Shown here piece by piece: positions 1 to 64,000 of a stretch of 64,000 nt of DNA. A model generated the notes under the pieces. The model worked only from the letters and a program-made list of their open reading frames with translations. It was not told the origin of the DNA and ran no database searches. The number at the start of each line of letters is the position of its first letter. Positions within the stretch are counted from its first letter, which is position 1. The stretch is from Nereocystis luetkeana (lineage: Eukaryota > Sar > Phaeophyceae > Laminariales > Laminariaceae): the NCBI GenBank assembly GCA_031213475.1, contig JARUPZ010000015.1, positions 9,700,528 through 9,764,527 on the forward strand, given 5' to 3'. Made by a program: the position numbers and the translations under genes.

Positions 1-14
1 CCAAGCAGTGTGTC

Positions 15-72
15 TACGGGACGTTAGCGCAGTTCGTAAAGTGTTGGGCCTGAGAGTCGGGTTCCCCTCCAA
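15..72 (+). other. tRNA-like decayed segment
   Basis: TTAGCGCAGTTCG (24-36) resembles box A and GGGTTCCCCTCC (59-70) resembles box B at a tRNA-like spacing, with CCTGAGAGTC between. No good cloverleaf forms. It is probably an old SINE head or tRNA pseudogene. It recurs at 26782-26839 and 56373-56430. Confidence 0.3.
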
Positions 73-79
73 GGTAGAA

Positions 80-726
80 TCGAGTCGGACATAATTAGAG
101 GTACTACAGGAAGCACTATATGCATAAACACCGATCTGCAGGGGTTCGTCATCAAGTTTGAGGGACACTTCAAATGAGCCTCTCCTTCACATAGCTCTTT
201 AGGAATGCCTTATGTTCGATTCGATTCCCCCCCCTCCCCCCGCCGATCTTTGTTTTGTTTTTTTCGATAACCCCCCCCCCCCCCTTCACCTGTATTTTTA
301 TTTCGATTCGTTACACCCCCCCCCCTATTTCATATAGGTTGGGTTGGCGTCGGTTGGCAACGACACTGTGAAACATGCCGCTCACTACGTGAGCTGGACA
401 ACCAGGGTACTGTTCTTTTTTTTTTTTGCTTTTTTGTGTGCGGTGAGGCCCACCTGTGTTGCACTGCCCGCATAGCGCAAAAAAAAAAGAAGCCGACTAC
501 CAAGACTCTGTTTGTTTTCTTTACACGACGTTTACATGAACGTGTTTTTCATTTCTATCAATTGTCTTCTTTTCTCCCTCCAGATCGGAACTCAGATCAT
601 TGGTCACATAGCAGGTCCTCCTATTAATAGGCCGTTCCCACTACGTCGTACGGTTTGTGCCGTCATTTTTACAGTGACTAGACTCACTTATTTTTTCCCT
701 CGTCGACACACGTCGGACTACGCCTA
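80..726. other. No gene seen
   Basis: Contains poly-C runs at about 225-325, a T run at 415-430 and an A run at 480-490. The short frames are not supported. Unit 2 lacks about 150 bases of the C-run part (junction near 27005); unit 3 keeps it. Confidence 0.5.
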
Positions 727-785
727 ACGGCCATGCATGAGATCGAGTACATCTCTCCTATCGAGTACACCCCTACCCCTGTTCA
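727..785 (-). repeat. Header of repeat X alone, reversed
   Basis: Reading the minus strand, GGGGTGTACTCGATAGG and then TACTCGATCTCATGCATGGC match the start of repeat X, but its body is absent. Similar header-only pieces lie at about 2705-2745 and 23508-23545, each next to a G run. Copies of this one: 27349-27407 and 57080-57138. Confidence 0.45.
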
Positions 786-1569
786 GTTCGATACCCCCAC
801 CCCCTGCCTACTGTATACGTCCGATTATGAATCAATTTGTGACGCACCTCTGATTATTCCCATCTTTTTCCCAGAATTTTCTCGGACTTACGTTTTTGAT
901 TCGATACCCCCCCCCTACCTTTGACTCTGTCCCGGTTCAGTACCCTCCCACCCCCCTTATTTTGATATTCTATATAGGAGACACACGGTGGTCACTGAAG
1001 GCGAAGCAAGACGGGGGTAAGATAAGCAAAGCAAAGCGTGTTTTATGTAGTACATGGAAAACACGGAATGAGCGCCCCAAATGCTGGAGGTATCTCTATT
1101 AGGAGTAAGTAGGAACGGTGCACCGGTCTGGAAAGGAATGCGCGATCAATGGGCAATATGGCCAAGGCAAGCAACAAATGAGTGCCCCTCCCTCCAGTCT
1201 ACCTCTGGTTGTGTCGCCTCCCTCCCCTACTGTACCTACAGTGCGTCTCTGTATTTTTAGAGTCGATACCCCGCCCGCTCTTTCTCTCATTTTCTCCCCC
1301 ACCTCTGTTGTTTTTTCGATTCGCTCGGGCCAGACCTTCCCCCTTGATGATGATCACGCCGATTGGGTTCACTCTCAGGACAACTTCTCCCAATCCCAGG
1401 CACTGGAGGCCGTGGAAAACACTATTTTGGGCAACCGCAATATGTAGCTTAAAACTGGCAGCGGAAACTCGCGAGGCTCGGGCAGCGGTGCGAATGGAGC
1501 TTTGAATCGGGTCGCTCGGCCAGCCCGTTTCTTTTGCTCCCATCATTTGACAGAGGACCATTCAGACCG
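786..1569. other. No gene seen
   Basis: Pyrimidine-rich stretches and overlapping short frames of about 100 codons on both strands. The three units are too alike here to test coding by substitution pattern. Confidence 0.45.
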
Positions 1570-1865
1570 GGATCTAGGTGACGATCTAGATCGTGATCTC
1601 TGGTAACCTCTTTGAACGATGATGACGATGCAGACCGCGATCTAGATGACGATCTAGGTCGCGATATCTGTTCATCTTTGGAACGACGATGACGATGCAG
1701 ACTGCGATCTTGATGACGATCTTGATGGCGATCTCTGGTCATGTTTCGAACGATTACGATCCAGACTGCGATCTAGATGACGATCTAGGTCGCGATCTCT
1801 AGCTGACGATCTAGATGACGATCTAGATCGCTCTCTAGATGACGGTTAAGATGACGATCTAAACC
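1570..1865. repeat. 67-bp minisatellite, about four copies (unit 1)
   Basis: The unit is built on GATGACGATCTAGATC and GACTGCGATCT blocks. Two neighbouring units of 67 bases start at AACGATGATGACGATGC and AACGACGATGACGATGC, with degenerate copies on both sides. The minus strand reads as an SR-like frame only because of the repeat. Other copies: 28192-28487 and 57923-58218. Confidence 0.75.
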
Positions 1866-1969
1866 GTCTTGGATCCTGTATCGGTGCGCGCGGCTCGGGC
1901 AGCGGCAGCGGGAACGAAGCCAGAACCGGCTACTTTTGCGGCTCATGGGGTGTTTGTTTTCGACTCTTG

Positions 1970-2345
1970 CCTGGGGGGTGGTGGTGGGGGTGGGGGTAGA
2001 ATGAGAGCGAGGTGGGGGCGGGGTGGGGTTGAGGGAGGGGGAGGGGCGGCGGCGCGGAGGGGGATATGGAGGACAGGGGATGAGATAGGTGTGGAGGAAG
2101 GGGGGGGAGGGAGAGAGGGAAAAGGAAGAGGGGGGGGGGTGGAATGCGGTGCGATAGGCGTGTGCGGCAGAAAAGGGTTTTGTTTGTTTGTTAGTCAGTT
2201 TGTTTGTTTGTTTTTTTTATCCTTCGACTCTGGGGGGTGTTGGACAGGTTGAGCGTGAGAAACAGAGGGGGTTTGGAAAGGGGAGGAGGGGGAGGGAAGG
2301 AGGGAAGGGGGGGTGAAGGAAAACGGTAGGATGGGAGAAGGAGGG
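1970..2345. repeat. G/A-rich purine tract
   Basis: Long runs of G and GGA with few pyrimidines, broken by a TTTG run at 2176-2215. It could form quadruplex or triplex structure. No coding frame is convincing. Unit copies: 28592-28970 and 58322-58700, with small length differences. Confidence 0.6.
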
Positions 2346-2880
2346 AGGGGGAGAGCAATAACATATATTTTGGAGGGGTCGAAAGAGGGAGGAAACAAGG
2401 ATGGAGAGATCGTTGTGGTGGACGTGTTTAGCCGAAGCATGCTGCTTGGAGAGAATGGGAAAGCGTGCTTGGCGACGTTACTCCTACTGTGTTTGGTAGA
2501 TTTTCCCACTCTATCGTTAGTATTACATCGTATGTCGCTCACGTACTGTAGTGTTGTCTCCCTCGGGTTGGGCGCAGTACTTAAATGTGTTTCTTGAAGT
2601 GTGCCTCCTATCATCGGGAGCAATCGTTAACGGGTTTAAGGCTGTGAGGAGAGGGGGAAATATGTGTTGACTACTTTCACGCGGATGAGGAGAGGGAGGT
2701 GGGGGGGCGGGTACTCGATATCATGCATGGCCGTAGCCGCACGTGGCGGCGGGGGGGGGTATGTGTTTTCATGGCTACAGTAGACGACAGTGATGATGAT
2801 GGCGGGGGTCATGGTAGGTGTTGCCATTGCTTGTGTTAGGCACCTGATGCATTAGCATGCCCTATTCACCGTCACCACCC

Positions 2881-3040
2881 CTACAGGCTGCTACTGACGG
2901 CTACAGACTGCTACAGGCTGCTACAGACTGCTACAGACTGCTACAGGCTGCTACTGACTGCTAAAGACTGCTACAGACTGCTACAGACTGCTACAGGCTG
3001 CTACAGACTGCTACAGACAGCTACAGACTGCTACAGACGG
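2881..3040. repeat. 10-bp minisatellite CTACAGACTG (unit 1)
   Basis: About 16 copies of CTACAGACTG with variants CTACAGGCTG, CTACTGACTG and CTAAAGACTG. There are no spacers, so it is not CRISPR-like. Units 1 and 2 share the variant order; unit 3 (59233-59392) has a different order, showing repeat turnover. Confidence 0.85.
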
Positions 3041-3235
3041 TGCTTCGTATATAGACTGCGGCAGCATAGAGGCCCGCCGTTACTCAGATGGTGAAATGCT
3101 GGGTCTGTACGAGTATCTAGCCTTGGGGGTCGAGAGTGTGGTGGTGTGGCAGTCATGACTGGTGAGTATAGAAATGTCAATCGATCCCATGATGTTGATA
3201 TTCATACTGTGGCTGTGACAGTCCATCATGATGTT

Positions 3236-3306
3236 GATAGCGATTCAGTCGATCATGATTTTGTTGATAGCGATTCAGTCGATCATGATTTTGTTGATAG
3301 CGATAT
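3236..3306. repeat. 30-bp direct repeat, 2.3 copies
   Basis: The unit GATAGCGATTCAGTCGATCA followed by TGATTTTGTT occurs twice exactly and then partly. Unit copies: 29857-29927 and 59589-59659. Confidence 0.7.
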
Positions 3307-3309
3307 CGA

Positions 3310-5389
3310 TAGTTGTGGTGACATTGAGTAGTGAGCATGGCGTAAATGGTGTGAAGTGCTGTAGAAGGTGCTTGTTTGGCGTTGTGTCCTGGTGTGGGTT
3401 TTTCCAACGTGTTGGCAGGATAGAGCTGTGTCGGTTGAAAAACATGATCCCGGCACACTACTATTAATAATAGTGGCCATGAAGCATGCGTACCTTTTAA
3501 GAACGCTAGACTACGATCAGCACCAAGAGACATGTAGAGTAGACGTGTAGAGTAGAGGGTAGAGCTGTGAGTCGGCACGATTTATCTCACCAACTGGTTG
3601 TTCGTCGGACTAATAGTTACCAGGTATTAATAGTCGTTTCCCTGAGGTGCCAACTATCCGACTTGATGGATTTCCATACCTGTGGGAAGGGTTGCTGAAT
3701 GCGGGATTACTGTGTCATGTGTTTGGCGGGGGGGTCTCTCTGCCGGGCAGGGCTGATTTGTTGACTTAAATCGGCTAGTCGGCTCGCGACCAGCTGGCGT
3801 AACCAAGCCAAGGTCAGCCGACTTGTCCCCTACAGCTACTGTAGTTAGTTGGCTAACGGCACCTACCGATTAGCTACTAGTCGTGAGATCCTGGCCACTC
3901 ACACCTCTGGTAGAGGGGCTTTAATGTTTGTCCTTTTGGCAGATAACGGGATACCTGGACAGAAAACGGTGTCTCCCAGTGTTGAGCCTTGAGCTGGGGT
4001 TCTACCATTACGTGGCGGTAAAACCACCGGTGTACCGTTTTATGGCGACTGTGGCGGGTTGTGGGTGCGTCTGTTCTCTTCGCCGGTACAAGACCCCAGG
4101 GTGTGTGAGATAGGGCCAACAAGGAGAGCGAGGGATCCGGTGCGATAGGCTGACCTATGTTTTCGTGGGCAGTCGCGTGCTGTGCCGTTTGTGAAAATTG
4201 TTTTCTTGTTCGGCGGAGGTGATGTTGGTTCCTCCCGTTTATCTCTCATGCTGCTTACTATTAATAATGTTGTGGCCTGTGGTCCCGACTGATGCCGTAG
4301 GCTATTAGACGTTTACCCAGTACCCGACCCGTGTGTCTTTTCGTGTTTTTGCTGTTCCAGTAGTTGACGTTGGTGGTGATACATCAGGTATAGGGTAGGG
4401 TGACACCGTAGGGTAGGCGAGTAGGTTCCGATACGAACGGCGTGTGTGTATTTATGTTTTGTGTGTATGATGTGTGTGCCGCGACTCGCCAGGTATTACC
4501 GTACAATCCGTTTGATGTGTTTGTGGATATGTTTTTTGTCTGTTTTTTCCGCTGGGTACCGAAGCGCTGTTCCTTTGTGTTACAGTTTTTTGTGTGGGAT
4601 GGGATGGCAGGGGATGGAGGGTGCTATATAGCATGGTATAGTCCGTGCAGTACAATATGTGCGTTATGTTTTCGGCTAAAATACGCCCGTTTCTAAAACT
4701 TTTGAAATATTCGTATGAGGACTTGAAAGGTGACACCACCACCTGACTGGGCCAGTCGTCATCACCAGGAATGAGGAACGAGGGGATCAAACACCCTGGT
4801 CAACCATGCATGTTTCTCCAACTCTAATACCAGCAATAATACTTCATGGGGTCAAAAACTGGCACTACAAGTATGGTTGTCGCACACGACAGATGGAAGA
4901 TTCAGCAAGTTTCCCAATTCCCATCATACACATGCGTGGTGTACGGACTGAAAAAACTAGACTACAGTTGTACGAGTCTGCTACTTCTTCGAATAATTCA
5001 GGTCCCAAAAAATGTTGAGTGGGCTCATCAGTTGCGAAGGCAGGTTATTAGCCGAAACATCGACTTTTCGGGTGTTTTTTTCAACATTTTTAGTCTTGCA
5101 GTATTCAGTTGTCGAGAGCGCCTTGCAGCGTGGGTATAGGCACAATTCGATGCGAGTCGACGAGGGAAGAAAAGGCTGAAATCTTCTCGCGATAAAAATG
5201 AAGGCACGTACCGTAGCGGGAAGGGGGGAGAAGAGCTTGCTATGTGACCCCGGATCTGAGTTACGAGTTGGAAGAGGAGAGAGAAGAAGATGTGCGAAGA
5301 TAATTAATGGGATGAGCAAAAAAAAGAATAAAATAAAAAAGTGGTTTCACGGCTGAATCAAGCCCCCTCTACGATAGTAGTAGTTATGA
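3310..5389. other. No gene seen; unit 2 counterpart partly replaced
   Basis: Holds several TATTAATA palindromes (3463, 3630, 4258), a TACCAGGTA at 3628, and an inverted repeat AGTCGGCT/AGCCGACT around 3777-3823. The region at 4209-4470 corresponds to the diverged patch of unit 2. Confidence 0.45.
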
Positions 5390-6321
5390 GTGATCAATGT
5401 TGAAGATCATGCTGCACATGTCGGATGGCAAGGGAAATAATAGTAAGTAGGAGTAGTAATATTACTATGACTAGTGTTATTTGGAGTCTGCCTCATTTCA
5501 AGCGCGAGTGCAAGAAGCCAGACGTCTAACCCGCGTCCTATAATGAATTACACAGGCAGTACGTAGTACGAGATGCTACGGTCTAGGTTTTCGTGTGGGG
5601 CATCCCGTGGGATTGCCCATAGACATGGTACAGGTATGTACCAACTCTGGACGGCAATATAGGGACCATCTAACCTTGATATTAGTGACTAATCGTTTCT
5701 TCCTTTAAAATCTAGAGTAGTAGTGGGGTATTTTGGTCAACGGGGCATTCCATGCTTTGCCGTCCTACATGGCCTGAAACGCCTCTCTCTTCAAAATACT
5801 GAATAGCTGAGTGTACCAGTACTGCAGCAATAGTACAGCTTCAGTACACTTTATACTAATAAACAGTTACAGCTGGCTCAGGCTAGACTGGTCGGTTTCT
5901 TACCCATGATAGGGTCCTTTCTTTCTAACGTATTACGCAAAAAACTTGAAAATCACAGCTGCTGCCGAAAATCGTTTGTTTTCCTTCTGATTTTCATAGA
6001 ACGTTTCGAGCTCGTTCAATCAAGCCTATCACCGTAAATTTTGTCCACCGCCACCGATGCCGATCGCAATATTTACCATTCACGTCCGTAGTAGGTGGTG
6101 TCATACTGGCCGCCTTGAGCAGCGGAAGAGAGAGTCAAGACCACAGATTTCTCATAGAAATCCCTAGAGCTGGCGCTAGAAATTGCCCTGAGCAACCACG
6201 GGCCTTGAAAAATGACCAGAAACAGCAGGCGTTTCCGTAGGACAAAAACCTTACCACTGGTATATATTATTATTTCTCTTGCCATCCGACAATGTGCAGC
6301 ATGATCTTCAACACGGATCAC
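5390..6321. mobile_element. 932-bp element with ~55-bp terminal inverted repeats (unit 1)
   Basis: The left end reads GTGATCAATGTTGAAGATCA and on to about 5443. The right end, reversed, reads GTGATCCGTGTTGAAGATCA and on, from 6321 back to about 6266, sharing GGATGGCAAG and an AATAATA end. Inside there is no ORF worth calling. It is likely a non-autonomous DNA transposon. I cannot see a clear target-site duplication. Partial end copies lie at 6527-6556 and 19408-19465. Confidence 0.6.
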
Positions 6322-6639
6322 TTTTTTGGGGGGGGGGGGGGGCTAACCGGTTCTAGGTACTCCAAAGCATATCTGCAAAAACAATCGCGCAAATATTCAA
6401 AGGCCTGACTCCGTAGGATGAATATCAAGTTGCATTCCAGGCCAGAGGCTTATTAAATACTGAAACAAAGTAATTACAAGGCAGCTTACTGGTGCCCTTT
6501 TTGCACTTCTACTATTAATATTTTGCTTGCCATCCGACAATGTGCAGTGTTGTTCTAATAGACGACTGACAGAAAGTGAAGAACTCTCCAGAAAAAAAGC
6601 GCGGCAGTATCCTACGACTATTATCATAGAGAAATATGT

Positions 6640-7022
6640 ACAAGTTCTGTTTTGTGGATACAAATCTACGCCCCAGAAATAGTAGATAGTACGCTGAGTA
6701 GATATGCAATGCCATGTCATCATGCTGGATACGATAGACACGATAAGTATACACATCCTATGAAGGAGAGAAAACAAAAAACGAGAAATGAAAATAAAAC
6801 AGAAACCAAAAAGAAACCAAACCGAAAGAAGAGAAAAAATAAGCTAAAAAAGGGAAAACTGCTGTGCCTGCACGCAGGGGAGGGGGTAGAACGAGCTAAT
6901 GAAACAGCACCAACCACTGCATCGAGACAGAGAAGAGAGATTAGAACACAGAGAGCAAGGCTAAGACGAAAACCAAGGGAAAAAACGAAATACCATGGTA
7001 ACTGTCAAACCGAAGCACAACG
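6640..7022 (-). mobile_element. Old LINE 3'-region relic
   Basis: The segment aligns at low identity with 33880-34200 of the unit 2 LINE: shared blocks are TACAAGTTCTGT.. ACGCC, GCAATGCCATGTCATCATG, then the A-rich part and the ACGAGCT block. It lacks the terminal TG side as a clean end. It is much more diverged than the private insertions, so it predates the array. In unit 2 (about 33402-33795) the young LINE landed at its edge. Confidence 0.65.
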
Positions 7023-7083
7023 TCGACGTGTAGAAAGAACAGACACAAACAACGGGGCGATAAGGCACAGTATTTCTGTGGCG

Positions 7084-7190
7084 TAGGTTTTGCTACCACA
7101 GAACTTGTATCTCTCTAGGATTGAAGACTCGGCACGGACACTGGTTGTGCTGGATGTCGACGGGTAGAAGGGACGGTCGAACGTGAAGAA
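7084..7190 (+). mobile_element. LINE 3'-terminal relic
   Basis: Plus-strand match to the LINE's last 105 bases: CACAGAACTTGTATCTCT, GGTTGTGCTGGATGTCGACG and a GAAGAACACACACA end. Unit 2 copy: about 36657-36763. Confidence 0.75.
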
Positions 7191-8455
7191 CACACACAGC
7201 AGAGTAGACAGCGCTGCGCACCCGCCACGGGTGGTGCCCAAGGGAAGGGGGGGGAAAGGGGGCTACAGGGGAGAAGTGGAAGGAAACCCGACCACGTGAA
7301 TGCGGGGAGGGGCAACGGGAGGGGGGGGTGTACTCGGAGGGAGATATGTGTGTGCTCGATCTCATGCATGGCCGTAGTCGTATGACCATACACCCTCGCA
7401 TCCCTACAATGCCGGGACGGAGCATGTCATGCCGGGACGCAGCAGGTGATGCCGGGACGGAGCATGTCGGGTTTTCCCCTCATTGCTTGCACCAAGCGCG
7501 AAGCGCCGTGTGAGGTGTCTGGCGAGTCGCATAAAAGGTGAGCTGCAGTGCACCCTACTAAGAATCGTTTGTGAGGCGGACTTGCATATGGATGACGCTA
7601 GCTTCAATGAGGTGATTTAGTTTCCGGTGTACTGGTTATTGCCCCTTCCAGAGACAGTAATGAATGATGGGAGTACTATGTAACTGCCTCTTGGGTCGGG
7701 GGGGGGGGCAGGAGGGGTATGTATAGAAGGGAAACCGCAGTGGACGAAAGTAGGAAGGAGGCGGCAGACAGAGTAGTAGCAAGGTACCAGAGAGGCCGAC
7801 CATTAATAACATGTCTATCAGGCATGCTACTATTAATACTTGTGCCGCCAACTACGAAATAACTGCTGCGGCTCGTTTTAACGTGGTCTTTTCTTGTCCT
7901 ATTTTTATTTTGCGCTTGGCCTTCGGTGATTTTCATGTTTCATTGCTTCATCTCTTTTTTTGCTCCCTCGGTCCTGCACCTGATGAAAGGAGAGTCGTGC
8001 GGCGTGAGGGGTAGGTGACGAGCCGTATTGTTTGCTCGTTTCGTAACGTCTGGCGCATCCTCTCCCGTGGCGGGGCATAGTTGACGAGCGCAGGACGGAG
8101 ACGGCAGACAGGCCTGGTAGCAAGGTACTAGACCATACCAGGTAACTATTACTGATAAATTAAGGAGAATCTGTCTATGGCTGTGCTCCTTGTAACATAA
8201 ACTGCTGTGGCTTCCTGGAGGGTGCTTTGTGCTTCGGGTTATTGCCTATCAGTTCCTTAGGATGGATGTTTGTCTTGCTCTGTTATTTTTTTGTTGTAGT
8301 GGTGCTGCTTCTTCAGCTCGTTGTTTTCAAGTGTCTGCCACATCTCCTGAGGGGAGGTACGACAGTTTTTCCTTTCATTTTTCCATTTCTCTTTCGATTT
8401 GTGTCCTTGTCGTCTGGGTTGTTTTTCTTGTACATTACCTGGTATAACAGAAATA
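7191..8455 (+). mobile_element. Old plus-strand LINE relic split by repeat X
   Basis: Positions 7191-7326 match the RT frame's C-terminal coding end (block GTAGACAGCGCTGCGCAC.. GGTGCCCAAGGG). Positions 7703-7795 match the following stretch (GACGAAAGTAGGAAGGAGG), and 7870-8440 match the LINE's 3' region (block GGCATAGTTGACGAGCGCAG near 8078). The order is collinear with the intact LINE, with about 375 bases of repeat X inserted at a G run. The coding part is decayed. Unit 2 copy: about 36764-38022. Confidence 0.7.
7327..7702 (+). mobile_element. Repeat X, copy inside the LINE relic
   Basis: A ~375-base block bounded by G runs on both sides and interrupting the LINE relic, so it is mobile or was. 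It starts GTGTACTCGGAGGG, contains CTCGATCTCATGCATGGCCG and a triplicated GATGCCGGGACGGAGCATGT unit, then GCGCGAAGCGCCG and CAGAGACAGTAATGAATG near the end. The second full copy is at 12045-12356. Unit 2 copy: about 36900-37275. Confidence 0.6.
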
Positions 8456-8530
8456 TGTAGTAGCAGTAGTGGTATTAATAGTAGTAGTAGGAGTAGTAGT
8501 AGTAGTAGTAGTAGTATTAAATAGTACCAG
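8456..8530. repeat. TAG/AGT microsatellite
   Basis: An imperfect (AGT)n run of about 70 bases, followed at 8536-8582 by CAG/CTG trinucleotides that form a hairpin (AGCAGCAG.. CTGCTGCT). Unit 2 copy: 38024-38150, with different repeat numbers. Confidence 0.75.
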
Positions 8531-9581
8531 GTATAGTAGTACAGCAGCAGTATAGCTGCTGCTACTACTGCTACTACTGCTGCTGTGTTGTCATGCTGCC
8601 ACACACAACATCAGCAACACGAGCCTAATATGGCGCTGGCCTGCCCCCTACGGGCCATCACATCATGCACGCTGTGGGTAAGGGGCAATGATTGGCGGGA
8701 ACCAATAATATGATTCCTGATTGATCGAACGCAGTATTTTGTTTTACGTACGTACGTGTACCTTTTTTTACGATACCTTTCTCGTTTGCTTCCAAGCTGT
8801 CGTCCAGGAGGTATACGGGGTGTACCCTATCTGTTGGTCTCGATGTGCAGCTATTTTGTTGTGATGAAGGACGAGAACACCCGAAAGCACTTCCCGGCGA
8901 GGGTACTCTGCATGAGTCGAATGAAGTAGGGTGTTCGACGAGACGCCCTCTCGCATGACCCACACGGGCAGAGGCCCGTCTGTTCTCGTGCCGGAGGCGG
9001 AAAACACATCAGCGCGAGAGATTTTTGCAGGTGATCATTTAGTCCAACGGCCGTATGATACGAGTAAAAGGTCCTCGCGTGTTCCTTGCTCTGTGCGTGC
9101 TTCGCATTGCAGCAAGGCCGCGCGTCTGATGTCGATTGCATTTATTCGCTTTCTATCGCACGCGTAGGTGTAGTGTCCAGCCGGCGATTCTCCTCTTTCC
9201 TACTGACGTGCGCGGCAAGGGTGTACAGGTGCAGTCGCCACATGCCGCGGGTTTCCACGAAACAGAATACGGCAAGCGATTCAAACCTGTCCGGACGAAA
9301 AAACACACCACAAATTGAAAAATCGACGGACAAGTGGATTCGAATCGCCACCACCAGATAGATCAGGATAGATGATAGATCAGGGGTCAGGATCGGGGTT
9401 GATTGGAAAGAGTTGGGTTGCGTCCATCTATCTGGTCGCAGTGCACTTGGTGCATTCATTCGCGCCGGGCCCGTCACGTCTGAAAGATACGGCGCAAGAC
9501 ACACACAACAGCAGGGGTACACAGCATACCTCTATCTCTGGCAAAATTCGCTCCTCCTACGTATGAGTACGATATACGATA

Positions 9582-9590
9582 TACCAGGTA
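9582..9590. repeat. TACCAGGTA site absent from unit 2
   Basis: Unit 1 reads CGATATACCAGGTATAACG where unit 2 (39141-39152) reads CGATATATAACG. The difference is exactly 7 bases, one TA plus the core CCAGG. Confidence 0.7.
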
Positions 9591-9945
9591 TAACGCCATG
9601 ATGAGCAGGAGCGACCATTTTGATTTTGAGTTTGATTCCTGAAAACGCCGTGTGTGTGCTGTCGAGCCCAAAATGCTTTTGAACAGGATTCGGAGTTTTG
9701 CTTTTTTGCATGGCTTATCATATGAGAAAAAAAGCGCGGAATACTTCCGCCAATCAAACACCCGAAAACAGACGACAGATATGTACGATGCGGGTTCGAA
9801 CACTCTGCTGTCTGTTTTTTTTTTCACGTTTTTTGCCTGATACCCCGTTCTCTAGGTTCCGCGGAGAGATCCGCTCGAGTTACCGCTGTCAGTATTTCCC
9901 AGCCGTAATTTGTTCCAGGTTCGAATGAAAGATGAGCAAATCATG

Positions 9946-9990
9946 GGATGTGATATGATACGATACGATATGATAATATCATATGATACA
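9946..9990. repeat. TGATA-type microsatellite
   Basis: GATATGATACGATACGATAT and a short palindrome GATAATATCATATGATA. Unit 2 (39519-39582) is expanded by about 25 bases. Confidence 0.6.
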
Positions 9991-10202
9991 GTGTACATGA
10001 GATAGTGTGAGCACCACCACTCCAACTGCTGTTGTTGTGTGGTTTCTGTTGCCGCTTATCAATAGACGCACTCCCCGCCTTGGCAGCTTCTACTATTAAT
10101 ATTAATACCTGTACTTTGTCTACAAGCATCGACCCACGAATAATACCTGGTACCCGGTACAGCAGCAGCAGTAGTAGACTATTAATAAGTGGTCTCCCTC
10201 TA

Positions 10203-10375
10203 TAATGCCGGTTGGTTGAGTATGATAGTGCCGGCTGCCCGCTATAATGCCGGTGAATCGCTTGGCACATGTATATGATGGGGTTAACAAGCGTGGCAGT
10301 GTGTTATTAATAGTGCCGATTGCCACTACTACTGCTTTATAGTGCCGGTCGGTATTATTGTTGGCTGGCGCATAC
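10203..10375. repeat. Degenerate TATARTGCCGGT repeats
   Basis: TATAATGCCGGTTGG, GATAGTGCCGGCTG, TATAATGCCGGTGAA, AATAGTGCCGATTG and TATAGTGCCGGTCGG recur at uneven spacing. No function is evident. Unit 2 copy: about 39783-40063, with the MITE inserted within it. Confidence 0.5.
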
Positions 10376-10664
10376 CGGCGGCACCATAGAAGTACGACTA
10401 TTATTAATAATACTGCTGTAAGAAGAACGCATTGTAATGCTCACTTCCTGAGGGACGCTCAAATATACAAATACGAAAACAGATTTTTTAAGAAAATGCG
10501 ATCAGCGGCGAGAGCTACACTAAACCAAATCCTACCACTATACTATACTATACTGTACAACAATATATGCTCAGAGGGTCTGATAGAATACTCGATATTA
10601 ATGGTAATATTCAAAGCTGTAGTACTATTAATAATAGATACCAGGTATTGCTATGCTATGTGCG

Positions 10665-10820
10665 TGTTCTTCACAGTAAACCGTTTTTTCTACCCCGTCG
10701 ACATCCAGTACAACCAGTTTCGAGTTTCCTTCCACGCCTCTTGTTGCCCCCCCTGCCCCCATTCCCTTGGGCACTACTCACGCCGGGTGCCGGGCGCTTC
10801 CTACTCAGCTGCATGATATG
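10665..10820 (-). mobile_element. Internally deleted LINE 3'-end relic
   Basis: The terminal block (GTTCTTCACAGTAAACCG, then CGTCGACATCCAG) is followed directly by a match to the RT frame's C-terminal region (CCCTTGGGCAC.. GCCGGGTG), skipping the 890-base 3' region. This could be a short non-autonomous derivative rather than random decay. Unit 2 copy: about 40346-40504. Confidence 0.6.
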
Positions 10821-10829
10821 TACTCTGTG

Positions 10830-11771
10830 AATGACCTGGCGTAGTACAGGACAAACAAGCGATAAGAAAGGCCGGCTTAGGCTGACAAGGACATAAGAAA
10901 TCCGCCCGTCATTGTACTGGAGTTAGTGTTGAATGCACCCATGCCGAAATAATAAATCCAGCCTGTGGAACAGCTGTGCTGTTTCTTATAATAGTGCTGT
11001 TGTACAGCAGTATAGCTGAAGCACAAATTGGTACTGAACACCGCCGTAGTAATGCTAGTAATAGTGAACGCCTCCCGGGACGTTGTGATCGTGCAAGCGT
11101 GCAAAGGCACCCAGGGGCGTTCACTACGTGGTCGGGTCCGCATTTTCTGGAGAAAGAGTAACTGCGGCCTTTTCGGGGTAATACAAAAACCAAAAATACT
11201 GGAAAAAACGGGTATCCACGACATACCCCAAGATCTGGTACATGATAACACATGCCTGGTACTTTTTCGAGTGGCTGGGTCATGACTATTTTTAAACGGC
11301 AGAACATCATAGGGGTGCTTTGGTATCTGTCCTTGGCTGATTCTGCCTTTTCTGTTGTTGCTCAGCGCACGTACATACCCATCCCATGCGTCAACATTCC
11401 TATGTAAAGCGCCCGTTGGCGCCTCCTTCGGGTACAGCTCCCTTCCCTCATCCCAATGGGGTCGCTAGCTCCACCCCGGGATGTTTACCAATAAAAAAAT
11501 CAAGGGGCATTTACTATGTGGCCGAGGCGTTTTTCGTACTTTGGTTCTAGATAGAAGGCGTTCACGCCAGAATATGCTCCTTTTGTGCTGAAAATAGCGA
11601 CCCGAGGCGTTCACTATTAATAGTATTGCTATGGTGCATCGTCCCCTCTACCTACTGTATGTGCAATAAATAGTCTCACTCGGTAGTAGCCCGGACTGAT
11701 CCTCGTCTCCAATGTTGTCTCTAACCGCTCGCTTCGAAAGGTAAAGAGGTACTACTGGTGAAGTGAGGTGG
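10830..11771. other. Upstream region of the large gene, no gene seen
   Basis: Moderately GC-poor sequence before the first exon, including TATTAATA at about 11614. No clear TATA or initiator could be tied to the ATG at 11772. Unit 2 copy: 40515-41462. Confidence 0.45.
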
Positions 11772-11948
11772 ATGCAGCGTGCTACCGCAGAGCGCCTCCC
11801 GGTAGGAGCCGCTCCCGGGCGTTCGCGAGGGGCAGCGTTCGAGCGGGCTGACCCGGGGCCGGCCATCCCTCCGATGACCGAGCAGCAGCGACAGGTCAAG
11901 CGACGCTCGAGGGCGGCGGCCCAAAAGCTTGCGGCTCAACATGCGCAG
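11772..11948 (+). CDS. Exon 1: basic N terminus
   Basis: 59 codons from the ATG, beginning MQRATAERLPVG and ending AAQKLAAQHAQ. The donor is CAG|GTGAAG, phase 0. The last 25 residues are rich in Arg, Gln, Ala and Lys and lead straight into the helix begun in exon 2, which supports the join. The exon is identical in unit 2 (41463-41639). An in-frame TAA at 11742 precedes the ATG. Confidence 0.65.
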
Positions 11949-14900
11949 GTGAAGGAGGGTGATATTATTCGTACCTGGTACTTCGTATACCTGGTATATT
12001 ACACGGATACATATACAGCAGTAATGACGGCCTGGAGAATAGGCGCGTGTGGTTGGGGGGAAGGGGGGTGTACTCGTTGTCATGCGTGGCCGTATTCGTA
12101 TGACTGTAGAACTTTGCAACCGTACACTGCCGGGACGGAGCGCGTCGGGTTTCCGGCAGATTTGAGATGGCACCGAGCGCGAAGCGCCGCGAGGTGTTTT
12201 GCGAGTCGCACGAAGGGTGAGCTGCATCCTGTATACCAAGAACCGCTTGTGAGGCGCACATTCTTGCATTCGAATGACAGCGTCGAATTAATAGATCTGT
12301 TGTCCGGTGTGGCCACTTCCAGAGACAGCAATGAAAAGGAACTGGGGGGGGGGGGGGGACTGAAGAAGGGAGGGGGGGGAGATGTTGAGGGGGGTGAGGG
12401 AAGGGATAGTGATCATTCATTGATTCGTACTTGTGCTTGGGGAGGAGCTGTGACGCGGCTGCTGTTGTAACTGCTGCTTTCTGCATTCACATGCTACACC
12501 CGGATTATAACTTAGAAAGCTAGATATGTTTGTTGGGTATCGTTATGATAAATTCCGAGATGCAGCAGTGTATCGAGTATTGAACTTTGTACACCTTGGT
12601 ATATCGTATTTCGAACAATCGCTTTCGAACGATCGCTTTCGATATGTCGACTGGTCTTCTTGTCGACCGCGTCTTGCCCTCCACCCCCTCCCATTCCCAT
12701 GGCTATTTTACATGTAGATATACATGTACTCTGCACGACTCAAATCGTTTATCGACGTACTAATATACCTGGTACACATATTGTTGGTCGGTATAACGTT
12801 ATTGCGAGCAGAGCGATCGACGGAATCCGCCAGCGGGGCGAAGCGGCTTGTATATATCTCTCGGACATTCGTGCTCCTCATTCGGGGGCTGTAAGCTCCA
12901 ATAATGCTGTTGTCGTCATTTATGAATGATTCGGGTAAATGTAATATACCAGGTATGCGCCGACTGCTGTAATCTGTGCGCCGCGAGTTGGACCGAAACG
13001 GTCGAGTGTCACGCTTAAAAGCTTTTCGACGGGATTGGTCAAATGCTCAAGTTTGGCGATTTGCAAATTTTGTAGGCTGTGTGCGATAGTTTCGGGGGAT
13101 CGTATCGCAACATTCCATATGTTGTAACAGAAGATCGAAGTTTGGGTGTAGGGTGTAAATATCGAACTTGGTTTTCGCTCCTTCCCCTGGCAATCATCTC
13201 CGTATTTGTTTTTAGCCGATCCTGAACGAAAACGCTTCGACGCACTTACACATTTCCAATCGAACTTCAAAATCATACATATCACGACTTTTTTCTTTTA
13301 TCGGGAGTGCATGGAAATCTGCTCTCGTTCGATACCAACATACCGCCTTCTGTTGGATCAACCATTCTTGTCCCAGGAGGACGCGCGGAAGCAGGACGCT
13401 GTCCGTCGAAAGGAGGCAGCCATGAAGCTGGCCGAGAGAGCCCATTCATACAACGCGCGGTTCCGGTCTCGATCCGGTCGACCCTCCTCCTCCTCTGCGG
13501 CACCCCTCACCAGCGGCGTGCGCTCGAGGAGCGTCTCCAGTCACCCTGGAGTTAACGCCGGAAAACCCACCGGAGGTGACACTCGTCCCAGGCCTGGAGG
13601 CCACCCTGGAGTCAATGCTGACGGCATCGCCGGGGGCGCGAGAGGAGGAGCTCCAGGAGGAGCAGGAGGAGGCCAGCCGCGGGCGAGGTCCTCCCCTCCC
13701 GGCCATGTGCCGCAGCGGGAGCGATACCGGTCCGCTGTTGATTCCGCCACCGCCACTGCCACCGCCGACTCCGGCGTCGATACCGACGGTTTCAGGCGTC
13801 CGGGAAGCGGAAGCGGAGGCGGGGGTCGGGGGGGATATGCTGGCGGGGGCAAGGGTCGTGGTCGGGGTCAGTCCACGATGGGTGCGAAGTCGGCATTGAG
13901 TCTAAGATCGGGGGCGGGGGGCGGGTTAGGGCCCGGTGTGGCGTCTACGCGCGGCGCCCCTCGGACTCGATCGGGCTCGCGGCAGCAGCCAGTGGGCGAG
14001 ACCGTCCGGGCAGGCGGTGACCACGGTGTTGGTGGTACTACTGGTACTACTGGTGGTGGTGGTTGTGATGGGTGTGAAGCTGAGGATAGTGCGGGTGGTG
14101 GTGTTGATGGGTGTGGTGTGGGTGTTGACGGTGGTGGTGGTGTTAGTGTTGGTGTTGGTGGTGTAGGTGGCGGTGTTGGTGTCGGCGGCGTTGGTGTTGG
14201 TGGTGGTGGTGGCGGTGTTGGTGTCAGCGGGGGTGGTGGTGGAGGTGTCGGCGGTGTTAGTGTTGGTGGTGGTGGTGGCGGTGTTGGTGTTAGTGGGGGT
14301 GGTGGTGGTGGAGGTGTCGGCGGTGTTAGTGTTGGTGGAGGTGGCGGCGGTGGGGGTGGTGGTGGTAGTGGCGGTGTTGGTGTTAGTGGGGGTGGTGTTG
14401 GTCGTGTTGGTCGTGGCGGTGGTGGTGGTGGGGGTGGTGATGTTGGTGGAGGTGGCGGCGGTGGGGGTGGTGGTGGTAGTGTTCGTGGGGGTGGTGTTGA
14501 TGGAGGTGGCGGCGGTGATGATGATGGTGTTGGGCAGCCCCATGCGGTCACCACAGGCAGGAGTGGACGTGAGTGTGGGCATGCCGGGGCTGGGCGGCGT
14601 TCTGCCTGGAGTGGCAAGAGCCAGAACCCTTCTGGAAGGTGAAATACATCGTATTGACATACCTGGTCTGTGGTATCGAACTGTCGATAAATCGACTTGT
14701 TCAACGCGTTTTTCCCTCCGTCCCCTGGCATCTCCATGTTTTGTTTTGCCGGCTGAAGGCTGCGATATTACTGATATTAATCGAATATCGAATTTGCATC
14801 GAATCGAGTTTAGTATTTGTTTTCTACGCTAGGTATCGTATCGAACTTAAATATATCGTTCGATGTTTGTCATTCGGTACCCGTGGTGAAGTGTAGCAGT

Positions 14901-17900
14901 TCGATCGATAGAATAGCTCAAACGCCGCCCCCGGTATTGGCGGAACGCTAACAAACACATACACAAAAACGATAATAGCTGTGCCCGACGACCACAAATG
15001 CCCTATTATCCTCTACAGTAGCCCTCCCTTCAACTGTTCCGCCCCCCTGTCTTCTGTCCAGACCAATCGGACTCTCCCACGGTACCGCTGCTTCTGCGGC
15101 CGATAGGCACAACGTGCACGTGGGATCTAGTTGGGGCGCCTCCGCCGGGCCACTAGCCGCTACCACTGGCGTTGCCAGGGCGAGGTCTGTTCCCCGTGGG
15201 GGTTGGGTCGGCAGCGGCCGTGGCGGCGGAAGTGGTCGCGGCGCCAACAGGGGTGGTGGTGGTGGTGGTGGTGGTGGTGGTGTTGGTGTTGGTGGTGTTG
15301 GTGTTGGTGGTGGTGGTGGTGGCGGCGGTGGTGGTGATGATGGTGGTGATGCTGGTGGTGATGCTGGTGATGGTGGTTGTGACGGACGTGCGGAGACCCG
15401 CCGTTCGGGGGATGTAGACGGGGCGGATGCGCGGCAGATTCTTGATGAGAAGGAGCAAGCTCTGCGAAAGGCCGAGGAGGACGCGAGGGGCCGCCGTCGC
15501 GAGACGCTGGCGTTTATGGCCCGGTAGGTTCAAGCAGGCAGGCGGTAGGTGTAGGCAGTAGGTAGCAAGTAGACAGGAAATTAATGTAGCAGTGGGCAGA
15601 AAGTATAACGAAATCAAGTAGAAAGTAAGCAGACCGTCGGTAGAAGGCAGTAGTAGACAGTAGGTGGGAAGTATCGTAGCCAGAGAGCAGGAAGGTAAAG
15701 GTATAAATTTAATGGCAGGCAGTCCGTACGTAGACTGGCTTTTATTTTTTCGCCCACAGTTCACTTTGCGCTTGGAGGCGTTAATTGAATTAGTTAGCAA
15801 GGCCATCAATCGATCAAACGATTTACTAACCGATCGCGGGATCGAACAATCAACTCCTGTCCCCTGCAATTCTCAGGCGAAAGAGGCAGGCTGTTCTTGC
15901 CAAACGGCAGGCGGAGCAGGAGAAACTCGAGAAGGAGGAGAAAGTGAGGCGCGCGCTCGAGGTAAGATTGGTGTTGCGGCGGCTGAATTGTCTGTTTTGA
16001 TTTGGAAGCACATCTCTGGTTAGACCGGTGTAGTTGTTGTCAAGTGACACGGTTCGTATGCCAACCCCGCCCCCCTCCCCCTCTCTGTGCATATTTTTCT
16101 CCCTGTTCGATTCGACCAATCGCTGTTATGCATATGGACACCGCGAGCCAATGAGCTTCCTGTAGTACTGACCGCCGCCATACCTTCGTGCGAACCCTCC
16201 TTCTTCTCGGTTCGACTCAACCAATCACGGCTCTACAACAGAACCGCGAACCAACCAAATCCGAGGATACCGACTGCTATCCTTGTATGTGCGAGATATC
16301 GTATGTATCTGTGTAAACTCAACCGATCACTGCCCTGACGTCATTACCGAGAACCAATGACCTGCCGAGAACACAAGCGTATCCCTTCACCCTTCCCGCC
16401 TCTTTTCACGCACTCGGCACAATTTCATTTTTGAAACGGCCGCTCGCACGCACATACACACTCGGCACAAAACCAGGTTCTCGAACAAGCTCGCAAGATC
16501 GGCCTTCCTCAGCGCCCCCTCCGATCACGTTCGAGCCACAGCATGCAGTCTTCGAGCACCAGGTTTCCCGGCGGTGGCACCGCCTCGAAGTCGCTGCCGC
16601 CACCGCCTCCGCGCCTACCACCCCGTTCGTCTCGCACCGCGCCCGTCGGAAACGGCAGGTCGGACGGTGGAGGTCGTGGAGGTGTCGGAGGTGTCGGTGG
16701 TGGGAGGGGGGCGAGGCGGGGGGTTTCTTCTTCCTCGGCCGCGAGGGGGAGCCGGGTAAGGCAGCCGTGATGGGATGGGAGGGCAGGGGTGGTTGGGTAG
16801 GGCTTGCTGTCTGGTGTGCTGTCAGTCGGTGTGGTCGGTTGGGGTTTGACATGCCGCCAGTAGATGTACTTGATCGGGGGTTGCTGTACTCGCTTGGTCA
16901 GGGCTTGATGTGCTGTGCCGTACCTTCAGTCGGTCTGTCTGAGTGTCTGTCTGTTTGCCCGTCTTGCCTTTCTCTTGACCTATCTGTCAGCCTGTCGGCG
17001 AGTCGGCCTGATTGTTTGTGTCTCTCAATGCACTTGCCTCTCTTTCTCTCTTCCCCTTTGTTCCCCTCCCTTTCTCTCCCTAACCCCCCCCCCCCTTCCG
17101 ACCCCACTCTCTCTCGCGTGCGCACGTATCGGAAAACCTGCCGCCACATTACACCACAGAGCGCATCAGCGCCAAGCCGTGTGGTTGCGCCGCCGGTTCC
17201 CGGGCCGAGACCGGCACACTCTTCGAGCAGGCGCGGCAGGAGTTCCTCGGTCAGCGGCGGCGTTTCTCCTACGAGCTTCGCCACCCCTGCCACCGCTACA
17301 GCTGCTTCTGCTAGGGCTGCCACTCACTCGCCGCCCAAGTCTAGTGGGAACCGCAAGGGCGACACCAACGTCCGGCTGCGGCGGGATCAAACCGTCAACG
17401 GTCCTGCCGCACACCCTCTTCCACTCGGCGCTCTCGGGGGAGGGACCGGCCTTGCTTCGGCGGAGAGGCGGTTGACACCCACCGACAGGAGGGATGTCGT
17501 TTACAACGGTGGTGATGATGGTGATGGTGGGGGTGGAGGTGGTGGCGGTGATGATGGTGGTGGTGATGGTGATGGTGATGATGGCAAGCGGGGTAGCGGG
17601 GAGGGGGATCGAGAGGAGGGCACGGAGGGAGGTCATGGGGCCGGAGCCAGGGCCAAAGCGGGAGCGTCTAGTGGGCAGGCGAAGGGAGCCGTTCACGACA
17701 AGCTCCCGCTCATGCAGCCCCCCCTGGAGAAGACGGCTTTTACTGCGCATGACTCGCAGGGGTCCTGCGACCGCTTGTTGCACGGTGAGAGCTATGGTGA
17801 GCTATGTATGTACCACAGGTAGCTGCAGCAGTAGCGCCATGGGATGATGGACACGGTTGGGGCGAACATAGGAGGTTGGTATTGGGTGTGGGGTTGGTGC

Positions 17901-20900
17901 CGATGCTGGCGTTGGTGCTGGTGTTTTATGGGTTGGGTAATGTGATAGCTTACCCCCTGAGTTATTGCTACTCGTGATACGAAGTCTGCTACGCCAGCAG
18001 GGCCGTTATCATACCCACCCATAGCCCATCAAGACATCCACCCTCGGACTCACCCATCCGCCTACCAGCCCGCCCACGATGTACAGCAGCACTCCAAAAG
18101 TGTGTGTGTTGTATTAATAGTGTCCAAACACATCGTGTGGGTTTTCGCATGACGATATGAAAATGCCTTGCATTAAAGAGGATGAAAGAAAAAAAAGTGC
18201 TTCAGCTTGACCGTACTCAAATGCCAAGTCGTACGAACGATCAAAACGGAAAAACATGTCGTTGTGAAACCCATATTCCGTTTTTACAAAACAAACCAAA
18301 AACAACTCGAAAGGTGGGTCTTGGATCTCAGACTTTCGCGCACAAATTAGAGCGTTGTACCTCTTATAGCCACACTCCGGGTGCGGGGGGGGGGGGCGTA
18401 CTGATTTGCTGCTTGCCTTAGTCATTAGACCATTGACCACGCATCCCTTTCGAGACGGAGCACCGTTTCTACTCCAAATAGAGACACCTCCAACAGCTGG
18501 GCACTCGTTAGGATGTTTCCATATATGACATTAAACGTTGTGCCGATGTTATCCCTTTCTTGTTTCACCGCCTGTGGCCACCTTCTGTCTCCTAGTATAG
18601 CGATTGGTTTCTTTCTACTATCCAGCGTACCAATCTTTTCCATATTATATTCCTCCAGTTTCCTCATCTCCTCTAACGCATACCGTTCGTCCTTGTACAT
18701 TTCACATTCTCCCACTACAGTATGTCAGTTGTACTCTATATTGCTTTGCCACGAGAGCACGGCTATCTGTGCACCTACTTCCTGGTACTGCTATACTAAT
18801 TTCTTCTTTCTGGCAGGTCCACGCCCCCTACACACAATCGCAGTCTCATCAGCGGCCCATAGCCCGAGTAAAAGCCTACCGAGTTAACGAAAACCCCAAC
18901 CAGGGGACGCAAACGGAATTTTTCCAGAAATATATCGACTATAATACCGAATTTATGGAAACCTCAACATGGGATACAAAACGGTCCATCCCCGGAGTAA
19001 AAACGCTCACCAGGTACGTAATTAACAGAACCCCCCAACAAGGGGATACACCTACCATCACCCGAGAAAAAACGCCTACCGAAATAATGGAAACCGTAAA
19101 CTAGGGAACATAAACAGTCCACCCCTGTAGGGAACACGCCTGATATTACTGACTAGATGGACCGACCAGGGGACACAAGAGGTTCATCCTCGGCGAAAAA
19201 AAACTTGTGAAATAACGGGTAACCTCAACCAGGGAACCGACACGGTCCATCCCCAGAGCAAAAACCCCTGCCGTAAGAATGTAAACCCCGACCATGGGAC
19301 CCACATAGTTCTTCCCCGGAAGAAAGAACGCCTACTGAATGAACGGAAACTCCATAGTAGGGGACACAAACTGTCTATTTCCGTACGAAAAACGATCGGG
19401 AAAGTTATGAGTGATCCATGTTGAAGATCATGCTGCACATTGTCAGATGGCAAGAGGAATAATAATTAAGGTATCAATAACGACACATGAAATCAACGGG
19501 TGACACAAGCTTTTTATCCCCGAAGGCGAAACACTTTCCGAATTAACGGAAACCCAACCATGAGACCCACACGGACCACCACGGAAAATAAAGGCTTATC
19601 GAAATAATGGAAACCCCAACCAGGGGACTCAAACGGTCCATCTCCAACGGATAAACGGCTACTAAATTAACGGAATCCCCAACTAGGGGGGCAAGGTCCA
19701 ACCGAAAAAAAACGAAAAACATTTCCGGAGCCCGCAAACAGGGAAACCATCCTGATAGGTCCCGCGAAAAAACGCCTACTGAATCCACGTAAACTCCAAT
19801 CCCGAGGAGATCAACCAACCATCCCCAGGAAATCGTGCCATGCCTCGTAAACCATTAAATTCTCTTGATTATTTGGATAGATATACTATAGTAGCAGCGG
19901 TGCTGGCTCTATGGCTGGGATAATCCCGGTTCCATACCAACCTTCTAGATCAAGCCAGCGGCCTCTGTCATGGGTTTGGCCAATGGTGTAATTGGAGTCG
20001 GCCAATAGGATGCCTGTTCAAGAATGCCTCGTAATTTACGGCAATGATCAGCACGCGACGGTCACGATTCAGTGCGAAGCGGGACCTCTGGCGTACTCGT
20101 TGTGCCACCCAGCCTGTCGACCCATGCCGCAAAAGCGGCGCTGAACCTTTTGTATCGCGCGTTCGTGTTGACAGACAGACATACAGGCAGACAGACAAAC
20201 CGGCTACACTATCATTCAAGAGGAAGGATATACCCGGGTAGAGAATGCTCTTAGTGTCGAAAGCAGCACCATACGTATGCTATATATACCCGTAAACTTA
20301 CTTACCCTACTGAACACTTCCTTGGAAAGGAGCAACTGCGAGTGCGTCATGCCTGACCCGCCCCCTATTGCCCCGCCTAACCCTCCCTCCACCACTCCCG
20401 CCCGACCCGTCTCGCCCACGCGCCACCGCCATAATAGGGTTGGACGGACCGAGGCCGCAGCCATCTTCGCGGCGGCAGCAGCAACAGCAGCAGCTACCGC
20501 CACCTCTACCGCCACTGCCACCGCCTGAGACGTCACTGGCTCCTGCGCCGCGACAGCTACCGCCGCGGCCGCCGCGACTGGGGGAGGAACATCGGGGTCC
20601 CGCCCCTGGCACGGCCGCAGCGGGCACCGACGGCCGGCCGAGCGTAACCCCACGTACCACCCAAGACCTTGCCGAAAGGAGAGCGCTCGATCTTCCCCCG
20701 CGGATACCAAAACGCTTCTCAGAGCAGCAGCGGCAGCAGCAGCGGCGGCGGCGGCGGCGGCGCAAGGATCGCCTGGACGGGAGAGAAGGGACGGAGGGGA
20801 GGGAAGGGATGGAGGGGACGGAGGGAACAGAGGAGGGAGGCGTGCAGCAGGAGTTGGTGTCGGCCGGGGGTGCTTCGATGCCGCGTCCTCACCCGACGCC

Positions 20901-23900
20901 GGTAGGTCCGGTGGGGGCGAGGGCAAACGCGGTAGCGGCGACTGCGACCGAGTCGGTGGCAGACGATTTGCGGGGAGGATCCACCGCACCCCGGCGGCCC
21001 ATCAGTCCCCCCCCCGACTCTCCCCAGGTGCTGTCTTCGGCGGCTCCGGTGCCTCTTCCCGCTAGCCGTCCGTTGGCGGCGGGAAGCGTAACCGAAACCG
21101 TTTCCGCATCGACCGAACACGAGACAGGTGGCGTCAATGCGATGCGTTCAGCTGCTTCGCTACGGGCGGTGGCGGCCGCAGCGGCGGAGGTGGAAGAGGT
21201 CTTGCGGTCTGCACGCAGGTTGGCGTCTCACACTGACGGGCTTCGGGACGGCGGCGGCGGTAGCGGCGACAGCGGTAGCTTTAGCGGTAGCGGCGGTAGC
21301 GGTAGCGGCGGCAGCGTCAGCGCTGGGACGGGCGAGCGTGCAGCGACTAGCGGTGGCACGCATGGTGCTACAAGGATGAGGGGGGAGGCTATCAGGGAGA
21401 GGCGCGAGAGGGAGGCCGCCGCAAGGTCGCGCGAGCTCTTTCGGCAGCAAGACATGGAGGCGTTACTCGCTGGGCCGGAGGACGCGATATCGGATGCGGT
21501 GCGCTCGGCTGCTAGGGCAGTCACGCGGAGGGAGACGCACGCTGCGACGGCTACGGCAGAGGGCGTCGGTTTCCCGAGCGGCGGTGATGGCTTTGGCAGC
21601 GGTTCCTTAGACGCCGAGACGGACACGGACGAAGTCTTGTTCGGTGAAGCTTTTGCAGACGACGGAGAGATGGTGGCGGAGGCGACCATCGCGTCACTGG
21701 CGGCGGTGAGGGAGTGCTCGGCCGTCCCCCCTCTCGGACCGGGAAGCGCCTCGCGTGACGGCGGCGGCAGCACGTCGCGCGACGGCGGTGGCTGCACTAC
21801 GAGTAGCGGGTCTGACGCGGATGCCGGCAAGGGCGACTCCTTCCGTGATGGGCTGGCGGGGGCGGCAACTGTGGAGGCGGGGGTGGCCGCAGGGGGAGAG
21901 GGAGGATGCTCTGAGGGCGCGGGTTTTGGGGATGCGGCGTGCTCCTCCCGTGAAGGGCTGTCTGACTCGCTCTGCAGCGAGGACAGGGAAATGGAGCGGC
22001 TGCAGGAGGAGGTGAGAAAGGGGGCACCGCGTGTGTTTTCGTACCTAATAGGTGTTGTGACTTGAGAGGTCTCCTCTAGTTGTTTGTGTGTTTGTGTGTT
22101 CGTTGGTTTGCGTGTTTGGTGAACGAGTTTGTTTTTCCTGTTTGGAGACGCGTGGACGGTCACTTTTTACGCTATGCGGCGCCGAAAGTGTTGGGCGCCG
22201 CGCGGTGGGGTGTTCCTGTTTGGAATGGATATCTATTTGGCAGGGGGTGTGGACGACAGGGATTTGACTTGGACCAAGTTGCCTGGTTCGAGTCGAGGTG
22301 GCCGCTCGAGAGGTGACCCTTCGGGCACGGTTAATCAATCTGACGTTTGGTGCGCGTAAATGATTATGGGAAACCGACGGCGACTATGTACTTCAGTGAC
22401 GTATAGTACACGATTTAAGAGTCCGTCGGAACAGGCCAGTGCTACCGTTCCATATTCGGAACCACCCCTATCTCCGTTTAAGAGCGGCTTGGTGTTCTCC
22501 CGGAATGAAGACCGATTTTGTTTTGTTGTATCAGGCTTTAGTTCTGCTTGAAAAGCAAGCACACGAGCGTGAAAAGAGAGGCGAAAAGTGGGCTTACCCT
22601 AGTATTTTCAACTTCCGCTGCAAAGCCGAATTTACCCCTCTCTTATGAAGTCTGTTTTCTCTCATTGAGGGTGCCAGGCCGAATTTGTCGCTCTTTTGGA
22701 GTACACATGGATGCTCTTAAATCGGGTACCCCATTGCTGCATACGTATTTTCTCGTGATACAGTGGGCTCGCCAAGAGAAGGCTCTTAAGGAGAGGGCGG
22801 AAGCTGAGCTCGCCGAAATCCAGCTGGAGCACTCCCGCGACATGGAGCAGTCCCGGATTGATGCGGCACGCCAGAAGGCCGACCTCGAGAGGATGTTTGC
22901 GGCTGAGGACGCGGAGATGGAACAAATCGTTCGTGATGCCGAGGATGAGGCCAGGGCGGCGGCGGTTCTCCGAGGCAGGGAGGACGCCGAGAAGAACGCC
23001 GCTGACAAGGCGAGAAGGGACGCCGAGTTCACCGCACGCGACCGGGATATCCGCCTCCTCAGAGAGCAGTCCCGGGCTATTAACGTGCCGTGGAAGGCGG
23101 CGAAGGTCAGAGAGCCATCCCAGGCTGATGATGAGCTGTGGAAGGTGATGGTAGACAGGATGAACGCAATAACTGATGCGGCGGTGGATAGGGTGGCGGC
23201 GGTATGCGACTCGGATGGCGTGTCCGACCCGGGACGAGGAGGCCGGAGGCAGGGAGGGGAGGAGGAGGAGGAGGAGGAGGAGGAGGGGAAGGATAAGGAG
23301 AATGATTGGGGCAGCGCGGCGGTCACCGAGAGTTACTTCAGTGATGGAGGAATGTTGATGACTGTAAGAGGTGTTGACGGGCTGGACGACGGCGGTCTGC
23401 GGTACGCGTGCCGGGGGAGTGGAGGCAAGGCAGGCGTGGAAGAGGTGAATATTGATTTTGTTGTCTAGAGTGGTGGGAGTGCAACGGGGGCTGGGGAGGG
23501 AGGGGGGAGATACTCGATTTTCCATGTCTTGGTCGTTAGATCACCGTTCCGCACTTTTTTGTTTTGTCTCAGCGTCTCAGCGGTGTACGTACGTGACATG
23601 CGCACGAAACTGCAGCTAGCCCTACCTGTATTATGTATGTATACTCTTGCGATGATTCTCGATGTCGTCTATCCAACCCCAAATTCCTTGCCCCCCTCCT
23701 GCAGTTAATTGGTCCCGTCCAGGGGACAAGTCATGACGTCGTCGACTCACCAAAAGCCAAACTCAAATTATCCCTAGAAAAAGCTAGATAACCCTGTCCT
23801 CCCCCCCTTGCCCCTGTCCTTGCCCCTTCCCCAACCCCCCCACCCCGTCTTTCTCTCACAGCGTCCTTTCCCTCGCGATTGTCCCTAACGTTTCCCTCCA

Positions 23901-26338
23901 AGAATATCTCACAAAACAAATGACCACCCCCCTCCGCCTCCGACTTCGCCATTGCCCTGTGCCCTTGTCTCCCCCACCCTCATTCCGTGTACCTCCTCCG
24001 CCCCCCCCCCCCCCGCTCCCGTACAACATCAGGGCACGGATGACGACGGGTACGACTTCCAACCTCTGTCTCTCGATCAGGCAAACCAGTCATGGGGGGC
24101 TGGGAGTGGAGGAGGGGGGGCACGAGGGGAGGGAGGGGTGGAGGAGGAGAAAGGGGAGGGGGAGAGGGGGTTGGGGGAGGGGGAGGAGGAGTGGCCGGTG
24201 CATCCGTGGGGGGCTGTGATAGCGGGCGTGATAGAGTCGTCGCTGGGGTCTCTGTCCTTGGATGAACTCAATTTCAGGATGGAGGTGAGTCGGGACTGTC
24301 TGTAAGTTGACGGGGGACAGGTTGGCGCCTGTGTCATGCTTTTACCTACAGTAGTTGTGTAGCCCATTTAAGTGCAGCTTCAGCCACCCTACACAAAACC
24401 AAGTTCTTGCTGGTATCTTTATTGCGTGCTGTGTGTACGAAGTGGCGGTTAGCTTGCGGGTATATAAGCGTAGTAACTTGTGCTCCTGTTGGTCTGTGGT
24501 ATCTCAAGCATCGAGAATTCTCTCCGCCGCATAGTTTTGTACCTCGTGAGGTGCTTGGGTCGGAAAATTGAACCGGCGACCGTCGCCGCTATCGGCTTTC
24601 AATCGGCCGCAAAAGGGACAAGACAGTCGACGGTGGTACGACGGAGCTTGGCCCTTGCCTTTGCTGTGTGCGCTTTGTACAATACCAACCTGCGACGTGA
24701 AGCAAGAGGTGCTTGGATTTCGAATGTGTAAAACAAAAAATAGGTGGGCGACAAATATCACTTGATTGTGACCTTGTTTTTCTGGGCAGAGTCAGACGGA
24801 CTATGTGCAAAACGTGCAGTAGATAGATGCATAGCCTTGGTGTGTTTTTTCCCTGGTTTATCTGGGTTGTGTCCGTGGGTGTGTTGTTGGTTTTGTTGTT
24901 TTCATTATTATTCGTGTGCTCAGCTCACTGGTTTTGTATGCCTTTGTTGCTCTTTTCCTCTCTCCGTGTTGTTCAGCGTCCTTCTCCTCTAGGAGCCGAA
25001 CCGGTCATCCCGGCTAGGGTTATCCGCGAAGTGGTCGCATACGCCCCCGACGAGGTGGCTATGGCAAGGGTGCCCGAGGTGAGCTGACGCAAAAAAATTG
25101 CCGTTTGGTTGGGTGGGTTGGTCTCAAGAATTTCGTGGCCAACTCTACTCACGAGTTCTCGGAAGCGTAAAAGAGAAGTGAGTGGTCTCTACCAGTTCTG
25201 AGACATTTTTCATCGAATCCGCGGTTCCATTGTTTCGGACGCTGCGATGCGATCGCCCTTTTACCACGAGGTACCCGGGTACCGAAGCTACTGTAGTTGG
25301 TTTGGCCATAATTGGGTATTCTCCCGGGTACTCCTAGAGTATTAACTGCCGTATTACTCTACGAAATTCACCATTATAAATATGCTACACGTGGAGGAGA
25401 TCGGTCATTTCGGGCTTCTTCGAGGCCTCTTTCGGCCCCACTATACTATTTTTAGTGTAGGGGGTGGTCAGTCAAGGGGTCGAACCTCGCTCTTCTAGCA
25501 CACTATGGTGGTGGTGTGGTGTTGCTGGTAGCGGTAGCGGTAGTGTTCAGTGGTTGTGGTCGTATGACTGGTGGTGGTCCTTGTGTTGGACGGATGTCGG
25601 GGCGGTATTGGTGATGGCTGCGACTGCTAGAGCAGGGTTGTCCTTCTTGCCATTGTTCTCGCATGACGTGGTTGGCATCGCCTATCTATGTACCTGATAT
25701 ACGTAATCCATTGATCTCGGTGCTTACCAAACATCAAGACCAAGAGTGTATCAAGGCATGGAAACTGTACCATTCACACACGAGAATATTCAAATACAAA
25801 AACACCAATACAGCACAAAACCACACCGACACTGATCGTTGCTGATTACCTTGCCTATCTGAACGACCACGCCACACACCCACCGACCCAGCTCACCCCA
25901 CACCCCACCCCACCCCACCCCACCCCACCTCATCCCAACCCCCCCGCCGACCCAATCCAATCCAACCCAACCCACACCCCACCCCCCCGCCCCACTCCAA
26001 GCGACCACAGTCCAACCCCCCCAATATAACCCACACCCCACGCCTCCCCAACCCACACCCCACCCCACCCCAACCGACCCCAACCCAACCCAACCCATGC
26101 CACACCCCACCCCAACCCATAGGTGGGAGGGGTACTGCCGGCCCGAGCCACAGTCGACACGGTCCGCCGGGGGATTTGCGATGCCGCCAACGAGTACCTC
26201 TCCGAGCAGCGTGAGGCGAAGCTTACCCAGACGCCGCACCTCTTGGAGAACCACTACTACCGCTTCCGGCGCTTTGAGTCGTTGACGGAGGCGATCGAAG
26301 AAGTTACCGTCGGGGTGCTTGGTCAATTCACTCTCTGA
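11772..26338 (+). CDS. Eleven-exon gene for a ~1,940-residue Gly-rich, coiled-coil protein (unit 1)
   Basis: Exons: 11772-11948, 13377-14638, 15062-15523, 15877-15961, 16477-16755, 17160-17784, 20330-22011, 22764-23444, 24033-24284, 24977-25078, 26123-26338. All introns are GT-AG and every join keeps the frame. The start is the first in-frame ATG, 30 bases after an in-frame TAA; an upstream exon cannot be excluded. Order of parts: basic helix-rich N terminus, Ser/Arg then Gly/Val-rich and RGG-like segment, second Gly-rich segment ending in a coiled coil, Pro- and Gly-rich linkers, acidic Gly/Asp stretch, poly-Gln/Arg and Ser/Gly region, long charged coiled coil with an acidic tail, and a compact C terminus of about 190 residues. 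No signal peptide or membrane segment is evident. I do not recognise the family. RGG, SR-like and coiled-coil content suggests an RNA-binding or scaffold protein, but that is inference. Weakest join: 17784 to 20330; the locus may be two genes. Confidence 0.75.
12045..12356 (+). mobile_element. Repeat X, second copy, in intron 1 of the large gene
   Basis: It shares with 7327-7702 the order G run, GTGTACTCG, TCATGCGTGGCCGTA, CTGCCGGGACGGAGC, GCACCGAGCGCGAAGCGCCG, GTGAGCTGCA, TTGTGAGGCG, CCAGAGACAGCAATGA, G run. Divergence is about 20-25% by eye, so the family is old. Unit 2 copy: about 41740-42050. Confidence 0.6.
13377..14638 (+). CDS. Exon 2: helix, SR/RGG region and Gly/Val repeat
   Basis: The acceptor is TTGTCCCAG|GAG, phase 0; the donor is GGAAG|GTGAAA, phase 2. 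It opens with EDARKQDAVRRKEAAMKLAE, continuing the exon 1 helix, then a Ser/Arg stretch, an RGG-like stretch (GGGGRGGYAGGGKGRGRG) and a GGT/GTT-built Gly-Val tract at about 14020-14530. Another frame is open at about 13495-13899 and looks acidic. The phase match at exon 3 and the continuous open frame favour the Gly-rich frame. Unit 2 (43069-44372) is 42 bases longer within the Gly-Val tract. Confidence 0.72.
14020..14535. repeat. GGT/GTT coding minisatellite in exon 2
   Basis: Units such as GGTGTTGGTGTTGGTGGTGG repeat through 500 bases and encode Gly/Val on the plus strand. All plus frames and two minus frames are open because the unit length is a multiple of three. Unit 2 (43712-44269) has 42 bases more. 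A shorter relative lies at 15252-15380 in exon 3. Confidence 0.85.
15062..15523 (+). CDS. Exon 3: Gly-rich segment ending in a coiled coil
   Basis: The acceptor is TTCTGTCCAG|A; the first base completes an Arg codon left open by exon 2. The donor is GCCCG|GTAGGT, phase 2. It encodes an Ala/Gly/Arg region, a second GGT-built Gly run, GDAGGDAGDGG, then the helix ILDEKEQALRKAEEDARG. The helix runs into exon 4 only if the intron is removed; unspliced it meets TAG at once. Unit 2 (44796-45251) is 6 bases shorter in the Gly run. Confidence 0.78.
15877..15961 (+). CDS. Exon 4: short coiled-coil exon
   Basis: 85 bases between TTCTCAG|GCG and CTCGAG|GTAAGA. The spliced reading gives RKRQAVLAKRQAEQEKLEK and then EEKVRRALE, a typical charged coiled coil that continues exon 3 without a break. 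This join is the clearest proof that the ORF fragments form one spliced message. Unit 2: 45605-45689, same length. Confidence 0.82.
16095..16380 (+). promoter_or_regulatory. CCAAT-rich, CRE-bearing stretch in intron 4
   Basis: CCAAT occurs at 16115, 16148, 16221 and 16354 within degenerate repeats of a roughly 100-base unit (TTCGA..CCAATC.. and CGCGA.CCAA), and a perfect TGACGTCA palindrome sits at 16336-16343. The density is unlike the other introns. It could be an internal promoter or enhancer serving a transcript that starts before exon 5 (ATG 16543). The same sites are kept in unit 2 (about 45823-46108). Function is inferred from motif content only. Confidence 0.35.
16477..16755 (+). CDS. 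Exon 5: Pro-rich and RGG-like linker
   Basis: The acceptor is AAAACCAG|GTT, phase 0; the donor is AGCCGG|GTAAGG, phase 0. It starts VLEQARKIGLPQRPLRSR, finishing the helix, then has a Pro run (PPPPPRLPPR) and a Gly/Arg/Val segment. Met at 16543 is in frame and lies about 200 bases after a CCAAT-rich stretch, so an internal start is possible. Unit 2: 46205-46483. Confidence 0.75.
17160..17784 (+). CDS. Exon 6: Pro/Ser-rich then acidic Gly/Asp segment
   Basis: The acceptor is CACCACAG|AGC, phase 0. It encodes SASAPSRVVAPPVPGPRP, a Ser/Ala/Thr region, then a GAT/GGT-built Gly/Asp run, and PLEKTAFTAHDSQGS near the end. I chose the donor TTGCACG|GTGAGA (phase 1) because it matches the exon 7 acceptor. 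If it is not used, the frame ends at TAG 17820-17822 and the gene would stop here with about 976 residues. Unit 2: 46887-47511; its acceptor lies in an intron one base shorter just upstream, while the exon frame is unchanged. Confidence 0.65.
18425..18715 (-). CDS. Unrecognised 96-codon minus-strand frame inside intron 6
   Basis: The frame begins near a possible acceptor (CTGTAG|TGG) and its product looks protein-like: ALEEMRKLEEYNMEKIG, GDRRWPQAVKQERD, then FNVIYGNILTSAQLLEVSLF and GVETVLRLERDAW before the stop. Unit 2 (48152-48442) keeps the frame with two replacements and about three silent changes. A weak likeness of EVSLFGVETVL to the C-terminal [13 protein letters not shown] of the LINE at 34687-36598 hints at a remnant of a related element. 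It could equally be an exon of an undetected gene. Confidence 0.35.
   Translation of the reverse strand: MGECEMYKDERYALEEMRKLEEYNMEKIGTLDSRKKPIAILGDRRWPQAVKQERDNIGTTFNVIYGNILTSAQLLEVSLFGVETVLRLERDAWSMV
18870..19835. repeat. Degenerate minisatellite in intron 6
   Basis: About a dozen units of roughly 65-80 bases with the core GGAAACCCCAACCAGGGGAC, then CAAACGGTCCATCCCC and AAAAACGCCTACCGAA. Open frames inside are repeat artefacts. A solo TIR end interrupts it at 19408-19470. Unit 2 copy: 48597-49565. Confidence 0.75.
19408..19470 (+). mobile_element. Solo end of the TIR element inside the intron 6 minisatellite
   Basis: GTGATCCATGTTGAAGATCA through GGCAAGAGGAATAATAATTA matches the left TIR of 5390-6321, and the preceding TTATGA matches the left flank too. 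No partner end is nearby. It interrupts the minisatellite. Unit 2 copy: 49141-49200. Confidence 0.55.
19970..20300 (+). promoter_or_regulatory. Promoter-like stretch before exon 7
   Basis: CCAAT boxes at about 19979 and 20005 with an inverted one between them, followed by a TATATATA run at about 20279-20287, some 45 bases before the exon 7 acceptor and 65 before an ATG at 20349. That ATG opens a different frame (MPDPPPIAPP) that closes at 20528, so it does not start the exon 7 frame. The arrangement is conserved in unit 2 (about 49700-50030). If it is a real promoter, the large gene is two genes. Confidence 0.3.
20330..22011 (+). CDS. Exon 7: Pro/Gln/Ser-rich region with charged helix
   Basis: A 1.68-kb open frame whose donor GAGGAG|GTGAGA (phase 0) is strong. 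The acceptor TTGGAAAG|GA is weaker and was chosen because it restores phase 1 with exon 6; the frame has no usable ATG for its first 140 or so codons. It contains a poly-Gln run, a Pro-rich part, a poly-Arg/Lys patch, repeated GTEG acidic units, a Ser/Gly run, a helix (REREAAARSRELFRQQ) and an acidic Ser/Gly region ending EDREMERLQEE. Unit 2 (50061-51760) gains five Gln, gains a Pro-Ser pair and loses one residue of the Gln/Arg run, net 18 bases. Confidence 0.7.
22764..23444 (+). CDS. Exon 8: long charged coiled coil with acidic tail
   Basis: The acceptor is GTGATACAG|TGG, phase 0; the donor is GAAGAG|GTGAAT, phase 0. It starts WARQEKALKERAEAELAE, continuing the helix that closes exon 7. About 120 residues of Glu/Arg/Ala-rich coiled coil follow, then DDELWKVMVDRMNAITDAA, a run of Glu, and a mixed C-terminal part. 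Unit 2 (52511-53185) has two fewer Glu and several replacements around the DELWK segment. Confidence 0.82.
24033..24284 (+). CDS. Exon 9: acidic linker and conserved amphipathic end
   Basis: The acceptor is CAACATCAG|GGC and the donor ATGGAG|GTGAGT, both phase 0. It encodes GTDDDGYDFQPLSLD, a Gly/Glu-rich linker, then WPVHPWGAVIAGVIES and SLGSLSLDELNFRME, which look globular. About half or more of the differences from unit 2 (53775-54026) are silent. Confidence 0.8.
24977..25078 (+). CDS. Exon 10: 34-residue exon
   Basis: The acceptor is GTTGTTCAG|CGT and the donor CCCGAG|GTGAGC, both phase 0. It encodes RPSPLGAEPVIPARVIREVV and then AYAPDEVAMARVPE. The only difference from unit 2 (54719-54820) is one silent third-position change. 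Confidence 0.8.
25868..26118. repeat. CCCA/AACCC-rich tract at the end of intron 10
   Basis: Imperfect CCCCACCCCAC and CCCAACCCAACC repeats fill the 250 bases before the last exon and supply its pyrimidine-rich acceptor region. Unit 2 (55612-55815) is about 50 bases shorter and reordered. Confidence 0.75.
26123..26338 (+). CDS. Exon 11: C-terminal exon and stop
   Basis: The acceptor CAACCCATAG|GTG, phase 0, follows a long CCCA-rich tract. 71 codons: VGGVLPARATVDTVRRGICD, then NEYLSEQREAK, ENHYYRFRRFESL and an end VTVGVLGQFTL before TGA. The composition is that of a folded domain, unlike the upstream exons. Unit 2 (55821-56036) differs by one silent change and one Thr-to-Lys. A good donor, GCGGAG|GTGAGC, lies 19 bases after the stop, so the 3' UTR may be spliced. 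Confidence 0.8.
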   Translation: MGGVLPARATVDTVRRGICDAANEYLSEQREAKLTQTPHLLENHYYRFRRFESLTEAIEEVTVGVLGQFTL

Positions 26339-28191
26339 GAGGCGTTTGCATGCGGAGGTGAGCAGGGATGTCTAGGAAGGGGGTGAGGGGGGGGGGTTGC
26401 CTTAGAGCTGGTTTGCCGGAGGGGGGGGATTCATTGTGGTCTTCTTCTTACTGTTCAGCGTTTTTGTATGTAGTAAATTAAGTACCACACTTTAATCCCA
26501 AGTGCTGCTACCCCTTGCGGCATATGCTGAGGAAAACACTACTAGTAAACGTTATTTGCAAATATTGCTAACCCCTTAAGCAGTACCACAAATATTACAC
26601 TTTTATTCCAAGTGTCACGTAACCCTTCTCGTGTATACCTCAAAACCCTGCCCATTTAATTCCAAGTATTGCTGGCACCCGTGGTACTCCAAACAACGCT
26701 CCACTTTATAGCTCTGTATATACATGCTTGACCTTTTGGTGTACTACAGACGTAGTCCTTATTCATTCCAAGCAGTGTGTCTACGGGACGTTAGCGCAGT
26801 TCGTAAAGTGTTGGGCCTGAGAGTCGGGTTCCCCTCCAAGGTAGAATCGAGTCGGACATAATTAGAGGTACTACAGGAAGCACTACATGCATAAACACCG
26901 ATCTGCAGGGGTTCGTCATCAAGTTTGAGGGACACACTTCAAATGAGCCTCTCCTTCACATAGCTCTTTAGGAATGCCTTATGTTCGATTCGATTCCCCC
27001 CCCTCCCCACTACGTGAGCTGGACAACCAGGGTACTGTTTTTTTTTTTTGCTTTTTTGTGTGCGGTGAGGCCCACCTGTGTTGCACTGCCCGCATAGCGC
27101 AAAAAAAAAAGAAGCCGACTACCAAGACTCTGTTTGTTTTCTTTACACGACGTTTATATGAACGTGTTTTTCATTTCTATCAATTGTCTTCTTTTCTCCC
27201 TCCAGATCGTAACTCAGATCATTGGCCACATAGCAGGCCCTCCTATTAATAGGCCGTTCCCACTACGTCGTACGGTTTGTGCCGTCATTTTTACAGTGAC
27301 TAGACTCACTTATTTTTTCCCTCGTCGACACACGTCGGACTACGCCTAACGGCCATGCATGAGATCGAGTACATCTCTCCTATCGAGTACACCCCTACCC
27401 CTGTTCAGTTCGACACCCCCACCCCCTACCTACTGTATACGTCCGATTATGAATTAATTTGTGACGCACCTCTGATTATTCCCATCTTTTTCTCAGAATT
27501 TTCTCGGACTTACGTTTTTGATTCGATACCCCCCCCCTACCTTTGACTCTGTCCCGGTTCAGTACCCTCCCACCCCCCTTATTTTGATATTCTATATAGG
27601 AGACACACGGTGGTCACTGAAGGCGAAGCAAGACGGGGGTGAGATAAGCAAAGCAAAGCGTGTTTTATGTAGTACATGGAAAACACGGAATGAGCGCCCC
27701 AAATGCTGGAGGTATCTCTATTAGGAGTAAGTAGGAACGGTGCACCGGTCTGGAAAGGAATGCGCGATCAACGGGCAATATGGCCAAGGCAAGCAACAAA
27801 TGAGTGCCCCTCCCTCCAGTCTACCTCTGGTTGTGTCGCCTCCCTCCCCTACTGTACCTACAGTGCGTCTCTGTATTTTTAGAGTCGATACCCCGCCCGC
27901 TCTTTCTCTCATTTTCTCCCCCACCTCTGTTGTTTTTTCGATTCGCTCGGGCCAGACCTTCCCCCTTGATGATGATCACGCCGATTGGGTTCACTCTCAG
28001 GACAACTTCTCCCAATCCCAGGCACTGGAGGCCGTGGAAAACACTGTTTTGGGCAACCGCAATATGTAGCTTAAAACTGGCAGCGGAAACTCGCGAGGCT
28101 CGGGCAGCGGTGCGAATGGAGCTTTGAATCGGGTCGCTCGGCCAGCCCGTTTCTTTTGCTCCCATCATTTGACAGAGGACCATTCAGACCG

Positions 28192-28487
28192 GGATCTAGG
28201 TGACGATCTAGATCGTGATCTCTGGTAACCTCTTTGAACGATGATGACGATGCAGACCGCGATCTAGATGACGATCTAGGTCGCGATATCTGTTCATCTT
28301 TGGAACGACGATGACGATGCAGACTGCGATCTTGATGACGATCTTGATGGCGATCTCTGGTCATGTTTCGAACGATGACGATCCAGACTGCGATCTAGAT
28401 GACGATCTAGGTCGCGATCTCTAGCTGACGATCTAGATGACGATCTAGATCGCTCTCTAGATGACGGTTAAGATGACGATCTAAACC
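28192..28487. repeat. 67-bp minisatellite, unit 2 copy
   Basis: Near identical to 1570-1865; TTACGATCC in unit 1 is GATGACGATCC here. Confidence 0.75.
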
Positions 28488-29501
28488 GTCTTGGATCCTG
28501 TATCGGTGCGCGCGGCTCGGGAAGCGGCAGCGGGAACGAAGCCAGAACCGGCTACTTTTGCGGCTCATGGGGTGTTTGTTTTCGACTCTTGCCTGGGGGG
28601 TGGTGGTGGGGGTGGGGGTAGAATGAGAGCGAGATGGGGGCGGGGTGGGGTTGAGGGAGGGGGAGGGGCGGCGGCGCGGAGGGAGATATGGAGGACAGGG
28701 GATGAGATAGGTGTGAGGAAGGGGGGGGAGGGAGAGAGGGAAGAGGAAGAGGGGGGGGGGTGGAATGCGGTGCGATAGGCGTGTGCGGCAGAAAAGGGTT
28801 TTGTTTGTTTGTTAGTCAGTTTGTTTGTTAGTTTTTTTTATCCTTCGACTCTGGGGGGTGTTGGACAGGTTGAGCGTGAGAAACAGAGGGGGTTTGGAAA
28901 GGGGAGGAGGGGGAGGGAAGGAGGGAAGGGGGGGTGAAGGAAAACGGTAGGATGGGAGAAGGAGGGAGGGGGAGAGCAATAACATATATTTTGGAGGGGT
29001 CGAAAGAGGGAGAAAACAAGGATGGAGAGATCGTTGTGGTGGACGTGTTTAGCCGAAGCATGCTGCTTGGAGAGAATGGGAAAGCGTGCTTGGCGACGTT
29101 ACTCCTACTGTGTTTGGTAGATTTTCCCACTCTATCTTTAGTATTACATCGTATGTCGCTCACGTACTGTAGTGTTGTCTCCCTTAGGTTGGGCGCAGTA
29201 CTTAAATGTGTTTTTTGAAGTGTGCCTCCTATCATCGGGAGCAATCGTTAACGGGTTTAAGGCTGTGAGGAGAGGGGGAAATATTTGTTGACTACTTTCA
29301 CGCGGATGAGGAGAGGGAGGTGGGGGGGCGGGTACTCGATATCATGCATGGCCGTAGCCGCACGTGGCGGCGGGGGGGGGTATGTGTTTTCATGGCTACA
29401 GTAGACGACAGTGATGATGATGGCGGGGGTCATGGTAGGTGTTGCCATTGCTTGTGTTAGGCACCTGATGCATTAGCATGCCCTATTCACCGTCACCACC
29501 C

Positions 29502-29661
29502 CTACAGGCTGCTACTGACGGCTACAGACTGCTACAGGCTGCTACAGACTGCTACAGACTGCTACAGGCTGCTACTGACTGCTAAAGACTGCTACAGACT
29601 GCTACAGACTGCTACAGGCTGCTACAGACTGCTACAGACAGCTACAGACTGCTACAGACGG
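29502..29661. repeat. 10-bp minisatellite, unit 2 copy
   Basis: Same variant order as at 2881-3040. Confidence 0.85.
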
Positions 29662-31545
29662 TGCTTCGTATATAGACTGCGGCAGCATAGAGGCCCGCCG
29701 TTACTCAGATGGTGAAATGCTGGGTCTGTACGAGTATCTAGCCTTGGGGCTCGAGAGTGTGGTGGTGTGGCAGTCATGACTGGTGAGTATAGAAATGTCA
29801 ATCGATCCCATGATGTTGATATTCATACTGTGGCTGTGACAGTCCATCATGATGTTGATAGCGATTCAGTCGATCATGATTTTGTTGATAGCGATTCAGT
29901 CGATCATGATTTTGTTGATAGCGATATCGATAGTTGTGGTGACATTGAGTAGTGAGCATGACGTAAATGGTGTGAAGTGCTGTAGAAGGTGCTTGTTTGG
30001 CGTTGTGTCCTGGTGTGGGTTTTTCCAACGTGTTGGCAGGATAGAGCTGTGTCGGTTGAAAAACATGATCCCGGCACACTACTATTAATAATAGTGGCCA
30101 TGAAGCATGCGCACCTTTTAAGAACGCTAGACTACGATCAGCACCAAGAGACATGTAGAGTAGAGGGTAGAGCTGTGAGTCGGCACGATTTATCTCACCA
30201 ACTGGTTGTTCGTCGGACTAATAGTTACCAGGTATTAATAGTCGTTTCCCTGAGGTGCCAACTATCCGACTTGATGGATTTCCATACCTGTGGGAAGGGT
30301 TGCTGAATGCGGGATTACTGTGTCATGTGTTTGGCGGGGGGGTCTCTCTGCCGGGCAGGGCTGATTTGTTGACTTAAATCGGCTAGTCGGCTCGCGACCA
30401 GCTGGCGTAACCAAGCCAAGGTCAGCCGACTTGTCCCCTACAGCTACTGTAGTTAGTTGGCTAACGGCACCTACCGATTAGCTACTAGTCGTGAGATCCT
30501 GGCCACTCACACCTCTGGTAGAGGGGCTTTAATGTTTGTCCTTTTGGCAGATAACGGGATACCTGGACAGAAAACGGTGTCTCCCAGTGTTGAGCCTTGA
30601 GCTGGGGTTCTACCATTACGTGGCGGTAAAACCACCGGTGTACCGTTTTATGGCGACTGTGGCGGGTTGTGGGTGCGTCTGTTCTCTTCGCCGGTACAAG
30701 ACCCCAGGGTGTGTGAGATAGGGCCAACAAGGAGAGCGAGGGATCCGGTGCGATAGGCTGACCTATGTTTTCGTGGGCAGTCGCGTGCTGTGCCGTTTGT
30801 GAAAATTGTTTTCTTGTTCGGCGGCGGTGATGGCGGTGATGCTGTTTCCTCCCGTGTATCTCTCATGCTACTTACTATTGATGCTGTTGTTGCGTGTGGT
30901 CCCGACTGATACCGCAGGCAAGACGTTTACCCAGTACCGGACCCGTGTGCCTTTTCGTGTTTTTGCTGTTGTTGACGTTTGTGGTGTTACGTCAGGCATA
31001 GGGTATGGTGACACTGTATGGTAGGTGAGTACAGTAGGTTCCGATGCGAACGGCGTGTGTGTAGGTATGCATTACGTGTGTGATGTGTGTGCCGCGACTC
31101 GCCAGGTATTACCGTACAATCAGTTTGATGTGTTTGTGGATATGTTTTTTGTCTGTTTTTTCCGCTGGGTACCGAAGCGCTGTTCCTTTGTGTTACAGTT
31201 TTTTGTGTGGGATGGGATGGCAGGGGATGGAGGGTGCTATATAGCATGGTATAGTCCGTGCAGTACAATATGTGCGTTATGTTTTCGGCTAAAATACGCC
31301 CGTTTCTAAAACTTTTGAAATATTCGTATGAGGACTTGAAAGGTGACACCACCACCTGACTGGGCCAGTCGTCATCACCAGGAATGAGGAACGAGGGGAT
31401 CAAACACCCTGATCAACCATGCATGTTTCTCCAACTCTGATACCAGCAATAATACTTCATGGGGACAAAAACTGGCACTACAAGTATGGTTGTCGCACAC
31501 GACAGATGGAAGATTCAGCAAGTTTCCCAATTCCCATCATACACA

Positions 31546-31745
31546 TGTGTGTGTGTGTGTGTGTGTGTGTTCTTCACATTAAACCGTTCTTTCTACCCGT
31601 CGACATCCAGCACAACCAGTGTCCGTGCCGATTCTTCAATCCTAGAAGAGATACAAGTTCTGTGGTCACAAAGCTACGCCACAGAGATACTACGTTGTCA
31701 CGTGTGCAGTATGCACTGCAGTGGGCAATGCAAAGCCATGCCATC
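31546..31745 (-). mobile_element. 3' end of the RTE-like LINE, ~200 bases, private to unit 2
   Basis: It begins with a TG run (CA on the element strand) and matches 33796-33990 at roughly 97%, then stops abruptly and joins the tRNA-like segment. It replaces about 175 bases of the common unit sequence (4934-5110 in unit 1; about 62373-62548 in unit 3). This is a third recent trace of the LINE in the array. Confidence 0.8.
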
Positions 31746-31750
31746 ATACT

Positions 31751-31858
31751 CGCCCCGGTGGTTCAAGTGGTTAACCTCGAATTCTACTTGTTTGAGTCCT
31801 GGGTTCGAGCCCCAGGAGGGTCGGACTTTGACTTTATTTGCAAAAATAAAAAAAGGGA
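31751..31858 (+). mobile_element. tRNA-like SINE head with A-rich tail
   Basis: Box A TGGTTCAAGTGG (31759-31770) and box B GGTTCGAGCCC (31802-31812) match RNA polymerase III internal promoter consensus. A D arm (GGTT/AACC), an anticodon arm with a 7-base loop TCTACTT, and a T arm (CTGGG TTCGAGC CCCAG) can be drawn. The acceptor stem is poor and position 33 is C, so a working tRNA is unlikely. It runs into an A-rich end (CAAAAATAAAAAAA). It is absent from the matching site in units 1 and 3. Confidence 0.6.
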
Positions 31859-32146
31859 TTCAATTGTTGAGAGCGCCTTGCAGCGTGGGTAGGCACAATT
31901 CGATGCGAGTCGACGAGGGAAGAAAAGGCTGAAATCTTCTCGCGATAAAAAAAATGAAGGCACGTACCGTAGCGGGAAGGGGGGAGAAGAGCTTGCTATG
32001 TGACCCCGGATCTGAGTTACGAGTTGGAAGGAGAGAGAGAAGAAGATGTGCGAAGATAATTAATGGGATGAGCAAAAAAAAAGAATCAAATAAAAAAGTG
32101 GTTTCACGGCTGAATCAAGCCCCCTCTACGATAGTAGTAGTTATGA

Positions 32147-33084
32147 GTGATCAATGTTGAAGATCATGCTGCACAATGTACATGTCGGATGGCAAGGGAA
32201 ATAATAGTAAGTAGGAGTAGTAATATTACTATGACTAGTGCTATTTGGAGTCTGCCTCATTTCAAGCGCGAGTGCAAGAAGCCAGACGTCTAACCCGCGT
32301 CCTATAATGAATTACACAGGCAGTACGTAGTACGAGATGCTACGGTCTAGGTTTTCGTGTGGGACATCCCGTGGGATTTCCCATAGACATGGTACAGGTA
32401 TGTACCAACTCTGGACGGCAATATAAGGACCATTTAACCTTGATATTAGTGACTAATCGTTTCTTCCTTTAAAATCTAGAGTAGTAGTGGGGTTTGGTCA
32501 ACGGGGCATTCAATGCTTTGCCGTCCTACATGGCCTGAAACGCCTCTCTCTTCAAAATACTGAATAGCTGAGTGTACCAGTACTGCAGCAATATAGTACA
32601 GCTTCAGTACACTTTATACTAATAAACAGTTACAACTGGCTCAGGCTAGACTGGTCGGTTTCTTACCCATGATAGGGTCCTTTCTTTCTAACGTATTACG
32701 CAAAAAACTTGAAAATCACAGCTGCTGCCGAAAATCGTTTGTTTTCCTTCTGATTTTCATAGAACGTTTCGAGCTCGTTCAATCAAGCTTATCACCGTAA
32801 ATTTTGTCCACCGCCACCGATGCCGATCGCAATATTTACCATTCACGTCCGTAGTAGGTGGTGTCATACTGGCCGCCTTGAGCAGCGGAAGAGAGAGTCA
32901 AGACCACAGATTTTTAATAGAAATCCCTAGAGCTGGCGCTAAAAATTGCCCTGAGCAACCACGGGCCTTGAAAAATGACCAGAAACAGCAGGCGTTTCCG
33001 TAGGACAAAAACCTTACCACTGGTATATATTATTATTTCTCTTGCCATCCGACAATGTGCAGCATGATCTTCAACATGGATCAC
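32147..33084. mobile_element. TIR element, unit 2 copy
   Basis: Counterpart of 5390-6321. The left TIR has a 7-base internal insertion around GCACAATGTACATG. Otherwise it is near identical to unit 1. Confidence 0.58.
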
Positions 33085-33795
33085 TTTTTTTGGGGGGGGG
33101 GGGGCTAACCGGTTCTAGGTACTCCAAAGCATATCTGCAAAAACAATCGCGCAAATATTCAAAGGCCTGACTCCGTAGGATGAATATCAAGTTGCATTCC
33201 AGGCCAGAGGCTTATCAAATACTGAAACAAAGTAATTACAAGGCAGCTTACTGGTGCCATTTTTGCACTTCTACTATTAATATTTTGCTTGCCATCCGAC
33301 AATGTGCAGTGTTGTTCTAATAGACGACTGACAGAAAGTGAAGAACTCTCCAGAAAAAAAGCGCGGCAGTATCCTACGACTATTATCATAGAGAAATATG
33401 TACAAGTTCTGTTTTGTGGATACAAATCTACGCCCCAGAAATAGTAGATAGTACGCTGAGTAGACATGCAATGCCATGTCATCATGCTGGATACGATATA
33501 CACGATAAGTATACACATCCTATGAAGGAGAGAAAACAGAAAAAACGAGAAATGAAAATAAAACAGAAACCAAAAAGAAACCAAACCGAATGAAGAGAAA
33601 AAATAAGCTAAACAAGGGAAAACTGCTGTGCCTGCACGCAGGGGAGGGGGTAGAACGAGCTAATGAAACAGCACCAACCACTGCATCGAGACAGAGAAGA
33701 GAGATTAGAACACAGAGAGCAAGGCTAAGACAAAAACCAAGGGAAAAAACGAAATACCATGGTAACTGTCAAACCGAAGCACAACGTCGACGTGT

Positions 33796-36598
33796 GTGTG
33801 TGTGTGTGTTCTTCACATTAAACCGTTCTTTCTACCCGTCGACATCCAGCACAACCAGTGTCCGTGCCGATTCTTCCATCCTAGAAGAGATACAAGTTCT
33901 GTGGTCACAAAGCTACGCCACAGAGATACTACGTTGCCACGTGTGCAGTGTGAACTGCAGTGGGCAATGCAAAGCCATGTCATCATACTAGATACGACAG
34001 GCACGACATACGCAATCTATGAAATAGTGAAACGAAAAGAAACAATCAAAGAGAAAACAAAACAAGGTAGACAAGTCGAAAAAGAAAAAGAAGAAAAATG
34101 AAAGCAAAATCTAAGAGAAACAATCTGTCGTGCCCCCCCCCCCGCAGGCGAGGTGGCCTACACTTGAAAAAGAACGAGCTGGAAAAAAGAAGAAATAACA
34201 AAAGACACCACTGCTTGTGAACAGAGTAAGACAAAGAACCAAGGAGAAAGTAACAAGGAAAAATAACAAAGGGGAAATAACAGGCAGACCAAAGCCCAAA
34301 GCACCTTCTAGGTGGCGGCAGCAGCTTGTGGTACGAGTAGTATAGCCAGGTTCTCCCTGCTAATCCGCCTGGTACCTTGCTACCCAGACTGCCGTCTCCG
34401 CCCTGCGTTCGTCAACTATGCCCAGCCCCTTGGCGTCAGACAATACGAGCCGAGCAGAGCAGGTTCGTCATCCAACCACGCCACACGGCTCCTTGAGTAC
34501 GGCTTATCAATCAGAAAAGGAAGAGGAAGAGAAAAAATGAAATGAAAATCACGGAGAGTCAGCGCAAGAGAGAAAAAAAAAAAAAAAAAACAAAAAAAAA
34601 AAAACTAAAAGAGAAGACAAGGGAAGACCACGTTCGAGCCAGCTGCACCAGTTGGTAGCACTAGTAGTATGGTCATATTCTACTTCCTAGTCGACTTGGT
34701 GCCTTGCTACCCTGTCTGCCATCTCCTTCCTACTTTCGTCTACCGCCGTTTCCCTTCTACCCCTCCTGTTCCCCCCCCTCTCCGCATTCACTCGGTCGGG
34801 CTTTATGCCACTTCTCCTGTTGCCCCCTCCCCCCCCGTTCCTTTGGGCACCATCCACGGCGGATGCGCGGCGCTGTCTACTCATCTCAGCCTCAGCCTCG
34901 TGCCACCTCACCATGAACCGTTCGGCTGCTTCAAGGATCCCCCGGTACCACTTCCCCGCCTTTTTGGCTGCTGTGGACCACAACGCGGTCTCAACTCCAA
35001 ACACCAAGGGGGCAACTTCCGTTGACCCTTCGGTGGCTCGGAACTCCCTAAGGTCTTCGACTATGCATCTATGCCAAGTCTTACACTGTCCGCCTGGTCT
35101 CGGGTTCTCCCCACCAGCTATCGTCCCGAGCATTACCCGATTGGGTAATCGCTCCTTGCTTTGCCGTGCCACGCCCCCCGCAAAGAAGAGCCGCCGTTTG
35201 CGAATGGTCGTTTCGATGCTCTCGCAACGTGTCATCTTGAGGGCCTTCGCGTACGAGAGGGTGGCATGGTCAGTACGAAGTCGGCGCTGGAAGCCAATGA
35301 CTCGCAACAGGACTTGGTGGTGAGCCGTTCGAAGCTTGGCAAAGTGTTCCGCTCTGAGGGTCCACGTCACACACCCGTACAGCAGGGTCTCAATCATCTC
35401 GGCCTTCAGCATTCGGACTTTAAGGCTAAGGGGGGCGGTCGTCCTATCATACAACTCCGGGCCGAACCGTTTGAAGCATGCTCGCATGAGGCGGATCCGT
35501 CGGTCGATTTCGAGCGAGAGGTCAGCGTTTTCGTGGATAACGCCGCCTAGGTATAAGAACTGGGTCGTCTGCTTATACCTCTGACCTGCCGCTTCGATGA
35601 CGAGCGGTGGTGCGAGGGTTGTCCGGTCTGGTGTTTGTAGGACCATTGTCTCAGTCTTCTTTTCCGACACCGTGAGGCCTGCTGCTTCGAAGACAGTCAC
35701 GATGACTGTCATCATTTTTGCGAGCCCTTCAGCCGACTTCGAGACAATTCCTGCATCGTCGGCGTACAACATGCCCCATACAGACCTTCGCACGCACGCC
35801 AATGGCTCCTCCTTCCCTGTTCGAACTACTCCAGCTTCCAAGAGTTGGACCAAATCCCTTACAATGGCTTCGTCTTGGCTGAAGCGTACTAGTACGACGT
35901 GTAACGCAGCAGCGAAGAACACGTTGAACAGTAACGGTGACAGTACACAGCCTTGCCGCAGCCCCTGCGTGACATCAAACCATTCCGAGAGCTCGCCGTC
36001 ATCAGTACGCACGCGAGCCCGCATGCCATCGTGGAAATTACGGATAATTCTCAGCATCTTGGTTGGTACGCCAAAGCGTGTGAGTACCTTCCATAACAGC
36101 TCTCGGTCGACAGAGTCGTACGCTTTCTGCAGATCGATGAAGCACACGTATAAGGGGATTTTCCTCTGTCGTCCGAGCTCTTGCAGCCGGCGCACGACGA
36201 ACAACATATCAATCGTTGATCGTGCGGGGCGGAAGCCGCACTGTTCCTCGGGGAGTAGTTCCTCGGTCTCGCAGTAGTTGCTGAGGCGGGACGCGACGAT
36301 TTTCAACAACACTTTGCCTGCGTGGGCAACAAGCGAGATCCCTCTATAGTTGTTGCAGTCAGTTCGATCCTTCTTTTTGTGAAGGACCTTGATGATCGCA
36401 TCTTTCCATTGCTGAGGGACTTCTCCTGTTAACCAAACATTGACAAGGATGTTGTGAAAGCGCTGGGCGAATGCCGGGTGGTCGATTTTTAGGAGTTCGA
36501 CCGGGAGACCATCTGGCCCGACAGCTTTCCAATTCGACATCCCCTTCAGTGCTTCGGTCATCTCGTCTATGGATGGTTCATCTTCAAGCGACAGTTTA
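33796..36598 (-). mobile_element. RTE-like LINE, 5'-truncated, private to unit 2
   Basis: Unit 1 runs from its 7026 area uninterrupted where unit 2 has 2.8 kb extra. The target GACGTGT is duplicated at 33789-33795 and 36599-36605. Read on the minus strand, the element has an open reverse transcriptase frame, an 890-base 3' region with A- and C-rich runs, and ends in a (CA)n tail. A dinucleotide tail instead of poly(A), and the RT sequence, point to the RTE clade. The endonuclease part expected upstream of RT is missing, as usual after incomplete reverse transcription. Absence from unit 1 and the open frame show a recent insertion. Confidence 0.88.
34687..36598 (-). CDS. LINE reverse transcriptase, N-terminally truncated
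   Basis: About 636 codons without a stop. The open frame extends to an ATG at 36642, but the first 16 codons are flanking DNA, so that is not a native start. Motifs in order: [46 protein letters not shown] (catalytic Asp), [22 protein letters not shown] (YADD, near 35755-35766), and FLYLGG. Then comes the C-terminal region [17 protein letters not shown] typical of RTE/BovB-type LINEs, ending in a Gly/Arg-rich tail ([11 protein letters not shown]). In the family this enzyme performs target-primed reverse transcription in the nucleus. All RT catalytic residues are present, but without the endonuclease the copy should not be autonomous. Confidence 0.9.
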
Positions 36599-39332
36599 GA
36601 CGTGTAGAAAGAACAGACACAAACAACGGGGCGATAAGGCACAGTATTTCTGTGGCGTAGGTTTTGCTACCACAGAACTTGTATCTCTCTAGGATTGAAG
36701 ACTGGCACGGACACTGGTTGTGCTGGATGTCGACGGGTAGAAGGGACGGTCGAACGTGAAGAACACACACAGCAGAGTAGACAGCGCTGCGCACCCGCCA
36801 CGGGTGGTGCCCAAGGGAAGGGGGGGGAAAGGGGGCTACAGGGGAGAAGTGGAAGGAAACCCGACCACGTGAATGCGGGGAGGGGCAACGGGAGGGGGGG
36901 GTGTACTCGGAGGGAGATATGTGTGTGCTCGATCTCATGCATGGCCGTAGTCGTATGACCATACACCCTCGCATCCCTACAATGCCGGGACGGAGCATGT
37001 CATGCCGGGACGCAGCAGGTGATGCCGGGACGGAGCATGTCGGGTTTTCCCCACATTGCTTGCACCAAGCGCGAAGCGCCGTGTGAGGTGTGTGACGAGT
37101 CGCATAAAAGGTGAGCTGCAGTGCACCCTACTAAGAATCGTTTGTGAGGCGGACGTGCATATGGATGACGCTGGCTTCAATGAGGTGATTTAGTTTCCGG
37201 TGTACTTGTTATTGCCGCTTCCAGAGACAGTAATGAATGATGGGAGTACTATGTAACTGCCTCTTGGGTCGGGGGGGGGGGCAGGAGGGGTATGTATAGA
37301 AGGGAAACCGCAGTGGACGAAAGTAGGAAGGAGGCGGCAGACAGAGTAGTAGCAAGGTACCAGAGAGGCCGACCATTAATAACACGTCTATCAGGCATGC
37401 TACTATTAATACTTGTGCCGCCAACTACGAAATAACTGCTGCGGCTCGTTTTAACGTGGTCTTTTCTTGTCCTATTTTTATTTTTGCGCTTGGCCTTCGG
37501 TGATTTTCATGTTTCATTGCTTCATCTCTTTTTTTGCTCCCTCGGTCCTGCACCTGATGAAAGGAGAGTCGAGGGGTAGGTGACGAGCCGTATTGTTTGC
37601 TCGTTTCGTAACGTCTGGCGCATCCTCTCCCGTGGCGGGGCATAGTTGACGAGCGCAGGACGGAGACGGCAGACAGGCCTGGTAGCAAGGTACTAGACCA
37701 TACCAGGTAACTATTACAGATAGATTAAGGAGAATCTGTCTATGGCTGTGCTCCTTGTAACATAAACTGCTGTGGCTTCCTGGAGGGTGCTTTGTGCTTC
37801 GGGTTATTGCCTATCAGTTCCTTAGGATGGATGTTTGTCTTGCTCTTTTATGTTTTTGTTGTAGTGGTGCTGCTTCTTCAGCTCGTTGTTTTCAAGTGTC
37901 TGCCACATCTCCTGAGGGGAGGTACGACAGTTTTTCCTTTCATTTTTCCATTTCTCTTTCGATTTGTGTCCTTGTCGTCTGGGTTGTTTTTCTTGTACAT
38001 TACCTGGTATAACAGAAATATGTAGTAGCAGTAGTGGTATTAATAGTAGTAGTAGGAGTAGGAGTAGTATAGTAGTAGTAGTAGTAGTATTAAATAGTAC
38101 CTGGTATAGTAGTACAGCAGCAGTATAGCTGCTGCTACTACTGCTACTGCTGCTGTGTTGTCATGCTGCCACACACAACATCAGCAACACGAGCCTAATA
38201 TGGCGCTGGCCTGCCCCCTACGGGCCATCACATCATGCACGCTGTGGGTAAGGGGCAATGATTGGCGGGAACCAATAATATGATTCCTGATTGATCGAAC
38301 GCAGTATTTTGTTTTACGTACGTACGTGTACCTTTTTTTACGATACCTTTCTCGTTTGCTTCCAAGCTGTCGTCCAGGAGGTATACGGGGTGTACCCTAT
38401 CTGTTGGTCTCGATGTGCAGCTATTTTGTTGCGATGAAGGACGAGAACACCCGAAAGCACTTCCCGGCGAGGGTACTCTGCATGAGTCGAATGAAGTAGG
38501 GTGTTCGACGAGACGCCCTCTCGCATGACCCACACGGGCAGAGGCCCGTCTGTTCTCGTGCCGGAGGCGGAAAACACATCAGCGCGAGAGATTTTTGCAG
38601 GTGATCATTTAGTCCAACGGCCGTATGATACGAGTAAAAGGTCCTCGCGTGTTCCTTGCTCTGTGCGTGCTTCGCATTGCAGCAAGGCCGCGCGTCTGAT
38701 GTCGATTGCATTTATTCGCTTTCTATCGCACGCGTAGGTGTAGTTTCCAGCCGGCGATTCTCCTCTTTCCTACTGACGTGCGCGGCAAGGGTGTACAGGT
38801 GCAGTCGCCACATGCCGCGGCTTTGCACGAGATAGAATACGGCAAGCGATTCAAACCTGTCCGGACGAAAAAACACACCACAAATTGAAAAATCGACGGA
38901 CAAGTACTTAGTGGATTCGAATCGCCACCAGATAGATGATAGATCAGGGGTCAGGATCGCGATTGATTGGAAAGAGTTGGGTTGCGTCCATCTATCTGGT
39001 CGCAGTGCACTTGGTGCATTCATTCGCGCCGGGCCCGTCACGTCTGAAAGATACGGCGCAAGACACGCACAACAGCAGGGGTACACAGCATACCTCTATC
39101 TCTGGCAAAATTCGCTCCTCCTACGTATGAGTACGATATACGATATATAACGCCATGATGAGCAGGAGCGACCATTTTGATTTTGAGTTTGATTCCTGAA
39201 AACGCCGTGTGAGTGCTGTCGAGCCCAAAATGCTTTTGAACAGGATTCGGAGTTTTGCTTTTTTGCATGGCTTATCATATGAGAAAAAAGCGCGGAATAC
39301 TTCCGTCAATCAAACACAAAACAGACGACAGG

Positions 39333-39341
39333 TACCTGGTA
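39333..39341. repeat. TACCTGGTA site absent from unit 1
   Basis: Unit 2 reads CAGGTACCTGGTATGTACG; unit 1 (9776-9785) reads CAGATATGTACG. This is a 7-base difference plus one substitution. Confidence 0.65.
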
Positions 39342-39894
39342 TGTACGATGCGGGTTCGAACACTCTGCTATCTGTTTTTTTTTTTCACGTTTTTTGCCTG
39401 ATACCCCGTTCTCTAGGTTCCGCGGAGAGATCCGCTCGAGTTACCGCTGTCAGTATTTCCCAGCCGTAATTCGTTCCAGGTTCGAATGAAAGATGAGCAA
39501 ATCATGGGATGTGATATGATACGATACGATATGATATTATATGATATGACATACGATATGATAATATCATATGATACAGTGTACATGAGATAGTGTGAGC
39601 ACCACCACTCCAACTGCTGTTGTTGTGTGGTTTCTGTTGCCGCTTATCAATAGACGCACTCCCCGCCGTGGCAGCTTCTACTATTAATACCTGTACTTTG
39701 TCTACAAGCATCGACCCACGAATAATACCTGGTACCCGGTACAGCAGCAGCAGTAGTAGACTATTAATAAGTGGTCTCCCTCTATAATGCCGGTTGGTTG
39801 AGTATGATAGTGCCGGCTGCCCGCTATAATGCCGGTGAATCGCTTGGCACATGTATATGATGGGGTTAACAAGCGTGGCAGTGTGTTATTAATA

Positions 39895-39998
39895 TTACGG
39901 GGGACCATAGTTAACAGGACCTATGGTACACATAAAACCTATATGTTTAACCATTTTTACTAACAATATTTGGTCCTGTTAACTATGGCCCCCCGTAA
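39895..39998. mobile_element. 104-bp MITE with 27-bp TIRs and TA target duplication, private to unit 2
   Basis: The ends are TTACGGGGGACCATAGTTAA and the reverse of TTACGGGGGGCCATAGTTAA. The inverted repeat is 27 bases with one mismatch. TA flanks both sides (39893-39894 and 39999-40000), and the unit 1 site near 10303 is empty with a single TA. Size and TA duplication fit a Stowaway-like MITE of the Tc1/mariner superfamily. It has no coding capacity. Confidence 0.9.
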
Positions 39999-41462
39999 TA
40001 GTGCCGATTGCCACTACTACTGCTTTATAGTGCCGGTCGGTATTATTGTTGGCTGGCGCATACCGGCGGCACCATAGAAGTACGACTATTATTAATAATA
40101 CTGCTGTAAGAAGAACGCATTGTAATGCTCACTTCCTGAGGGACGCTCAAATATACAAATACGAAAACAGATTTTTTAAGAAAATGTGATCAGCGGCGAG
40201 AGCTACACTAAACCAAATCCTACCACTATACTTTACTATACTGTACAACAATATATGCTCAGAGGGTCTGATAGAATACTCGATATTAATGGTAATATTC
40301 AAAGCTGTAGTACTATTAATAATAGATTCCAGGTATTGCTATGCTATGTGCGTGTTCTTCACAGTAAACCGTTTTTTCTACCCCGTCGACATCCAGTACA
40401 ACCAGTTTCGAGTTTCCTTCCACGCCTCTTGTTGCCCCCCCTGCCCCCATTCCCTTGGGCACTACTCACGCCGGGTGCCGGGCGCTTTCTACTCAGCTGT
40501 ATGATATGTACTCTGTGAATGACCTGGCGTAGTACAGGACAAACAAGCGATAAGAAAGGCCGGCTTAGGCTGACAAGGACATAAGAAATCCGCCCGTCAT
40601 TGTACTGGAGTTAGTGTTGAATGCACCCATGCCGAAATAATAAATCCAGCCTGTGGAACAGCTGTGCTGTTTCTTATAATAGTGCTGTTGTACAGCAGTA
40701 TAGCTGAAGCACAAATTGGTACTGAACACCGTATTAATAGTAATGCTAGTAATAGTGAACGCGTCCCGGGACGTTGTGATCGTGCAAGCGTGCAAAGGCA
40801 CCCAGGGGCGTTCACTATGTGGTCGGGTCCGCATTTTCTGGAGAAAGAGTAACTGCGGCCTTTTCGGGGTAATACAAAAACCAAAAATACTGGAAAAAAC
40901 GGGTATCCACGACATACCCCAAGATCTGGTACATGATAACACATGCCTGGTACTTTTTCGAGTGGCTGAGTCATGACTATTTTTAAACGGCAGAACATCA
41001 TAGGGGTGCTTTGGTATCTGTCCTTGGCTGATTCTGCCTTTTCTGTTGTTGCTCAGCGCACGTACATACCCATCCCATGCGTCGAACATTCCTATGTAAA
41101 GCGCCCGTTGGCGCCTCCTTCGGGTACAGCTCCCTTCCCTAATCCCAATGGGGTCGCTAGCTCCACCCCGGGACGTTTACCAATAAAAAAATCAAGGGGC
41201 ATTTACTATGTGGCCGAGGCGTTTTTCGTACTTTGGTTCTAGATAGAAGGCGTTCACGCCAGAATATGCTCCTTTTGTGCTGAAAATAGCGACCCGAGGC
41301 GTTCACTATTAATAGTATTGCTATGGTCATCGTCCCCTCTACCTACTGTATGTGCAATAAATAGTCTCTCTCGGTAGTAGCCCGGACTGATCCTCGTCTC
41401 CAATGTTGTCTCTAACCGCTCGCTTCGAAAGGTAACGAGGTACTACTGGTGAAGTGAGGTGG

Positions 41463-44400
41463 ATGCAGCGTGCTACCGCAGAGCGCCTCCCGGTAGGAGC
41501 CGCTCCCGGGCGTTCGCGAGGGGCAGCGTTCGAGCGGGCTGACCCGGGGCCGGCCATCCCTCCGATGACCGAGCAGCAGCGACAGGTCAAGCGACGCTCG
41601 AGGGCGGCGGCCCAAAAGCTTGCGGCTCAACATGCGCAGGTGAAGGAGGGTGATATTATTCGTACCTGGTACTTCGTATACATGGTATATGACACGGATA
41701 CATATACAGCAGTAATGACGGCCTGGAGAATAGGCGCGTGTGGTTGGGGGGAAGGGGGGTGTACTCGTTGTCATGCGTGGCCGTATTCGTATGACTGTAG
41801 AATTTTGAAACCGTACACTGCCGGGACGGAGCGCGTCGGGTTTCCGGCAGATTTGAGATGGCACCGAGCGCGAAGCGCCGCGAGGTGTTTTGCGAGTCGC
41901 ACGAAGGGTGAGCTGCATCCTGTATACCAAGAACCGCTTGTGAGGCGCACATTCTTGCATTCGAATGACAGCGTCGAATTAATAGATCTGTTGTCCGGTG
42001 TGGCCACTTCCAGAGACAGCAATGAAAAGGAACTGGGGGGGGGGGGGGGGACTGAAGAAGGGAGGGGGGGGAGACGTTGAGGGGGGTGAGGGAAGGGATA
42101 GTGATCATTCATTGATTCGTACTTGTGCTTGGGGAGGAGCTGTGACGCGGCTGCTGTTGTAACTGCTGCTTTCTGCATTCACATGCTACACCCGGATTAT
42201 AACTTAGAAAGCTAGATATGTTTGTTGGGTATCGTTATGATAAATCCCGAGATGCAGCAGTGTATCGAGTATTGAACTTTGTACACCTTGGTATATCGTA
42301 TTTCGAACAATCGCTTTCGAACGATCGCTTTCGATATGTCGACTGGTCTTCTTGTCGACCGCGTCTTGCCCTCCACCCCCTCCCATTCCCATGGCTATTT
42401 TACATGTAGATATACATGTACTCTGCACGACTCAAATCGTTTATCGACGTACTAATATACCTGGTACACATATTGTTGGTCGGTATAACGTTATTGCGAG
42501 CAGAGCGATCGACGGAATCCGCCAGCGGGGCGAAGCGGCTTGTATATATCTCTCGGACATTCGTGCTCCTCATTCGGGGGCTGTAAGCTCCAATAATGCT
42601 GTTGTCGTTATTTATGAATGATTCGTGTAAATGTAATATACCAGGTATGCGCCGACTGCTGTAATCTGTGCGCCGCGAGTTGGACCGGAACGGTCGAGTG
42701 TCACGCTTAAAAGCGTTTCGACGGGATTGGTCAAATGCTCAAGTTTGGCGATTTGCAAATTTTGTAGGCTGTGTGCGATAGTTTCGGGGGATCGTATCGC
42801 AACATTCCATATGTTGTAACAGAAGATCGAAGTTTGGGTGTAGGGTGTAAATATCGAACTTGGTTTTCGCTCCTTCCCCTGGCAATCATCTCCGTATTTG
42901 TTTTTAGCCGATCCTGAACGAAAACGCTTCGACGTACTTACACATTTCCAATCGAACTTCAAAATCATACATATCACGACTTTTTTCTTTTATAGGGAGT
43001 GCATGGAAATCTGCTCTCGTTCGATACCAACATACCGCCTTCTGTTGGATCAACCATTCTTGTCCCAGGAGGACGCGCGGAAGCAGGACGCTGTCCGTCG
43101 AAAGGAGGCAGCCATGAAGCTGGCCGAAAGAGCCCACTCATACAACGCGCGGTTCCGGTCTCGATCCGGTCGACCCTCCTCCTCCTCTTCGGCACCCCTC
43201 ACCAGCGGCGTGCGCTCGAGGAGCATCTCCGGTCACCCTGGAGTTAACGCCGGAAAACCCACCGGAGGTGACACTCGTCGCAGGCCTGGAGGCCACCCTG
43301 GAGTCAATGCTGACGGCATCGCCGGGGGCGCGAGAGGAGGAGCTCCAGGAGGAGCAGGAGGAGGCCAGCCGCGGGCGAGGTCCTCCCCTCCCGGCCATGT
43401 GCCGCAGCGGGAGCGATACCGGTCCGCTGTTGATTCCGCCACCGCCACTGCCACCGCCGACTCCGGCGTCGATACCGACGGTTTCAGGCGTCCGGGAAGC
43501 GGAAGCGGAGGCGGGGGTCGGGGGGGATATGCTGGCGGGGGCAAGGGTCGTGGTCGGGGTCAGTCCACGATGGGTGCGAAGTCGGCATTGAGTCTAAGGT
43601 CGGGGGCGGGGGGCGGGTTAGGGCCCGGTGTGGTGTCTACGCGCGGCGCCCCTCGGACTCGATCGGGCTCGCGGCAGCAACCAGTGGGCGAGACCGTCCG
43701 GGCAGGCGGTAACCACGGTGTTGGTGGTACTACTGGTACTACTGGTGGTGGTGGTTGTGATGGGTGTGAAGCTGAGGATAGTGCGGGTGGTGGTGTTGAT
43801 GGGTGTGGTGTGGGTGTTGACGGTGGTGGTGGTGTTAGTGTTGGTGTTGGTGGTGTAGGTGGCGGTGTTGGTGTCGGCGGTGTTTGTGTTGGTGGTGGTG
43901 GTGGCGGTGTTGGTGTCAGCGGGGGTGGTGGTGGAGGTGTCGGCGGTGTTAGTGGGGGTGGTGTTGGTGGTGGTGGAGGTGTCGGCGGTGTTAGTGTTGG
44001 TGGTGGTGGTGGCGGTGTTGGTGTTAGTGGGGGTGGTGGTGGTGGAGGTGTCAGCGGTGTTAGTGTTGGTGGAGGTGGCGGCGGTGGGGGTGGTGGTGGT
44101 AGTGGCGGTGTTGGTGTTAGTGGGGGTGGTGTTGGTCGTGTTGGTCGTGGCGGTGGTGGTGGTGGGGGTGGTGATGTTGGTGGAGGTGGCGGCGGTGGGG
44201 GTGGTGGTGGTAGTGTTCGCGGGGGTGGTGTTGATGGAGGTGGCGGCGGTGATGATGATGGTGTTGGGCAGCCCCATGCGGTCACCACAGGCAGGAGTGG
44301 ACGTGAGTGTGGGCATGCCGGGGCTGGGCGGCGTTCTGCCAGGAGTGGCAAGAGCCAGAACCCTTCTGGAAGGTGAAATACATCGTATTGACATACCTGG

Positions 44401-47400
44401 TCTGTGGTATCGAACTGTCGATAAATCGACTTGTTCAACGCGTTTTTCCCTCCGTCCCCTGGCATCTCCATGTTTTGGTTTGCCGGCTGAAGGCTGCGAT
44501 ATAACTGATATTAATCGAATATCGAATTTGCATCGAATCGAGTTTAGTATTTGTTTTCTACGCTAGGTATCGTATCGAACTTAAATATATCGTTCGATGT
44601 TTGTCATTCGGTACCCGTGGTGAAGTGTAGCAGTTCGATCGATAGAATAGCTCAAACGCCGCCCCCGGTATTGGCGGAACGCTAACAAACACATACACAA
44701 AAACGATAATAGCTGTGCCCGACGACCACAAATGCCCTATTATCCTCTACAGTAGCCCTCCCTTCAACTGTTCCGCCCCCCTGTCTTCTGTCCAGACCAA
44801 TCGGACTCTCCCACGGTACCGCTGCTTCTGCGGCCGATAGGCACAACGTGCACGTGGGATCTAGTTGGGGCGCCTCCGCCGGGCCACTAGCCGCTACCAC
44901 TGGCGTTGCCAGGGCGAGGTCTGTTCCCCGTGGGGGTTGGGTCGGCAGCGGCCGTGGCGGCGGAAGTGGTCGCGGCGCCAACAGGGGTGGTGGTGGTGGT
45001 TGTGGTGGTGGTGGTGTTGGTGGTGTTGGTGTTAGTGGTGGTGGTGGTGGCGGCGGTGGTGGTGATGATGGTGGTGATGCTGGTGGTGATGCTGGTGATG
45101 GTGGTTGTGACGGACGTGCGGAGACCCGCCGTCCGGGGGATGTAGACGGGGCGGATGCGCGGCAGATTCTTGATGAGAAGGAGCAAGCTCTGCGGAAGGC
45201 CGAGGAGGACGCGAGGGGCCGCCGTCGCGAGACGCTGGCGTTTATGGCCCGGTAGGTTCAAGCAGGCAGACGGTAGGTGTAGGCAGTAGGTAGCAAGTAG
45301 ACAGGAAATTAATGTAGCAGCGGGCAGAAAGTATAACGAAATCAAGTAGAAACTAAGCAGACCGTCGGTAGAAGGCAGTAGTAGACAGTAGGTGGGAAGT
45401 ATCGTAGCCAGAGAGCAGGAAGGTAAAGGTATAAATTTAATGGCAGGCAGTCCGTACGTAGACTGGCTTTTATTTTTTCGCCCGCAGTTCACTTTGCGCT
45501 TGGAGGCGTTAATTGAATTAGTTAGCAAGGCCATCAATCGATCAACCGATTTACTAACCGATCGCGGGATCGAACAATCAACTCCTGTCCCCTGCAATTC
45601 TCAGGCGAAAGAGGCAGGCTGTTCTTGCCAAACGGCAGGCGGAGCAGGAGAAACTCGAGAAGGAGGAGAAAGTGAGGCGCGCGCTCGAGGTAAGATTGGT
45701 GTTGCGGCGGCTGAATTGTCTGTTTTGATTTGGAAGCACATCTCTGGTTAGACCGGTGTAGTTGTTGTCAAGTGACACGGTTCGTATGCCAACCCCGCCC
45801 CCCTCCCCCTCTCTGTGCATATTTTTCTCCCTGTTCGATTCGACCAATCGCTGTTATGCATATGGACACCGCGAGCCAATGAGCTTCCTGTAGTACTGAC
45901 CGCCGCCATACCTTCGTGCGAACCCTCCTTCTTCTCGGTTCGACTCAACCAATCACGGCTCTACAACAGAACCGCGAACCAACCAAATCCGAGGATACCG
46001 ACTGCTATCCTTGTATGTGCGAGATATCGTATGTATCTGTGTAAACTCAACCGATCACTGCCCTGACGTCATTACCGAGAACCAATGACCTGCCGAGAAC
46101 ACAAGCGTATCCCCTCACCCTTCCCGCCTCTTTTCACGCACTCGGCATAATTTCATTTTTGAAACGGCCGCTCGCACGCACATACACACTCGGCACAAAA
46201 CCAGGTTCTCGAACAAGCTCGCAAGATCGGCCTTCCTCAGCGCCGCCTCCGATCACGTTCGAGCCACAGCATGCAGTCTTCGAGCACCAGGTTTCCCGGC
46301 GGTGGCACCGCCTCGAAGTCGCTGCCGCCACCGCCTCCGCGCCTACCACCCCGTCCGTCTCGCACCGCGCCCGTCGGAAACGGCAGGTCGGACGGTGGAG
46401 GTCGTGGAGGTGTCGGAGGTGTCGGTGGTGGGAGGGGGGCGAGGCGGGGGGTTTCTTCTTCCTCGGCCGCGAGGGGGAGCCGGGTAAGGCAGCCGTGATG
46501 GGATGGGAGGGCAGGGGTGGTTGGGTAGGGCTTGCTGTCTGGTGTGCTGTCAGTCGGTGTGGTCGGTTGGGGTTTGACATGCCGCCAGTAGATGTACTTG
46601 ATCGGGGGTTGCTGTACTCACTTGGTCAGGGCTTGATGTGCTGTGCCGTACCTTCAGTCGGTCTGTCTGTGTGTCTGTCTGTTTTCCTGTCTTGCCTTTC
46701 TCTTGACCTATCTGTCGGCCTGTCGGCGAGTCGGCCTGATTGTTTGTGTCTCTCAATGCACTTGCCTCTCTTTCTCTCTTCCCCTTTGTTCCCCTCCCTT
46801 TCTCTCCCTAACCCCCCCCCCGCTTCCGACCCCACTCTCTCTCGCGCGCGCACGTATCGGAAAACCTGCCGCCACATTACACACAGAGCGCATCAGCGCC
46901 AAGCCGTGTGGTCGCGCCGCCGGTTCCCGGGCCGAGACCGGCACACTCTTCGAGCAGGCGCGGCAGGAGTTCCTCGGTCAGCGGCGGCGTTTCTCCTACG
47001 AGCTTCGCCACCCCTGCCACCGCTACAGCTGCTTCTGCTAGGGCTGCCACTCACTCGCCGCCCAAGTCTAGTGGGAACCGCAAGGGCGACACCAACGTCC
47101 GGCTGCGGCGGGATCAAACCGTCAACGGTCCTGCCGCACACCCTCTTCCACTCGGCGCTCTCGGGGGAGGGACCGGCCTTGCTTCGGCGGAGAGGCGGTG
47201 GACACCCACCGACAGGAGGGATGTCGTTTACAACGGTGGTGATGATGGTGATGGTGGGGGTGGAGGTGGTGGCGGTGATGATGGTGGTGGTGATGGTGAT
47301 GGTGATGATGGCAAGCGGGGTAGCGGGGAGGGGGATCGAGAGGAGGGCACGGAGGGAGGTCATGGGGCCGGAGCCAGGGCCAAAGCGGGAGCGTCTAGTG

Positions 47401-50204
47401 GGCAGGCGAAGGAAGCCGTTCACGACAAGCTCCCGCTCATGCAGCCCCCCCTGGAGAAGACGGCTTTTACTGCGCATGACTCGCAGGGGTCCTGCGACCG
47501 CTTGTTGCACGGTGAGAGCTATGGTGAGCTATGTATGTACCACAGGTAGCTGCAGCAGTAGCGCCATGGGATGATGGACACGGTTGGGGCGAACATAGGA
47601 GGTTGGTATTGGGTGTGGGGTTGGTGCCGATGCTGGCGTTGGTGCTGGTGTTTTATGGGTTGGGTAATGTGATAGCTTACCCCCTGAGTTATTGCTACTC
47701 GTGATACGAAGTCTGCTACGCCAGCAGGGCCGTTATCATACCCACCCATAGCCCATCAAGACATCCACCCTCGGACTCACCCACCCGCCTACCAGCCCGC
47801 CCACGATGTACAGCAGCACTCCAAAAGTGTGTGTGTTGTATTAATAGTGTCCAAACACATCGTGTGGGTTTTCGCATGACGATATGAAAATGCCTTGCAT
47901 TAAAGAGGATAAAAGAAAAAAAAGTGCTTCAGCTTGACCGTACTCAAATGCCAAGTCGTACGAACGATCAAAACGGAAAAAAATGTCGTTGTGAAACCCA
48001 TATTCCGTTTTTACAAAACAAACCAAAAACAACTCGAAAGGTGGGTCTTGGATCTCAGACTTTCGCGCACAAATTAGAGCGTTGTACCTCTTATAGCCAC
48101 ACTCCGGGTGCGGGGGGGGGGGGCGTACTGATTTGCTGCTTGCCTTAGTCATTAGACCATTGACCACGCATCCCTTTCGAGACGGAGCACCGTTTCTACT
48201 CCGAATAGAGACACCTCCAACAGCTGGGCACTCGTTAGGATGTTTCCATATATGACATTAAACGTTGTGCCGATCTTATCCCTTTCTTGTTTCACCGCCT
48301 GTGGCCACCTTCTGTCTCCTAGTATAGCGATTGGTTTCTCTCTACTATCCAGCGTACCAATCTTCTCCATGTTATATTCCTCCAGTTTCCTCATCTCCTC
48401 TAACGCATACCGTTCGTCCTTGTACATTTCACATTCTCCCACTACAGTATGTCAGTTGTACTCTATATTGCTTTGCCACGAGAGCACGGCTATCTGTGCA
48501 CCTACTTCCTGGTACTGCTATACTAATTTCTTCTTTCTGGCAGGTCCACGCCCCCTACACACAATCGCAGTCTCATCAGCGGTCCATAGCCCGAGTAAAA
48601 GCCTACCGAGTTAACGAAAACCCCAACCAAGGGACGCAAACGGAATTTTTCCAGAAATATATCGACTATAATACCGAATTTATGGAAACCTCAACATGGG
48701 ATACAAAACGGTCCATCCCCGGAGTAAAAACGCTCACCAGGTACGTAATTAACAGAAACCCCCAACAAGGGGATACACCTACCATCACCCGAGAAAAACG
48801 CCTACCGAAATAATGGAAACCGTAAACTAGGGAACATAAACAGTCCACCCCTGTAGGGAACACGCCTGATATTACTGACTACTGTAGATGGACCGACCAG
48901 GGGACACAAGAGGTTCATCCTCGGCGAAACAAAACTTGTGAAATAACGGGTAACCTCAACCAGGGAACCGACACGGTCCATCCCCAGAGCAAAAACCCCT
49001 GCCGTAAGAATGTAAACCCCGACCATGGGACCCACATAGTTCTTCCCCGGAAGAAAGAACGCCTACTGAATGAACGGAAACTCCATAGTAGGGGACACAA
49101 ACTGTCTATTTCCGTACGAAAAACGATCGGGAAAGTTATGAGTGATCCATGTTGAAGATCATGCTGCACATTGTCAGATGGCAAGAGGAATAATAATTAA
49201 GGTATCAATAACGACACATGAAATCAACGGGTGACACAAGCTTTTTATCCCCGAAGGCAAAACACTTTCCGAATTAACGGAAACCCAACCATGAGACCCA
49301 CACGGACCACCACGGAAAATAAAGGCCTACCGAAATAATGGAAACCCCAACCAGGGGACTCAAACGGTCCATCTCCAACGGATAAACGGCTACTAAATTA
49401 ACGGAATCCCCAACTAGGGGGGCAAGGTCCAACCGAAAAAAAACGAAAAACATTTCCGGAGCCCGCAAACAGGGAAACCATCCTGATAGGTCCCGCGAAA
49501 AAACGCCTACTGAATCCACGTAAACTCCAATCCCGAGGAGATCAACCAACCATCCCCAGGAAATCGTGCCATGCCTCGTAGAACATTAAATTCTCTTGAT
49601 TATTTGGATAGATATACTATAGTAGCAGCGGTGCTGGCTCTATGGCTGGGATAATCCCGGTTCCATACCAACCTTCTAGATGAAGCCAGCGGCCTCTGTC
49701 ATGGGTTTGGCCAATGGTGTAATTGGAGTCGGCCAATAGGATGCCTGTTCAAGAATGCCTCGTAATTTACGGCAATGATCAGCACGCGACGGTCACGATT
49801 CAGTGCGAAGCGGGACCTCTGGCGTACTCGTTGTGCCACCCAGCCTGTCGACCCATGCCGCAAAAGCGGCGCTGAACCTTTTGTATCGCGCGTTCGTGTT
49901 GACAGACAGACATACAGGCAGACAGACAAACCGGCTACACCATCATTCAAGAGGAAGGATATACCCGGGTAGAGAATGCTCTTAGTGTCGAAAGCAACAC
50001 CATACGTATGCTATATATACCCGTAAACTTACTTACCCTACTGAACACTTCCTTGGAAAGGAGCAACTGCGAGTGCGTCATGCCTGACCCGCCCCCTATT
50101 GCCCCGCCTAACCCTCCCTCCACCACTCCCGCCCGACCCGTCTTGCCCACGCGCCACCGCCATAGTAGGGTTGGACGGACCGGGGCCGGAGCCATCTTCG
50201 CGGC

Positions 50205-50240
<36 letters not shown>

Positions 50241-53200
50241 TACCGTCACCGCCACCTCTACCGCCACTGCCACCGCCTGAGACGTCACCGGCTCCTGCGC
50301 CACGGCAGCTACCGCCGCGGCCGCCGCGACTGGGGGAGGAACATCGGGGTCCCGCCCCTGGCACGGCCGCAGCGGGCACCGACGGCCGGCCGAGCGTAAC
50401 CCCACGTACCACCCAAGACCTTGCCGAAAGGAGAGCGCTCGGTCTTCCCCCGCGGATACCAAAACGCTTCTCAGAGCAGCAGCGGCAGCAGCAGCAGCGG
50501 CGGCGGCGGCGCAAGGATCGCCTGGACGGGAGAGAAGGGACGGAGGGGAGGGAAGGGATGGAGGGGACGGAGGGAACAGAGGAGGGAGGCGTGCAGCAGG
50601 AGTTGGTGTCGGCCGGGGGTGCTTCGATGCCGCGTCCTCACCCGACGCCGGTAGCTCCGGTGGGGGCGAGGGCAAACGCGGTAGCGGCGACTGCGACCGA
50701 GTCGGCGGCAGACGATTTGCGGGGAGGATCCACCGCACCCCGGCGGCCCATCAGTCCCCCCCCCGACTCTCCCCAGGTGCTGTCTTCGGCGGCTCCGGTG
50801 CCTCTTCCCGCTAGCCGTCCGTTGGCGGCGGGAAGCGTAACCGAAACCGTTTCCGCATCGACCGAACACGAGACAGGTGGCGTCAATGCGATGCGTTCAG
50901 CTGCTTCGCTACGGGCGGTGGCGGCCGCAGCGGCGGAGGTGGAAGAGGCCTTGCGGTCTGCACGCAGGTTGGCGTCTCACACTGACGGGCTTCGGGACGG
51001 CGGCGGCGGTAGCGGCGACAGCGGTAGCTTTAGCGGTAGCGGCGGTAGCGGTAGCGGCGGCAGCGTCAGCGCTGGGACGGGCGAGCGTGCTGCGACTAGC
51101 GGTGGCACGCATGATGCTACAAGGATGAGGGGGGAGGCTATCAGGGAGAGGCGCGAGAGGGAGGCCGCCGCAAGGTCGCGCGAGCTCTTTCGGCAGCAAG
51201 ACATGGAGGCGTTACTCGCTGGGCCGGAAGACGCGATATCGGATGCGGTGCGCTCGGCTGCTAGGGCAGTCACGCGGAGGGAGACGCACGCTGCGACGGC
51301 TACGGCAGAGGGCGTCGGCTTCCCGAGCGGCGGTGATGGCTTTGGCAGCGGTTCCTTAGACGCCGAGACGGACACGGACGAAGTCTTGTTCGGTGAAGCT
51401 TTTGCAGACGACGGAGAGATGGTGACGGAGGCGACCATCGCGTCACTGGCGGCGGTGAGGGAGTGCTCGGCCGTCCCCCCTCTCGGACCGGGAAGCGCCT
51501 CGCGTGACGGCGGCGGCAGCACGTCGCGCGACGGCGGTGGCTGTACTACGAGTAGCGGGTCTGACGCGGATGCCGGCAAGGGCGACTCCTTCCGTGATGG
51601 GCTGGCGGGGGCGGCAACTGTGGAGGCGGGGGTGGCCGCAGGGGGAGAGGGAGGATGCTCTGAGGGCGCGGGTTTGGGGGATGCGGCGTGCTCCTCCCGT
51701 GAAGGGCTGTCTGACTCGCTCTGCAGCGAGGACAGGGAAATGGAGCGGCTGCAGGAGGAGGTGAGAAAGGGGGCACCGCGTGTGTTTTCGTACCTAATAG
51801 GTGTTGTGACTTGAGAGGTCTCCTCTAGTTGTTTGTGTGTTTGTTCGTTCGTTGGTTTGCTTGTTTGGTGAACGAGTTTGTTGTTCCTGTTCGGAGACGC
51901 GTGGACGGTCACTTTTTACGCTATGCGGCGCCGAAAGTGTTGGGCGCCGCGCGGCGGGGTGTTCCTGTTTGGAATGGATATTTATTTGGCAGGGGGTGTG
52001 GACGACAGGGATTTGACTTGGACCAAGTTGCCTGGTTCGAGTCGAGGTGGACGCTCGTGAGGTGACCCTTCGGGCACGGTTAATCAATCTGACGTTTGGT
52101 GCGCGTAAGTGATTGTGGGAAACCATACGGCGACTATGTACTTCAGTGACGTATAGTACACGATTTAAGAGTCCGTCGGAACAGACCAGTGCTACTGTTC
52201 CAAATTCCGAACCACCCCTATCCCCGCTTAAGAGCGGCTTGGTGTTCTCCCGGAATGAAGACCGATTTTGTTTTGTTGTATCAGGCTTTAGTTCTGCTTG
52301 AAAATCGCACGAGCGTGAAAAGAAAGGCGAAAAGTGGGCTTACCCTAGTATTTTCAACTTCCGCTGCAAAGCCGAATATCCCCCTCTCTTATGAAGTCTA
52401 TTTTCTCTCATAGAGGGTGCCAGGCAGAATTTGTCGCTCTTTTGGAGTACACTATGGATGCTCTTAAATCGGGTACCCCATTGCTGCATACGTATTTTCT
52501 CGTGATGCAGTGGGCTCGCCAAGAGAAGGCTCTTAAGGAGAGGGCGGAAGCTGAGCTCGCCGAAATCCAGCTGGAGCACTCCCGCGACATGGAGCAGTCC
52601 CGGATTGATGCGGCACGCCAGAAGGCCGACCTCGAGAGGATGTTTGCGGCTGAAGACGCGGAGATGGAACAAATCGTCCGTGATGCCGAGGATGAGGCCA
52701 GGGCGGCGGCGTTTCTCCGAGGCAGGGAGGACGCCGAGAAGAACGCCGCTGACAAGGCGAGAAGGGACGCCGAGTTCACCGCACGCGACCGGGATATCCG
52801 CCTCCTCAGAGAACAGTCCCGGGCTAACAACGTGCTGTGGAAGGCGGCGAAGGTCAGACAGCAGCCCCAGGCTGATGATGAGCTGTGGAAGGCGATGATG
52901 GACAGGATGAACGCAATAACTGATGCGGCGGTGGATAGGGTGGCGGCGGTATGTGACTCGGATGGCGTGTCCGACCCGGGACGAGGAGGCGGGAGGCAGG
53001 GAGGGGAGGAGGAGGAGGAGGAGGTGGGGAAGGATAAGGAGAATGATTGGGGCAGCGCGGCGGTCACCGAGAGTTACCTCAGTGATGGAGGAATGTTGAT
53101 GACTGTAAGAGGTGTTGACGGGCTGGACGACGGCGGTCTGCGGTACGCGCGCCGGGGGAGTGGAGGCAAGGCAGGCGTGGAAGAGGTGAATATTGTTTTT

Positions 53201-56036
53201 CTTGTCTAGAGTGGTGGGAGTGCAACGGGGGCTGGGGAGGGAGGGGGGAGATACTCGATTTTCCATGTCTTGGTCGTTAGATCACCGTTCCGCGCTTTTG
53301 TGTTTTGTCTCAGCGTCTCAGCGGTGTACGTACGTGACATGCGCACGAAACTGCAGCTAGCCCTACCTGTATTATGTATGTATACTCTTGCGATGATTCT
53401 CGATGTCGTCTATCCAACCCCAAAGTCCTTGCCCCCCTCCTGCAGTTAATTGGTCCCGTCCAGGGGACAAGTCATGACGTCGTCGACTCACCAAAAGCCA
53501 AACTCAAATTATCCCTAGAAAAAGCTAGATAACCCTGTCCTCCCCCCCTTGCCCCTGTCCTTGCCCCTTCCCCAACCCCCCTACCCCGTCTTTCTCTCAC
53601 AGCGTCCTTTCCCTCGCGATTGTCCCTAACGTTTCCCTCCAAGAATAACTCACAAAACAAATGACCACCCCCCTCCGCCTCCGACTTCGCCATTGCCCTG
53701 TGCCCTTGTCTCCCCCACCCTCATTCCGTGTACCTCCCCCGCCCCCCCCCCCCCCCGCTCCCGTACAACATCAGGGCACGGATGATGACGGGTACGACTT
53801 CCAACCTGTGTCTCTCGATATGGCAAACCAGTCATGGGGGACTGGGAGTGGAGGAGGGGGGGCACGAGGGGAGGGGGGGGTGGAGGAGGAGAAAGGGGAG
53901 GGGGAGAGGGGGTTGGGGGAGGGGGAGGAGGAGTGGCCGGTGCATCCATGGGGGGCTGTGATAGCAGGCGTGATAGAGTCGTCCCTGGGGTCTCTGTCCT
54001 TGGATGAACTCAATTTCAGGATGGAGGTGAGTCGGGACTGTCTGTAAGTTGACGGGGGACAGGTTGGCGCCTGTGTCATGCTTTCACCTACAGTAGTTGT
54101 GTAGCCCATTTAAGTGCAGCTTCAGCCACCCTACACAAAACCAAGTTCTTGCTGGTATCTTTATTGCGTGCTGTGTGTACGTAGTGGCGGTTAGCTTGCG
54201 GGTATATAAGCGTAGTAACTTGTGCTCCTGTTGGTCTGTGGTATCTCAAGCATCGAGAATTCTCTCCGCCGCATAGTTTTGTACCTCGTGAGGTGCTTGG
54301 GTCGGAAAATTGAACCGGCGACTGTCGCCGCTATCGGCTTTCAATCGGCCGCAAAAGGGACAAGACAGTCGACGGTGGTACGACGGAGCTTGGCCCTTGC
54401 CTTTGCTGTGTGCGCTTTGTACAATACCAACCTGCGACGTGAAGAGAGAGGTGCTTGGATTTCGAATGTGTAAAACAAAAAATAGGTGGGCGACAAATAT
54501 CACTTGTTTGTGACCTTGTTTTTCTGGGCAGAGTCAGACGGACTATGTGCAAAACGTGCAGTAGATAGATGCATAGCCTTGTTGTGTTTTTTCCCTGGTT
54601 TATCTGGGTTGTGTCCGTGGGTGTGTTGTTGGTTTTGTTGTTTTCATTATTATTCGTGTGCTTAGCTCACTGGTTTTGTATGCCTTTGTTGCTCTTTTCC
54701 TCTCTCCGTGTTGTTCAGCGTCCTTCTCCTCTGGGAGCCGAACCGGTCATCCCGGCTAGGGTTATCCGCGAAGTGGTCGCATACGCCCCCGACGAGGTGG
54801 CTATGGCAAGGGTGCCCGAGGTGAGCTGACGCATTGTTTTTGCCGTTTGGTTGGGTGGGTTGGTCTCAAGAATTTCGTAGCCAACTCTACTCACGAGTTC
54901 TCGGAAGCGTAAAAGAGAAGTGAGTGGTCTCTACCAGTTCTGAGACATTTTTCATCGAATCCGCGGTTCCATTGTTTCGGACGCTGCGATGCGATCGCCA
55001 TTTCACCATGAGGTACCCGGGTACCGAAGCTACTGTAGTTGGTTTGGCCATAATTGGGTATTCTCCCGGGTACTCCTAGAGTATTAACTGCCGTATTACT
55101 CTACGAAATTCACCATTATAAATATGCTACACGTGGAGGAGACCGGTCATTTCGGGCTTCTTCGAGGCCTCTTTCGGCCTCACTATACTATTTTTAGTGT
55201 AGGGGGTGGTCAGTCAAGGGGTCGAACCTCGCTCTTCTAGCACACTATGGTGGTGGTGTGGTGTTGCTGGTTGCGGTAGCGGTAGTGTTCAGTGGTTGTG
55301 GTCGTACGACTGGTGGTGGTCCTTGTGTTGGACGGATGTCAGGGCGGTATTGGTGGTGATGGCTGCGACTGCTAGAGCAGGGTTGTCCTTCTTGCCATTG
55401 TTCTCGCATGACGTGGTTGGCATCGCCTATCTATATACCTGAAATACGTAATCCATTGATCTCGGTGCTTGCCAAGAGTGTATCAAGGCATGGAAACTGT
55501 ACCATTCAAACTCGAAAATATTCAAATACAAAAGCACCAATACAGCACAAAACCACACCGACACTGATCGTTGCTGATTGCCTTGCCTATCTGAACGACA
55601 ACGCGACACACCCACCGACCCAGCTCACCCCACCCCACCCCACCCCACCTCATCCCAACCCCCACGCCGACCCAATACAACCCAACCCACACCCCAACCC
55701 CCCCCAATATAACCCACACCCCACGCCTCCCCAACCCACACCCCTCCCCACCCCAACCCAACCCAACCGACCCCAACCCAACCCAACCCAACCCAACCCT
55801 TGCCACACCCCAACCTATAGGTGGGAGGGGTACTGCCGGCCCGAGCCACAGTCGACACGGTCCGCCGGGGGATTTGCGATGCCGCCAACGAGTACCTCTC
55901 CGAGCAGCGTGAGGCGAAGCTTACCCAGACGCCGCACCTCCTGGAGAACCACTACTACCGCTTCCGGCGCTTTGAGTCGTTGAAGGAGGCGATCGAAGAA
56001 GTTACCGTCGGGGTGCTTGGTCAATTCACTCTCTGA
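41463..56036 (+). CDS. Second copy of the eleven-exon gene (unit 2), ~1,956 residues
   Basis: Exons: 41463-41639, 43069-44372, 44796-45251, 45605-45689, 46205-46483, 46887-47511, 50061-51760, 52511-53185, 53775-54026, 54719-54820, 55821-56036. All donors, acceptors and phases match unit 1. Coding length differs in four exons, by +42 (exon 2), -6 (exon 3), +18 (exon 7) and -6 (exon 8), all multiples of three. Intron lengths differ by arbitrary amounts. The pure CAG run in exon 7 has 11 repeats, against a CAA-interrupted six-Gln run in unit 1. Both paralogues therefore look intact. Substitutions in exons 9-11 are often silent; in exon 8 replacements dominate, so constraint is uneven along the protein. 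Confidence 0.75.
48152..48442 (-). CDS. Unit 2 copy of the unrecognised minus-strand frame
   Basis: Counterpart of 18425-18715, still open over 96 codons. Differences from unit 1 are Lys to Glu, Asn to Lys, and silent changes in Glu, Asn and Phe codons. Confidence 0.33.
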   Translation of the reverse strand: MGECEMYKDERYALEEMRKLEEYNMEKIGTLDSREKPIAILGDRRWPQAVKQERDKIGTTFNVIYGNILTSAQLLEVSLFGVETVLRLERDAWSMV

Positions 56037-56217
56037 GAGGCGTTTGCATGCGGAGGTGAGCAGGGATGTCTAGGAAGGGGGTGAGGGGGGGGGGTTGCCT
56101 TAGAGCTGGTTTGCCGGAGGGGGGGGATTCTTTGTGGTCTTCTTCTTACTGTTAACCCCTTAAGCAGTACCACAAATATCCCACTTTTATTCCAAGTGTC
56201 ACGTAACCCTTCTCGTG

Positions 56218-56226
56218 TACCTGGTA
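56218..56226. repeat. TACCTGGTA site absent from unit 1
   Basis: Unit 2 reads CGTGTACCTGGTATACCTC; unit 1 (26630-26641) reads CGTGTATACCTC. This is an exact 7-base difference. Confidence 0.7.
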
Positions 56227-57922
56227 TACCTCAAAACCCTGCCCATTTAATTCCAAGTACTGCGGGCACTCGAGGTACTCCGAAAAACGCTCCACTTTAT
56301 AGCTCTGTATATATTTGCTTGACCTTTTGGTGTACTACAGACGTAGTCCTTATTCATTCCAAGCAGTGTGTCTACGGGACGTTAGCGCAGTTCGTAAAGT
56401 GTTGGGCCTGAGAGTTGGGTTCCCCCCCAAGGTAAAATCGAGTCGGACATAATTAGAGGTACTACAGGAAGCACTATATGCATAAACACCGATCTGCAGG
56501 GGTTCGTCATCAAGTTTGAGGGACACTTCAAATGAGCCTCTCCTTCACATAGCTCTTTAGGAATGCCTTATGTTCGATTCGATCCCCCCCCCTCCCCCGC
56601 CGATCTTTGTTTTGTTTTTTTCGATACCCCCCCCCCCCCTTCACCTGTATTTTTATTTCGATTCGTTACACCCCCCCCCCCTATTTCATATAGGTTGGGT
56701 TGGCGTCCGTTGGCAACGACACTGTGAAACATGCCGCTCACTGCGTGAGCTGGACAACCAGGGTACTGTTTTTTTTTTTTGCTTTTTTGTGTGCGGTGAG
56801 GCCCACCTGTGTTGCACTGCCCGCATAGCGCAAAAAAAAAAGAAGCCGACTACCAAGACTCTGTTTGTTTTCTTTACACGACGTTTATATGAACGTGTTT
56901 TTCATTTCTATCAATTGTCTTCTTTTCTCCCTCCAGATCGTAACTCAGATCATTGGCCACATAGCAGGCCCTCCTATTAATAGGCCGTTCCCACTACGTC
57001 GTACGGTTTGTGCCGTCATTTTTACAGTGACTAGACTCACTTATTTTTTCCCTCGTCGACACACGTCGGACTACGCCTAACGGCCATGCATGAGATCGAG
57101 TACATCTCTCCTATCGAGTACACCCCTACCCCTGTTCAGTTCGACACCCCCACCCCCTACCTACTGTATACGTCCGATTATGAATTAATTTGTGACGCAC
57201 CTCTGATTATTCCCATCTTTTTCTCAGAATTTTCTCGGACTTACGTTTTTGATTCGATACCCCCCCCCTACCTTTGACTCTGTCCCGGTTCAGTACCCTC
57301 CCACCCCCCTTATTTTGATATTCTATATAGGAGACACACGGTGGTCACTGAAGGCGAAGCAAGACGGGGGTGAGATAAGCAAAGCAAAGCGTGTTTTATG
57401 TAGTACATGGAAAACACGGAATGAGCGCCCCAAATGCTGGAGGTATCTCTATTAGGAGTAAGTAGGAACGGTGCACCGGTCTGGAAAGGAATGCGCGATC
57501 AACGGGCAATATGGCCAAGGCAAGCAACAAATGAGTGCCCCTCCCTCCAGTCTACCTCTGGTTGTGTCGCCTCCCTCCCCTACTGTACCTACAGTGCGTC
57601 TCTGTATTTTTAGAGTCGATACCCCGCCCGCTCTTTCTCTCATTTTCTCCCCCACCTCTGTTGTTTTTTCGATTCGCTCGGGCCAGACCTTCCCCCTTGA
57701 TGATGATCACGCCGATTGGGTTCACTCTCAGGACAACTTCTCCCAATCCCAGGCACTGGAGGCCGTGGAAAACACTGTTTTGGGCAACCGCAATATGTAG
57801 CTTAAAACTGGCAGCGGAAACTCGCGAGGCTCGGGCAGCGGTGCGAATGGAGCTTTGAATCGGGTCGCTCGGCCAGCCCGTTTCTTTTGCTCCCATCATT
57901 TGACAGAGGACCATTCAGACCG

Positions 57923-58218
57923 GGATCTAGGTGACGATCTAGATCGTGATCTCTGGTAACCTCTTTGAACGATGATGACGATGCAGACCGCGATCTAGAT
58001 GACGATCTAGGTCGCGATATCTGTTCATCTTTGGAACGACGATGACGATGCAGACTGCGATCTTGATGACGATCTTGATGGCGATCTCTGGTCATGTTTC
58101 GAACGATGACGATCCAGACTGCGATCTAGATGACGATCTAGGTCGCGATCTCTAGCTGACGATCTAGATGACGATCTAGATCGCTCTCTAGATGACGGTT
58201 AAGATGACGATCTAAACC
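57923..58218. repeat. 67-bp minisatellite, unit 3 copy
   Basis: Same array as at 1570-1865, matching the unit 2 version. Confidence 0.75.
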
Positions 58219-59232
58219 GTCTTGGATCCTGTATCGGTGCGCGCGGCTCGGGAAGCGGCAGCGGGAACGAAGCCAGAACCGGCTACTTTTGCGGCTCATG
58301 GGGTGTTTGTTTTCGACTCTTGCCTGGGGGGTGGTGGTGGGGGTGGGGGTAGAATGAGAGCGAGATGGGGGCGGGGTGGGGTTGAGGGAGGGGGAGGGGC
58401 GGCGGCGCGGAGGGAGATATGGAGGACAGGGGATGAGATAGGTGTGGAGGAAGGGGGGGGAGGGAGAGAGGGAAGAGGAAGAGGGGGGGGGGTGGAATGC
58501 GGTGCGATAGGCGTGTGCGGCAGAAAAGGGTTTTGTTTGTTTGTTAGTCAGTTTGTTTGTTAGTTTTTTTTATCCTTCGACTCTGGGGGGTGTTGGACAG
58601 GTTGAGCGTGAGAAACAGAGGGGGTTTGGAAAGGGGAGGAGGGGGAGGGAAGGAGGGAAGGGGGGGTGAAGGAAAACGGTAGGATGGGAGAAGGAGGGAG
58701 GGGGAGAGCAATAACATATATTTTGGAGGGGTCGAAAGAGGGAGAAAACAAGGATGGAGAGATCGTTGTGGTGGACGTGTTTAGCCGAAGCATGCTGCTT
58801 GGAGAGAATGGGAAAGCGTGCTTGGCGACGTTACTCCTACTGTGTTTGGTAGATTTTCCCACTCTATCTTTAGTATTACATCGTATGTCGCTCACGTACT
58901 GTAGTGTTGTCTCCCTTAGGTTGGGCGCAGTACTTAAATGTGTTTTTTGAAGTGTGCCTCCTATCATCGGGAGCAATCGTTAACGGGTTTAAGGCTGTGA
59001 GGAGAGGGGGAAATATTTGTTGACTACTTTCACGCGGATGAGGAGAGGGAGGTGGGGGGGCGGGTACTCGATATCATGCATGGCCGTAGCCGCACGTGGC
59101 GGCGGGGGGGGGTATGTGTTTTCATGGCTACAGTAGACGACAGTGATGATGATGGCGGGGGTCATGGTAGGTGTTGCCATTGCTTGTGTTAGGCACCTGA
59201 TGCATTAGCATGCCCTATTCACCGTCACCACC

Positions 59233-59392
59233 CCTACAGGCTGCTACTGACTGCTACAGACTGCTACAGACTGCTACAGACTGCTACAGGCTGCTACAGA
59301 CTGCTACAGGCTGCTACAGACTGCTACTGACTGCTACAGACTGCTACAGGCTGCTACAGACTGCTACAGACTGCTACAGACTGCTACAGACG
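59233..59392. repeat. 10-bp minisatellite, unit 3 copy
   Basis: Similar length but a rearranged order of variants compared with units 1 and 2. Confidence 0.85.
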
Positions 59393-60925
59393 GTGCTTCG
59401 TATATAGACTGCGGCAGCATAGAGGCCCGCCGTTACGCAGATGGTGAAATGCTGGGTCTGTACGAGTATGTAGCCTTGGGGCTCGAGAGTGTGGTGGTGT
59501 GGCAGTCATGACTGGTGAGTATAGAAATGTCAATCGATCCCATGATGTTGATATTCATACTGTGGCTGTGACAGTCCATCATGATGTTGATAGCGATTCA
59601 GTCGATCATGATTTTGTTGATAGCGATTCAGTCGATCATGATTTTGTTGATAGCGATATCGATAGTTGTGGTGACATTGAGTAGTGAGCATGGCGTAAAT
59701 GGTGTGAAGTGCTGTAGAAGGTGCTTGTTTGGCGTTGTGTCCTGGTGTGGGTTTTTCCAACGTGTTGGCAGGATAGAGCTGTGTCGGTTGAAAAACATGA
59801 TCCCGGCACACTACTATTAATAATAGTGGCCATGAAGCATGCGCACCTTTTAAGAACGCTAGACTACGATCAGCACCAAGAGACATGTAGAGTAGAGGGT
59901 AGAGCTGTGAGTCGGCACGATTTATCTCACCAACTGGTTGTTCGTCGGACTAATAGTTACCAGGTATTAATAGTCGTTTCCCTGAGGTGCCAACTATCCG
60001 ACTTGATGGATTTCCATACCTGTGGGAAGGGTTGCTGAATGCGGGATTACTGTGTCATGTGTTTGGCGGGGGGGTCTCTCTGCCGGGCAGGGCTGATTTG
60101 TTGACTTAAATCGGCTAGTCGGCTCGCGACCAGCTGGCGTAACCAAGCCAAGGTCAGCCGACTTGTCCCCTACAGCTACTGTAGTTAGTTGGCTAACGGC
60201 ACCTACCGATTAGCTACTAGTCGTGAGATCCTGGCCACTCACACCTCTGGTAGAGGGGCTTTAATGTTTGTCCTTTTGGCAGATAACGGGATACCTGGAC
60301 AGAAAACGGTGTCTCCCAGTGTTGAGCCTTGAGCTGGGGTTCTACCATTACGTGGCGGTAAAACCACCGGTGTACCGTTTTATGGCGACTGTGGCGGGTT
60401 GTGGGTGCGTCTGTTCTCTTCGCCGGTACAAGACCCCAGGGTGTGTGAGATAGGGCCAACAAGGAGAGCGAGGGATCCGGTGCGATAGGCTGACCTATGT
60501 TTTCGTGGGCAGTCGCGTGCTGTGCCGTTTGTGAAAATTGATGCTTATTCGGCGGAGGTGATGTTGGTTCCTCCCGTTTATCTCTCATGCTGCTTACTAT
60601 TAATAATGTTGTGGCCTGTGGTCCCGACTTATGCCGTAGGCTATTAGACGTTTACCCAGTACCCGACCCGTGTGTCTTTTCGTGTTTTTGCTGTTCCAGT
60701 AGTTGACGTTGGTGGTGATACATCAGGTATAGGGTAGGGTGACACCGTAGGGTAGGCGAGTAGGTTCCGATACGAACGGCGTGTGTGTATTTATGTTTTG
60801 TGTGTATGATGTGTGTGCCGCAACTCGCCAGGTATTACCGTACAATCGGTTTGATGTGTTTGTGGATATGTTTTTTGTCTGTTTTTTCCGCTGGGTACCG
60901 AAGCGCTGTTCCTTTGTGTTACAGT

Positions 60926-60930
<5 letters not shown>

Positions 60931-60959
<29 letters not shown>

Positions 60960-62033
60960 CTTCACATTAAACCGTTCTTTCTACCCGTCGACATCCAGCA
61001 CAACCAGTGTCCGTGCCGATTCTTCCATCCTAGAAGAGATACAAGTTCTGTGGTCACAAAGCTACGCCACAGAGATACTACGTTGCCACGTGTGCAGTGT
61101 GAACTGCAGTGGGCAATGCAAAGCCATGTCATCATACTAGATACGACAGGCACGACATACGCAATCTATGAAATAGTGAAACGAAAAGAAACAATCAAAG
61201 AGAAAACAAAAACAAGGTAGACAAGTCGAAAAAGAAAAAGAAGAAAAATGAAAGCAAAATCTAAGAGAAACAATCTGTCGTGCCCCCCCCCCCGCAGGCG
61301 AGGTGGCCTACACTTGAAAAAGAACGAGCTGGAAAAAAGAAGAAATAACAAAAAACACCACTGCTTGTGAACAGAGTAAGACAAAGAACCAAGGAGAAAG
61401 TAACAAGGAAAAATAACAAAGGGGAAATAACAGGCAGACCAAAGCCCAAAGCACCTTCTAGGTGGCGGCAGCAGCTTGTGGTACGAGTAGTATAGCCAGG
61501 TTCTCCCTGCTAATCCGCCTGGTACCTTGCTACCCAGACTGCCGTCTCCGCCCTGCGTTCGTCAACTATGCCCAGCCCCTTGGCGTCAGACAATACGAGC
61601 CGAGCAGAGCAGGTTCGTCTTCCAACCACGCCACACGGCTCCTTGAGTACGGCTTATCAATCAGAAAAGGAAGAGGAAGAGAAAAAATGAAATGAAAATC
61701 ACGGAGAGTCAGCGCAAAAAAAAAAAAAAAAAAAAAACTAAAAGAGAAGACAAGGGAAGACCACGTTCGAGCCAGCTGCACCAGTTGGTAGCACTAGTAG
61801 TATGGTCATATTCTACTTCCTAGTCGACTTGGTGCCTTGCTACCCTGTCTGCCATCTCCTTCCTACTTTCGTCTACCGCCGTTTCCCTTCTACCCCTCCT
61901 GTTCCCCCCCCTCTCCGCATTCACTCGGTCGGGCTTTATGCCACTTCTCCTGTTGCCCCCTCCCCCCCCGTTCCTTTGGGCACCATCCACGGCGGATGCG
62001 CGGCGCTGTCTACTCATCTCAGCCTCAGCCTCG
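60931..62033 (-). mobile_element. Second, shorter copy of the same LINE, private to unit 3
   Basis: The unit 3 sequence leaves the common path at TTTTTTGTGTG and returns at GGGATGGG; unit 1 has the uninterrupted site at about 4589-4600. The 1.1-kb insert matches 33796-34911 of the unit 2 LINE almost base for base, including the TG run and poly-C run, and breaks off inside the RT frame's C terminus (the frame fragment is at 61820-62030). The insertion point differs from that in unit 2, so the two are independent. The 3' end lies at the TG-rich side. Confidence 0.87.
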
Positions 62034-62830
62034 TGGGATGGGATGGCAGGGGATGGAGGGTGCAATATAGCATGGTATAGTCCGTGCAGTACAATATGTG
62101 CGTTATGTTTTCGGCTAAAATACGCCCGTTTCTAAAACTTTTGAAATATTCGTATGAGGACTTGAAAGGTGACACCACCACCTGACTGGGCCAGTCGTCA
62201 ACACCAGGAATGAGGAACGAGGGGATCAAACACCCTGGTCAACCATGCATGTTTCTCCAACTCTAATACCAGCAATATTACTTCATGGGGTCAAAAACTG
62301 GCACTACAAGTATGGTTGTCGCACACGACAGATGGAAGATTCAGCAAGTTTCCCAATTCCCATCATACACATGCGTGGTGTACGGACTGCAAAAACTAGA
62401 CTACAGTTGTACGAGTCTGCTACTTCTTCGAATAATTCAGGTCCCAAAAAATGTTGAGTGGGCTCATCAGTTGCGAAGGCAGGTTATTAGCCGAAACATC
62501 GACTTTTCGGGTGTTTTTTTCAACATTTTAAGTCTTGCAGTATTCAGTTGTCGAGAGCGCCTTGCAGCGTGGGTATAGGCACAATTCGATGCGAGTCGAC
62601 GAGGGAAGAAAAGGCTGAAATCTTCTCGCGATAAAAATGAAGGCACGTACCGTAGCGGGAAGGGGGGAGAAGAGCTTGCTATGTGACCCCGGATCTGAGT
62701 TACGAGTTGGAAGGAGAGAGAGAAGAAGATGTGCGAAGATAATTAATGGGATGAGCAAAAAAAAAGAATGAAATAAAAAAAGTGGTTTCACGGCTGAATC
62801 AAGCCCCCTCTACGATAGTAGTAGTTATGA

Positions 62831-63765
62831 GTGATCAATGTTGAAGATCATGCTGCACATGTCGGATGGCAAGGGAAATAATAGTAAGTAGGAGTAGTAA
62901 TATTACTATGACTAGTGCTATTTGGAGTCTGCCTCATTTCAAGCGCGAGTGCAAGAAGCCAGACGTCTAACCCGCGTCCTATAATGAATTACACAGGCAG
63001 TACGTAGTACGAGATGCTACGGTCTAGGTTTTCGTGTGGGACATCCCGTGGGATTGCCCATAGACATGGTACAGGTATGTACCAACTCTGGACGGCAATA
63101 TAGGGACCATCTAACCTTGATATTAGTGACTAATCGTTTCTTCCTTTAAAATCTAGAGTAGTAGTGGGGTATTTTGGTCAACGGGGCATTCCATGCTTTG
63201 CCGTCCTACATGGCCTGAAACGCCTCTCTCTTCAAAATACTGAATAGCTGAGTGTACCAGTACTGCAGCAATAGTACAGCTTCAGTACACTTTATACTAA
63301 TAAACAGTTACAGCTGGCTCAGGCTAGACTGGTCGGTTTCTTACCCATGATAGGGTCCTTTCTTTCTAACGTATTACGCAAAAAACTTGAAAATCACAGC
63401 TGCTGCCGAAATTCGTTTGTTTTCCTTCTGATTTTCATAGAACGTTTCGAGCTCGTTCAATCAAGCCTATCACCGTAAATTTTGTCCACCGCCACCGATG
63501 CCGATCGCAATATCTACCATTCACGTCCGTAGTAGGTGGTGTCATAATACTGGCCGCCTTGAGCAGCGGAAGAGAGAGTCAAGACCACAGATTTTTAATA
63601 GAAATCCCTAGAGCTGGCGCTAGAAATTGCCCTGAGCAACCACGGGCCTTGAAAAATGACCAGAAACAGCAGGCGTTTCCGTAGGACAAAAACCTTACCA
63701 CTGGTATATATTATTATTTCTCTTGCCATCCGACAATGTGCAGCATGATCTTCAACACGGATCAC
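62831..63765. mobile_element. TIR element, unit 3 copy
   Basis: Counterpart of 5390-6321 with both ends present and a few substitutions. Confidence 0.58.
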
Positions 63766-64000
63766 TTTTTTTGGGGGGGGGGGGGCTAACCGGTTCTAGG
63801 TACTCCAAAGCATATCTGCAAAAACAATCGCGCAAATATTCAAAGGCCTGACTCCGTAGGATGAATATCAAGTTGCATTCCAGGCCAGAGGCTTATTAAA
63901 TACTGAAACAAAGTAATTACAAGGCAGCTTACTGGTGCCCTTTTTGCACTTCTACTATTAATATTTTGCTTGCCATCCGACAATGTGCAGTGTTGTTCTA

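Follow-up and report, generated by a model that had tools for sequence, protein, structure and literature searches.

TACCWGGTA motifs dispersed in the Nereocystis luetkeana genome as probable excision scars of a TA-targeting transposon

The palindromic motif TACCWGGTA is dispersed in very many copies through the genome of the brown alga Nereocystis luetkeana. From sequence comparisons, we propose, with a probability of roughly 0.8, that these copies are excision scars of a cut-and-paste element that targets TA, works in the manner of Tc1/mariner transposons and would carry CCWGG ends. This reading had been put forward in an earlier note on the same DNA, and it is now supported by a genome-wide excess of the motif, by further presence/absence sites, by flanks resembling those of a transposase target and by a MITE of which both the element and the scar are found in this genome. 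The window, i.e. the whole stretch of 64,000 bases that was analysed (contig C15, 9700528-9764527), belongs to a 465-Mb assembly of 1987 contigs.

In the whole assembly, TACCWGGTA occurs 182,395 times, or about 392 times per Mb, and the control 1,744 times; the motif is its own reverse complement, and the control was the same pattern read backwards. The genome-wide excess implied by the earlier reading is thus observed. It is also found on smaller scales. A sample of 200 kb, made up of 20 arbitrarily placed stretches of 10 kb each, contains 79 copies, whereas 20 dinucleotide shuffles gave 1.3 on average and never more than 5. When positions 1-29700 of the window are added to these stretches (L009 to L028), the resulting 229.7 kb contain 90 copies, and a third-order Markov model predicts 1.8. 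The window itself contains 22 exact copies. A mild clustering of the sites is seen at the start of contig C1, where, over 276 kb and with arrays merged, the variance/mean ratio per 10 kb is 1.67. Among the literature matches listed, no publication treating TACCWGGTA as a scar was found.

The window is made of a tandemly repeated unit, with a first copy of about 26.6 kb (383-27008), a second one of about 29.7 kb (27008-56739) and the start of a third one. Alignments of 1 kb or more between the copies cover 39,096 bases and contain 489 substitutions, a divergence of 1.25%. Among 16 open frames compared to Pfam, a single one gave a match, a reverse transcriptase, and no match to Rfam was found in the window at gathering scores. 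An insertion in unit 2 (33792-36642) carries a reverse transcriptase frame (RVT_1, 34687-36642, minus strand), and its first 1.1 kb is present again in unit 3 (60941-62035).

Three sites at which one unit has the motif and the other a plain TA had been described in the earlier note (9582/39146, 39333/9780 and 56218/26634). All three were found again from their flanks and are exact 7-base indels, with one TA left in the empty copy. Unit 1 carries TACCAGGTA at 9582..9590 where unit 2 has a plain TA at 39146 (indel TACCAGG); unit 2 carries TACCTGGTA at 39333..39341 where unit 1 has a plain TA at 9780 (indel TACCTGG); and TACCTGGTA at 56218..56226 corresponds to a plain TA in the paralogous stretch at 26634 (again TACCTGG). 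These sites represent three of the five distinct 7-base indels between unit copies, and, with two copies available for each, the direction of the change, gain or loss, is not readable. Other 7-base indels, AGT-ACTT-AGT, ACA-ATGT-ACA and AGT-TACT-AGT (window positions 38903 and 32173, and L014 compared to L019), look like 3-base duplications with 4 additional bases and are perhaps scars of another type of transposon.

Other copies of the motif are common to the units. TACCAGGTA is found at 3618..3626 in all three copies (30226, 59958), at 8136..8144 (also at 37701) and at 12947..12955 (also at 42639), and TACCTGGTA at 8436..8444 (38001), 10144..10152 (39726), where it is followed by TACCCGGTA in tandem, 11972..11980 (41663) and 12766..12774 (42458). 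One base is changed in the second copy of TACCAGGTA at 10639..10647 (40327) and of TACCTGGTA at 11988..11996 (41679). The ten positions listed in the earlier note all correspond to an exact motif, with shifts of 0-10 bases; the site at 8436 was missing from that list, which nevertheless ended in "and others".

Presence/absence sites are not restricted to the window. The flanks of 105 scar loci were compared to about 288 kb of sampled sequence, in which some loci overlap. Six of the 105 had exact empty relatives, in 24 pairings altogether; no exact empty relative was found in this sequence for the 99 others. In every one of the 24 pairings, a single TA stands where the scar has two, and insertion at TA with TA duplication, a trait of Tc1/mariner elements, is in this way indirectly observed. 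The six loci are the three window sites, L019 at 4332, which lies in a 0.5-kb tandem repeat of which two tandem copies are empty, and L022 at 7000 and L028 at 4680, both inside copies of a 104-bp MITE. This tandem repeat and this MITE family thus provide the further presence/absence sites that the earlier reading called for. At a further locus, L011 at 6350, a TA run accounts for a 5-base difference from the nearest empties. When the MITE copies from 31 places are aligned (not all of them covering every site), exact CCWGG scars are found at one and the same TA in L011, L022 and L028, the last one being doubled. The L025 copy has a scar at another TA, with one unit followed by TACCAGGGTA, and the L018 copy has a probable decayed form. 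The TAs that bear these scars are plain TA in most other copies. At one TA of another repeat, a single scar (L017, 9700) corresponds to a double scar (L019, 1268), with like centre letters in like orientation.

All these comparisons bear on whether TACCWGGTA could be a dispersed microsatellite or a selected binding site. Its palindromic form and its short head-to-tail arrays would suit such an origin, which we nevertheless regard as hardly credible: 75 of 82 arrays are single units, the differences between copies are whole 7-base units at a TA, and, where a microsatellite would gain units beside existing ones, solitary copies stand at TAs that are plain in relatives. Furthermore, 83 distinct left 8-mers are counted among the 90 sites of the 229.7-kb sample, showing that the motif is not one amplified repeat.

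The flanks of TACCWGGTA, otherwise unlike each other and mostly unrelated, share a preference for W at position 7, which is observed on 120 of 142 sides (background of 0.52; binomial p of 3.6e-16) and on both sides at 53 of 71 sites. A at position 3 and a purine at position 1 also look raised by inspection. The pattern at position 7 is like the one given by a transposase target. When the two flanks are compared after orienting each site by its central base, they are mildly unlike at positions 1 and 3 (uncorrected for the eight positions compared), a difference that is not predicted by a freely resolved centre and that may not be real.

Other patterns were considered in the same 229.7-kb sample. 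Among the 8 of 16 arms listed for TA-NN-W-NN-TA, the next strongest is TAGGWCCTA (15 sites for 0.6 expected), which was rejected as internal to the MITE. TACGACTA and TATCGAGTA were likewise set aside as scars, being mostly within one repeat family. TACGTA is found 120 times for 55.2 expected, without W preference (230/480), and TACGAGTA/TACTCGTA 35 times for 9.8 expected, in contexts that are mostly unlike. TACCAGGTA contains CAG|GTA, which resembles a splice site.

The 104-bp MITE family provides a control, in which both the element and its scar can be followed. In unit 2, a copy lies between two TAs at 39893..40000 (MITE 39895-39998), with ends TTACGGGGG...CCCCCGTAA, inserted into TATTAATA; the empty site, TATTAATA, is at 10305..10312 in unit 1. 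The family, Tc1/mariner-like with its TTACGGGGG ends, displays both TA duplication and inverted ends, and it is abundant, with the window copy and 31 places in the sampled loci. TATTAATA is also the scar predicted if two bases of each MITE end stay, and it occurs 44 times for 4.6 expected in 229.7 kb, in mostly unlike contexts. Its flanks prefer T, A and C at positions -3, -2 and -1 (60, 58 and 52% at 43 sites, sides pooled, for a background of 28, 28 and 20%), and the flanks of MITE insertions prefer the same T, A and C (60, 69 and 51% of 35 distinct flanks). The MITE copy of L025 has TATTAATA where other copies have just a plain TA. In the window, a double TATTAATA in unit 1 (10094..10107) corresponds to a single one in unit 2 (39682), i.e. 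a 6-base indel. The match between the MITE and TATTAATA indicates that scars of TA elements persist in this genome with their target preference preserved. The Sleeping Beauty-type word TACWGTA shows a mild excess (80 for 34.6 expected in 229.7 kb), with two presence/absence sites in the window, both of them 5-base indels: TACTGTA at 48880..48886 in unit 2, with a plain TA at 19154 in unit 1, and TACAGTA at 31030..31036 in unit 2, with a plain TA in both unit 1 (4422) and unit 3 (60761), i.e. in two comparisons.

The element with CCWGG ends predicted by the earlier note did not appear in the sequence searched: none was found in 229.7 kb, no family with CCWGG ends was found among the TA-flanked inverted repeats of up to 3 kb that 264 kb contained, and the flank test over about 288 kb gave no filled relatives of scar loci. 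The inverted-repeat search yielded the TTACGGGG MITE and inverted duplications. In the flank test, 11 spacings exceeded 60 bases and seem to reflect adjacent copies of one repeat. Half-sites, i.e. TACCWGG without a following TA, amount to 89 strand-occurrences, compared to 180 for the full motif (229.7 kb). One recurring half-site stretch, starting with TACCAGGCGGATTAGC, was found three times in the sampled loci (L020 twice, and L021) and in the window insertions 33792-34902 and 60941-62035, and it sits within a longer dispersed repeat; another one, starting with TACCTGGGTGGAATCTG, was found twice.

Very many scars together with no filled copies in the sampled sequence is what programmed DNA elimination could also give, if TA-bounded germline segments were removed in the sequenced tissue and left TACCWGGTA behind. 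In ciliates, internal eliminated sequences are indeed TA-bounded and have very many excision sites, two features shared with the present motif, but their excision leaves a single TA, whereas here seven extra bases stay and sites differ between recent duplicates. Such differences between near-identical tandem copies indicate that new scars keep arising. They argue, together with the retention of another TA element, the MITE, against elimination, which we consider improbable. It is less probable still that the seven bases were inserted directly at TA without a full element, for example by the joining of released end fragments: the 7-base form is indeed the one seen in the sampled sequence, the filled form never, but we can name no known process that acts in this way, and the MITE gives evidence that insertion and excision proceed in the ordinary way here.

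Under the preferred reading, that of excision scars, the element would insert at a TA and duplicate it, with a preference for W seven bases out on both sides; this preference is observed at scar sites, and its place in the insertion step is presumed. Both ends of the element would start with 5'-CCAGG or CCTGG, as suggested by the scar. At excision, the transposase would cut the non-transferred strand at a distance of five bases within each end, and a 3' overhang TA-CCWGG would thereby stay on each flank. The two overhangs, complementary in four of their five bases, could pair and, after resolution of the middle mismatch and ligation, would give TACCAGGTA or TACCTGGTA.

The junction counts bear on the length of these overhangs. 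In 229.7 kb, there are 90 TACCWGGTA, 10 TACCGGTA and 5 TACCAGGGTA, for 1.8, 2.75 and 0.49 expected, respectively, and the dominance of one product among the junctions that CCWGG ends could yield favours the pairing of 5-base, near-palindromic overhangs. A 5-base stagger is thus favoured by the uniform junction, as far as can be judged from sequence. Alternatively, the overhangs could be short (CC and GG, two bases per end, as for Tc1), with one A or T added or kept at joining. The excess of TACCGGTA, which has no W, is in line with this possibility, as are its W at position 7 in 30 of 40 strand-counts, its presence as an insertion at a TA in the MITE copy of L028, and the two-bases-per-end scar left by the MITE family of this genome. 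This alternative is nevertheless made less likely by the W form being nine times commoner than the W-less one, as well as by the rarity of C or G at the centre (6 sites for 1.4 expected in 229.7 kb), and we hold it to be unlikely, if less so than elimination.

As a scar carries two TAs, it can be targeted again, and the head-to-tail arrays observed could result from such hits on the scar's own TAs. Arrays with mixed centres exist (A-T, T-A-A), and those of the T-A-A type fit repeated hits. Neighbouring units are equal in 11 of 16 pairs; as equal neighbours are commoner than unequal ones, slippage may contribute to the arrays. Mixed-centre arrays also fit an independent resolution of the middle base, and so does TACCAGGTA at 8525..8533, whose paralogue at 38098 is TACCTGGTA, the centre being the sole difference, as the earlier note had described. 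This pair fits an element that predates the duplication and left the two copies in separate excisions, although one mutation would also suffice; elsewhere between the copies, A/T exchanges amount to 0.33% per A or T site. Single sites on the plus strand are A-centred in 40 cases and T-centred in 35, a near-equality that is expected under any model.

The scars would persist and decay by mutation. About 66 sites with one mismatch are found above expectation beside the 90 exact ones (229.7 kb), as would be the case for scars of mixed age. The variants are uneven: C-to-T changes at the outer C are found at 18 sites for 2.6 expected, compared to 3 for 3.6 at the inner C (229.7 kb), a contrast that is not explained by plain decay. 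TATCWGGTA retains the flank preference and could be a related scar.

Sleeping Beauty leaves TACWGTA footprints, in which flanking TAs surround a short near-palindrome derived from the element ends, with an ambiguous middle base. TACCWGGTA likewise has a TA on both sides, a near-palindromic core and an ambiguous centre, the core being of 5 bases instead of 3. In the available text of the sources, footprints are given as 2-4 bp for Tc1/mariner elements (PMC7913693) and as 0-4 bp for Passer (PMC9976928). As a core of 5 bases is outside the 2-4 bp range published there, we do not file the element as a member of Tc1/mariner, but as one that works like them. Stowaway and Osmar5 elements in grasses are described, in the text available, as leaving TA-flanked terminal fragments of 1-4 bp at empty sites, with re-use of sites and several products per site (PMC1925063). 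The present motif likewise suggests TA-flanked terminal fragments and repeated use of sites, but one product dominates. In Ectocarpus, 17 Mariner-Tc1 families are listed, and the available main text does not contain the words "footprint", "excision" or "MITE" (PMC12477816).

If all three unit-specific sites, at 1.25% substitutions between the copies, are gains, scars arise at about 0.06 per kb per 1% divergence. This rate rests on three events, and the third of them comes from an alignment of 453 bases that is not part of the 39,096 bases counted. At this rate, the standing density of 0.39 per kb needs several percent of divergence, and on the gains reading no burst would be needed and few elements would suffice. 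As a rough estimate based on these three sites, few elements acting over a long time might thus have produced the approximately 180,000 scars.

Transposon histories are usually read from the insertions that stayed, whereas in this genome it is apparently the departures that can be counted. If a scar marks each departure from a TA, jumps may be countable without any copy of the element being found. In this record, a target preference can be recognised, the variants differ in age, and some sites are present in one duplicate and absent from another, so that excision rates could be readable from one assembly. As counting TA, ends and TA also picked out the MITE scars, the approach may carry over to other genomes. 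The 5-base stagger, if real, would represent a way of cutting that lies beyond the 2-4 bp stated in the available text of PMC7913693. Finally, we think it somewhat better than an even chance that an undescribed TA-targeting transposase, with 5-base staggered cuts at near-palindromic CCWGG ends, has left one uniform scar in the course of some 10^5 jumps in this lineage, few copies being kept, and that scars rather than insertions are its main trace.
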